Assembly: GCF_037975245.1 (NCBI RefSeq)
Contig: NC_092566.1
Coordinates: 18,509,001-18,573,000 of the forward strand
Source of the DNA: Apostichopus japonicus
Lineage: Eukaryota; Echinodermata; Holothuroidea; Aspidochirotida; Stichopodidae
Direction of reading: 5' to 3'
DNA: 64,000 nucleotides
Below, piece by piece: positions 1 through 64,000 of this stretch (position 1 is the stretch's first letter; each line of letters opens with the position of its first letter). The notes under the pieces were generated by a model that was not told the DNA's origin, ran no database searches, and worked only from the letters and a program-made list of their open reading frames with translations. Position numbers and translations under genes: made by a program.

Positions 1-282
1 TTTCAGAGTTTCTTGCAGCTCTTTAAATTCTTCCTCTGGCATAAGACCCCTTCCATTTATAGCATCCTTTCCCTCCACAAACCAATTACTAGTAAGAAAT
101 TGGAATAATTCTTTGCCAGAGATGTCTCTGGAACCTTGCAAAATATCCTGAGTTTGATTAGTATATGAAGTTGAACAAGGAAAAAACATATTGTCATTCA
201 TTCCCAGGACAGGGACACCCAAGGCACAGAGCAACCACAACCAGCAAGCATCTAAAAAGGTGGATTTGCAGAAAGACACCAT
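1..282 (-). CDS. N-terminal part of a predicted secreted protein (5' coding portion, runs off left edge)
   Basis: Reading leftward from an ATG at 282-280 there are 94 codons without a stop up to the window edge. The ATG has a good context (G at -3, G at +4). The protein starts with a signal-peptide-like segment: a short polar start, then a hydrophobic core DACWLWLLCALGVPVLG at about residues 11-27. After it come an N-glycosylation sequon (NQT, residues 42-44) and an acidic stretch MPEEEFKELQ near the edge. I do not recognise the family, so no function is given. It is divergently oriented to the J-protein gene, with about 1.28 kb between the two start codons, so they may share a promoter region. 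A splice donor inside the interval cannot be excluded, but none is needed because the frame stays open. Confidence 0.55.
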   Translation of the reverse strand, partial: MVSFCKSTFLDACWLWLLCALGVPVLGMNDNMFFPCSTSYTNQTQDILQGSRDISGKELFQFLTSNWFVEGKDAINGRGLMPEEEFKELQETLK

Positions 283-1565
283 TTCACTTCAAGGAACAGA
301 TGAAGTTAATGTACAATATACAACAAATTGTGTTGTAAGTAGATGATGCACTACACAGATCCCTGAAGCAAAGGAAACAAAAATTTTGTTAACAGCAGCA
401 TTCAACATATCATTTCAACCATCACATTAACAGGTATCAACTGTTTAAAGTTGGGAGAACACTGGCTAGGCCTAAGGTCTATGTGAAGTTAAATATGACT
501 TGTAGCTAAGTATGATAGCCTAGGCCTACTACTACTATAGTTAGTACCTAGAAGTTATAGAACACAAATCTGCTACGTAAATGCACGCGAAGGCTTGTTA
601 TGGGACTAGGCCTAGCCTAAATTGTAGGCCCAACTGAAGTTAGCTTTTTTCATTTAAACGTAGAAAACTTTAATTCGAACAAGGCTGACGGAGGACTTGA
701 CCATATAGGCTTAGGCTACGCCTACACCAATTTGTGTCACAATGAAACTTCTGACAGCAATTACGCAGATTGGCCAAGTTTTTGGATGGTTTCTGAAATA
801 AATTTACTGACTGAATAAACCTTTCCTGCACCGTTATTTATCATAACAGATGATAACTGTCCAAATGGTTGCTTACCCAAAGTGAAGAGCTAACAATTTA
901 GACATCTCACCAACCAATTAATGGAAGACCTCATGTGAGTCGACAAAAATAACAATAAGCCGGCTAGGATCTTGAAAACAAACATTACGCAATGGTGCTG
1001 TGGTTGAGCAGTGAAGGAAAGACAACAGTCCAGTTACACACTACTGACGTTTCGGTAAATTGTGCATGTCACACGTATTGTAAATTAGCACTCTAGCCTA
1101 GTCTAGGCTTCGTAGTTTTATCAGGCAATTTTTTTTTTTGGAAAATAAATATTGCGAATAAATAAGTAAAAAGTATTGCTTGTCAGGAGAAAATGACTGT
1201 AGTGTATTGGACTGTAAAGCGAAACAAAAAATCTCCTTATATTACCAGAATTCCATGAAGTTTGTGGATAAAAAGACTCAACATTTTGAATATAAGGCAA
1301 AATGATAGTCTAAAATGTCTAGATCTGTTGTAAGTTTCGAACTTAAGTTTACATCTGGAGTCTCTGTACTAGTAGTTTGTTCGACAACCCCCCCCCCACC
1401 ATCCCTATCTCTTGCGGACGCCAATGAGATGACGTTTACATGGGGAAAGATATAGATGATGATTGCTGCGTCTGAACGACATGTTGTGCATTTCAAATCA
1501 GAGACGTATATTTACGGCTCTGCTTCAAATTTCGTTATAGCGCCACAGTCTTCAATTTGTCAGAA
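283..1565. promoter_or_regulatory. Divergent intergenic/promoter region
   Basis: This 1.28-kb stretch lies between the ATG of the left-edge gene (-) and the ATG of the J-protein gene (+). It must contain both 5' UTRs and promoters unless a far-upstream exon exists. No clear TATA box was identified. It has a poly-C run near 1388-1397 and several AGGCCTA/TAGGCCT palindromic motifs (for example about 471, 522, 607 and, downstream, 1793). These suggest repetitive or regulatory sequence but prove neither. Short ORFs here look random. Confidence 0.4.
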
Positions 1566-4500
1566 ATGGAAGGTAACAGAGATGAGAGCGAACGATGTAT
1601 TCATCTAGCACAGAAATTCCACGCTTCGGGAGATAAGGAAAAAGCTAAGAAGTTTTTACTTAAAGCAGAGAGGCTATTTCCGTCTCAGAAAGCTTCAGGT
1701 ACTTGATACAACCCAAGTAACATGACTGCTTACTCATCATAGTTGTTCTCTTTGCTGTATAAAGTCACGTTAGGCTAAGTTACGTGAGGCATAGGCCTAG
1801 GCTAGTTGAAACCTTATGCTTGCTATGCTAGTATTTGCCACTTCCACACTACAAATAAAGCTAACATTAGCCTATGCTAGTAGTACTACTAGCATAGCAC
1901 TTGATGTAATGCACAATGTATATGCTTCGCCTCACAGTAACACTAACAGCAGCACAGGGTCTGACCAAAGGGAAATAATGGCTAAAGTGAAGGGGAATCA
2001 GTTAAACTCTTAGTTACACTCACAGTTTAGTGGGGTAGCAAACAAAATAATCATCACCAAAGTTTGCTGATGCTCAATCATACCATTTGGAATGATTTCT
2101 CATGCTGGCCAAAACTTCAACATGGTTTGGTAGTTTTCATTTGAATGTTTTTATCTTGACGTAGCCGTAGGCCTACATTTAAGAATGATCGAGATCGAAC
2201 TTGTGACATAAGTAACCCATAAAAGCTAGGCCTAAATTATGGCTTGATTAACATGAAATAATTAGTTGCTGGTGAGAGATAAGTTTGAAATATTTCATCT
2301 TCAGACTTCAAATTTTCACAGAATTTTTTTCCCCCTAGCTATAATAGTATTTCGTTCACTGGAACTGATAATTTTGTAACCGTTGATTTTGGACAATGAA
2401 ATCATAGATGTGTGGTTAATTCTTTAACTTGAGTCTAGGGCCCACATGGAAATCATGGTATTCAAATGGTGATTAATAAGTCATATAAGTTGATCCCTTG
2501 ATTGTTCCTAGTGTAGAATCATGTTCATTCACCCATTTTTGAAGTCATTGGTTCAGAAATTAATTAGTGATCTTTGAATTCTCAATTTATACACCATTTT
2601 ACTGTCACTACACAGACTTGCAATTTGAGTACAAAGATGAGTACAAAGTCCCATGAACCAGTATAAGTACGGTTACACTAGTGATGGGAATGGTCCCAAA
2701 GTTTGCTCTCTGGTACCTTTTTGCCCATTTCGGTCGAGCCCCTGGGTACTTGTTCATTAAGTATTCAACCTAAAATCCAACCTTGCGTCTACTATAAGGC
2801 CATACATAAGCCTAATGTTACACTTTACAGGCCTACAGTCGTGTATATGGTAAACAACTGTTAGTTTAACCTGTGAACTGATTCATATGGAAAGTTTACA
2901 TATTTGTATTTCTACTAACATTCCCAAATTACATTTTAAAATCAGCTCATTCTACGTTTTCCACCAATGGTGTTTTGTTAGCGATCAATGAAAAAGTTTC
3001 ATAATTAGTAAGGGTGAAAATCAACAGCCTTTCAAGTCTAACGGTGCAATGTGCCATTGAACGAATCACTGGTGAAAATGTGGTTTGCATGATTGAAGAA
3101 GTCCTTTAAGCATTTGTTGGGGGAATATTTGCATAAAATTGCTAAAAGTAAGCAATTGGAGACAGTTCAAAGTATTATTTGAAAACCAAAACTTTCTCAC
3201 AAGAAATTGTTGGCACTTATACAGCACAGTAATAACATACTTGTGACAGGCCTCTCCTACCTGGTCTTTCATAGCTGTGCACTATAGTTAGCGGTCCAGT
3301 GGGTCATAACTATTTATAGATTAGTTGGAAAGACTGTAGAAACTACATAAATGGTGATGTCCTACAGGTCATTTTGGATCAAGCACATGTCGCTTGATTA
3401 TTCAAGTATATAGAAAATTCAGTTCAACTTTTTGTGGGACTGATCCACTAAATTCAACACGGTGGTGGTCAACCTATAAGCTGCTCAAGAGTGCAGCTTT
3501 GGTCAAGTTTTGTTGAACTGAAAGTGTGCAAGCGCACAATGCAGAGGGATTGCTTAGGACCGAAAGTACAGTGAGCACATGTGCAAGTAAGCAAATGCAG
3601 TTGATCAAAACTTTGTCGGCAGGAATAAAAACCATTTTCACCAATCATTACACTTGAATACAACAAGATAGAAGAGAATATCACCAAATGATGAAATTAT
3701 TAAAAAAAATACCTGTACATAATTTTTTTCCTCACTTTCATTCATACAAAAAAAGTGTAACTGAAAATGGAGAACAACATATGTGATTTTTTACAAATTT
3801 CTGGACTGGGTAGTAAATGCTTAGACCGGGTAGTAATTTGGTGGGTCAGTCCCCGGGTTCTTGGGTACCGGTTCCCATCACTCGGTTACACAGTCTTGAG
3901 TATGCTAAATGTAAAAGTGTACTCAAATACAAGTACACCTGTAACTTGCTTTGATTCTGTAAGTCTTTCCCACTTACACACAAAGCAGATTCACAGCAGT
4001 GTATATGCCTACTTTGATGTTTTTTTCTAATTACATGACCCATTCTGTATATTAGAAAAATAAGAAAATGCTTGATTAATTTGAAGTACAGCTCACATTA
4101 TCATGAACTGAAGTTGATCTAGAACCTAGGTTCTCAACCTTTTTCTATCCAGGGACCCCTTGAGATAAACTGAAATGTTTGGAGGACCCCCGGACAATGA
4201 CCGCCGGCATGGGGGAGGGGTATAAGGGGAGGGGGTGTCCCCCTCCCCTTTGGATTTTTTTGTAATATTTGAGGGTTAGATGCGAAATGGTACATTATTT
4301 TGTGACTTTTGAAGTAAATTTATGTTCAAGAATTTATGTTTAGAAATGCATTTTTTTCTGGACCTGGAATGCAGTTTTCCTAGACCTGCAAGTATTGCTA
4401 GGCATAAGCCTACTTGGAAATTCTTACTTTCAAATTATATATTTCCCAATTAAATTTTAATTTGGAAGTGATGAGTTGTCAGATACAACTGGTTGATTCT

Positions 4501-7500
4501 GCATGGGGTCAGGAGAATTATGGGTTTTCTTTGTCAGAGATAGCTGCAGAGATAGCTGCTTTTGGTCAAATCCAAGTTAGTTGTAGCTTTTTCTCCACCA
4601 AATTTCAACTCAGTGATCAATTAAGTACCACCAGTCTTTATTACCATACTAGTGTTCCCCCTGGAACCAACCCGCCCATATAGTCCTGCGGGACTAGGTG
4701 GGCATATATAGGCAAAAATCTTATTTGATCTGTGCTACTGCCTTTCATCTTTATTACATCGAAATGAAAAATTGTAAGTGTATATATAGTCTTGGAAATT
4801 ACCAAAGTGGGCTACTATTGAACTCCAGTCCTAGTTCAGTGCATTGCTCAATAGCTTCCTCGTGATTCTGTAATCAAAGTCTTTATTCTTGAGACTTAAA
4901 AGCGCATAACGAATATAACAAACGGAACTCTAAGAAAACATTGGAAAAAATAATATAGCCAACAAATGAAAGAAACCTAGCTCTTGGATTCCAGTCCTTA
5001 TTCTGCTAAAGAGTCAGTGGCTCCCTTGAGCCTGTACATCAGCGACCAGTTTTTGTACGTTTGGCTTCACCTTTGTTACGGCCATCCGTAAGTCATTATG
5101 AATTGTGAGTTTGTTCCGGAACTTAGTTTTAATGTGCACAACGGCACTGAAAGTAGATTCTGCTAAGTATGTAGTTGCAAAAGGGATTATTGCTTTCTCC
5201 AAAGCGATCTTCGTTAAATTTGGGGCAATCAATGCTCCTTCAGCAATCCAGAATTTAGCATAGCCATGCCTTTCAAAATATCTTCTTTTGTTGATCGAGG
5301 ATTGAATTTCGATGAGTTCCTCCGCATCAGGAACATCTTCAAGTTTGGCACTAAATGGGTCAAGCACAAAACTATATTCATCTGCATCGGCAATATCTTC
5401 AAATCGTTCCAACATCTCAATTCGAAGAGCATTCAAGTGTGTCAATATAACAGTCTTCATTTCTGGTGTTAGTGATCTGTCTATGAAAAGTTCCGACAAC
5501 TCCTGGAACATACTGTAGTCATCCCTTTGTATCTTGTCACTCCAGAGTGAGAGTTTTCGGGTAAAAGCATCGACTGCCTGTTTACATGTTATGATGTTCA
5601 CAGATTCTCCCTGCAGCTTCATGTTCAGATTGTTATACTGGTCAAATATGTCGACAAGGTAAGCTAACTTGGTTTGAAAGTCGGCATTCAAAAATGCCTC
5701 GGCGTGATCACTCTTGATAACTTCTCTGAGCATTTCAAGAACGCTGGCCCGCAGTTCGAATAGCCGCGCAAGCGTTCTTCCCCTTGAGAGCCACCTCACT
5801 TCTGTATGAAGCAGGAGAGTTGTGTGCTCTTCGTCGTTTTCTTCGCATAATTTCTGGAACACTCTTGAGTTAAGCGCTTTTGCTTTGATCTCGTTGATCA
5901 CCTTGACACTTGTCTGAAGTACATCGTGGAGTTCAGGAGAGAGTTTCTTGGCAGCCAGAGCTTGTCTGTGGATCATGCAGTGTATTATCTTGCAATGAGG
6001 AGCAACGCCTTTCAATCGCGCGGTGAATCCACGATGTTTACCCATCATTGCCGCTGCCCCATCCGAGCAACATGCGACCAAATTGGTGTACGAAATTCCT
6101 TTTTCCTGGAAATATCCATCCACTGTTTCGAAAATATCTTCACCTCTCGTGGTTGTGTCAAGGTTGGAGGAAAACAGCAAGTCTTGATTCACCTCACCGT
6201 CAGTCGCGATGTACCGTACACATACGAGGAGAAGAGCTTCATTTGTTATGGTCGTTGTCTCATCTAACTGTATAGCAAATTTGATTTCCTTCAGTATGTC
6301 TACCAATTGTTTTTCACAATCGTTCGCCATACTGTCGATCCTACGTTTAACAGTGTCATTCGATAGAGGCACATTCTTTATCTTCTCTGCGGCATTTTTT
6401 CCGCACAAAAGCGACACAACATCAATTAAAACCGGTTTGAGCAATTCCTCCCCAATACTATGTGGCTTTTTGGCCTTCGCTATGGCCAGACTTGCTATGT
6501 ACGACGCCTCCGTGCACTTTTCCAGCTCCGAAGTACATTTCCTGAAAGCAGTATCAATGGTGGCTGGTCTTCTTGCCAAATACAGCTCCATTTTCCTCTG
6601 CAAAAATACACGAATACACAACAGTGGTTCCTAGCGGTTTATCAATCCTTTCTAATTAGATTTTTATGTCACACAATACTTCATGAACATTAATGATATT
6701 AGGTTCTAGCTAGGCCCCACCCCCTCATTGATATGCGTAAAACTAAATGAAACATAATTATACACCCACTACACTGCAAACTCAGGCGTTCAACTTTTGA
6801 ACAATTGAATGTAGCAGATATAGAACGCGTTCTGGCCTTGAAAACATATTTTGAACGCTAGTTTTAAGATTCTGAACACTCTGACGCGTTCAAAATTTGA
6901 ACACCATCGGGAAACTTTGACGAAATCGGGAAAATGACCGTTCCGTTAATAACCTCCTCCCCCACCCCCTGAGAAATGAACCTAGATACGCCACTGAACA
7001 TAGAGCTACTGTTACACTGTTCATTAACTGAACGGCACTGCTGTAATTCGCTACGTGTTTATTCATTACACGCTTGCAGCTGTTCGTGAGTTACTGTTAT
7101 AACAATTAGGTTGGGACATCAAAGATATAGAAGTGAAAATATATGTCAATAACTGTCAGTCAAAGAGTGAAGTGTTATAGTTATCAGTTACTTACATTGA
7201 AATATTCAATGTCATGATTCCTCGAACCACCATGCTTCGTTTCCAGGTGCCGCTGCATCTTCGAGGGTTTCATTGCATCGTTGCTCAACACCTCGCCACA
7301 TAAGAAACATTCCGGTTTATTTTCATCAAATTGGGACTTGATAAATCCAAATTTGACGTATTCCTTCTTGTAACATCGAAGCTTCTGCTTCCCTCTTGAA
7401 TCGCGTTTAGACATCGCGGTAGTTAAGTTAACCAGTTATCCATGTGTTCTGCACGAAGCTACTGTATTGTGTAGTCACTGATCTTGAGTGTAGTGTGTAA

Positions 7501-10500
7501 CAATGTAAGTTGTGTTTCAACATTAGGACAACGCACTTAGCGTGGTAGCCTATACTGCCGCACACAGTCTGATTTTGCTAGCAGGTACAGCTGTTAGATC
7601 GAAGTCGCATGTGATTGGACAGTGCAACGTCGCTTATAACTACCGCGCTTCACTGTGTCAACAGTGAGCAACGCATCATAGTTATTGCTCTGCATATTAA
7701 GATGTATAGTTTGCAGTTACGTTGTACACAACACTCACACATACCTCACCGAATGTATACCAATGAGAAACTATATTACTTGTTTTCATCGGGGAACTCA
7801 CGATTCAACATTTATCGACTACTGACGAATCGATACGGTCTGATCATCAGGGTCCGACGTATTGACGGCTAGCCTAGCCTAGATTTCTAGAGGCATACGG
7901 TACATACTTCTTCATTCGACTATATCTCTCATTCCATTTTTCACAAACCTCTTCGTTCTTCGCGGACCCTTATTTTTTTCACGGACCCTTATTTTTTTCG
8001 CGGACCCCCTGCGGACCCCTTTGCCCTCACGGACCCCCAAATGAATTTCACGGACCCCCTAGGGGTCCGCGGACCCCAGGTTGAGTAACCTGGATCTAGA
8101 ATATAACATGTGTGGATTGAATATCACTGAACTTTAAATTAAACAGTCAGGGAGGGCCATGTACAGATAACAAGTGTAGATTTAGAATAAAACTGCTTTC
8201 CAACTTGTAATTTTAGCTTTCTATTGACTTATTAATTATGTATTTCTTTGTCATAGTTATGGATGTAGTGGGATAATTCTGCATTACGTGGTATTGATAT
8301 TCAGTGTGTGTGTGTGTGTCTTTGATTCTATAGATTTGTTAGCCAGTTTAAGTCAAACAGATGATGAGGAGACATCAAGTTCTACACAGTCAGATTCTCC
8401 TAGCCAGCCTGGTTCTGCACCAGGAAGCCCAAAGGTGCGGCGCCGAAGCAAACACCAACCAGAGGAGCAGGAAGTCAATGGGGATGCAGCAAGAACATAT
8501 ACTGATCAACAACTAAATGATGTCAATAGGTATGAGCAGAGAATACTACCTTAGCTCAGGATTCATGAATGCTGTATTTATTCAAATGACAGAATTGTAG
8601 CAAAATATGCCAAAGATTGAACAAAGGTTTAATAGGTTGAGATAGTTTGAATTTACAGTATGTAACTACTGTACTATACTGGTGACTATATATTGTAGTC
8701 TGCAGTACAGGTTATACTTTGACAGTGAAGACTATAATTTGTAAGTAAAGACTATACTTTGACAGTACATTCTATGCTTTGACAGTAAAGACTATACTTT
8801 GACAGTGAAGACTATACTTTGACAGTACATTCTATACTTTGACAATAAAGACTATACTTTGACAGTACATTCTATGCTTTGACAGTAAAGACTATAATTT
8901 GTAAGTAAAGACTAGATAAGTACTTTGACAGTACATTCTATACTTTGACAGTGAAGACTATACTTTGACAGGGTAGACTATGCTTTGACAGTGAAGACTA
9001 TACTTTGACAGTGAAGACTATACTTTGACAGTACATTCTATGCTTTGACAGTGAAGACTATTATTTGACAGCAGTGTGTAAAGTTGTGAGGAATCATGAG
9101 TAGCTTTATGGATCTTCATATCCAGTTACTCATTGTTTAACTAGACTATCAGTGCTGGTGGACATATCAGTGAGTTAAGCTATCACATCAAACTTGTATT
9201 CTTTGTGTAAAACCCTTTAACTTTCTTATAATCCCTCCACAGAATAAAACAATGCAAAGATTTCTATGAAATATTAGGGATACCGAAAGATGCCAGTGAT
9301 GTTGACGTGAAGAAAGCCTACCGTAAACTTGCCCTACAATTTCACCCTGATAAGAACCATGCTCCTGGTGCTAGCGAGGCCTTCAAAGGTATGAGTACTG
9401 TAATTAACATTAAGTGTTCTATCTTTCTATCATTATTAATGAACTTTTCTTAATGTTTCAAATATATCATATGAGAAGTTAATGATAGTGTCTGTTATGT
9501 GACTGGGTTTCTCTTCTATGGATGTGGAAATGAGTTATCCAAAGCAGCTAGGAAATCATGGCTAGTTTAAAGGCCTCCACCGCATTAACTTCATCATGTG
9601 TAAAGCCTTATAAAAAGTATTGAATAATAATTGTTTATCTTGCAGCCATTGGAAAGGCATTTTCAGTTTTAAGTGATACCACAAAGAGGAAAAGATATGA
9701 CATGTATGGGAATGAGGAGGAGAATGTTCAAGTCCACAGACCTAGAAGACAGTACTATCATCATAACGGCTTTTACTATGAGACCAGAGGATTTGATGAT
9801 GGTATGTACCTCTCTTTAAGAGTAAACTTATAAGAGTATATTGGTAACTAGAGGATTTGATGATGGTACATGTACCACTCTTTAAGTGTAACTTAAAGGA
9901 GTATATATTGGTAACTGGAGGATTTGATGATGGGTTTTACCTCTCTTTAAGAGTAATTTAAAGGAGTATATATTGGTAACTAGAGGATTTGATGGAGTAT
10001 ACCTCTACTTAAGGGTAAACTTTAAGGAGTATATTGGTAACTAGAGGATTTGATGATGGTATGTACCTCTCTTTAAGAGTTAACTTAAATGAGTATATAT
10101 TGGTAACTACAGGATGTGATGATTGCATGTACCTCTCTTTAAGAGTTAACTTAAAGGAGTTTATGTTCGTAACTAGAGGATTTGATGATGGGTTTACCTC
10201 TCTTTAAGAGTAATTTAAAGGAGTTTATATTGGTAACTACTAGAGGATTTGATGATTGCATGTACCTTTCTATAAGAGTTAACCTAAAGGAGTTTATGTT
10301 TTTAACTAGAGGATTTGATGATGGTATGTACCTCTCTTTAAGAGTAAACTTAAAGGAGTATATTCGTAACTAGAGGATTTGATGAAGACAATATAAAATA
10401 TGTGGCTCAGATCTGGTGTGCCTCTATAAGGTTAACAAGCAGTGATGATATTGAGAATCCAATAAAAATATTTCACTTGCTTCATTAATTTGCAGATGAC

Positions 10501-13500
10501 TTCTCAGCTGAGGATTTATTCAACATGTTCTTTGGAGGTGGAATGCCTTCAGATAGGGTGTATGTAAGACGGAGACAAAGAGGACATCATCACAACGCAC
10601 ACCATATACACCATGATCGCAGTAATGGGGTAAGTACATGCACTACACACACCAAATACATCATGATCACAGTAATGGGGTAAGTACATGCACAACACAC
10701 ACCATATACATCATGATCACAGTAATGGGGTAAGTACATGCACAACACACACCATATACATCATGATCACAGTAATGGGGTAAGTACATGCACAACACAC
10801 ACCATATACAACATGATCACAGTAATGGGGTAAGTACATGATAGCAGTAATGGGGTAAGTTCATGCACAACACCCACCATATACATCATGATCGCAGTAA
10901 TGGTGTAAGTACATGCACAACACACACCATATACATCATGATCGCAGTAATGGGGTAAGTACATGCACAACACACACCATATACATCATGATCGCAGTAA
11001 TGGGGTAATTACATGCACAACACACACCATATACATCATGATCGCAGTAATGGGGTAAGTACATGCACAACACACACCATATACATCATGATCGCAGTAA
11101 TGGGGTAAGTACATGCACAACACACACCATATACATCATGATCGCAGTAATGGGGTAAGTACATGCACAACACACACCATATACATTATGATCGCAGTAA
11201 TGGGGTAAGTACATGCACAACACACACCATATACATCATGATCGCAGTAATGGGGTAAGTACATGCACAGCACACACCATATACATCATGATAGCAGTAA
11301 TGGGGTAAGTACATGCACAACACACACCATATACATCATGATCGCAGTAATGGGGTAAGTACATGCACAGCACACACCATATACATCATGATAGCAGTAA
11401 TGGGGTAAGTACATGCACAACACACACCATATACATCATGATCGCAGTAATGGGGTAAGTACATGCACAACACACACCATATACATCATGATAGCAGTAA
11501 TGGGGTAAGTACATGCACAACACACACCATATACATCATGATCGCAGTAATGGGGTAAGTACATGCACAACACACACCATATACATCATGATCGCAGTAA
11601 TGGGGTAAGTACATGCACAACACACACCATATACATCATGATAGCAGTAATGGGGTAAGTACATGCACAACACACACCATATACATCATGATCACAGTAA
11701 TGGGGTAAATACATGCACAACACACACCATATACATCATGATCGCAGTAATGGGGTAAGTACATGCACAACACACACCATATACATTATGATCGCAGTAA
11801 TGGGGTAAGTACATGCACAACACACACCATATACATTATGATCGCAGTAATGGGGTAAGTACATGCACAACACACACCATATACATCATGATCGCAGTAA
11901 TGGGGTAAGTACATGCACAGCACACACCATATACATCATGATAGCAGTAATGGGGTAAGTACATGCACAACACACACCATATACATCATGATCGCAGTAA
12001 TGGGGTAAGTACATGCACAACACACACCATATACATCATGATAGCAGTAATGGGGTAAGTACATGCACAACACACACCATATACATCATGATCGCAGTAA
12101 TGGGGTAAGTACATGCACAACACACACCATATACATCATGATCGCAGTAATGGGGTAAGTACATGCACAACACACACCATATACATCATGATAGCAGTAA
12201 TGGGGTAAGTACATGCACAACACACACCATATACATCATGATCACAGTAATGGGGTAAGTACATGCACAACACACACCATATACACCATGATCGCAGTAA
12301 TGGGGTAAGTACATGCACAACACACACCATATACATCATGATAGCAGTAATGAGGTAAGTACATGCACAACACACACCATATACATCATGATAGCAGCAA
12401 TGGGGTAAGTACATGCACAACACACACCATATACACCATGATCGCAGTAATGGGGTAAGTACTTGCACTACACACACCATATACATCATGATAGCAGCAA
12501 TGGGGTAAGTACATGCACAACACACACCATATACATCATGATCGCAGTAATGGGGTAAGTACATGCACTACACACACCACTACACACACAATAAATCCAT
12601 GTTCTCAGAGGATAAAATATCTTTAAAAGTATATATTTTCTAATAAGCTTTATATGTTTATAATCTATTTATCTAGATAATGTATATAATATAATAAGCT
12701 ATATAATCATTGCCAGTGAACCCTTGTTTTAGAGTACACCAACTCTAATATGAAAGTGTCTCAGATTCAGCATTTGAGTATGTCAGTCAAATGACTTAAT
12801 TGTTGCTCGTTACAGTACTTTTGGTGAAATCGGCAGAGTAGACTCTTCATCTTGGCTGGAGAACTTCTGGCTAAATAAATACTTAGATAAATTTAGCAAC
12901 ATAATGCAGAAAGCTGCATATAGAAATCCACACATTGGCATGGATTGTGTTTGCTAGAAGATGGTTCACACAACATTTGTGATTAACATGAGCAGAGGAG
13001 GTAATTGCATTTGATGTGTATTTATTTCTCTTCTGCAGACAAACGCATACTTCATCCAGGTACTCCCTATTCTAGTTCTATTGGCAATATCACTGATATC
13101 AGCCCTGCTGGTACAAGACCCTTCCTTCAGTTTAAGAAGATCTCAGTAAGTACTCCCACAGTCTCTCTATCTCTCTCTGATAGTATAATGCAACTTCATT
13201 CCACTTACCAGCTATCTACTTACTAGTGCTATAGCAATAGCTACATGTTAAACTATAGGTTAGACTTGGTACATCTGACAACATGGTAGGCTAAGTAATG
13301 ATTTGTTTGTTTTCAAAGGTATCAAATAATTCTAAGATAATGAAGAGCTCTTGAGATATGCCTACCTCAAACCATATAACAACTTTTGTTGAAGTATGTG
13401 TGTTACCAAATGATGGTATGTTGCCAGATAAAATGACTACAAGGGATCTCAAAACATTGTTTCATGATGGAAATGTTTCTAATGTTTAGATTGTATTGCA

Positions 13501-15971
13501 TATGTTGACATAGGAGCATTATTTGTACTCTTGAAGACGTGTAGGAATAGAGCAGTATGACTGGACAGGAATCAAATTTAAAGTATGCTGACATACAGTT
13601 ATATGTAAGCTTTCCCTCCTCCAAACAACATATACTCTGTACAGTTATATGTAAGCTTTCCCTCCTCCAAACAACATATACTCCATACAGTTATATGTAA
13701 GCTTTCCCTCCTCTGAACAACATATACTCCATACAGTTATATGTAAGCTTTCCCTCCTCTGAACAACATATACTCCATACAGTTATATGTAAGCTTTCCC
13801 TCCTCCAAACAACATATACTCCATACAGTTATATGTTAGCTTTCCCTCCTCCAAACAACATATACTCCATACAGTTATATGTAAGCTTTCCCTCCTCCAA
13901 ACAACATATACTCCATACAGTTATATGTAAGCTTTCCCTCCTCCAAACAACATATACTCCATACAGTTATATGTAAGCTTTCCCTCCTCCAAACAACATA
14001 TACTCCATACAGTTATATGTAAGCTTTCCCTCCTCCGAACAACATATACTCCATACAGTTATATGTAAGCTTTCCCTCCTCCAAACAACATATACTCTGT
14101 ACAGTTATATGTAAGCTTTCCCTCCTCCAAACAACATATACTCCATACAGTTATATGTAAGCTTTCCCTCCTCCGAACAACATATACTCCATACAGATAT
14201 ATGTAAGCTTCCCTCCTCCAAACAACATATACTCCATACAGTTATATGTAAGCTTTCCCTCCTCCAAACAACATATATTCTGTACAGGTTTCCCTCCTCC
14301 CAACAACATATATTCCAAGTAAACAAATTTCTTGATACTCAGTTACAAGGATTACAATTAGCGGAGCAACAATCTTACAAGTGGTGAGAACACTAACTAT
14401 GTGTCTTATGACTTCACAAGTTAACAATAGCATATTGTACTTATATGTTTCTACTATTATCACTCTTGTTGCAGAGCATACATCAATGAAAGGATAACAT
14501 CTAAGGGCAACATAAAATATTATGTTAAGGTAAGAACAACGTCCATTTATTCTCTTCATTGTCAAGCTCTGGTCCAATAGCTTCAGTGTAGTAATTCCTA
14601 TGAGTACTGCAGATTTTACTTTCCTTAACATCTCCCAAATCTCCAGAAATATCTTCTGTCTGAGTACTCGCTGGACCTGCTCGTTTGCAGAGAATTGACA
14701 TAATACACTATATACTTGGTAACAATTGTTAATGAATAATCATCATTGGTTAAATCATCAACAACTGTGTTTGGTTGAGCTCACTAAAAGCTACATAAAG
14801 CTTTGTTCCTTGATATGATTAAGGTGAACCTTATTCGTTCAAAATGTTGTGTTAATATGTTAGCACTTTCTATTGCAAATTAAAATATTTTCTGGTACGT
14901 AAATAATAGCACACTCTAGGTATAAGGTAAAGCCCAATGCAACTGTCATGGAGTCGTATGACAAAGAGTTGATTTGTGTAGTGGGCATTCAAAAGGTCAC
15001 GTACATACGGTCTGGGGGCATGGCTAGGAGTGTAATGGAGTCTTATGACAGAGTTGATATGTGTAGTAGGCTTTCAAAAGGTCACATACATACGGTCTGG
15101 GGGCAATGGCAGCAGCACATTTTGTTTATGTTGTGTAATGTGTAACAAACTTGTCTTGTGGAACTATAATATCAATACAAAACAACAGCGATGTATTTTG
15201 TGTGTAGACTTTAGTGTGATGTCATTTTGCAGAGATAAACAGGCTTTGTATCTACAATATTTTATTTTCTCTTTTCTCTTGCAGAAAGACTTCCTGAAAA
15301 ATTATCAAGGAAGAGTGCACATGGTTGAACGTGAAGTTGAAAAAGAATATTTGCAACATTTACGAAGCTCATGTTATGAAGAAAAGTATAAAAGTAAGTG
15401 ATCTGTCATTCTGACGAGCAAGGAGATGATTTAAACCTTAAAACCTGTCATTTTAGAATTTGTCTCATTGATTGCGAGTATGTCATCCATCAATACATTT
15501 AAACAGCTTTTAAGTTGATTTTGCTCAATTTATATTTGACTCCACACAGAGTGTTCACGACAAAGTCAGTTCAGTAGCTTCACTAACTAATCATATTTCT
15601 ATTCCAAGTTATCAAGTCAAGTCAACCACTTCTGATACCTTGTCTGGGCGTAAAGGTGTTTTATAATTCATAATTGGAATCATTAATACTTACATTATCG
15701 GTGAAGATTTAGTGGATAAATTTCAAGTAGGATCATCAAGTGATTCCTCAGAATTTAGCTGACATAACAGGTATTAGTAAGATAAGTATGTTTAAACCGG
15801 GAAATTAATCACTGGTTTTCTCTTCTTTCTTCTTTGACTTTTGCAGAAGAAAATATGAAGCAAAGAGGACGTTATTTTGGTGATCGGAAATTATTTGAAG
15901 AAGGCAATAGAATGACGACACCATCTTGTGATAAATATACAGAAATATATAAGACTTTATCAGCTGGTTGA
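1566..15971 (+). CDS. DNAJB14: DnaJ homolog subfamily B member 12/14-like, ER-membrane J-protein (complete, 9 exons)
   Basis: Nine coding exons join in phase: 1566-1698, 8334-8529, 9243-9388, 9646-9801, 10496-10629, 13039-13145, 14475-14529, 15285-15393, 15847-15971 (stop TGA). They total 1161 nt, or 386 aa, close to vertebrate DNAJB14. The protein opens [11 protein letters not shown] as in the family. It has a basic/Ser-rich linker, a J domain at about 110-180 with HPD at 144-146, a Gly/His-rich stretch (about 230-255), one hydrophobic helix at about 258-280, and a DUF1977-type C-terminal domain. In this family the J domain faces the cytosol and recruits Hsp70 to ER-associated degradation and membrane-protein folding. 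All introns are GT-AG. Introns 2, 4, 5 and 6 carry minisatellites; intron 1 carries transposons. Whether it is the single pre-duplication orthologue of DNAJB12 and DNAJB14 would need a tree. Confidence 0.93.
2679..3883. mobile_element. Non-autonomous hAT-type element in intron 1 (1205 bp)
   Basis: It is flanked by a perfect 8-bp direct repeat GGTTACAC (2671-2678 and 3884-3891). The ends are inverted: TAGTGATGGGAATGGTCCC on the left and, reverse-complemented on the right, GAGTGATGGGAACCGGTACC. No transposase-like ORF is present. An 8-bp target duplication and short terminal inverted repeats are typical of the hAT superfamily. The boundary logic is strong; the superfamily assignment is inferred. 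Confidence 0.75.
4125..8093 (-). mobile_element. Autonomous-looking hAT (Charlie/Buster/ZBED5-like) DNA transposon, 3969 bp
   Basis: Perfect 8-bp target duplications ATCTAGAA lie at 4117-4124 and 8094-8101. The terminal inverted repeats resemble the Charlie-type consensus: left CCTAGGTTCTCAACCTTTTT, right (reverse complement) CCAGGTTACTCAACCTGGGG. Both subterminal regions repeat a GGACCCC-type motif. The element carries a two-exon transposase on the minus strand. It sits in intron 1 of the J-protein gene in antisense orientation. Confidence 0.9.
5014..7414 (-). CDS. hAT transposase, BED finger plus RNase H-like catalytic domain (two exons, apparently intact)
   Basis: Exon 1 is 7414-7196 (73 codons, starting [10 protein letters not shown]). 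Exon 2 is 6597-5014 (527 codons plus stop). The donor AAT|GTAAGT and acceptor TTTTTGCAG are both in phase 0, giving a predicted 600-aa protein after removal of a 598-bp intron. Exon 1 holds a BED-type zinc finger (C36, C39, H56, H61; pattern CFLC...HLETKH). Exon 2 shows hAT catalytic-core signatures: [45 protein letters not shown], and a C-terminal dimerisation motif AESTFSAV. It resembles the SCAND3/ZBED5 group of domesticated hAT transposases. No stop or frameshift interrupts it and both TIRs and TSDs persist, so recent activity is plausible. It is more likely a transposon gene than a domesticated host gene. Confidence 0.88.
8690..9070. repeat. 20-bp minisatellite in intron 2 of the DNAJB14-like gene
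   Basis: About 19 degenerate copies of a unit close to ACTTTGACAGTAAAGACTAT. Variants with GTACATTCT or GTGAAGACT alternate. It lies between exons 2 and 3 and is not related to either exon. Confidence 0.85.
9243..9388 (+). CDS. DNAJB14: Exon 3 of the DNAJB14-like gene: J domain core with HPD
   Basis: This exon begins after CCACAG and ends AAAG|GTATG. It encodes KDFYEILG, the helix II segment [17 protein letters not shown] and the loop [11 protein letters not shown]. The HPD tripeptide (residues 144-146) that stimulates Hsp70 ATPase is intact. Exon 4 (9646-9801) completes the domain with [11 protein letters not shown] and [13 protein letters not shown]. Confidence 0.93.
9785..10385. repeat. 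Minisatellite of about 62-70 bp derived from the exon 4 end and its 5' splice site
   Basis: About ten copies. The first is the genuine exon/intron boundary: exon 4 ends with AGAGGATTTGATGATG (9786-9801) followed by GTATGTACCTCTCTTTAAGAG. Every unit repeats this pair and then ends GGAGTATATTGGTAACT. A GTATGT donor survives in the real site (9802) and in copies near 10059 and 10324. Other copies carry changes such as GATTGCATGT or GATGGGTTTAC. Confidence 0.88.
10590..12585. repeat. 50-bp minisatellite derived from the exon 5 end and its 5' splice site (about 40 donor-type sites)
   Basis: The unit is CACACACCATATACATCATG followed by ATCGCAGTAATGGG and the donor GTAAGTACATGCACAA. The first copy is the real exon 5 terminus (donor GT at 10630-10631). 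Roughly the last 39 exon bases plus the first bases of the intron are tandemly copied to about 12585 with high identity. One unit near 10851 is shortened. I count 40 sites of the form TGGGGTAAGT or near variants. Reading through from exon 5 meets TAA in the second unit. Confidence 0.93.
13039..13145 (+). CDS. DNAJB14: Exon 6 of the DNAJB14-like gene: transmembrane helix
   Basis: The acceptor is TTCTGCAG and the donor is CTCA|GTAAGT. The exon encodes [19 protein letters not shown] followed by [13 protein letters not shown], the single membrane segment of DNAJB12/14 proteins. It starts in phase 0 after exon 5 and leaves two bases that are completed by exon 7. Confidence 0.9.
13575..14312. repeat. 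46-bp minisatellite in intron 6 of the DNAJB14-like gene
   Basis: About 15-16 copies of a unit built from ACAGTTATATGTAAGCTTTC plus CCTCCTCCAAACAACATATA plus CTCCAT. It is highly uniform except at the right end. It ends about 160 bp before exon 7. The unit contains ATGTAAGC, which looks weakly like a splice donor, but it is not derived from a flanking exon. Confidence 0.88.
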
Positions 15972-17800
15972 TTCAACATTCAGCATTGCCAAGAAGAGAT
16001 GTATGGATGCCCTTAGTAGCCAGCCTCCAGAATTCAACACAACTGTAACAACAAACAGGCATATAGAGCATATCTAGGAGCAGCATGGGTTGGTGAAAGT
16101 CAATTCAGGGTAAACAGAGATTTCTCTGAAGGAATCACTTGAAAAGGGGCACTTCACTTCATGTAAGTGTCTCTTACTGTGACCTTTGATGTCAAGAGAT
16201 TTCAGCTGTTGTAATTGTAAGACACTTTACACTTTGTGAGTGAATGTCCTGGAGTGAACAGTTCATCACCTAGAGTACATGGTTAATATGGTTAACATGG
16301 TTAACATGGTTAACATGGTTAATATTTTTATCCCAAACTTCTGAGAACACCTCAAGTGGAAGGGTTTCTTTATCAGGGGTTGTGTATCGTATAGGGTTGT
16401 AAAATTCTTTAAAGGTGGAGATAATGAATGATCACACCCATTAGACACCAAACTCATGTGATAATTATAATCATACCAGGTAGTAGTCAAGAGATGTCAA
16501 GTCCTGAATATCAGTGTGTTGTATATATATATATATATATGAATCACATGGTAGACAAAAATGGCAGTTTTAATACAGATTGAGAAGTATTCAAGCTCCT
16601 GGAAGGATATTTCAGTCAGCTAATCCTGCCTGCGTTGGTAATTAATCCATTATATGTGTTTAGTTTTAGTTTTCAGTAATCTGAGTGAGGATATGAGAGT
16701 TTTACAGAAACACACAACTCTACATATGACAGTTAACATTAAAGAAAAGCCTCAAATTTTAAAGGTTTGAAAAAGAATCTTAGCAGTTTATTAGGATTTC
16801 AATGCTTCGTGATGCAATAAATACCTACATTGGGAATTAAATATATCTGTCACTCAGAACATAGAACACTGTCTGCAATGAACACAGATGACATTTAAGA
16901 TATTTAAGTAACATTCATATCTCTCTTTAATCCTTGAATTACTGCATTTGTTATTGTGATTGGTGAGACTAGCATAACATACCAAGGTCAGGATGAATGT
17001 GACACACCTATATGTAAATGAGTTCATTAATGTTTGTTATTTTGCCCTGAATAACGTCTAAGTAACATTCTCTGATCTCTCTTTATATCTTGATTGCTTG
17101 AAACATTGCACAAAATGTTTAATGTCTATACTGTAGTCTGGTGCGCTGCACTCATCTGCAATTGTCATCACCCTCCCCCTCACCCTCACCCTCCACCTCC
17201 CCCTCCCCCTCCCCCTCCCCCCAAACTGGTATTCAAGGTTCCATACATTTAAGAACAGTTCTCTGACACTTGCCTTTAAGCATGGCAAGACATTTTGAAA
17301 TCTCCATCAATACTGAAGCATCCTTGATACTAGATACCTCAAAAATGTAGAATTGTCTTCAGTGACAACCAGTACATGGTGACTTGGTCATGAGTTGAAT
17401 CACTCACTTCCTTTCTTTGCAACCCTCTCAGATTAAACCTTTTCTGTCTCCCTAAACATGTGACATAAGTTTTGACACCCTTAAAGTACTTTTTAAAGCT
17501 ACTGTTTGGTGTAGAGTGTTTACAACAGCAAACCATTAGTTTTCTTGAATGAATGCTAAGCTTTCACCTAAAGCAGAGAAATTAATTTTCATCAATATCT
17601 TATCATCAATATCTTAATTTTAAGTTTATAAAGGTATATATATATGAATACATAAGGTTTATAAAACATATTACTTTAGTTGTTGTTAGGTTTGATGTAG
17701 TAAAGTTGAGACTACCAATATGTAATTCTTGTAATTAATGAAATGGTCTCATCTTTAGAGAGATTTGAGAAGAATAAATATTTAATATATTTATTGTTAT
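15972..17800 (+). other. Probable 3' UTR and downstream flank of the DNAJB14-like gene
   Basis: No coding exon is visible. Candidate AATAAA signals lie at 16816-16821 and 17773-17778. The region contains a (TGGTTAACA)-type microsatellite at about 16280-16325, a (TA)n run near 16525-16540, and a C-rich CCCTCC tract at about 17165-17222. The exact end cannot be read without transcript data. Confidence 0.4.
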
Positions 17801-18510
17801 AACATATATATGTAAGTAATTTATATTACTATATACTATGCAGCTAAGATGTTATAGCATGACGAGACATGCCTCTACACAGTCCACAATGACTTCATTT
17901 TCATATCAACATTCCTAATCAGGACAATAAATATCTTTAGTTCTTTAATAAATGGACAGTTTTGGATTCCTTGCCAATGGCAAAAATGAATGTATGTGAT
18001 GGAAATATCGTTTGATTGTGCACATGTGCTGCCCTGGCTTGTAAACACAAACCAACCAGCATATATAGCTTGCAAAACTACAAAAGTAAACTTGGATGAA
18101 CTTCATACATGGTATGTACATCTGGATATTCAAGCATTGTAGCGTTACAAATATGGTAAATTCCTTATCAGTAACTTAACTGGTTGATGCTCACCAAAGA
18201 ATATAACCATTTTTTTGTGTCTTGTGAGCTGGAAATCTCCCAGAAATCTCTGTTAATCTCCCAAGTCTTTTCTGGTTTTCACTTAATTCCAATACAATCT
18301 AAACTCACATGTTCTACATTGGTCAGATAGTTAAGTGAAACTTGAGTTAATTACATTGTGGTTTACATAGCCTACAGGTTGTTGCATTTTAGTCACTGTG
18401 TTATACTTGCCAGGGGGCTGTGTGTTTCTGATGCAATAATCTGGATATGTTCCTCAAACATTTAATTCTTTGCTCTTTAAGTTGGCTTTGCAGCAGGTAT
18501 ATCTAGCATC

Positions 18511-18872
18511 ATAGGCGTAGGAGGCGGGGGGCTGCAGCCCCCCCAACCAAACATTTGTTTGAAAATTTGGGCAATATGCTGAGAATTCTTTTGGGCACCT
18601 ACTGAAAGAAAAATAAATTGCAATGTGTTTGTCAATGGTTAAACTTATATCATTCTTATCATTATTATTGTAATGACTTCCCCAAAATTATAACTAATAT
18701 GGAAGGGTAATAACACGACAAATGATTGTATGTAATTGACATGCGATGTAGTAACCGATGCATGCCTATATGATATGTACATCAACATGTGGAGCGCGAA
18801 AAATTAGGGTTATATATTTCGCGCAAGTTGTTACAGCCCTCCCCAATCCAAATTGGGCTCCTACGCCTGTGT
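18511..18872. mobile_element. Small TIR element (MITE, 362 bp)
   Basis: Left end ATAGGCGTAGGAGGC; right end, reverse-complemented, ACACAGGCGTAGGAGCCC. Flanking 8-bp repeats CTAGCATC (18503-18510) and CTAGAATC (18873-18880) match at 7 of 8 bases. There is no coding content. A related truncated copy lies near 48467 inside another element. The hAT affiliation is inferred from the 8-bp duplication. Confidence 0.65.
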
Positions 18873-19645
18873 CTAGAATCATAAATGGAAACCTTTTTAA
18901 GGCCAAAGACAAAAAGTAGACAATTATCTCAAAAAAATAAAACTTTGTTGAATTTTAGATGCAGTTGTGAGTATATAACATTCTTACAATTACGTAAATC
19001 CTCAGAATTCCCATCAAATAACCATTCTTTTGTTCTGAAATGTTCCTATTAAAGTGTACAGAACTGTTTGAAAACTCTAGCTAAGAATGACTTGCAAGGT
19101 TTTAAGCAGTCGTTTGCTACCAGTATTTGATCCTAATTCATCATCTATGCTTTTGTTCTTTTATTAGGGGATTTTGATGGGACAACTTGTTTCAGCACAG
19201 GTACTTCAATGGTGTTGAGTGGGGTGAAGAAAAGTCCTGTCAATGAACTGTGATGTGGCATGATATGTATAGTATAAGATATGTTCAAGTATTCATTAAT
19301 CAGTAAAGCATATTTTAAGCAAATCATTTTATCCTTCTCTAGCAACTCTTTGTCCTTACTAAGGAATGGTTACGAGAACTAAATTCATCTCTCGGGTTGG
19401 TTTTCAAAAATATGTAATAGTTTTGTGTTTCCAAGTGGATGCATTTTGTTTGTGTATGTATTGCATTTTTTTCTTTATGGATGTGGATTTTGTTTAAGAT
19501 GTTAAACAAGATGTGAAAATCAGCAGTATTCCCCCCTATAGGTAGAGAGTTCACAAGGTGGGGGGAGGGGGAGGGGGTGCACAATGTCTTATACTGGAGG
19601 ATTAAAAAAAGAAAATGCAGCAGATGGGATTCTCTTCCACTAGAC

Positions 19646-19803
19646 CAGGGTTTCCCTAACTTTATCCCCCCCACGAACCCCTGGGATGGACTCACGCACC
19701 CCCTGGGATGGACTCACGCACCCCCTGGGATGGACTCACGAACCCCCTGGGATGGACTCACGCACCCCCTGGGGGTTCATGCACCCCAGTTAGGGAACCC
19801 TTG
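19646..19803. mobile_element. Miniature hAT-type element (158 bp) with an internal 21-bp repeat
   Basis: Perfect 8-bp target duplication CACTAGAC (19638-19645 and 19804-19811). TIRs are CAGGGTTTCCCTAACT on the left and AAGGGTTCCCTAACTGGGG (reverse complement) on the right. The interior is mostly repeats of CCCTGGGATGGACTCACGCA. The element is tiny and non-coding. Confidence 0.8.
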
Positions 19804-21084
19804 CACTAGACCATTAGATCAGACACTGATGTAGGGTGCTTTTCAAATATTTAAAGATCCAGTTGTTTGGACTTAGCAGTCTTATAAGACAGTTTCTTTA
19901 CTGATCAAGGGGGGTGGGCTGCTTGGAACCTTGTCAGGGGGAAGGGGTTGCTGGCAAACTCCTGCTTCAGCATTTACTCACCAAGGGCTTGAACCAATCA
20001 CAAACATTCCGAACTGTCCACTACACCAGTTAGGTTCGCAATTGATAAACTTAGTTTCTTACCTTTAAACTTCCCCCTGCTCTAATCAACAGAAACTTAA
20101 AAGGCTCTCTCTGGACTTGAGCTGCAGATATGAAGCTTGTCTGTCTCTCTCAGTTACAAAACACTACCAACTGCACCACAGAAACTATCATGATATAATG
20201 CTAATTTTTTCTTAAATTTCAATTTTAAAATAGAAGGATGAAAAGAACAGAAAATCAAAATGCTGTCTCCATGGTTTGAATTCTAGACTAGGAGTTTGCC
20301 TTAGTAATAGCAATTGTGACTTAGCCATGAAAAGTGATTTGAGCAATATATGAATAAGAGATTGAAATATTTCACCCTGTTTGGCATGAATCATAGGTCT
20401 TCTGAGGTGACCTGTTCAAAATAAACCAGGCTTAGTCCTTGAAAGGAATTTGTTATCACTGACATAAAAGTTAACAATGATGTTTGTGTTGAACTCTCTT
20501 TATGTTATGTATCCGTTAATTTATGTTTTTGTTTTATCTCTAGAAACAGATCTGATTTCACATCAATCCAAGCTATTTTAGTATTAACATGAATTCCCAT
20601 AAGTGTCATAATTGTGCTACTTTAACATGGTTATTTCAATATCAACGTTATTTATTTAGTTCTATAGCTGTAGTGTTGTTTAGTTGTTGTTCTTTCTTCA
20701 AAATTGGAATTCAATTTATCTTGGACTTCAAACAGAATACATCTGCATACCATATGCTGTTTCTCCCGGGCAAACCAGTATTTAGCTCAGAAACATTTAA
20801 TCTTTGTTTGTCAGGGTAAGTTGTTTGTGATTTTACAGTCACTTAAAGGATAGAAAGTCTTCAAGGTAACATATATTGTATTGATTAATATTGTAATGTC
20901 TTTACTAGCTACATGGTATGTTTTATTAAGAATTGTCTGTTAATTATCACAGAATCATTTAATAATATAGTATAAACCATTGTTCAAGTTCTTCAAAGTT
21001 CAACAGCACACAAACTAATTGACAGAATACGTCCTCTATTGTAAGAACACTGAAGCAGGTCATTGAATTGCACACTATTAATAG

Positions 21085-21735
21085 TGCGATATGGGAGGGG
21101 CAAGTGAGTGGTGTTTCTCTAGGTGTTAGCAAACCCTGTGATATGGGAGGGGCAAGTGAGTGGTGTTTTATATGGGAGGGGCAAGTGAGTGGTGTTTCAT
21201 ATGGGAGGGGCAAGTGAGTGGTGTCTTATATGGGAGGGGCAAGTGAGTGGTGTTTAATTAGGTGTTAATAAACACCATGATATGGGAGGGGCAAGTGAGT
21301 CGTGTTTCAATAGGTGTAAACAAACCCATGGTATGGGAGGGGCAAGTGAGTCGTGTTTCAATAGGTGTAAACAAACCCATGGTATGGGAGGGGCAAGTGA
21401 GTGGTGTTTCTTTAGGTGTTAACAAACAATGGGATATGGGAGGGGCAAGTGAGTGGTGTTTCATATGGGAGGGGCAAGTGAGTGGTGTTTCATATGGGAG
21501 GGGCAAGTGAGTGGTGTTTCTTTAGGTGTTAACAAACAATGGGATATGGGAGGGGCAAGTGAGTGGTGTTTCATATGGGAGGGGCAAGTGAGTGGTGTTT
21601 CATATGGGAGGGGCAAGTGAGTGGTGTTTCTTTAGGTGTTAACAAATCCTGTGATATGGGAGGGGCAAGTGAGTGGTGTTTCATATGGGAGGGGCAAGTG
21701 AGTGGTGTTTCATTAGGTGTAAACAAACACCACAC
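21085..21735. repeat. Minisatellite, unit GATATGGGAGGGGCAAGTGA... (block 1 copy)
   Basis: About 16 occurrences of TATGGGAGGGGCAAGTGAGT. They are arranged as short steps of about 29-30 bp alternating with longer units of about 52 bp that include TTTAGGTGTTAACAAACAAT. The same array exists at 46785-47550. The apparent ORFs on both strands are by-products of the repeat. Confidence 0.88.
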
Positions 21736-22024
21736 TTTAAGTATATACTATTATAATCTAGTATGTGCAATGGATAATGTATAATATGTCAATATTTTGA
21801 AATTGTTAATAACAACTGATATTTGTCTCAACCTGAGACTTTTGTAATAGCTGGGTAAATATAACAATGATAATAATGTTTTGTCTGTTGGTCTTGCCAT
21901 GGATATTATTAATATTGATATAATAATAGCTGAAATATCCCTGCTACCTCTAGATGTCGTAGTAGTGTGAATCCCACTCAAGATCAGATCCTGACGTCGA
22001 GATCTAATCCAGATCGAGTGTAAA

Positions 22025-22935
22025 AGCACCCGAACAGCCCACTCAGCTAAAGAATTTGAAAGCCCAGTCAGTTCTGGCATGTTCATTGTGGTGTGTAATG
22101 GTCTGGAATCTTCTTGTACCAATAGAGCAGTAACAGCCCACTCAGTTAAAGAATTTGAAAGCCCTCTTAGTTCTGGCATGTTCATTGTGGTGTGTAATGG
22201 TCTGGAATCTTCTTGTACCAATAGAGCAGTAACAGCCCACTCAGCTAAAGAATTTGAAAGCCCAGTCAGTTCTGGCATGTTCATTGTGGTGTGTAATGGT
22301 CTGGAATCTTCTTGTACCAATAGAGCAGTAACAGCCCACTCAGCTAAAGAATTTGAAAGCCCAGTCAGTTCTGGCATGTTCATTGTGGTGTGTAATGGTC
22401 TGGAATCTTCTTGTACCAATAGAGCAGTAACAGCCCACTCAGTTAAAGAATTTGAAAGCCCTCTTAGTTCTGGCATGTTCATTGTGGTGTGTAATGGTCT
22501 GGAATCTTCTTGTACCAATAGAGCAGTAACAGCCCACTCAGCTAAAGAATTTGAAAGCCCAGTCAGTTCTGGCATGTTCATTGTGGTGTGTAATGGTCTG
22601 GAATCTTCTTGTACCAATAGAGCAGTAACAGCCCACTCAGCTAAAGAATTTGAAAGCCCAGTCAGTTCTGGCATACAGTTCATTATGGTGTGTAATGGTC
22701 TGGAATCTTCTTGTTGCAATTGGGCAATGACAGCCCACTCAGTTTAGGTATTTTAGAGCCCACTTAGTTCTGGCATGTTCATTGTGGTGTGTAATAGTCT
22801 GGAATCCTCTTCTTCCAATAGGGCAGTAACAGCCCACTCAGTTAAAGTATTTGAAAGCCCAGTTACTGTAGTTCTGGCATGTTCATTGTGGTGTGTAATG
22901 GTCTGGAATCCTCTTCTTCCAATAGGGCAGTATCA
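22025..22935. repeat. 99-bp minisatellite, open on both strands (block 1 copy)
   Basis: Roughly nine units of 99 bp (33 codons) containing CCCACTCAGCTAAAGAATTT, TCTGGCATGTTCATTGTGGT and GGTCTGGAATCTTCTTGTAC. Because 99 is divisible by three, long ORFs run through on the plus strand (22079-22747) and on the minus strand (21751-22719). A shorter, diverged copy of the array is at 49605-49910. Confidence 0.85.
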
Positions 22936-23639
22936 CCAATCCTCCCAACCCACAATCTTGAGCACTGTTTCATCAGCTCATTAGAGGATTTTGGTGTCGT
23001 GTGAGAGACTGGTTCCATGTTCAAGCATTCAACTGTGTCCAAAGTTGGTGAGTCAGTTCTTGGATTTTAAAATTGACTTGAAGGGATTGAGCACATGGAG
23101 TACTTGGAAGGAAGGTTAATATTTTATAGGCTTTTACATTTGATTACATCTTTGAGAAATGGAAGAAGTACACTGTAACCAAAAAAATACATAACACAGG
23201 ATGTGATTGCTGGCAAACTTTGATTCCTTACAATCTGTTATAGTTTATTTAAAAGAAAACCAACATCTGGCCAAGATAAATCTAGATTGTATCTTGAGAT
23301 ATTAAGCGAGATTTATATACAGATCTTACTTTAGAACTGTACTACAAACTACACCTCTCTAATATTAAATCCATTGCACTGATGAATCTAGAAATATTAT
23401 GGACTCTTAACTGATACATACATTAGTATTACAGTTTGCTTGCTTGGACTCAAATAAATATTTGTATGCTTGATTTGTATAGCAACTAGAAATGAGAAAA
23501 TATTAAGAGCTATTTCATGTATAATATCAAAGAAAATGGTATCAAACAAAAATTCAATAGCTAAGTTCATAGCTCTGACGTCATTTTGGGTACAAATCGC
23601 TTCAATCAGAGACCATGCCACTCCTTAATTATTACCTTA

Positions 23640-24015
23640 AAAGTATATATATATATATATATATATAGAGTTTATCTTGGCGCAGAGTGCTCTATGTCCA
23701 GTGGACAGAGCGGAATATATGTTAATACTAGTTGAGACTAGTGGAACACTAGTAGTTGTAACTCGGAGTTTCACACGTTATAGCGATCGTCAGACAACTG
23801 TTGTCTGACGATCGCTATAACGCGTGAAACTCCGAGTTACAACTACTAGTGTTCCACTAGTCTCATCTAGTATCAACATATATATATATATAGTTGTCTG
23901 ATGATTGCTCAACGCGTAAAACTCTGAGTAACAACTACAAATGTTCTTCTAGTCTCAACCTATATAGATAAATATACATAAATATATATATACATAAATA
24001 TATATATACATATAT

Positions 24016-24050
<35 letters not shown>

Positions 24051-24507
24051 CATCATCAATACACCATCAACAATACAAAAACAACAATATATGTATAAAA
24101 AAAGTGATTTGTCATCTCCCAAGATTGTCAACCTGAGCCCCTCCCCACCAATATGACCCCTCACCACAAACACACCACTAACATGACCCCCTCACCCACC
24201 AACATGACCCCTACCAACTAACATGACCTCTATCTATTAAGCATAATAATATATTTTTTCAATGTTTTTCCACCAGCTTTTATTCATATCAGTCATGATT
24301 GTTATAACTCACTTAAACTTCTTTTATATGGCTACTTCTTCCACCCCCACATGGCTACATCTTCTATGATATACTGTTAACCACCCCCCCCCCATCTATA
24401 TGGCTACATCTTCTATGATATACTGTTGAGCCCCCCTTGGCTACAACTTCTAGCATATAGTGTCAACCTCCCCACATGGCTATATCTTCTTTGATGTTAA
24501 CCCCCCC

Positions 24508-24591
<84 letters not shown>

Positions 24592-24600
24592 ACATACACA
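23640..24600. repeat. Simple repeats and C-rich decayed units 3' of ceramidase copy 1
   Basis: (TA)n tracts lie at about 23645-23668, 23965-24050 and 24508-24590. Between them are degenerate units CATGGCTACATCTTCTATGA with poly-C runs (24340-24500), also seen at 52240-52540 in block 2. A minus-strand AATAAA (TTTATT at 24279-24284) about 340 bp past the copy-1 stop is a possible polyadenylation signal. Confidence 0.6.
23715..23883. repeat. Near-perfect palindrome (foldback), two 84-bp arms with a 1-base loop
   Basis: Left arm 23715-23798, right arm 23800-23883, centre at 23799 within CAGACAAC-T-GTTGTCTG. About three mismatches. It is bounded by TA-rich DNA. A third, diverged partial copy of one arm follows at about 23892-23962. 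A smaller imperfect palindrome GCTCTATGTCCAGTGGACAG precedes it at about 23689. It is absent from the paralogous place in block 2. Confidence 0.85.
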
Positions 24601-24623
24601 CCAGCATTACTTTCTAAAATCCT

Positions 24624-24801
24624 CTAGCTGACTTGAAACTCTGAAGAGGTTCCTTGGTAAGATAGAATATTTCCATCCACATGTTTACTATCACCAAAGT
24701 GACTTATCCTGTAGGTACCAGATGGAGCATCTTGTGGTATATCCCATCTAACAGTAACCTCACTGTGACCCAAAATAGTACTGGTGCGTGTCCAGATAAA
24801 C
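24624..24801 (-). CDS. ASAH2: Ceramidase copy 1 exon 19 (C-terminus, stop TAG)
   Basis: Encodes the last beta-strands of the Ig-like domain (HSEVTVRWDIPQDAP, GTYRISHFGDSK, LSYQGTSSEFQVS) and ends at TAG (24624-24626). The end point matches the usual end of the family. Copy 2 has GAA at this stop codon position and continues. Confidence 0.93.
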
Positions 24802-27800
24802 CTGCCAATGACAACAAGAATAAGATCAAATTACAAACATTAATTGACTGAGAGTTCACTCAACTGAACAACAAAGTCTGGTTAGTAAATACAGAGCAGG
24901 TAAAAACATGACACATGACATACCACCAGGCAGGTACAGACATGACATCACAAACCACCAGGCAGGTACAGACATGACATGACATACCACCAGGCAGGTA
25001 CAGACATGACATCACAAACCACCAGGCAGGTACAGACATGACATCACAAACCACCAGGCAGGTACAGACATGACATCACAAACCACCAGGCAGGTACAAA
25101 CATGACATCACATATCACCAGGCAGGTACAGACATGACATCACATATTACCAGGCAGGTACAAATATGACATCACAAACCACCAGGCAGGTACAGACATG
25201 ACATCACATATCACCAGGCAGGTACAGACATGACATCACATATTACCAGGCAGGTACAGATATGACATCACAAACCACCAGGCAGGTGCAGATATGACAT
25301 CACATATCACCATGCAGACAGGTACAGACATGACATCACATATCACCATGCAGGTACAGACATGACATCACATATCACCAGGCAGGTACAGACATGACAT
25401 CACATATTACCAGGCAGGTACAGATATGACATCACAAACCACCAGGCAGGTGCAGATATGACATCACATATCACCAGGCAGGTACAGACATGACATCACA
25501 TATCACCATGCAGGCAGGTACAGACATGACATCACAAACCACCAGGCAGGTACAGACATGACATCACATATCACCAGGCAGGTACAGACATGACATCACA
25601 TATCACCAGGCAGGTACAGACATGACATCACATATTACCAGGCAGGTACAGACATGACATCACATATTACCAGGCAGGTACAGATATGACATCACAAACC
25701 ACCAGGCAGGTACAGACATGACATCACATATCACCAGGCAGGTACAGACATGACATCACATATTACCAGGCAGGTACAGATATGACATCACAAACCACCA
25801 GGCAGGTGCAGATATGACATCACATACCACCAGACAGGTACAGACATCACATCACATATTACCAGGCAGGTACAGATATGACATCACAAACCACCAGGCA
25901 GGTGCAGATATGACATCACATATCACCAGGCAGGTACAGACATGACGTCACATATCACCAGGCAGGTACAGACATGACATCACATACCACCAGGCAGGTG
26001 CAGATATGACATCACAAACCACCAGGCAGGTACAGACATGACGTCACATATCACCAGGCAGGTACAGACATGACATCACATACCACCAAGGCTTGAACCA
26101 AGCAGGTATTCATGAACAAAGGTCTATGATGCATTTATATAACTAGCTACACCGACCATAAACTAACAACCTATCACCTCCAAATAGCTTACCTTGTTGA
26201 CCAATCTGCATCTGTGTAAATAGTTTTGAATTCTCCAGATATGGAGTCTTTTAAATCCACCGACAAGAAAGTTTCACCGAGCTGTGTGATATAATGTACA
26301 AAATGACAAGTTAGCTTCACTATAGTCTCTGTTTGTGCGGTCATAGAACGAAGACTAACCCAGTGATGTACAATTCACTTATTCCTTAATGATGACATCT
26401 GGATGACACTTACATTCTTTACTGACTCAAGGCAGTTAATACTCAACCAAGAGCTTTAAACACTTACACCTTCATTATGACGTCTGGATAACACTAATAT
26501 TATTCTCTACTGACTTAAGGCAATTAATACTCAAGCAAGAGCTTTTAACACATGTATTTGTTTCAGTACACAATATCTCTACAAAGCTGATATAACCTCA
26601 CAAGTCTCTCAGACCTGTGTTATTATGCTACTGTATCTAGATAGCATGGACTCACCCGTAGGTTATTGCGAGGGTTACCAGCTCTGAAGGTGACTTCTAC
26701 AATGTCTGATCCCTGCAGTAAGAAGAAGACAAAACATGCACAGTGAGAGTTCTCATCTAATGACAGCTATCAATAGAATAAATTACAATCAACTAATTGA
26801 TTTTTTTTACAAGAATAAGGACACCCCAAGCTTGAATTTCTAAGAGTCAACAATCATGAGGGAAATGTGAGTAAAGAGCACAAGAAAGCTTACAATGAGT
26901 TCAGATTAACTAGTCAAATCGAGTACCTTGGGGTGTAACAAGTCAAATCGAGTACCTTGGGGTGTAACAAGTCAGATCGAGTACATTGGGGTGTAACAAG
27001 TCATATCGTGTACCTTGTGGATTACCAATTCAAATTGAGTACCTTGTGGATTTAATACCAAGTCAAATTGTATACCTTGTGGTGTAACAAGTCAAAATGA
27101 GTACATTGTGGATTACCAAGTCAAATTGAATACCTTGTGAATTACCAAGTCAAATCGAGTACCTTGTGGATTACCAAGTCAAAATGAGTACCTTGTGGAT
27201 TACCAAGTCAAATTGAGTACCTTGGGGTGTAACTAGTCAAATCAAGTATCTTGTGATGTAACAAGTCAAATCGAGTACCTTGTGGATTATCAAATCAAAG
27301 TAAGTATGTTGTGGTGTAACAAGTTAAATCAAGTACCTTGTGGATTACCAAGTCAAATTGAGTACCTGCAGGTAGTTACTGCATGCATTATATTGCACCA
27401 TAATATGAAGTGACTTTTGATGACTGTAGTGCATTACTCTGCTCATAGAGAGTGTTGTGGTCAAGTGGTTAAAGGACTTGTGTGATCTAAGGATTGCAGG
27501 TTCAAGTCCTGGCCAGATCATTGCATTGTGTCCTTGGGCAAGGCACTTTATCTCCATTGCCTCTCTTCAACCAGGTGTATAATTTGGGACCTGTGAGATA
27601 AAACTGTCAGCTGGGCGCTGTTTAGCTGCTGCCATGTGGAGGGATTGTCTCTATGTTTGACAGGTTATGGTTGACCGGGTAATATTGTAAAGCGCTTGGA
27701 GCCTTTAGGGAAGGCGCTATATAATTTAAGAAATTATTATTATATTATTTAGTCTTTGTGGCAAAGACTCACCTTTTTGTACGGCACATTATTTACGTCT

Positions 27801-30800
27801 TTAAGGACATCTCCAAAGTTGGTGAATGGAGGAACACCGTCAAATAAAACAGGTGGAAGAAATGTGAGTTGTTTACTCAGCAAATTTGGGGGTGTAGGTC
27901 CTGCTGGTAGACTTGATCCCTAAGAGAGAGACAGGGAACTTTTGTGAATGTAGTCATGGTATAAAAGTATATCAAAGATGTTTTACATATTTACATAAAC
28001 ACGGTATTCCAAACACCACCCATCTGAAATATGATTTAAATTAGTCCCTTTTACACATCACATATATGTAGTTTAGTTGATTTTTTTGGCAAGAGTTAGG
28101 AAGCTTACAGAAGCAGATTTGAACCATATCTCTATGTGATAATCTTGGATAACACTGACTTATAGCAAGCCTTGGTTATTCATTTAGTGTTCAGAGAATT
28201 ATGGAGGCAGGGTTGTAACTGACGCAAGAGAAGCATCTCCCTGATGGGGTTGTAGCGTGAACAGTCTAACTGATACAATCTCTATTCACCTACAAGCTAG
28301 TTTTACCATCTCCCTGGTGGGGTTGTAGCGTGAACAGTCTAACTGATACAATCTCTATTCACCTACAAGCTAGCTTTACCATCTCCCTGATGGGGTTGTA
28401 GCGTGAACAGTCTAACTGATACAATCTCTATTCACCAACAAGCTAGCTTTACCATCTCCCTGGTGGGGTTGTAGCGTGAACAGTCTAGCTGATACAATCT
28501 ATATTCACCTACAAGCTAGCTTTACCATCTCCCTGGTGCGGTTGTAGCGTGAACAGTCTAACTGATACAATCTCTATTCACCAACAAGCTAGCTTTACCA
28601 TCTCCCTGGTGCGGTTGTAGCGTGAACAGTCTAACTGATACAATCTCTATTCACCTACAAGCTAGCTTTACCATCTCCCTGGTGCGGTTGTAGCGTGAAC
28701 AGTCTAACTGATACAATCTCTATTCACCTACAAGCTAGCTTTACCATCTCCCTGGTGCGGTTGTAGTGTGAACAGTCTAGCTGATACCATCTCTATTCAC
28801 CTACAAGCTAGCTTTACCATCTCCCTGGTGGGGTTGTAGCGTGAACAGTCTAACTGATACAATCTCTATTCACCAACAAGCTAGCTTTACCATCTCCCTG
28901 GTGCGGTTGTAGCGTGAACAGTCTAACTGATACAATCTCTATTCACCTACAAACTAGCTTTACCATCAACCTGGTGCGGTTGTAGCGTGAACAGTCTAGC
29001 TGATACAATCTCTATTCACCTACAAGCTAGCTTTACCATCTCCCTGGTGGGGTTTTAGCGTGAACAGTCTAACTGATACAATCTCTATTCACCTACAAGC
29101 TAGCTATACCATCTCCCTGGTGCGGTTGTAGCGTGAACAGTCTAGCTGATACAATCTCTATTCACCTACAAGCTAGCTTTACCATCTCCCTGGTGGGGTT
29201 GTAGCGTGAACAGTCTAGCTGATACCATCTCTATTCACCTACAAGCTAGCTTTACCATCTCCCTGGTGGGGTTGTAGCGTGAACAGTCTAGCTGATACAA
29301 TCTCTATTCACCTACAAGCTAGCTTTACCATCTCCCTGGTGGGGTTGTAGCGTGAACAGTCTAGCTGATACAATCTCTATTCACCTACAAGCTAGTTTTA
29401 CCATCTCCCTGGTGGGGTTGTAGCGTGAACTGTCTAGCTGATACAATCTCTATTCACCTACAAGCTAGTTTTACCATCTCCCTGGTGGGGTTTTAGCGTG
29501 AACAGTCTAGCTGATACAATCTCTATTCACCTACAAGCTAGTTTTACCATCTCCCTGGTGGGGTTGTAGCGTGAACAGTCTAGCTGATACAATCTCTATT
29601 CACCTACAAGCTAGTTTTACCATCTCCCTGGTGGGGTTTTAGCGTGAACAGTCTAGCTGATACAATCTCTATTCACCTACAAGCTAGCTTTACCATCTCC
29701 CTGGTGGGGTTGTAGCGTGAACAGTCTAACTGATACAATCTCTATTCACCTACAAGCTAGCTTTACCATCTCCCTGATGGGGTTGTAGCGTGAACAGTCT
29801 AACTGATACAATCTCTATTCACCAACAAGCTAGCTTTACCATCTCCCTGGTGGGGTTGTAGCGTGAACAGTCTAGCTGATACAATCTATATTCACCTACA
29901 AGCTAGCTTTACCATCTCCCTGGTGCGGTTGTAGCGTGAACAGTCTAACTGATACAATCTCTATTCACCAACAAGCTAGCTTTACCATCTCCCTGGTGCG
30001 GTTGTAGCGTGAACAGTCTAACTGATACAATCTCTATTCACCTACAAGCTAGCTTTACCATCTCCCTGGTGCGGTTGTAGCGTGAACAGTCTAACTGATA
30101 CAATCTCTATTCACCTACAAGCTAGCTTTACCATCTCCCTGGTGCGGTTGTAGTGTGAACAGTCTAGCTGATACCATCTCTATTCACCTACAAGCTAGCT
30201 TTACCATCTCCCTGGTGGGGTTGTAGCGTGAACAGTCTAACTGATACAATCTCTATTCACCAACAAGCTAGCTTTACCATCTCCCTGGTGCGGTTGTAGC
30301 GTGAACAGTCTAACTGATACAATCTCTATTCACCTACAAACTAGCTTTACCATCAACCTGGTGCGGTTGTAGCGTGAACAGTCTAGCTGATACAATCTCT
30401 ATTCACCTACAAGCTAGCTTTACCATCTCCCTGGTGGGGTTTTAGCGTGAACAGTCTAACTGATACAATCTCTATTCACCTACAAGCTAGCTTTACCATC
30501 TCCCTGGTGCGGTTGTAGCGTGAACAGTCTAGCTGATACAATCTCTATTCACCTACAAGCTAGCTTTACCATCTCCCTGGTGGGGTTGTAGCGTGAACAG
30601 TCTAGCTGATACCATCTCTATTCACCTACAAGCTAGCTTTACCATCTCCCTGGTGGGGTTGTAGCGTGAACAGTCTAGCTGATACAATCTCTATTCACCT
30701 ACAAGCTAGCTTTACCATCTCCCTGGTGGGGTTGTAGCGTGAACAGTCTAGCTGATACAATCTCTATTCACCTACAAGCTAGTTTTACCATCTCCCTGGT

Positions 30801-33800
30801 GGGGTTGTAGCGTGAACTGTCTAGCTGATACAATCTCTATTCACCTACAAGCTAGTTTTACCATCTCCCTGGTGGGGTTTTAGCGTGAACAGTCTAGCTG
30901 ATACAATCTCTATTCACCTACAAGCTAGTTTTACCATCTCCCTGGTGGGGTTGTAGCGTGAACAGTCTAGCTGATACAATCTCTATTCACCTACAAGCTA
31001 GTTTTACCATCTCCCTGGTGGGGTTTTAGCGTGAACAGTCTAGCTGATACAATCTCTATTCACCTACAAGCTAGCTTTACCATCTCCCTGGTGGGGATGT
31101 AGCGTGAACAGTCTAGCTGATACAATCTCTATTCACCTACAAGCTAGCTTTACCATCTCCCTGGTGGGGTTGTAGCGTGAACAGTCTAACTGATACAATC
31201 TCTATTCACCTACAAGCTAGCTTTACCATCTCCCTGGTGGGGTTTTAGCGTGAACAGTCTAACTGATACAATCTCTATTCACCTACAAGCTAGCTTTACC
31301 ATCTCCCTGGTGGGGTTTTAGCGTGAACAGTCTAACTGATACAATCTCTATTCACCTACAAGCTAGATTTACCATCTTCACAGGTAAAGCAATAATGTAA
31401 AATGCAATCCTTTTCCTTTCTTGAACATTTTACCTTTTTCAGAGCCTTGGAGAGCTTTTCATACTGGTTCAGGTAAGCTTGTAATGTGTGAGGACCATAA
31501 ATGGTTGATGCACCCTCATACCTTTGCACCTGTGGAAGCAGATTACAAATGCCATACATTTAGTTTCCTTTAAAACAACATATTTGTATCACATGTAATC
31601 TAGGACATCAGGAAAAGTTTCGTTCTGATAAACATTTGACACACTAAACTACAAAATGCAGTTCCACTCTATCTGAAGAAAGAAATTCTAAATACTAAAA
31701 TATAAGAACTTTAATACAGTTGAAACATTGTATGTACCTTTAATCAACCCAGCCATACCCTGACTCGATATTCATATATAGAAAATAACAGTATGATATC
31801 TGCAATGATGAACAAATCATAAACAAATAATGGAACTGAGAGTTCTTCTCTATCAAACTAAGCCTGTTCCACTAACTGATCAGTAGAGGCTTACTAGCTG
31901 GGTCTACTATACCATCAGCTGAGGATTTTCTCTCTGTGGATTATGTCTTAAAGTATTCTTTTATAGTGAGGCCAAGCTACCTAAGGGAAGAATAATTCTC
32001 TGCCACTAATATCTCACCTGGTATTCTTCATACGTGGTTATATAATCACTGTATGTGTTTGACAGACCAGCAATAACTGTAAACAGACTCTCTTCTGATT
32101 TTAGAGCCTAGAAAAGCAAATGTAATAAAAAGAAAGTAAAAGGCTTCTAATAATAGAAGTTTTCTTATATCCTTTTTTGTAACCCTTTCTCTATATTTTT
32201 TATTTTCCAAAGCTTCTTCCTCCAAGACTAAAGGTTGACAATGGCAATTTCTTTTGATATATTTGACAATTCTTCATGGCAAGTCTATAGCAACCACATA
32301 ACTTCTATTCTCTCAACTGCCTTTTTTATTGGTTATGATGGTTGCATATTGTAACAACAACAGCCTTTGTATTGGTTATGATGGTTGCACACAATAACAA
32401 CAGCCTTTGTATTGGTTATAATGGTTGCACACAATAACAACAGCCTTTGTATTGGTTATGATAGTTGCACACAATAACAACAGCCTTTGTATTGGTTATG
32501 ATGGTTGCACACAATAACAACAGCCTTTGTATTGGTTATGATGGTTGCACACAATAACAACAACTTCCCTTGTATTGGTTATGATGGTTGCCAACAATAA
32601 CAACAACAGCCTTTGTATTGGTTATGATGGTTGCCCACAATAACAGCAACAGCCTTTGTATTGGTTATAATGGTTGCACACAATAACAACAGCCTTTGAA
32701 TGGGTTATGATGGTTGCACACAATAATCACAACAATGGCCTTTGTATTGGTTATGATGGTTACATACAATAACAACAACAGCCTTTGTATTGGTTATGAT
32801 GGTTGCCCACAATAACAGCAACAGCCTTTGTATTGGTTATAATGGTTGCACACAATAACAACAGCCTTTGAATGGGTTATGATGGTTGCACACAATTATC
32901 ACAACAATGGCCTTTGTATTGGTTATGATGGTTACATACAATAACAACAACAGCCTTTGTATTGGTTATGATGGTTGCCCACAATAACAACAACAGCCTT
33001 TTTATTGGTTATGATGGTTGCCCACAATAACAACTGCCTTTGTATTGGTTATGATGGTTGCCCACAATAACAACTGCCTTTGTATTGGTTATGATGGTTG
33101 CACACAATAACAACAACAGCCTTTGTATTGGTTATGATGGTTGCCCACAATAACAACAACAGCCTTTTATAAGGTTATGATGGTTGCACACAATAACAAC
33201 AACAGCCTTTGTATTGGTAATGATGGTTACAATAACAACAACAGCCTTTGTATTGGTTTTGATGGTTGCACACAATAACATGATTATACTGTCACAAGTA
33301 CAGTGTATAAATGAATGTGAGTAACTAGTTGAAATAAAGATTTAACATAGCTAGATCTTGATTAAAGGAGTTGTTCAATTAACAAATTACCTTCTTGACA
33401 GTATTTATCATTCTTCGTCCAGACATGGTCCTGTTAAATATGATAAAGAGAAATTAAGAAGCAAAGTTTAGTCTCGAGATGGATCCTGAAATTAATCTTT
33501 GACTGTATCTGTGTACTTCTCCTGGTTATATTAACTTGTCAATACATAAACCAACTGAAGAGAAACCATTTGACTTGTGACAAAGCACTTTATCAATAAT
33601 TTAGGGACTAAAGACTTAAATCAAATTCATAGGTATTGCAAATAAACCATTAACCAAAAAGTAAACCCTCACGTGAATTCTCCAGGCACTGGAATAATGA
33701 CAAGCTGTCCAACTTTCAGCAGCATGGTGTCCACAATGTTGGGTGTCCATGAATATGGAAAAGTGGTCTGGAAACAAGAAATAGAAATGCTAACAGATAT

Positions 33801-36800
33801 TTTAAGGCTTAATTCATCACCTGAAAGCTCTCTTCGACTACGAGGCATAATTCTTAGCATGTGAGTGACCACCACCAAGTCCCGCTCCAAGTCCCGCTAA
33901 CAAATCTGCTCAACCGTGAGTTAAACATTGATATTGAGAGGCAAATACTGATGAAGTTAAACCTCAAATATATAAAGAAGAAAACCTTCACCTGGTGGCG
34001 ATAGCCATGTAATTTTTCAAACTGTAACTTGAAGGGTCAAGAGGTTATCAAACATTACACATAAACAAAAGTAGTTCCTAATACTTCTGCTTGGTAACAA
34101 TCTTTATTCAGCCCTTCCCAGTCTGCAATTCACAAGTTGAGGACAAACTTTGGTTTGTAGGAATTACATACATGAGGTTGTATAGACTTTAACTCTACAA
34201 ATTCAAACCAAGGAAGTATGCTAGCTATAACTCCACTCATTTACCCTTCCATGACTGACTCTAAACGTACCTCTCCTGTTGCTAGCAGAATTGGCTTTGG
34301 CTTCTGACATTCAATAAGTTCCTTGGATGGTTTCTTGATCAAATTCGTTATTAAATTCCAAAAAGGGTTCGATGATGTTGTTCCTGATAAAGAGAGAATA
34401 TAAGAATTAGCATCATTACAAAATAATGTTGTGGTAACCATGGCAACACATAATACTGATGGCAGCAACATCACCACATAAAGGACTAAGTCTTTGGTAT
34501 GTATGACATGCAATACACTCCTAAGTTTAAGAGATTGATAATATAAATCTGTGATAGGGTAAGCTCTATAATGTTACAACTGAGTATGAATAATGACAAC
34601 ATATATTAGTAAAGGAACAAAGAGGTAGGCATGAAAAAAACTGGTTCTTTCTTAGCAAACATTAAATATTCACAAGAAGATTTGAGAAATATTGGTTAGA
34701 ATTATTGGGGAAGTCCTTACAATAATAATAATATCAGCTTAACCATTGAAAAACACATTGCAAATTATTTTTCTTTCAGTGGATGCCCAAAAAATTCTTG
34801 GCATATTGCCAGTATTTTCACAAAATTTTTTTTCTTACGCCTTTACACATGAGAATCCTACCTTGTGTGAAATCAAAGGCCCCTGGACCGTCTGTTGTGC
34901 CTGCTGCAAAGCTGTAGCCCATGGATGGTTTACAAGTTTTACCCTAGCAAATAAAATTGAAAACTTGAATCAATGCAAATCATTAAGATCAGAGTGATAG
35001 CCGTCCCAGTGGTTACTTACCTTTGAGGAAACTTAAAACCAGCATTCAGTTGCTAATTATGAAGGAAATTGTTAAAAATACAAATTATTACTCACAGCAA
35101 GCAATCAATAAATCACTTGTTGTTAGAATTAAATATACCATGTAGGGTTAGAGTATGGCCAATCCCTAACCCCCTACCAGCATCCATATTATAACTGTTA
35201 AAATCAGTTGAAAATACACTTAGAAGTTAGCAATACCATTAAGGGTTAAGTGTTTGACTAACAACAATGTTAATTGTTATAATCAGTTGATATTAGTGAT
35301 CATGTTTGGCATGGCATCAGTGTTAATTGCTATAATCAGTTGCTGCATTACTAATTTTATCCTTCCCTCATTGAGTGGTGTGGTATTAACCTTGGTAATA
35401 TCCACCTTAAGTTTTTGTATAGTTTTCTCAAACTTCAATGATGTTCATGAAAGAAGAATTTACTCCTTTGCCAAAATAGAAAGGACAGTTTGACAATATG
35501 AAGTCAGAGGAAACTGAAATGGATGGAGGACTCAGGACAGATACACAGCCAAGAACTGTTAATGTTTTAAATCCTGTCACATAGCAAAAAATATTAGACA
35601 GATCAATTACTTTGAGATAATGTTGCTACATTAATGTTACTAAAACTAAGCTTCCTCCGGCAATGGGTCAACTTTCATTTCATGTTTACAGCTGCAACAT
35701 GAAGGTCAGTCAATCTATGGGACTCAGTGGCTCATAATTATCTACTATTTTTTAAGAGAACTGTTAATGTTTGGGAAATACTGGGCAAGTAAGTTGACCA
35801 TAGTGCTAATTGTCTTAATAATAAGTTTATTAATTACTGATGTATGGTCCAGAGACTTTGTGACAATTTCTAGAGAGAAACTAAGACATAGTGATTTTAT
35901 GGCATAAGTACAGTTACCATTACAAAGACACTGTAAACATCAAACACTCGGTCTACGCTCACTGGACTTGTACAAATCAAAATAGACAAATACAAATATA
36001 GCTTACAGAACACCTAGTAACTTACAGAATATGAAGCATTGTAAGGCACGGTGACGTTGGTCATATCAACAAACTGATGAATGGAAGAAACAGGGCCAGT
36101 CAGACGGAATCCACCTTCATTCCACAGACCCTGCAAATGTAGAGAAGTTGAATCTTAAAGGTCAGCAAAATCATACAGATCTTATAACTGATTAAAACTA
36201 TTCAAAAGTCATGGATAAGTTTGTTTGAAATGGGGAAGGATAGTAATAAAGTACTTTGTAAAATCAACTTTAGATTAATTTCTGGTTAACAACGAAAAGA
36301 TATTAACAGTTATTTCACATACAAGTGTATCATCCAGCATTACACATTATAAAGAGGGGTTATTTGAACACACTTGACTTGTAGTGTGGGTTAAGGGGTA
36401 ACCAAGATTGTGGTGAGTAGGGGTGGGGGTTAGATGAGCTCTCTTGACTTGTAGTGTGGGTTAAGGGGTAACCAAGATTGTGGTGAGTAGGGGTGGGGGT
36501 TAGATGAGCACTCTTTGAGTTGTAGTTTGCATTAAGGGGTAACCAAGATTGTGGTGAGTAGGGGTGGGGGTTAGATGAGCTCTCTTGACTTGTAGTGTGG
36601 GTTAAGGGGTAACCAAGATTGTGGTGAGTAGGGGTGGGGGTTAGATGAGCACTCTTGAGTTGTAGTTTGCATTAAGGGGTAACCAAGATTGTGGTGAGTA
36701 GGGGTGGGGGTTAGATGAGCACAGTAGTGGTGTGGGTTAAGGGGTAACAAAGATTGTGGTGAGTAGGGGTGTGGGTTAGATGAGCACTCTTGAGTTGTAG

Positions 36801-39800
36801 TGTGGGTTAAGGGGTAATCAAGATTGTGGTCAGTGAGTAGGGGTGGGGGTTAGATGAGAACTCTTGAGTTGTAGTAAGGAGTAAGGGGTGACCAAGGTTG
36901 CAGTGAGAGAGTAGAAATGGGGGGGGGGGGGGGGGGTAGATGAGCATTCCTCAGGTGTAATGGGGATTAAGGGGTGACCAAGGTTGGGGTAAGTGAGGAG
37001 GTGTTGGGGGGGGGAGGGTGTCATCAAGTAAATACTAAACACATGCATCTTGTAAAATATTATTTTTTGGTTTATGGTTTATATCACTGTCTTGTCTTTC
37101 CTGACAATAGAGGTACTTACCATTGCTTTGTCCTTCTGTTTACTGCCGATGATTAAGGTACTTTCAAACATGTCCTTACCAGGTCCAAATGCAATGCATT
37201 TCTCATTCTGTACATAAGAAATGTCAACATTGCAAATTACAATATAAGTTGCTCATTTATTAAAGCATTTTGCACAGACAAACAACCCTGCCCCACTCAT
37301 GTAAACAGATATGTAAGTTTACTTTTACATTGTTCCTCCAACCCCCCCCCCCCCCCAGGACCCTTCCCACCAATGTGCTTCTACTTTCAGTGGTTTAGTT
37401 GTGTCCATTGGTACAAGCTGGTGACATTCAATAGGTTATGCTTTGTCACAGACTTCTGTGCTGTGTACCTTGAGTTTACATTTGGATCTAATATTTATTG
37501 TCAGCTCTCTTTAGATTCCTGTTTCTATGTTTCACTGTCCACAATACATACATATAACAAGCTAGCTTCTTTCAGTATTATCTGTTTTACTCAAAGGACG
37601 TTTCAACTTTTTCACTGTAACCGTTTGGTTTCACAATTTGACTTTAATTCTTCTTTTAGCACTTGAAACATCATAGTTTACTTCCTTGTTCACGTCGCAT
37701 TTCCGTTTCTGTGCAGTTAGGATCAGGTGTCCTTTAAGATTGTGTCATCACATTTTATTGCAGCTATAGTTAATTTATCATATAAGAATTAATTTTTATT
37801 TCCAACAGACAAAGAGTAAAACTATTGTACCTTTCCTCCACATGTACTTGAATCACGCTCACATGGTTTGCCAGTATCAATGCACTTTGCTCCTTGTGTG
37901 TTTGGAGATACATCTCCAAGATGACTCTGTGCAAAGGCAGCAACAAAAGGACCCTGAAATACACAAAAAAAAAATAATACAGAAATAAAAGTGTCCGTGG
38001 AAGCAAGGAATAGAAGATACTGTAGGAAGATTGTCAAAGAGAATGTTGAATGTTACCCTGACAGATAAACTGTGTACACTACTGAGAGAATAACAGTTAC
38101 TAATTATAATTATAATTGACAACAGAAATAAATAATAGCTGAGATATCTCTTGACTTCCCAGTAAGGGTGCATAGTCAGTCATGGACTGCTTTGAAAGGA
38201 TATTGCTACAGTACTCTAATTTAATGTTTACAGTAAAACTACATAATTAAGACAGTGGTTCTACATACATGGTAAATAGAAGGGCAGCTACAGTATACAG
38301 ACTTTAAAAGTCAAATAGCAATCAACTTGACATGATGTAATATATGTGTCACTGTAATGAACACTGTGGATTCCTATTACAACAACAAAGATCATACGGT
38401 TTGCCTGAGGCAAGTGTTGAGTATCAAATTACTTTGCCAGTTTTTCCCAGACCATTGAATTCTTGCTCCACAGAATAGGACGCAAATCCTTTATTATCTC
38501 CGCTGATGAGGTGATTGGTGTTATTCATACTAGTGCCATGAACAGCAAACCAGCTAAAATACGAAAAAGAATAAACAGATAGGTTAAGTGCAAACCAAAT
38601 CCGAGGGGTTACATTTGAATGCTGACTGGCATAAACCATACTAAATATAGGAATAACAGTTTAGATAGGAGCTTAATTATAGAGAATAAAAACCACTATT
38701 AAATAGAAGCATACACCCTGACTTAACTCAGTCATGATCTAGATATAGGGATCAGAAGTGATTGGGTGGGTGGGTTGGTAGGGGGGGTGGGAAGGCTAAC
38801 ATACCAATTTATTGGACTAGCCACAAAGGGAAGTGAGGTTAAAGAGACGAAGACCATCAGGAGAAGGGTTAAGTACAATTTCAAATTTACTGAATGAAAT
38901 ACTTACTTCAGCATTCCAATAGAAACGTTATTTACAGTGTCAACGATTTTCAGATTTGTCATTGTATGGTCAGTATTGGTATCATATCTGTGAGAAAAAT
39001 AACAATAGAGGATCAAGAATGGAATTACTTGAGCTGATATGTCTTATGAGAAGCAGGAAACCTACAAAAGGATGCATATCTATCTACGTACTTCGCCCTT
39101 TATATATGGTTCCAGTCAACCCTTTTTAATTCCCCAGTGAATGAGGTCGCCAGGAGGAAAATCCTGTGGCGACTAGATCTAAATTTTTCCCAAATTCTGG
39201 TCGCCCAAAATGAAAATGTGATCGCCACTTTGATATGCTAAATATTAGTACAAAAAACACTAGGCCTAAGCTCAACATCGAGTAGCACTAGACTGTACAT
39301 GTGTACACGCACAGAATCGTATAAAGACGTATAGGATAATAGGGTTGGGCGATGTATCGAAAATTATTATTATCGCGATAATTTTTTTTCAAGACGATAT
39401 TTTTTGAGGATTGAACAAATGACGATAACTTCTTGTGAAAGAAATTTGAAATAAATGTGGGAAAAAATGCAATTATCCTTTCTCCGTTTTATGTGTAAAT
39501 GTTATTCTAGCATTTCATGGTTAAGAAAGTTGAAAAGAAATCCAGTTATCAACTTCATTTACTGACTTTTGAACTTCGTTAAAACACGTCCTTTACAACA
39601 TTCACTGTATAGAGAACAAAACTCTGAAAATCAGTAGAGAAATTACCAATTGTGTACGAAAAGAAAGTTGGTACACCTTTCAAATTTTACGAAAGATCGA
39701 GCAAAATACTTTCGAAAAATTCACGCGAAACTGGCATATCGTGCTAAATGCAACAAATGTCATGTAAACAAGGCTCTAGTACACCAATTTATGAATTAAC

Positions 39801-42800
39801 TATAAGACCACATCTGGTGTTAAGCGGGGGGAAAAGAAAGTATTTCTAGAATTTCCACCAAAAAAGGAAAAATTATTATCCTACCACAGTTAAGTGTATA
39901 GTAAATAGCCTAACCACTTCGTCGGTTACGGATCTCACGTAACAACAAAAACACAACTATAAATTGTATTTTGCGAAGTTGACGTTCTCTACAAGAACAT
40001 GGAAACAATATTTAGCATTTAGTTAATCATGCCAAGTGGCCTAAAATATGGAATTGCAAGGTTTACTTTTATAAATATGACCATACCGTAGGTATCGGGG
40101 CCATGATATCGTGTCTGTATGGTATAGACTGTGCCTCGTGTATCATGGGGAAAAGATTGTTTTGTTCATGCGGAGGAGTCGGTTGGCTTGAGGTGTGTTT
40201 TACTTACCTTCATGATACGGGGATTATTTACCTACTTTTCTTTAACGTCTAAGATAATATTTCGCATAACTTTCCCGATCCTTTACTGACTGACCTTATT
40301 AATTCTAGAGTGGAGCCAAAATAGTTTACTCCATGAAAAGATTTTTGGAAACGTGCCAAAAATGTTAACAAACAGGTGTTAGACAGGGGATTGCAACTTG
40401 CTTGACAAGGTACCTGGTAAAATTTGCTGCACATGTAGCCTACCAGGGTTAAACACTGCAGTTGTAAACTGATGTACGTATAGTGCACGCTGTTCATTGT
40501 TAGGCAGTCTTGAAACGGGGCTTTGCCGAACGTAGTTTGTTTCATAATATCGACAGTTTTGTAAGTTAAACTTTTAAAAGATTGTGAGACAGATTAAATC
40601 TCTTTTCATTTTATCACATAATATTGCTACTCTAACTTGTCATTTTAAAATTTTGAACGGTTTCATGACAATTTAAATTCATCATGGTGAAATTTTCAGT
40701 TGCAAAAACTGATCGCCACAGTATTATAGGTCTGGCGACTAGCATTAATTTTTCCATAAATTCTCATCGCCAGCCGAGATTGTGGTCGCCAATGCAACCA
40801 TGGCGACCGTAATTAAAAAGGGTTGGTTCCAGTAATGCCTAAACCTTGTTAAATTTATTTGTGTACCTCTGGGAGCTAACACACTTTAAATATCTGATGA
40901 CGCACATTAAAAGAGAGGTCAGGAATACTTCAAATGTTGAGGCATAATGTATGATTTCAGATACTCATCACTTGAAAAGTACATCTGGACAGCATGCTGC
41001 CTCTTTAAAGATCTTCCACTTACAGCATATTTTACTAATATCACTACCCCAGTACTCTAGTTAACAATAAATGATTTGGCCACAAGGACACCTTGCAATT
41101 ACATTATACTTGGGACATCTTGTTAAGGAAAAAGCAATTATGATGCTTACATGTCCCGTTCTTTAGCAGGATTTGCTTCATAGGCAGAGGGACTTCTGTT
41201 GATATTGGCATCTTTAAGATCACCTACTGATACATATATGTCTGCTGGCTTCATGTTCTTATCAGCATTGACTATACTCTGTTGGAATGGAAGAACCAAA
41301 GCAATGTCATGTTTAAGCTATATGTGCATACAAGACTTTCACTTCTTACAGTGTGTCGGTTGCATTCTCTTCATGTACTTAATTAAGTGGGTTCTTAAGT
41401 TGTTTTTCTTACAGTGTGTTACAGTACATTCTCTTCAGTGGGTTCTTAAGTTTTTTTATTGAAGTGTGTGTTACATTCTCTTTGTGTATTTAACTAACTG
41501 GTTATTTCTTACAGTTTATGTTGTATTGTTGTGTTGTTTTTATTCAGCACTAATTACATGTGAACAACTAATTGGAAAAGTTTAGACTATTATTTCATTA
41601 TTTGAAATGAAACCTGAAAGATAAAGTTTCAAAATTACCATATTGCCATATATGATATTAGTATTAAATAGCATAAGAAATCTATCAAAATCAAGAGCTG
41701 CTTTAATTAACCTTCTGATGATTTAATCCCTTCCAATGGTCTTCACTGTGAATATACAGAGACACACAGTCATCTAAAGCACAAGAAGGCAAATGAAGAT
41801 ATAGTGTGCCTTCTCAACTAACCAAGGTGATGTCATCTAAGCTGAGTACCTAATCTGCAATACTTGCTGTCGATAAGTGGTATCAAACAATGCTATAACA
41901 AACCACGCAACATTACATTTCTTGCACTTTCTTACCATTGTTATTCCTGAAACCAGGGCATCAAATGTCTCCTTGACGTATCCCAGACTGGTGACATCAT
42001 ATAGGACGTAATTCAGAAATCCTGCTGGAGTTGAATGTGTGTGGGTTCCACTGATTGCTACATTTTCCTCAGTGTACATGCTGCCAAATTTAACTTTGAG
42101 ATTTTTGATCACCTGCAAAAAGTAAAAACATACATTTCTGCACAATGGACTGTCAGATCATCTGCACCAACTGATGTAGAGTTACATAAGTAAATAGTCA
42201 ATTGTATACTATGTGATTCCATTTGTGCCTACTACTGTTACGTACCATTGCTGCTATGTACGATTGCTGCTATATACCATTGCTGCTATGTACCATTGCT
42301 GCTATATACCATTGCTGCTATGTACCAATGCTGCTATGTACCATTGCTGGTATGTACAGTACTATTTCTGCTATGTACGATTGCTGCTATGTACTATTTC
42401 TGCTATGTACGATTGCTGCTATGTACAATTGCTGCTATGTACCAATGCTGCTATATACCATTGCTGGTATGTACAGTACTATTTCTGCTATGTATGATTG
42501 CTGCTATGTAGCATTGCTGCTATGTACAATTGCTGCTATGTGCCAATGCTGCTATGTACCATTGCTGCTATGGACCATTGCTGCTATGTACCATTGCTGC
42601 TATATACCATTGCTGCTATGTACCAATGCTGCTATGTACCATTGCTGGTATGTACAGTACTATTTCTGCTATGTACGATTGCTGCTATGTACTATTTCTG
42701 CTATGTACGATTGCTGCTATGTACAATTGCTGCTATGTACCAATGCTGCTATATACCATTGCTGGTATGTACAGTACTATTTCTGCTATGTATGATTGCT

Positions 42801-44872
42801 GCTATGTACCATTGCTGCTATGTACAATTGCTGCTATGTGCCAATGCTGCTATGTACCATTGCTGGTTTGTACAGTACTATTTCTGCTATGTACGATTGC
42901 TGCTATGTACCATTGTTGCTATGTACCATTGCTGCTATGTACAATTGCTGCTATGTACCAATGCTGCTATATACCATTGCTGGTATGTACAGTACTATTT
43001 CTGCTATGTATGATTGCTGCTATGTACGATTGCTGCTATGTACCATTGTTGCTATGTACAGTACCATTGCTGCTATGAACAGAACAGTTACACACTGTAT
43101 ATGAGACTACATTTAAGTATGAACAAGTTCAAAAGTAACAGTACTGTCACATCAAAAGCATGTAATGTAAAAAATAACAGCATTATCACGTCAAAAGCAT
43201 GCAGTGTCAGAAGTATCAGTATTATAATGCCACTCATATTGATGTAAATTACAAACCTGTGCGGTAACTCCTTGACCCTGCATGCCACAATCAACACTCA
43301 CAAAAACCACTCTCTTCTCTGGGTTACTACGGTGCGAAAAGATAAATGCTCTGCTGTAGATTCGGAGATGTATTCCTCCTGTGATTTGTGATGGATTAGC
43401 ATATCCCATCTGAAGAGGCAAACATAGTTTAAGTTTTATTGATAGCAAGATTTAAATAGTTTGGAAACAGTGCATCTCTAGTATAATATTTCTTCTAATG
43501 GCATGACTAAATCTAGTATGTTCAAAAAGAAACCAATACCTAAACACAGTGATAAGTTAGGCCTACATTTGAAAAACATTTTTCAATGTACAATTATAAC
43601 TAACCAACATTGCACTTTCAACCAACCAAAATGGGGTTTCCTCAATGACAAGAAAGGCAGAAACTAATCAATGTGGAGATAACATCCGCTGAGACCAACC
43701 ACATAAAAAATTAGTTCTGATGTTGATACAGGTAGTTCATATGTTACAGAAATTGCTCCAATTCTGAACAAAATATTTCAAATATAGGACCAGAATGTTA
43801 TTGATAAGTGCACCTAGCCTAACTTTAGCTGGGGCCTGATGTTACTAACTGATAGGTAATCAAACTAATTTTGAGAACATAAGGTAACAAAAACAAATTA
43901 GAACTGGACAAATGTATTTAACTAGGGAGTAATTGCAGAATACATCGCAACTCGGAAGACATCTGTGGTCACGTTGCATACAGACTGACAGATATATGGA
44001 TTATGAGAACGATGCATCATTTGGTGGTGCCAATGATATAAACTAACAGACCGATATGGCCTACTGCACTGTTGTTGTTCCTTGGATTCCTTCTTCTAAA
44101 TCTAAAGTCCAAGGTAATGCCAATGATGTGGCTTCGCAATGACATCAATGCATCGTTAGTGTGTTTTACCCTTCCAAAAGTCCAAAGTAGCCTACTTCAC
44201 TGTCTAGGCTATTGGATTCACAGTGAAATTAATGCTCCTTTAGTATATATCTCCCTTTAAAAATTAATTAAGTTCACTTAATCTCCGTCATGGCCTCGCA
44301 GTTTTGTAGTTGTTGTGAAATCAATGGCGTCATTAGTGTGTGTCTATACTAAGTCCAAAGTAATGTCAATGTCGTGGCTTCTTGGATATGAAGTCGGATC
44401 GATTCAATAAGTCGTTTGTATGTGAAGTTACAAAAAATAAATATTGTCATTTGGTCTATAGGCTAGGCTTAAGCCTATCCAGTGACAACATCTGCAAAGC
44501 AGGCATATATCAAAGTGGGAACTACTGTACGTGGTTGCTCGGCGATCTGCAGTAAAGCTGTAAGTTGAAGAATTAATTTGACAATCAGTAAGAAATGCCA
44601 CCATGTTATTGTAGGTCTTGTTCCTGGGCATTAATAGTGTTAGATATACCTTGAATTTAGCCCAAAACTAAGTAGGCCTAAGCCTAATTAACACTAACTG
44701 TTATAAGCTATTGTAAATTGTAGTTTACCATGTTCACATCTGCAGCAGGGCCAGTAACATCAGAGATTCCAGCACCAACGATATATTCGGCATTTCCTGG
44801 GTCTGGAGTGGTGGTTTCCGCGCCAATAAGAATGGAACAAAATGATAGAATTAAAACAAAATTAACTTCCAT
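24624..44872 (-). CDS. ASAH2: Neutral ceramidase, copy 1 (complete, 19 exons)
   Basis: Exons in transcript order: 44872-44729, 43409-43257, 42112-41936, 41278-41151, 38987-38907, 38553-38433, 37953-37831, 37207-37121, 36130-36026, 34943-34862, 34383-34271, 33767-33673, 33430-33391, 32107-32018, 31529-31434, 27919-27773, 26712-26656, 26281-26193, 24801-24624. Phases join without a break: 2106 nt, 701 aa. Residues 1 to about 18 are a signal peptide. Family signatures run in order: DVTGPAADVN, GMQGQGVTAQ, GTHTHSTPAG (H123, H125), FAVHG (H233), GDVSPN (S284, expected nucleophile), GYSFAAGT, PGEFT (E468), SDYITTYEEY (Y505) and RYEG (Y517). An Ig-like C-terminal domain follows. The spacing E468 to Y505 to Y517 equals that of the bacterial enzyme's metal and active-site residues as I recall them. 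It hydrolyses ceramide to sphingosine plus fatty acid, secreted or at the cell surface. Confidence 0.95.
24895..26090. repeat. 32-bp minisatellite in ceramidase copy 1 intron 18
   Basis: About 37 copies of a unit containing ACCAGGCAGGTACAGACATG plus ACATCACATATC. The homologous array in copy 2 is at 52940-54590, so the array existed before the duplication and has expanded separately in each copy. Confidence 0.9.
26920..27368. repeat. 29-bp minisatellite in ceramidase copy 1 intron 16
   Basis: About 15 degenerate copies of GTACCTTGTGGATTACCAAG plus TCAAATTGA, ending directly before the SINE flank. The paralogous array lies at about 55950-56270 with fewer units. Confidence 0.82.
27440..27745 (+). 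mobile_element. tRNA-derived SINE in ceramidase copy 1 intron 16
   Basis: The tRNA-like head has an A box around GTGGTCAAGTGGTTAAAGG and a B box GGTTCAAGTCC. A non-tRNA body follows (CCTTGGGCAAGGCACTTTAT). The tail AAAGCGCTTGGAG...GGCGCTATATAA precedes an ATT-rich 3' end and looks like a LINE-related 3' end. The paralogous insertion in copy 2 is at about 56345-56630, so the SINE predates the gene duplication. Strand follows the tRNA promoter. Confidence 0.8.
28225..31378. repeat. 73-bp minisatellite in ceramidase copy 1 intron 15 with higher-order structure
   Basis: About 43 units containing CCCTGGTGGGGTTGTAGCGT, GAACAGTCTAACTGATACAA and TCTATTCACCTACAAGCTAG. Marker variants recur at exactly 1387 bp (19 x 73): ATCTCCCTGATGG at 28381 and 29768, and CATCAACCTGGTG at 28964 and 30351. 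In copy 2 the same intron is only 197 bp and has no array. Confidence 0.93.
32310..33285. repeat. 40-bp minisatellite in ceramidase copy 1 intron 13
   Basis: About 24 copies of TTGGTTATGATGGTTGCACA plus CAATAACAACAGCCTTTGTA. Copy 2 has about seven copies at 57940-58220. The units differ in the number of AAC triplets. Confidence 0.88.
36365..37020. repeat. 70-bp G-rich minisatellite in ceramidase copy 1 intron 8
   Basis: About 9-10 units with GTGTGGGTTAAGGGGTAACC and GAGTAGGGGTGGGGGTTAGA. A poly-G run lies at about 36920-36937. Copy 2 has only about two units at 62395-62560. Confidence 0.87.
37831..37953 (-). CDS. ASAH2: Ceramidase copy 1 exon 7: catalytic serine motif
   Basis: Encodes GPFVAAFAQSHLGDVSPNTQ, then a Cys-containing loop (KCIDTGKPCERDSSTCGGK). 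The serine of GDVSPN is the nucleophile in characterised neutral ceramidases. Copy 2 has the same exon at 63181-63303 with the motif unchanged. Confidence 0.93.
39116..40824. mobile_element. TIR element in ceramidase copy 1 intron 4 (about 1.7 kb, non-coding)
   Basis: GGTTCCAG flanks both sides (39108-39115 and 40825-40832). The ends carry AACCCTTTTTAATT (left 39118 onward; right, reverse-complemented, from 40824). Subterminal GTCGCC/GGCGAC motifs are mirrored over about 150 bp. A 2-base asymmetry at the left end makes the duplication 6 or 8 bp. No transposase ORF. Internal sequence GTTGGGCGATGTATCG suggests a nested second element. Confidence 0.7.
41936..42112 (-). CDS. ASAH2: Ceramidase copy 1 exon 3: zinc-site HTH motif
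   Basis: Encodes GTHTHSTPAGFLNYVLYDVT. The two histidines (H123, H125) match the invariant THTHS motif of the family, one a zinc ligand and one near the active site. Acceptor TTTTTGCAG, donor ATG|GTAAGA, phase 0 at both ends. Confidence 0.93.
42235..43080. repeat. 16-bp minisatellite in ceramidase copy 1 intron 2
   Basis: The basic unit is ATTGCTGCTATGTACC with variants (CAATGCTG, TATTTCTG). A higher-order period of about 298 bp is visible (TATGTACAGT at 42351 and 42649). Because 16 is not divisible by three, all three plus frames are open and give similar peptides. These are not genes. Confidence 0.88.
44729..44872 (-). CDS. ASAH2: Ceramidase copy 1 exon 1: signal peptide and start of the catalytic domain
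   Basis: The ATG at 44872-44870 sits in GAGTTATGG (G at -3 and +4). MEVNFVLILSFCSILIGA is a typical cleavable signal peptide. It is followed by EYIVGAGISDVTGPAADVNM, the conserved start of the neutral ceramidase domain. The donor is ATG|GTAAAC. Confidence 0.93.
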
Positions 44873-46507
44873 AACTCTGCTGCTGGTAAACGAACAGTCG
44901 AAGTTTTGTACTTGTTAAATGTAGCTGCTGCAGTGTAACGTTAGACTAAGCTAGGAATGAACATGTAATTTGTAGGCTTAGCCTGTGTGTGTTTGTACTA
45001 GTGATTGGTGAACTCGTGACATCATGACGTCTAACCAACCAACTACGGAGGTTTTGTTAGATCGGTGCTCCAAGTCAATCATTCTTTTCGTCGGCGTCAG
45101 TACGTCGATAGTGAGACCATAAAATCGTACCAACCAGGGAGGTTCATATTAGTAGACGTGCTTTCTTGTAGCACTCAACTCTTATATTATGAGATCTGCT
45201 TGCGGTACGGGGGAGGGGTATTGATGCACCAATTCATGAATAATCAGTCATGCAGCTGAAGTTGGCAACCGCTCACTGCGATTCTACATTGCGCGTTCGG
45301 ATCTTTCTCTGCATGCGCCTGTATATGAACTGTTTAAATCAACGAGTTTAATGATTCATTTACCTCAATGGTGTATATATGCGGTCACCTTTCCTCGCGC
45401 GTTATCATTCGGTTTCGACGTTAATGCGTTTGTTTTTATTATATGATTTGAATTTACACGTACACCCTTTAATTTACCCCAGTCTTTAATTAAGCCCCGG
45501 TCTTGAGGTTGCATGAATTTTCATCAAAAAACCTTCCATGCAGGTAATTGTCAGTAGCTTTCCAGTAATTCGGCAGCCGGTTTGGTTTACAGTACATCAC
45601 TGCGAATAGATCACCATTCCGTGATGTTTTGTCTATGTGTAATTTTACGACATCATTTGGAGTGAAATGCTCCAGTCATGTAACTGATCCACACCCCAGT
45701 GACCCCACAGTCGCGGTAATAAGCCTTAATGTGGATCAGGATTGGTTGAAGGGGTACACAATTCAAAGCGAAAGGTTATATTAACATTCACGAATGTGCC
45801 ACTTTCCACAATACAGATTCGCTCAGATGGAGTGTTTCGTACCGACACTGTGAAATATTTCGCCTAACGCAATAGCGTAAGCTTACAGATTTAATGAGCC
45901 GTTAACAGGCAGTCAAGGATATCAATGAATTCCGACCGACTTCATAACGCTGTACGGTAACCGATTAACCCTTTTTATTTCTGTGTATATTAATCCATCC
46001 ATCCATCCATCCTCGAGGTGTATCTGTTGTGATTGTAACACTAGGCTACATAGTATAGCAAGTAGGGTGCCAATATGTGCGTGCGAAAACACGATCGACA
46101 TAAGGATGAAATGGTAGGCTAGCTTTAAAGATCTGCCTAATTGGCTCCAATTATTGCACGCTATAGCTAGGAAAGTTTTTGTGATTACGTAATCGACCTG
46201 CCACGGTCGTAAATCAACCCCAGGCTCTACAATTAGCCTGCATAGCTTTTTAACACCATTAGGCTTTTTGTGTAAACACTGTGAATATGTTCATGTCTAC
46301 ATTGTAGTTAAACATCCATCGTTCACACAAAGACCCTCATACAAAAAAATATATGTGGCAGGCAGTGCAGACAAATTGGTAAATAGAGGTCATTTTACAA
46401 CCTAAGGGTCTTCGATTACATAATCTCAAGAAACATTTCCATGATAGTGTGCTATAGTACTATTTGGGGTCCATACAGCCGAGACCTTTAAACTTATATT
46501 TCATAAA
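44873..46507. promoter_or_regulatory. Upstream region of ceramidase copy 1
   Basis: It must contain the promoter and 5' UTR of copy 1 on the minus strand. No gene was recognised. An (ATCC)n microsatellite lies near 45990-46010. No reliable TATA element was identified. Confidence 0.35.
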
Positions 46508-46784
46508 TCAAGAGATTGAAACATTTTACCCTGGTTTTTCATCACTGACATAAAAGTTAACAAAAGATGGTTGTGTTGAGCTCTCTTTATGTTATGTATC
46601 CGTTAATTTATGTTTTTGCTATATCTCGTTTCAGAATGTGATTTCACATCCATCCAAGGTATTTTAGTATTAACATGAATACCCATAAGTGTCATAATTG
46701 TGCTATTTTAACATGGTTATTTCAATATCAAAGTTATGTAGTTAGTTCTATAGCTGTAGTGACATTGTTTAGTTTTTTGTTTAA

Positions 46785-47550
46785 ACATGATATGGGAAGG
46801 GCAAGTGAGTGGTGTTGATCATTAGACTTGTGTTAACAAACAATGGGATATGGGAGGGGCAAGTGAATGGTGTTTCTTTAGGTGTTTACAAACAATGGGA
46901 TATGGGAGGGGCAAGTGAGTGGTGTTTCTTTAGGTGTTAACAAACAATGGGATATGGGAGGTTCAGGTGAGTGGTGTTTCTTTAGGTGTTAACAAACAAT
47001 GGGATATGGGAGGGGCAAGTGAGTGGTGTTTCTTTAGGTGTTAACAAACAATGGGATATGGGAGGGGCAAGTGAGTGGTGTTTCTTTAGGTGTTTACAAA
47101 CAATGGGATATGGGAGGGGCAAGTGAATGGTGTTTCTTTAGGTGTTAACAAACAATGGGATATGGGAGGGGCAAGTGAGTGGTGTTTCTTTAGGTGTTTA
47201 CAAACAATGGGATATGGGAGGGGCAAGTGAGTGGTGTTTCTTTAGGTGTTAACAAACAATGGGATATGGGAGGGGCAAGTGAGTGGTGTTTCTTTAGGTG
47301 TTAACAAACAATGGGATGTGGGAGGGGCAAGTGAGTGGTGTTTCTTTAGGTGTTAACAAACAATGGGATATGGGAGGGGCAGGTGAGTGGTGTTTCCTTA
47401 GGTGTTAACAAACAATGGGATATGGGAGGGGCAGGTGAGTGGTGTTTCTTTAGGTGTTAACAAACAATGGGATATGGGAGGGGCAAGTGAGTGGTGTTTC
47501 TTTAGGTGTTAACAAACAATGGGATATGGGAGGGGCAGGTGAGTGGTGTT
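46785..47550. repeat. 52-bp minisatellite (block 2 copy)
   Basis: About 14-15 regular units: GATATGGGAGGGGCAAGTGA, GTGGTGTTTCTTTAGGTGTT, AACAAACAATGG. It is more homogeneous than the block 1 array at 21085-21735 and lacks the short-step units. Confidence 0.88.
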
Positions 47551-47559
47551 GATCATTAC

Positions 47560-49018
47560 CAGGTGCGTATCCGGGGGGGGGCGTTGGAGGTGCACGCCCC
47601 CCGGGTAAGAAAAAGAGGAGAGAAAAAAAAAGAGAAGAAAAAAGGGAAAAAAGAGGGGAAAAAAGAGGAAGAGGAGAGGAAGGAAGGGGAAAGAAAAAGA
47701 AGAAAGAGAGAAAAAGGAGAAAAGGAAGGAGTAAAAGAAAAACGCCAAGACACCTGGAAGAGAAGGAGAAATAGTGACATGATTACAGCGCTGAACCCTA
47801 TTATAAACACAGGGTAGCCAGTTACTGATCAAGGATTTTGGAAGGGGCGTGCGCCTCACCCTACCCCTAACATCGTCAACTCCATTTTTGACGTTTCCAT
47901 TTTGTCCTCTCTCAATGTATATGTACATATATACTATATGGCCTATCATAAAGCGTGTGTGTATATGAAACCTGCTATGAAACCAACTGTGGCTGGTCTC
48001 GAACTTGACCGTGTCGTCGGGGAACATGACGCATTTCGGGAAGGGCGCGACTGCCCCCACCCCCCTTGAGCATATCTTTTTATGATATTGTTAGTAATTT
48101 CAAAATAAAAAATGCTTAGATGCAACTTACAAGGCCGGGGAAGTGTCATTTCCAGCGATCTGGGAGGTACTTTCAGCCAAAATTTGCTTGTACGCTTCGC
48201 GCCAACAAATGGTCCTGGGTAGTGCCATTTCCAGCGATCTGGGAGGCATTTTCGGGCAAAAATTTTCTTGTGTACGCTTCGCGCCAACACATGGTGGTGC
48301 TACGCTTAGATAGTTTGCCAACAGGCTTCGCCCCTCACTTGGCGAACTCCTCGCTACGCGCCTGCTCGAATTTGTAAAGCAAACAGCAGATATCACCTTA
48401 TATCAATGAGCATGAAAATGGTGTTCCAAGATGAACAGCCTCAAAACTGTCTATGTGTGAAGTCATGGGCGTAGGAGCCCAATTTGATTTGGGGCTGTAA
48501 CGACTTGCCCGAAAAAAATAACCAAAACGTTCAACATGGTAATGTCAATATCATATAAGCCAGCATGGTTATTACATCGTTTGCCATTGTGTACCTTACG
48601 ATCCATGAAAGTTGCGCAGTATACCGCGGGATGCTAATGTAAACAACGAAATATCTTATATAGATGGGGAAAACCTTGAAAAGTGGGGCTGACAGGTATT
48701 GTGGGCCGCGACGTAGAATCACCTACACAAGCAATGATCCACAGGACATGCGATGAAGTCGAAAATGATTCGTGACTGGTGACAATCTTAAAAAAGGTTA
48801 TGGATAAAAAAAAAAAAAACTATTGGGAAATACTTGGTTCTCAGACAAAAGTGTACATCTGGTTGGTCATTTTTAAGCCTGAGAAGTGCCATTTCCTGTG
48901 ATCGAGGGGGATATTAAAACCAGAAAATTTTCTTGTACGCTGCGCGCCAACCGATGGTGGCGCTCCGCTTAGATAGTAATTCGTGCCCCCCGGGTCAGAA
49001 AATCCTGGATACCCCCTG
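47560..49018. mobile_element. TIR element of 1459 bp inserted beside the block 2 minisatellite
   Basis: Left end CAGGTGCGTATCCGGGGGGG; right end, reverse-complemented, CAGGGGGTATCCAGGATTTT. A 5-bp direct repeat ATTAC flanks it (47555-47559 and 49019-49023). It contains a homopurine tract, three to four diverged copies of GCCATTTCCAGCGATCTGGG plus CTTGTACGCTTCGCGCCAAC (about 48145, 48225, 48885), and a truncated copy of the 18511-type MITE near 48467. No transposase found. Confidence 0.68.
47609..47755. repeat. Homopurine tract
   Basis: About 145 bases almost entirely A and G on the plus strand (AAGAAAAAGAGGAGAGAAAA at the left), broken by very few pyrimidines. ORFs on either strand here are low-complexity artefacts. 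Confidence 0.9.
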
Positions 49019-49267
49019 ATTACTGTAGGTATTAACAAACTCCATTCCCAAAGTACATACTACTGTAATTACATGTGCAATCAATAATAATATGTCAATA
49101 TTTTGAAACTAACTGACATTAGTCTCAACCTGAGACTTTTGTAATTGCTGGGTAAATTTAACAATGATAATGTTTTGTCTGTTGGTCTTGCCATGGATAT
49201 AATGAGCTTAAACATCCGTACTACCTCTCTAGATGTCGTAGTAGTAGTGTGGATCCCACTCAGTTAA

Positions 49268-49605
49268 AGGCCATCTGAAAAAGTTAACTTTCCGTTGCTT
49301 GCAAGTGATGTTTTGTTCGTGTCACTAAAAACTGCAGACAGTAAGGAAAACGTGATACCTTGTTATCTTTAGCACGACCTGAGATGTCCATTGCTGAATT
49401 GTTTGTACACTGTGCTGTGGGTATTGGCCGCAGCTGTATGTACTGACTGTGCACTAGTGTCTAATTACCGATGGTAGCAAGCTGTATGTGTGTATTATCT
49501 CAGACCGCTGGTGATGTCTAAAACTTCTGTTACACCTCATTTGAAACTAGGTCAGATTACCGGCATTAGACGTTTCTTTTTGCGGGAGTCTTCACACCCT
49601 GAAAG
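49268..49605. mobile_element. Interspersed repeat of about 340 bp, copy A
   Basis: Shares about 340 bp of clear similarity with copy B (54967-55323) in the same orientation: CCATCTGAAAAAGTTAACTT, CTAGGTCAGATTACCGGCAT, CTTCACACC. It interrupts the 99-bp array of block 2. Flanking GTTAAAG/CTGAAAG may be a decayed target duplication. Confidence 0.7.
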
Positions 49606-49910
49606 TATTTGAAAGCCCAGTCAGTTCTGGCATACAGTTCATTATGGTGTGTAATGGTCTGGAATCTTCTTGTTGCAATTGGGCAATGACAGCCCACTCA
49701 GTTAAGGTATTGAAAGCCCAGTTAGTCCTGGCATGTTCATTGTGGTGTGTAATAGTCTGGAATCCTCTTCTTCCAATAGGGCAGTAACAGCCCACTCAGT
49801 TAAGGTATTGAAAGCCCAGTTAGTCCTGGCATGTTCATTGTGGTGTGTAATAGTCTGGAATCCTCTTCTTCCATTAGGGCAGTAACACCAATCCTCCCAA
49901 CCCACAATCT
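49605..49910. repeat. Short block 2 copy of the 99-bp array
   Basis: Three diverged units with GGCATGTTCATTGTGGTGTG and AATAGTCTGGAATCCTCTTC. Small indels break the long ORFs seen in block 1. Confidence 0.8.
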
Positions 49911-50265
49911 TGAGCACTGTTTCTTCAGCTCATTAGAGGATTTTGGTGTCGTGTGAGAGACTGGTTCCATGTTCAAGCATTCAACTGTGTCCAAAGTTGG
50001 TGAGTCAGTTCTTGGATTTTAAAATTGACTTGAAGTGATTGAGCACATGGATTACTTGGAAGGAAGGTTAATATTTTATACTGTAGGCTTTTACGTGTGA
50101 TTACATCTTTAAGAAATGGAAGAAGTACACAGTAACCAAAAAAATACATTACACAAGATGTGATCTGTTATAGTTTATTTAAAAGAAAAACCACATCTGG
50201 CCAAGATTTCATAATTAAATCTAGATTGTATCTTGAGATATTAAGTGAGAAGTACAGATCTTACT

Positions 50266-51126
50266 CATATCAATTCCCTAGCGCTCTTCCTTATGCAGCG
50301 GCGGAAATTCACAACAGTTACTTCCCACAGCCCCCGTTTACTTACTGTTAGGCCATGTTCTTTCCTCATTTCATTACACTTTGTCTAAAACATCTTTAGA
50401 AAGGTGGAATAAATCTCTTCATATCTCAGTTGTTTTCTAGTTTCTATTTAGCATGGCACAATCGGACTTTGGGGGTTGAAAATGTAGAGCTATGTAACTT
50501 TTGAAAACAAAAAGTCACACGCAAAACACACATGGCAACATACATGTACAGTAGCGTCGTCTGGATATTGAAACTCCATTATTGAAAGTTCAATTGTGTC
50601 TATATAACACTGGCCCTCCTCTTTGTCTAAATTGAATATGCATTACAAATGAGTGAAAGATTCTGTACATATAAAATTTATTGTGATTGGTTAAAATTCT
50701 CAATTGGGCCTATAGAGGTAACAAATGAGAGTAATCGTTAGAAAATATCGACCTTCTTGCCCAACCTCGAGAGACGCTGTTGTAAATGCCCGAATGGTAG
50801 CGCTAGTATAGTACGCACTGTTTAATCGTTTGTGTGTAATTTGTTTGAATTTTGTCGCTGTACCATTTAGAACTCACAATCAGTTTAAAAGCACATTAAC
50901 TGGTAGTTTAACCCACCCAAATTCCCATGTATACATTGAGAATGCAATAGTTTGCGTCTCAGCAATATAAAGAAACCCCCCACAACAGAATGGATCAGTC
51001 CAATCTTCCTGACCGCGTTGATCCACAGCGCTCACTTTTGGGAGCGATGAGTCACACTTTTTCCTTCAAAGAGCTTATATTGCAGTACTTTTTAGTGTCG
51101 TTTTTGGGGGTGAAGGAATTGATATG
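50266..51126. mobile_element. 861-bp insertion with 12-bp terminal inverted repeats and no visible target duplication
   Basis: The ends are CATATCAATTCC and GGAATTGATATG. The paralogous empty site in block 1 is at 23330/23331 (GATCTTACT|TTAGAACTG). The left flank GATCTTACT plus the right flank TTAGAACTG reproduces it exactly, with no duplicated bases. No coding region recognised. Confidence 0.78.
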
Positions 51127-52582
51127 TTAGAACTGTACTACAAACTACACCTCTTTTATATAAAATCCATTCCACTGAAGAATCTAGAAATATTACAAAA
51201 TCTTACTACATTAGTATTGCAGTTAGCTTGCTTGGATTGAAATATTTTCTTACTTAATTGCATTTGAAGGCTGAGTTGAATGCTTGATTTGTATAGCAAC
51301 TAGAAATGAGAAAATATTAGGTGCTATTTCATGGATAATATCAAGAAAATGGTATCTAACTGGAGAGAAAAATGGTATTTTATATAAGAGACTTGTATGG
51401 TAACTTTCCTCAACCAAGACTCCCTTAAAAAAAATTACATCCCTCAGGAGATGTTTACAAAACATTAAGACCAAAACTATGGTACAACATTTTTTCTATT
51501 CCATTGCATACCAACAAGGTTTCTCTACTTAAATGCTGGAATACAAGGAAACCTCGCCACACAAAAATGAAAAAAACAACAACAATAAACCCAAAATATG
51601 ATTACATAGAACAACTGCTTTCTGAATTAATCAATGGTCTATACACAACCAGTACCCTTTAATTATGTAAACTGGATAATACTGAAAAATCTACCAATAG
51701 GACACAATATCTTATCACCTACACCAGACCATAAAATTCATCTTTGATTGCCTGATTCTTAACTGGAAATTGCAGTCACAAATATTCCAGGTTAGGAGTG
51801 ATTAAAGAAAACTTCTCTCAACGTCAATCAGACACAAGTCTAGACTACAAGTTCTGAACTTATGAACTGAAAACTTTGCAATGTTTTAACTGGAGAGAAA
51901 GTGTCTTCCTGGTTGCATATGACTTTCATGTTACTGCAACAGGCATGATGTCAAACAAATTAAAAAAAACACTGGTTGAGGCTTATACCCTCCATCAATA
52001 CACCATCAACAATACAAGTATGTATAAAACAAGTGATTTATTATCCCCCCACATTGTCAACCTCAGCCTCTCACATGACCCCATCACCCACTAACATGAG
52101 TGATGACCACCTCCACACTAACATGTATGACCTCTATCTATTATATTAATATATTTATTCACTGTTTCCCCCAGCTTATCTTCTTATCAGTCATGATTGT
52201 TCTAACTCACTTAAAATTCTTGTATATATGTACTTCTTCCACCCCCACATGGCTACATCTTCTATGATATACTGTTAAGCCACCCATTGGCTACAACTTC
52301 TTAGCATATACTTTTACCCCCCAAACATATGGCTACATCTTCTATGATATACAGTAAAGCCCCCCCCCCCCAAATTGCCTACAACTTATAGCAAATACTG
52401 TTAAGTCCCCCAGATGTGGCTATATCTTCAATGATATACTGTTAGACCCCACCATCCCCCCGCCCCCCTCATGGCTACATCTACGATATACTGTTCACCC
52501 TCCTCCCGCCAGAAGATATATCTTCAATGATGTATACTGTCATCACACCCCCACACCCCCCCCCCCCCATTCGACTCCCTCA
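51127..52582. other. Downstream flank of ceramidase copy 2
   Basis: Partly collinear with 23331-24600. It holds C-rich decayed units (52240-52570) and poly-C runs. The palindrome of block 1 has no counterpart here. No gene recognised. Confidence 0.5.
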
Positions 52583-52841
52583 TCAACACAGAGCTCCATA
52601 TAGAAGTAACATGTATAGAAATATACTAGTTTTCACACCAGCATGATTTCCTACAACCATTTCGCTGACTTGAAACTCTGAAGAGGTTCCTTGATAAGAT
52701 AGAATCTTTCCCTCCACATGCGGTTTACTATCTCCAAAGTGACTTATCCTGTAGGTACCAGTTGGAGCATCTTGTGGTACATCCCATCTAACAGTAACCT
52801 CACTGTGACCCAAAATAGTACTGGTGCGTGTCCAGATAAAC
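52583..52841 (-). CDS. ASAH2: Ceramidase copy 2 exon 19 with hydrophobic C-terminal extension
   Basis: After GTSSEFQVS, where copy 1 stops, copy 2 continues EMVVGNHAGVK and then a hydrophobic tail TSIFLYMLLLYGALC before its stop. Copy 1 DNA past its TAG aligns without gaps for about ten codons (shared GCTGGTGTG), so the difference is a substituted codon (TAG versus GAA), not an insertion. The tail resembles a GPI-attachment or tail-anchor signal, but weakly. Confidence 0.85.
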
Positions 52842-55800
52842 CTGCCAATGACAACCAGAATAAGATCAAATTACAAACATTAATTGACTGTGAGTTAACT
52901 CTACTCAACAGCAAAGTATGTTTGGTAAATACAGAGCAGGTAAAAACATGACATCACATACCCCCAGGCAGGTAAAGACATGACATCACATATCACCAGG
53001 CAGGTACAAACATGGCATCACATACCACCAAAGGCAGGTAAAGACATGACATCACAAACCACCAGGCAGGTACAGACATGACATCACAAACCACCAGGCA
53101 GGTACAGACATGGTATCACATCCACCAGGCAGGTACAGACATGACATCACAAACCACCAGGCAGGTACAAACATGACATCACATACCACCAGGCAGGTAC
53201 AGACATGACATCACATACCACCAGGCAGGTACAGACATGACATCACATACCCCCGGGAGGTACAGACATGACATCACATCCACCAGGCAGGTACAGACAC
53301 GACAAACCACCAGGCAGGTACAGACATGACATCACATACCACCAGGCAGGTACAGACATGACATCACATATCACCAGGCAGGTACAGACATGACATCACA
53401 TACCACCAGGCAGGTACAGACATGACATCACATACCACCAGGCAGGTACAGATATGACATCACATACCCACAGGCAGGTACAGACATGACATCACATACC
53501 ACCAGGCAGGTACAGACATGACATCACATATCACCAGGCAGGTACAGACATGACATCACATACCACCAGGCAGGTACAGACATGACATCACATACCACCA
53601 GGCAGGTACAGATATGACATCACATACCCACAGGCAGGTACAGACATGACATCACATACCCACAGGCAGGTACAGACATGACATCACATACCACCAGGCA
53701 GGTACAGACATGACATCGCATACCACCAGGCAGGTACAGACATGACATCGCATATCACCAGGCAGGTACAGACATGACATCGCATACCACCAGGCAGGTA
53801 CAGACATGACATCACAGCCACCAGGCAGGTACAGACATGACATGACATCCACCAGGCAGGTACAGACATGACGTCACATACCACCAGGCAGGTACAGACA
53901 TGACATCACATACCACCAGGCAGGTACAGACATGACATCACATACCACCAGGCAGGTACAGACATGACATCACATACCACCAGGCAGGTACAGACATGAC
54001 ATCACATACCACCATGCAGGTACAGACATGACGTCACATACCACCAGGCAGGTACAGACATGACATCACATACCACCAGGCAGGTACAGACATGACATCA
54101 CATACCACCAGGCAGGTACAGACATGACGTCACATACCACCAGGCAGGTACAGACATGACATCACATATCACCAGGCAGGTACAGACATGACATCACATA
54201 TCACCAGGCAGGTACAGACATGACATCACATACCACCAGGCAGGTACAGACATGACATCACATACCACCATGCAGGTACAGACATGACGTCACATACCAC
54301 CAGGCAGGTACAGACATGACATCACATACCACCAGGCAGGTACAGACATGACATCACATATCACCAGGCAGGTACAGACATGACATCACATACCACCAGG
54401 CAGGTACAGACATGACATCACATATCACCAGGCAGGTACAGACATGACATCACATACCACCAGGCAGGTACAGACATGACATGACATATCACCATGCAGG
54501 TACAGACATGACATCACATACCACCATGCAGGTACAGACATGACATGACATATCCCCAGGCAGGTACAGATATGACATCACATTCCACCAAGGCTTGAAC
54601 CGAGCAGGTATTCATGAACAAAGGTCTATCATGCATTTATATAACTAGCTACACCAACCATAAACTGACAACCTGTCACCCCCCAAATAGCTTACCTTGT
54701 TGACCAATCTGCATCTGTGTAAATAGTTTTGAATTCTCCAGATTTGGAGTCTTTTAAATCCACCGACAAGAAAGTTTCACCAAGCTGTGTAATAAAATAT
54801 ACAAAATGACAAGTTAGCTTTACTATAGTCTCTCTGTTTGTGAGGTCATAGAACAAAGACTAACCCAGTGATGTACAATTCACTTATACCTTAATGATGA
54901 CATCTGGATGACACTTATATTCTTTACTGACTTAAGGCAGTTAATACTCAACCAAGAGCTTTAAAGGCATTGAAAACTTAACCCAAACCACGTGCTGCCA
55001 TCTGAAAAAGTTAACTTTCTGTTGCTTGCAAGTGACGTTTTGTTTGTGTCGCTTAAAATGCAGGCAGTAATGAAACATGATACCTTGTTATTTTTAGCTG
55101 GACCTGAGATGTCCATCGCTTCATCGTTTGTTCACTGTACTGTGGGTATCGACCACAGCTGTATGTACTGTCTGTACACTAGCGTCTAATTACCGACGGT
55201 AGCAAGCTGTGTGTGTATTTTCTGGGTTCGATGGTGGTGTCTAACACTCCTGTTACACCTCATTCGAAACTAGGTCAGATTACCGGCATTGGACGTTTCT
55301 TTATGCGCAAGTCTTCACACCTTTAAACACTATTAAATAACTTTGTTATGACATCTGGATAACACTAATATATTCTCTATTGAATCAAGGCAGTTAATAC
55401 TCAACCAAGAGCTTTTGGTCTATAACTTCATGATGACGTCTAGATAACACTAATTTATTCTCTACTGACTCAGGGCAATTAATACTCAGCCAAGAGCTTT
55501 AAACACCTACACCTTCATGATGACATCTGGATAACACTAATATATTCTTTATTGACTCAAGGCAGTTAATACTCAAGCAAGAGCTTTTAACACATGTATT
55601 TGTTTCAGTACACAATATCTCTACAAAGCTGATATACTGCACCGGTCCCACAGGGGTTATTATGCTACTGTATCTAGATAGTATGGACTTACCCGTAGGT
55701 TATTGCGAGGGTTACCAGCTCTGAAGGTGACTTCTACAATGTCTGATCCCTACAGTAAGAAGAAGACAAAACATGCACAGTGAGAGTTCTCATCTAATGA

Positions 55801-58800
55801 CAACCATCAATAGAATAAATTACAATTAACTAATTGATTGATTTTTTGCAACAAAAAGGACACCACAAGCTTGAATTTCTAAGAGTCAAAAATCATGAGG
55901 GAAATGTGAGTAAAGAGCACAAGAAAGCTTACAATGAGAGCAGATTAACTAGTCAAATCTAGTACCTTGTGATGTAATAAGTCAAAAAGTCAAATCCAGT
56001 ACATTGGGGTGTAACAAGCCAAATCAAAGTATCTTGTGGTGTAACAAGTCAAATCGAGTACCTTGTGAATTACCAAGTCAAAGTTAGTATGTTGTGGTGT
56101 AACAAATTAATTCAAGTACCTTTTTGATTACCAAGTCAAATTGAGTACCTTGTGGATAACCAAGTCAAATTGAATACCTTGTGGATTACCAAGTCAAATT
56201 GAGTACCTTGTGGATTACCAAGTCAAATGGAGTACCTTGTGGATTACCTTGAAGTCAAATTGAGTACCTGCAGGTAGTTACTGCATGCATTATATTGCAC
56301 CATAATATGAAGTGACTTGTTATGACTGTAGTGCATTACTCTGCTCATAAAGAGCGCTGTGGTCATGTGGTTAAAGCAGCGGACTTTTACTCTAAGGATT
56401 GCAGGTTCAAGTCCTGGCCAGATCATTGCATGGTGTCTTTGGGCAAGGCACTTTATCTCCATTGCCTCTCTTCAACCAGGTGTAAAACTGGGCACCTGTG
56501 AGATAAAACTGTCAGCTGGGCGCTGGTGCGCTGCTGCCATGTGGAGGGATTGTCTCAATGTTTGACAGGTTATCATTGGGGAAGGCGCTATATTAAATTA
56601 TAAAATTATTATTATATTATTATAGTCTTTGTGGCAAAGACTCACCTTTTTGTACGACCCATTATTTACGTCTTTAAGGACATCTCCAAAGTTGGTGAAT
56701 GGAGGAACACCGTCAAATAAAACAGGTGGAAGAAATGTGAGTTGTTCACTCAGCAAATTTGGGGGTGTAGGTCCTGCTGGCAAACTTGATCCCTAAGAGA
56801 GAGACAGGGAACTTTTGTGAATGTAGTCATGGTATAAAAGCATATCAAAGATGTTCCACATATTAACATGCACAAACTCAGTATTCCAAACAACACCCAT
56901 CTGAGAGATGATTTAATAAATCCCTTTAACACATTGTAGTTTAGTTTATATTTCCTAAGGTTTAGGATTTTAGGAAGCCAACATTTTACCTTTTTCAGAG
57001 CCTTGGAGAGCTTTTCATACTGGTTCAGGTAAGCTTGCAATGTGTGAGGACCATAAATGGTTGATGCACCCTCATACCTTTGAACCTGTGGAAGTAGATT
57101 ACAAATGCCATACATTTAGTTTCATTTAAAACAACATATTTGTCTCACATGTAATCTAGGACATCAGGAAAAGTTTCGTTCTGACAAACATATGACACAC
57201 TCAACTACAAAATGCAGTTCCACTCTGATATCTGAAGAAAGAAATTCTAAATACTAAAATATAAGAACTTTAATACAGTTGAAACATTGTATGTACCTTT
57301 AATCAACCCAGCCATACCCTGACTAGATATTCATGTATAGAAAATAACAGTATGATATCTGCAATTATGAACAATTCATAAACAATTAATGGAACTGAGA
57401 GTTCTCTCTATCAAACTAAGCCTATTCCACTAACTGATCAGTAGATGCTCACTAGCTGGGTCTACTACATCATCAGCTGAGGATTTTCTCTCTGTGGATT
57501 ATGTCTTAAAGTAATCTTGTAGAGTGAGGCCAAGCTACCTAAGGAAAGAATAATTCTCTGCCACTAATATCTCACCTGGTATTCTTCATACGTGGTTATA
57601 TAATCACTGTATGTGTTTGACAGACCAGCAATGACTGTAAACAGACTCTCTTCTAATTTTAGAGCCTAGAAAAGCAAATGTAATAGATCTTTGCATTAGA
57701 CCTAAAGAGCTGAGCAGATAGCATGCTCTGTTAATTGATATTTAGAAACAACACATAAAATGGTATAATAGAATTTTTCTTATATCCTTCTTGTAACCTT
57801 TTCTCTATATTTTTTATTTTCCAAAGCATCTTCCCTCAAGACTAAAGGTTGAAAATGGCAATTTCTTTTTATATATTTGACAATTCTCCATGGTTAGTCT
57901 ATTGCAACCACATAACTTTTATTCTCTCAACTGCCTTTTGTATTTGTTATGATGGTTGCACACTGTAACAACAACAGCCTTTGTATTGGTTATGATGGTT
58001 GCACGTTGTAACAACCACTGCATTTGTAATGGTTATGATGGTTGCACACAATAAAAACAACATCCTTTGTATTGGTTATGATGGTTACACACAATAACAG
58101 CCTTTGTATTGGTTATGATGGTTGCACACAACAACAACAGCCTTTGTATTGGTTATGATGGTTACACACAATAACAGCAATAGCCTTTGTATTGGTAATG
58201 ATGGTTGCACACAATAACATGATTATACTGTTACAAGTACAGTGTATAATGAATGTGAGTGACTGGTTGAAATAAAGATTTAACACAGCTAGATATTGAC
58301 TAAAGGAGTTGTACAATTAACAAATTACCTTCTTGACAGTATTCATCATTCTTCGTCCAGACATGGTCCTGTTAAATATGATAAAGAGAAATTTAGAAGC
58401 AAAGTTTAGTCTCGAGATGGATCCTGAAATTCATCTTTGACTGTATCTGTGTTATTCTCCTGGTTATAGTAACTTGTCAATACATAAACCAACTGAAGAG
58501 ACACCATTTGACTTGTGACAAAACACTTTATCAATAATTTAGGGACTAAAGACTTAAATCAAACTCATAGGTATTGCAAATAAACCATTAACCAAAAAGT
58601 AAACCCTCACGTGAATTCTCCAGGCACTGGAATAATGACAAGCTGTCCAACTTTCAGCAGCATGGTGTCCACAATGTTGGGTGACCATGAATATGGAAAA
58701 GTGGTCTGAAAACCAGAAATAGAAATGCTAACAGATATTTTAAGGCTTAATTCATCACTTGAAAGCTCTCTTCGACTAAGAGGCATAATTCTTAGCATGT

Positions 58801-61800
58801 GAGTGACTCCCTCCCTCCCCCACCCCAAGTCCCCCTCCCTAACACATCTGCTAAACTGTGAGTAAACATTGATATTGAGAGGCACATACTTACTGATGAA
58901 GTTAAACCTCCAATATATAAAGAAGAAAACCTTCATCTGGTGGTGATAGCCATGTAATTTTCCAACTGAAACATTACAGATTTCTTCCATGAATCTGATA
59001 AACTCTTGAAGGGTCAAAAGGTTATCAAACATTACACATAAAAAAGTAGTTCCTAATATTTCTGCTTGGTAACAATCTTTATTCAGCCCTTCCCATTCTG
59101 CAATTCACAAGTTGAGGACAAACTTTGGTTTGTAGGGATTACATACATGAGGTTGTATAGACTTTAACTCTACCAATTCAAACCAAGGAAGTATGCTAGC
59201 TATAACTCCACTCATTTACCCTTCCATGACTGACTCTAAACGTACCTCTCCTGTTGCTAGCAGAATTGGCTTTGGCTTCTGACATTCAATAAGTTCCTTG
59301 GATGGTTTCTTGATCAAATTCGTTATTAAATTCCAAAAAGGGTTCGATGATGTTGTTCCTGATAAAGAGAGAATATAAGAATTAGCATTATTACAAAATA
59401 ATGTTGTGGTAACCATGGCAACACATAATACTGATGGCAGCAACATCACCACATAAAGGACTAAGTCTTTGGTATGTATGACATGCAATACACTCCTAAG
59501 TTTAAGAGATTGATAATATAAATCTGTGATAGGGTAAGCTCTATAATGTTACAACTGAGTATGAATAATGACAACATATATTAGCAAAGGAACAGAGTGG
59601 TAGGCATGAAGAAAACTGGTTCTTTCTTAGCAATCATTAAATATTCACAAGAAAATTTGAGAATATTCATTAACAACACCCACCAAAAACCCCCCAACCC
59701 CCCTCCCCCAAGAACTCTTGTTTTGCCTGAGCTTCACAATGGTTTGATTCTGCACAAAATCATTCTGCTGAGGGTTATCTACACTTTATAAACAAGCCAA
59801 TAGCAATGCGAGTACCACCTACAAACCCCTTGATGATGAGGGTCATACTGTATCTTTAGATCTAGCGATGAAATAGTCTTCTACACTCAACTTTAATTCA
59901 GTATATGGCCTACATAATGAAAACATAAAAGAACAAAAGACAAATATCTGTGCTGGTTAGGATTTTCCTATTATTGATAGATTTGTCTTTCAGTGACATG
60001 AAAGTGGAAGTGGTCACGTGAGAATCGTACTGTACCTTGTTCGAAAGCAAAGACCCCTGGACCGTCAGTTGTGCCTGCTGCAAAGCTGTAGCCCATGGAT
60101 GGTTTACAAGTTTTACCCTAGCAAATAAAATTGAAAACCTGAATCAATGCAAATCATTAAGATCAGAGTGATAGCCGTCCCATTAGTTACTTACCATTAG
60201 GAGAATTACAGGCAGCATTCAAGTGTTACTTATGAAGAAAAGAGTGAAAAATGCAAATTATTACTCACAGCAAGCAATCAGTTAATCACTTGTTGTTAGA
60301 GTTAGATACACCATGTAGGGTTAGAGTATGGCCAATCCCTAACCCCCTACCAGCATCCATATTATAACTGTTAAAATCAGTTGACATTACACTTAGAAGT
60401 TAGCAATACCATTAAGGGTTAAGACAGGTGTGATGTGAGAGAAACGCGAAATTCTGGTGATTATACGTGCCGCGGTGTTTTGGACATTGCAGCCTATTCA
60501 AAGTCGATTGTGGTGCACCAAAAAGCAGCGAGATGCAGTAATCAAGACGTGAGGTTACTAGGCCATTCACGAGTGATTTGGTTGCATCGTCAGTTAAATA
60601 TCGCCTTATGTGACCGATATTTTGAAGACTTGCGTATCCAGACCTACAAACACTCTTAACTTGTTGGGACATGTTCAGATGAGAGTCAAATATTACACCG
60701 AGATTTCTTACCGTTGGCATTGGTGTGATAACAGAATCGCATATATTTAATGAAATGTTATTGACACAGTTTTCGTTGTGCTTAGTGGAAAATAACATCA
60801 CTTCCGTTTGGCAGGGTTCAGCTTTAGCTTATTATTGTGCATCCAATTGTCAATATCAGCTAAACATTCAGATACTAGATGTATTGCTTCCTTCTATGCA
60901 TCCTCATCGTTAGGTTTGAACAACACATACAACTGTGTGTCGTCAACATAAAAGTGGTAGTTTAATCGGTGACGTCGAATACGTTCGCCCAACGGTGCTG
61001 TATACATACATCTTAGGACCTAAAACTGAACCTTGAGGCACGCCTTGCTACAAGATGACAGGTTCAGAATGATGATCACCGGTGGTCACAACTTGTCTGC
61101 GATCGCAGAGGTATGACGACATCCAGGACAAGGCATCTCCAGTAACACCAAATGTGTACTCGAAACGTTGCAGCATGGTTTTGTGATCGAGAGTGTCAAA
61201 GGCTGCCGATAAATCGAGCATAATTAACGCGGTTACATATCCTTTGTCCAGGGATGATAGGAGGTCGCTCTGTACTTTAAGTATTGCAGTCTCCGTTGAA
61301 TGTGATTTACGATATGCAGACTGCATCTTCTCGTTTAGGTTGTTTGCTGTAAGATGGTGTTCCAAAATGGCATCTTGTACTTTTTCCAATAATTTAGAGA
61401 CGTATGGACAACTTTTATTATGTTCATGAAAGAAGAACTTACTCCTTTGCCAAAATAGAAAGGACAGTTTGACAATATGAAGTAAGAGGAAACTGAAATG
61501 GATGGAGGACTCAGGACAGATACAAAGCCAAGAACTGTTAATGTTTCAAATCCTCTCACATAGCAAAATATATTAAACAGATCAATTACTTTGAGATAAT
61601 GTTGCAACATCAATGTTACTGAAACTAAGCTTCCTCCGGCTATGGGTCAACTTTCATTTCATGTTTACAGCCGCAAAATGAAGGTCAGTCAATCTATGGG
61701 ACTCAGTGGTTCATAATTATCTATTATTTTTTAAGAGAGCTGTTAATGTTTGGGAAATACTGGGCAAGTAATTTGACCATGGTGCTAATTGTCTTAATAA

Positions 61801-63899
61801 TAGGTTTATTAATTAGTGATGTATGGTCCATAGACTTTGTGACAATTTCTAGAGAGAAACTAAGTGATTTTATGGCATAAGTACAGTTACCATTACAAAG
61901 ACACTGTAAACATCAAACACCCGGTCGATGCTCACTGGAATTGTACAAATCAAAATAGACAAATACAAATATAGCTTACAGAACACCTAGTAACTTACAG
62001 AATATGAAGCATTGTAAGGCACGGTGACGTTGGTCATATCAACAAACTGATGAATGGAAGAAACAGGGCCAGTCAGACGGAATCCACCTTCATTCCACAG
62101 ACCCTACAAATGTAGAGAAGTTGAATCTTAAAGGTTAGCAAAATCATACAGATCTTATAACTGAATAAAACTATTCCAAAGTCATGGATAAGTTTGTTTG
62201 AAATGGGGAAGGATAGTATTAAACTACTTTGTAAAATAAACTGTAGATTCATTACTGGTTTACAACTGATAAAATAGAGGAATTATTGAAAAGAACCAGC
62301 ATCTTATTTAATTAAGACAAGCTACAGGTACCAGTAGATATTTACATTTATTTCACATAAATGTGTATCATCCAGCATTACACATTATAATGAAGGGTTA
62401 GATGAGCACTCTTGAGTAGTGGTATGGGTTAAGGGGTGACCAAGGTTGTGGTCAGTGAGTAGGGGTGGAGGGTTAAATGAGCCCTCTTGAGGTGTAATGG
62501 GGATAAAGGGGTGACTAAGGATGGGGTAAGTGAGGAGGGGTGGGTCGGGGAGTCATCAAGTAAATTATACCAAACACGTGCATCTTGTAAAATATTATTT
62601 CTTGGCTTCATGGTTTATATCACTGTCTTGTCTTTCTTGACAATAGAGGTACTTACCATTGCTTTGTCCTTCTGTCTACTGCCGATGATTAAGGTACTTT
62701 CAAACATGTCCTTACCAGGTCCAAATGCAATGCATTTCCCAGTCTGTACAAAGAAATGTCAACATTGCAAATTACAATATACTGTACGTTGCTTTATTTA
62801 TTAAAGCATTTTGCACAGACAAACAACCCTCCCCCACTCATGCAAACAGATATATGTAAGTTTACTTTTACATTGTCCCCCCCCACACCCCAGGACCCTT
62901 CTACCTTCTAGTGGTTTAGTTGTGTCCATTGGTACAAGCTGGTGACATTCAATAGGTTAAATGCTTTGTCACAGACTTCTGTGCTGTGTACCTTGAGTTT
63001 ACATTTGGATCTAATATTTATTGTCAGCTCTCTTTAGATTCCTGTTTCTATGTTTCACTGTCCACAGTACATACATAACCAGCTAGCAACTTTAAGTATT
63101 ATCTTGATATAATAGTTAATTTATAATATAAGAATTAATTTTTATTTCCAACAGACGAAGAAAGAGTAAAACTATTGTACCTTTCCTCCACATGTACTTG
63201 AATCACGCTCACATGGTTTGCCAGTATCAATGCACTTTGCTCCTTGTGTGTTTGGAGAAACATCTCCAAGATGACTCTGTGCAAAGGCAGCAACAAAAGG
63301 ACCCTGAAATACACAGAAAAAAACAATACAGAAATAAAAGTGTCCGTGGAAGCAAGGAATAGAAGATAGGAAGATTGTCAAAGAGAATGTTGAATGTTAC
63401 CCTGACAGATAAACTGTGTACACTACTGAGAGAATAACAGTTTACTAATTATAATTATAATTGACAACAAAAACAAATAATTGCTGAGATATCTCTTGAC
63501 TTTCCCAGTTAGGGTGTATAGTCAGTCATCTACTGCTTTGTAAGGATACTGCTCCAGTACTCTAATGTTTACAGTAAAACTACATAATTAAGACGGTGGT
63601 TCTACATACATGGTAAATATGAGGGAAGCTACAGTATACAGACTTTAAAAAGTCAAATAGAAATCAACTTGACATGATGTAATATATGTGAGTGTCACTG
63701 TAATGAACACTGTGGATTCCTATTACAACCAAAAAGATCATATTGTTTGCCTGAGGCAAGTGTTGAGTATCAAATTACTTTGCCAGTTTTTCCCAGACCA
63801 TTGAATTCTTGCTCCACAGAATAGGACGCAAATCCTTTATTATCTCCACTGATGAGGTGATTGGTGTTATTCATACTAGTGCCATGAACAGCGAACCAG
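52583..63899 (-). CDS. ASAH2: Neutral ceramidase, copy 2 (exons 6-19 only; 5' part beyond window)
   Basis: Exons in transcript order: 63899-63779, 63303-63181, 62743-62657, 62103-61999, 60117-60036, 59358-59246, 58705-58611, 58368-58329, 57665-57576, 57085-56990, 56792-56646, 55749-55693, 54784-54696, 52841-52583. Lengths and phases equal copy 1 except the last exon, which is longer. The retained motifs are FAVHG, GDVSPN, GYSFAAGT, PGEFT, SDYITTYEEY and RYEG, so activity is expected. Differences include GPGVFAFEQG for GPGAFDFTQG in exon 10, TGKC for NEKC in exon 8, NGSYKK for NVPYKK in exon 16, and a 26-residue C-terminal extension. Exons 1-5 should lie past 64000. Confidence 0.93.
52940..54590. 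repeat. 32-bp minisatellite in ceramidase copy 2 intron 18
   Basis: About 51 units of ACCAGGCAGGTACAGACATG plus ACATCACATACC, more uniform than the copy 1 array at 24895-26090. Confidence 0.9.
54967..55323. mobile_element. Interspersed repeat of about 350 bp, copy B, in ceramidase copy 2 intron 17
   Basis: Absent from the same intron of copy 1, whose sequence AGAGCTTTAAACACTTACAC is the empty site. CTTTAAA occurs on both sides, consistent with a 7-bp duplication. The ends look inverted: GGCATTGAAAACTT on the left and GGTGTGAAGACTT reverse-complemented on the right. Probably a MITE; non-coding. Confidence 0.72.
55950..56272. repeat. 29-bp minisatellite in ceramidase copy 2 intron 16
   Basis: About 10-11 degenerate units of the family seen at 26920-27368, again directly upstream of the SINE. 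Confidence 0.8.
56345..56630 (+). mobile_element. tRNA-derived SINE in ceramidase copy 2 intron 16 (paralogous insertion)
   Basis: Same position as the copy 1 SINE, with B box GGTTCAAGTCC and body GGGCAAGGCACTTTATCTCC. A segment before GGGGAAGGCGCTATATT is deleted relative to copy 1. The A-box region reads GTGGTCATGTGGTTAAAGC. Confidence 0.78.
57940..58220. repeat. 40-bp minisatellite in ceramidase copy 2 intron 13 (short)
   Basis: About seven units of TTGGTTATGATGGTTGCACA type, against about 24 in copy 1. Confidence 0.85.
60423..61418 (-). pseudogene. Internal fragment of a non-LTR retrotransposon reverse transcriptase (broken)
   Basis: Minus-strand segments match CR1/Jockey-type reverse transcriptase. 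The first (61389-61048) has FR-like palm motif MLDLSAAFDTLDH. An out-of-frame middle part has QGVPQGSVLGP and FYVDDTQLY separated by stops and a shift. The third (60801-60412) has RNLGVIFDSHLNM and SRLDYCISLLFG. Both the 5' and 3' ends of a full element are missing. It occupies ceramidase copy 2 intron 9, where copy 1 has about 190 bp of unrelated sequence (about 35251-35441). Confidence 0.85.
62395..62560. repeat. Short 70-bp-type repeat in ceramidase copy 2 intron 8
   Basis: About two units of the G-rich family seen at 36365-37020. Confidence 0.75.
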
Positions 63900-64000
63900 C
63901 TAAAATACGAAAAAGAATAAACAGATAGGTTAAGTGCAAACCAAATCCGAGGGGTTACATTTGAATGCTGACTGGCATAAACCATACTTAATATAGGAAT

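Follow-up and report, generated by a model that had tools for sequence, protein, structure and literature searches.

Minisatellite-like tandem duplications of exon–intron boundaries, termed 'mirages', have been described in amphioxus in the genes for Adh3, the globins BflGb6 and BflGb9, troponin C and PGBD5, where they are reported not to disturb splicing (PMC3087553, PMC3902484). They lie on both sides of introns (PMC3087553) and comprise 3 and 6 units in BflGb6 (PMC3087553) and 2 to 7 in PGBD5 (PMC3902484). Boundary duplications have also been linked to intron gain: in the potato RdRp gene, a single duplication that crosses a boundary and brings splice signals along created a new intron (PMC4974935). 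Human segmental duplications contain variable internal tandem repeats that include boundary minisatellites able to alter gene structure, with 30-bp units and 4 repeats on average (PMC2812944), and a survey in C. elegans ties intronic minisatellites to multiple splicing decisions (PMC4039745). Among the papers listed in searches of the open literature we saw no echinoderm case of a boundary-spanning minisatellite.

The array analysed here lies in a 64,000-nucleotide stretch of the genome of the sea cucumber Apostichopus japonicus (hereafter the window, with positions counted from its first base), at the 5' splice site of exon 5 of a DNAJB12/14-like gene. Its sequence makes it look like a mirage, that is, a known kind of structure in an apparently new animal group. 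It shares with the amphioxus mirages a boundary-spanning tandem unit, splice signals in the copies and a real copy at the array edge. It differs in its host, an echinoderm rather than a cephalochordate; in that two consecutive introns of one gene carry arrays; in that only donor-side cases were met; and in its 40 copies, a number far above those given for BflGb6 and PGBD5. The potato duplication likewise crosses a boundary and carries splice signals, whereas the frame here needs no new intron or exon; the passages on the human boundary repeats mention no extended row of intact donors.

Joining exons by frame and splice consensus gave a model of nine exons on the forward strand (1566–1698, 8334–8529, 9243–9388, 9646–9801, 10496–10629, 13039–13145, 14475–14529, 15285–15393 and 15847–15971), with a predicted coding span of 1566–15971 and an intact frame of 386 codons without a stop. 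The product matches the J domain (DnaJ, 9.2e-26) and the C-terminal DUF1977 (1.7e-23) of Pfam, and its best PDB match by sequence is the DNAJB12 J domain (2ctp, 6e-27). Together with known features of such proteins, these matches suggest a DNAJB12/14-type chaperone of the ER membrane. As judged by eye, the end of exon 5 codes for a His-rich stretch with a hydrophobic, membrane-like segment directly after it. The intact frame uses the exon 5 end at 10629, which supports this position as the exon boundary. Intron 1 of the gene holds, on the minus strand at 5014–6630, an open reading frame of 538 codons resembling a hAT transposase, with a weak Pfam match under the curated cut-off.

The exon 5 array occupies positions 10591–12587 of the forward strand, as delimited by TRF, a junction pattern and register, and consists of 40 junction copies and a terminal partial unit. 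The 50-bp unit comprises 39 exonic and 11 intronic bases in register with the exon 5 end; the last 39 bases of exon 5 (10496–10629) form the first unit, and copy 1 is the real boundary. TRF reports a period of 50 in two adjoining rows (10591–10840 and 10837–12579). Searching for the 24-base junction pattern CATGATNNCAGTAATGGGGTAAGT with at most 3 mismatches gave 40 hits in the window, always on the forward strand and between 10612 and 12560, compared with a mean of 0.00 in 100 shuffles. GTAAGT is kept in 38 of the 40 donors, one of these copies carrying T at −1; the remaining two donors are GTAATT and GTAAAT. The unit with donor 10855 is a 25-bp partial copy, and between the real copy (donor 10630) and the array consensus there are 2 mismatches in 50 positions. 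The sequence-only reading had described a 50-bp unit made of the last 39 or so bases of exon 5 plus its GTAAGT donor, repeated into a row of about 40 near-consensus donors, and this description is borne out. Two features of mirages, a tandem unit spanning the boundary and a splice signal in its copies, are present. The units of a transposon-borne introner would be dispersed at many sites; a 100-base query of two units against the 671.6-Mb assembly returned at least 20 matches, all at this single locus.

A second, more degenerate mirage array lies at the exon 4 end (9786–10385, forward strand; TRF, frame and donor string), and introns 4 and 5 of the DNAJB12/14-like gene each open with a boundary-spanning array. 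The intron 4 array has a 66-bp period, 9.2 copies and 82% matches (TRF) and starts inside exon 4, its unit beginning at the exon end, AGAGGATTTGATGATG/GTATGT (the slash marks the boundary). The exact donor string GATGATG/GTATGT occurs in it at just 3 places, the real donor included, which makes this array look older or less homogenised. Its start inside an exon, like the existence of a name for such structures, had escaped the sequence-only reading. A 46-bp array in intron 6 (13592–14315, forward strand; TRF and frame) touches a possible cassette exon at 14288–14380 and is not counted as a mirage, because the conserved protein needs no such exon. The reading of 14288–14380 as 'exon 7' with a third mirage was dropped, since joining exon 6 to 14475 keeps the frame and the C-terminal DUF1977. 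The segment could be an in-frame cassette exon of 31 codons, starting in the last 46-bp unit and ending at a weak donor, and it could be minisatellite-derived.

Similar anatomy was found in other genes of the genome. The sample comprised 60 loci, taken as the 30 best among 70 myosin-head matches and the 30 best among 59 SNF2 matches. A screen flagged 8 of the 60; read by eye, two of these proved to have further long arrays at the donor and another two a donor present in two copies. One long array, at an SNF2 exon ending in LILSGTPIQ before GTAAAT (L061), has a 44-bp unit with 32 copies of ACAG/GTAAAT and reaches the locus edge (TRF); the exon piece copied there encodes this conserved SNF2 motif. 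The other, at a myosin exon (L016), has a 53-bp unit with 19 copies of CTAG/GTAWGC (TRF). Both start in the exon and continue past the donor. The two-copy cases are a 105-bp stretch present twice across the donor of a minus-strand gene (L064; TRF) and one extra donor copy 220 bp downstream of the original, absent from the TRF rows (L037). At three loci (L051, L055 and L071) arrays lie near the boundary and not clearly across it, and one flagged locus (L043) was left out of the counts as ambiguous. At L061 and L064, which are different SNF2-family loci, the donor duplications sit at an apparently homologous exon end, which reads SGTPIQ at the first and TGTPLQ at the second. Their copies carry ACAG/GT, an acceptor and a donor back to back, as recursive splice sites do.

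A genome-wide search for AGGTRAGT occurring three times at 35–65 bp spacing gave 1070 places and the reversed control 775; these are counts of overlapping places, and one array makes up a large share of those listed. Overlapping places dominating the comparison, a genome-wide excess of donor-motif arrays was discarded as weak. Five of the eight loci given by the search were read and proved to be four distinct arrays, one of which follows a coding exon (the other three were judged by eye). The pattern search led to an exon matching the Saf4/Yju2 family (2.8e-12; L075, region G000:C1:1922719), at which GAAG/GTGAGT is present in 12 copies; this family comprises splicing factors.

Donors and acceptors were compared over the window and the sample. 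In the window, 2 of 45 junction strings had boundary-spanning copies within 5 kb, and these were the donors of exons 4 and 5; dropping two strings from the doubtful exon 7 leaves 43, with 2 of 21 donors and 0 of 22 acceptors. This set omits the exon 1 donor and unmodelled ceramidase exons, and two of its donors (c6D and c15D) are placed roughly. In the sample, a consensus filter left 48 donors and 54 acceptors (12 of the 60 exons lacked a donor and 6 an acceptor). Junction 30-mers, of 18 exonic and 12 intronic bases, had repeats nearby at 5 of the 69 donors and at none of the 76 acceptors (Fisher p 0.023, window and sample together); the five cases are not independent, with one gene contributing two of them and related SNF2 exons two. 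In the sample by itself, 3 of the 48 donors and none of the 54 acceptors show such repeats (p 0.10). The long myosin array (L016) falls below the 77% cut-off over the 18 + 12 bases and is not among the five; adding it by eye gives 6 of 69 (p 0.010).

Shifting the start of the 30-mer gave, for donors (of 69) and acceptors (of 76), 5 and 0 at −30, 5 and 0 at −18, 6 and 0 at −12, 7 and 0 at 0 (p 0.005), 6 and 0 at 15, 5 and 1 at 30, 5 and 3 at 60, 11 and 2 at 100 (p 0.007) and 9 and 6 at 150, the p values being uncorrected over the twelve offsets. Further inside the introns, at 200 (13 and 14), 300 (11 and 16) and 400 (14 and 16), the two sides are alike at 16–21%. Low-complexity 30-mers were set to zero in this test, a step that may depress the acceptor counts; without the filter, acceptors again stood at zero, with 0 of 54 in the sample and none at any window acceptor string. 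An attraction of arrays to donors was rejected, since random 30-mers were repeated more often (297 of 2400 in the sample flanks and 736 of 3000 in the window) than those crossing donors. Avoidance of acceptors fits the counts better. Read plainly, the arrays fill introns from either side, shun the acceptor region and may run over the donor into the exon.

This pattern fits a rule by which an extra downstream donor does no harm but additional acceptors, or damage to the branch-point region, do. Among near-equal 5' sites in human data, the upstream one is preferred under exon definition, with a preference of only 60% over all events, and 3' sites also show an upstream preference (PMC9225289). 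The latter would make the wrong pick in a row of acceptors placed before an exon, and the former would on its own be too weak for clean splicing against 39 competitors. The mean intron of 1,319 bp in the 2017 A. japonicus assembly (PMC5638244) is taken as long enough for exon definition.

The consequences of using the other donors were computed by following the frame through each. Of the 40 donors, the authentic site alone, GGG/GTAAGT at 10630–10635 on the forward strand, preserves the 386-codon frame, and all 39 others truncate it: via the second donor the frame stops after 283 amino acids at a TAG inside exon 6 (13039–13145), and via each of the other 38 it stops after 272. The earlier expectation that every alternative donor would yield a truncated frame therefore holds throughout. 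A premature stop well before the last exon junction generally leads to nonsense-mediated decay, and as each of these stops precedes the last junction by 234 nt or more, such decay is to be expected here. A simple matrix for donors assigns 5.6 to 36 of the 40 sites, including the authentic one, and 7.8 to one; the remaining three do not reach the cut-off of 4. Across the 38 full intronic units there are 36 variants over 50 columns, of which 4 lie within the 9 donor columns (6.5 expected if evenly spread) and 2 of these 4 within the six GTAAGT bases. The array donors thus show neither clear conservation beyond the rest of the unit nor a purge. Predicted RNA folding of two array stretches was not unusual (z +0.78 and +0.51).

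From the sequence we infer, with good confidence, that the exon 5 array is a fast-evolving minisatellite that would have been born by slippage between similar 14-mers flanking the donor and is probably tolerated because the exon-proximal donor is the one used. The exonic unit start CACAACGCACACCA and the intronic terminal partial unit CACTACACACACCA match at 12 of 14 positions, a degree of likeness reached by 5 of 44026 pairs of 14-mers 50 bp apart in the window outside arrays; the match is in keeping with slippage or unequal exchange involving a pair of similar CA-rich stretches, one on each side of the donor, and the partial unit could itself be a copy or by-product of the duplication. On this model, CACAACGCACACCA would have misaligned with the similar intronic 14-mer 50 bp downstream, duplicating everything between them, the donor included, and later unequal exchange or slippage would have amplified the array and homogenised its interior. 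Under exon definition the spliceosome would pair the acceptor of exon 5 with the donor closest to it; donor 1 would then mainly be used and the other 39 removed as intron, while transcripts mis-spliced to array donors would stop early and be cleared by nonsense-mediated decay. The array would persist because 5' splice sites tolerate such arrays, the acceptor end being kept free. Support for this explanation comes from an array in exact register with where exon 5 of an intact gene ends, from the second boundary array in the neighbouring upstream intron, from the same anatomy in other genes, from the human preference for upstream 5' sites under exon definition (PMC9225289) and from the undisturbed splicing reported for amphioxus mirages (PMC3087553, PMC3902484). 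Against it count the modest size of that human preference, the reliance of the donor–acceptor contrast on five non-independent donors and the presence of amphioxus mirages at both kinds of boundary (PMC3087553).

The early stops at all 39 alternative donors and the near-equality of the donor scores would also fit regulated unproductive splicing, with some transcripts using array donors, stopping early and decaying, and array length setting chaperone expression; the upstream-donor preference being only partial (PMC9225289) would leave room for such use. We consider this unlikely, as the array donors show no sign of conservation above the rest of the unit, donors of unrelated genes carry similar arrays and amphioxus mirages reportedly yield normal mRNA (PMC3087553, PMC3902484). 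The 38 GTAAGT sites within 2 kb might instead serve as a landing strip for U1 snRNP, which would strengthen the definition of exon 5 or suppress premature intronic polyadenylation. This appears very improbable, given that in the intron 4 array the exact exon-end donor persists at only 3 places while the gene frame is intact. The proposal in the sequence-only reading that the array modulates expression through unproductive splicing or U1 binding is thus left without positive support: the donor columns vary like the rest of the unit, folding is ordinary and unrelated genes are alike. The same arrays at donors of unrelated genes point to a general mutational process rather than to a device of the DNAJB12/14-like gene.

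The tolerated minisatellite also has to be set against two readings that concern the array's reality and its fate. Near-identical arrays are hard to assemble, so the copy number may be off, and the array could be smaller or absent in the animal; its units, though, vary in an irregular pattern, the assembly fits a published HiFi assembly of A. japonicus in size and contig number (PMC10344927) and like arrays occur elsewhere in the assembly, all of which leaves an artefact with very little probability. Scarcely more probable is a nascent gain of introns or exons, in which array units are becoming new exons or introns, as has been proposed for the amphioxus globins. Boundary duplications have been linked to intron gain (PMC3087553, PMC4974935), but the 386-codon frame uses no array-derived exon, and no new intron or exon made from a duplicate was found in the conserved frame.

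Choice among 5' splice sites is commonly studied with pairs of near-equal competitors. Such competing pairs have been compared in human data (PMC9225289); the arrays described here provide, in several conserved genes, naturally occurring rows of near-equal donors at fixed spacing, from a dozen up to about 40 in number, which could expose a nearest-donor rule and its error rate from RNA data. A broader proposition, which we put forward tentatively and hold to be rather doubtful, is that in the sea cucumber minisatellites grow almost freely at 5' sites, the 3' end of introns being barred to them, and that several percent of exons therefore carry tandem donors, some by the dozen. Splicing would then have to follow a near-absolute nearest-donor rule, or many genes would bear a constant cost in unproductive splicing, varying with array length and from one individual to the next. 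If the donor–acceptor contrast is true genome-wide, it would show by selection alone that the two intron ends obey different rules, and would take mirages past amphioxus into a second group of deuterostomes.

About 29% of the window lies within 26 tandem arrays (as listed from TRF), its GC content is 0.385 and it is depleted of CpG (observed/expected 0.36). Scans of the window gave no Rfam match at gathering thresholds and no tRNA, and a pattern scan of viral contigs gave no match. Elsewhere in the assembly, a contig of 31,219 bp (G000:C29) has several partial COX1 matches, besides the mitochondrial contig (C35, 16,099 bp), and is either a nuclear copy or an unmerged mitochondrial contig. COX1 on C35 reads through with AAA as N, AGA as S and TGA as W, the code of echinoderms, which flatworms share, and amphioxus was rejected as the source on this ground. 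On the minus strand at 20000–43400 and 46000–64000, the window contains a neutral ceramidase gene in two tandem copies, with Pfam PF04734 in one exon of copy 1 and PF17048 in one exon of copy 2. The copies are 72–96% alike among the first 80 DNA matches listed, and the pair may stem from a recent duplication or from the assembly process. Ordinary intronic arrays differ in length between them, with 37 against 52 and 23 against 7 copies in this one individual's assembly. In an intron of copy A, 43 copies of a 73-bp unit form an array (28234–31377) of which no unit is recognisable at the corresponding place in copy B (56953–56980); by sequence comparison this array was apparently born or lost since the gene duplication, and such arrays turn over.
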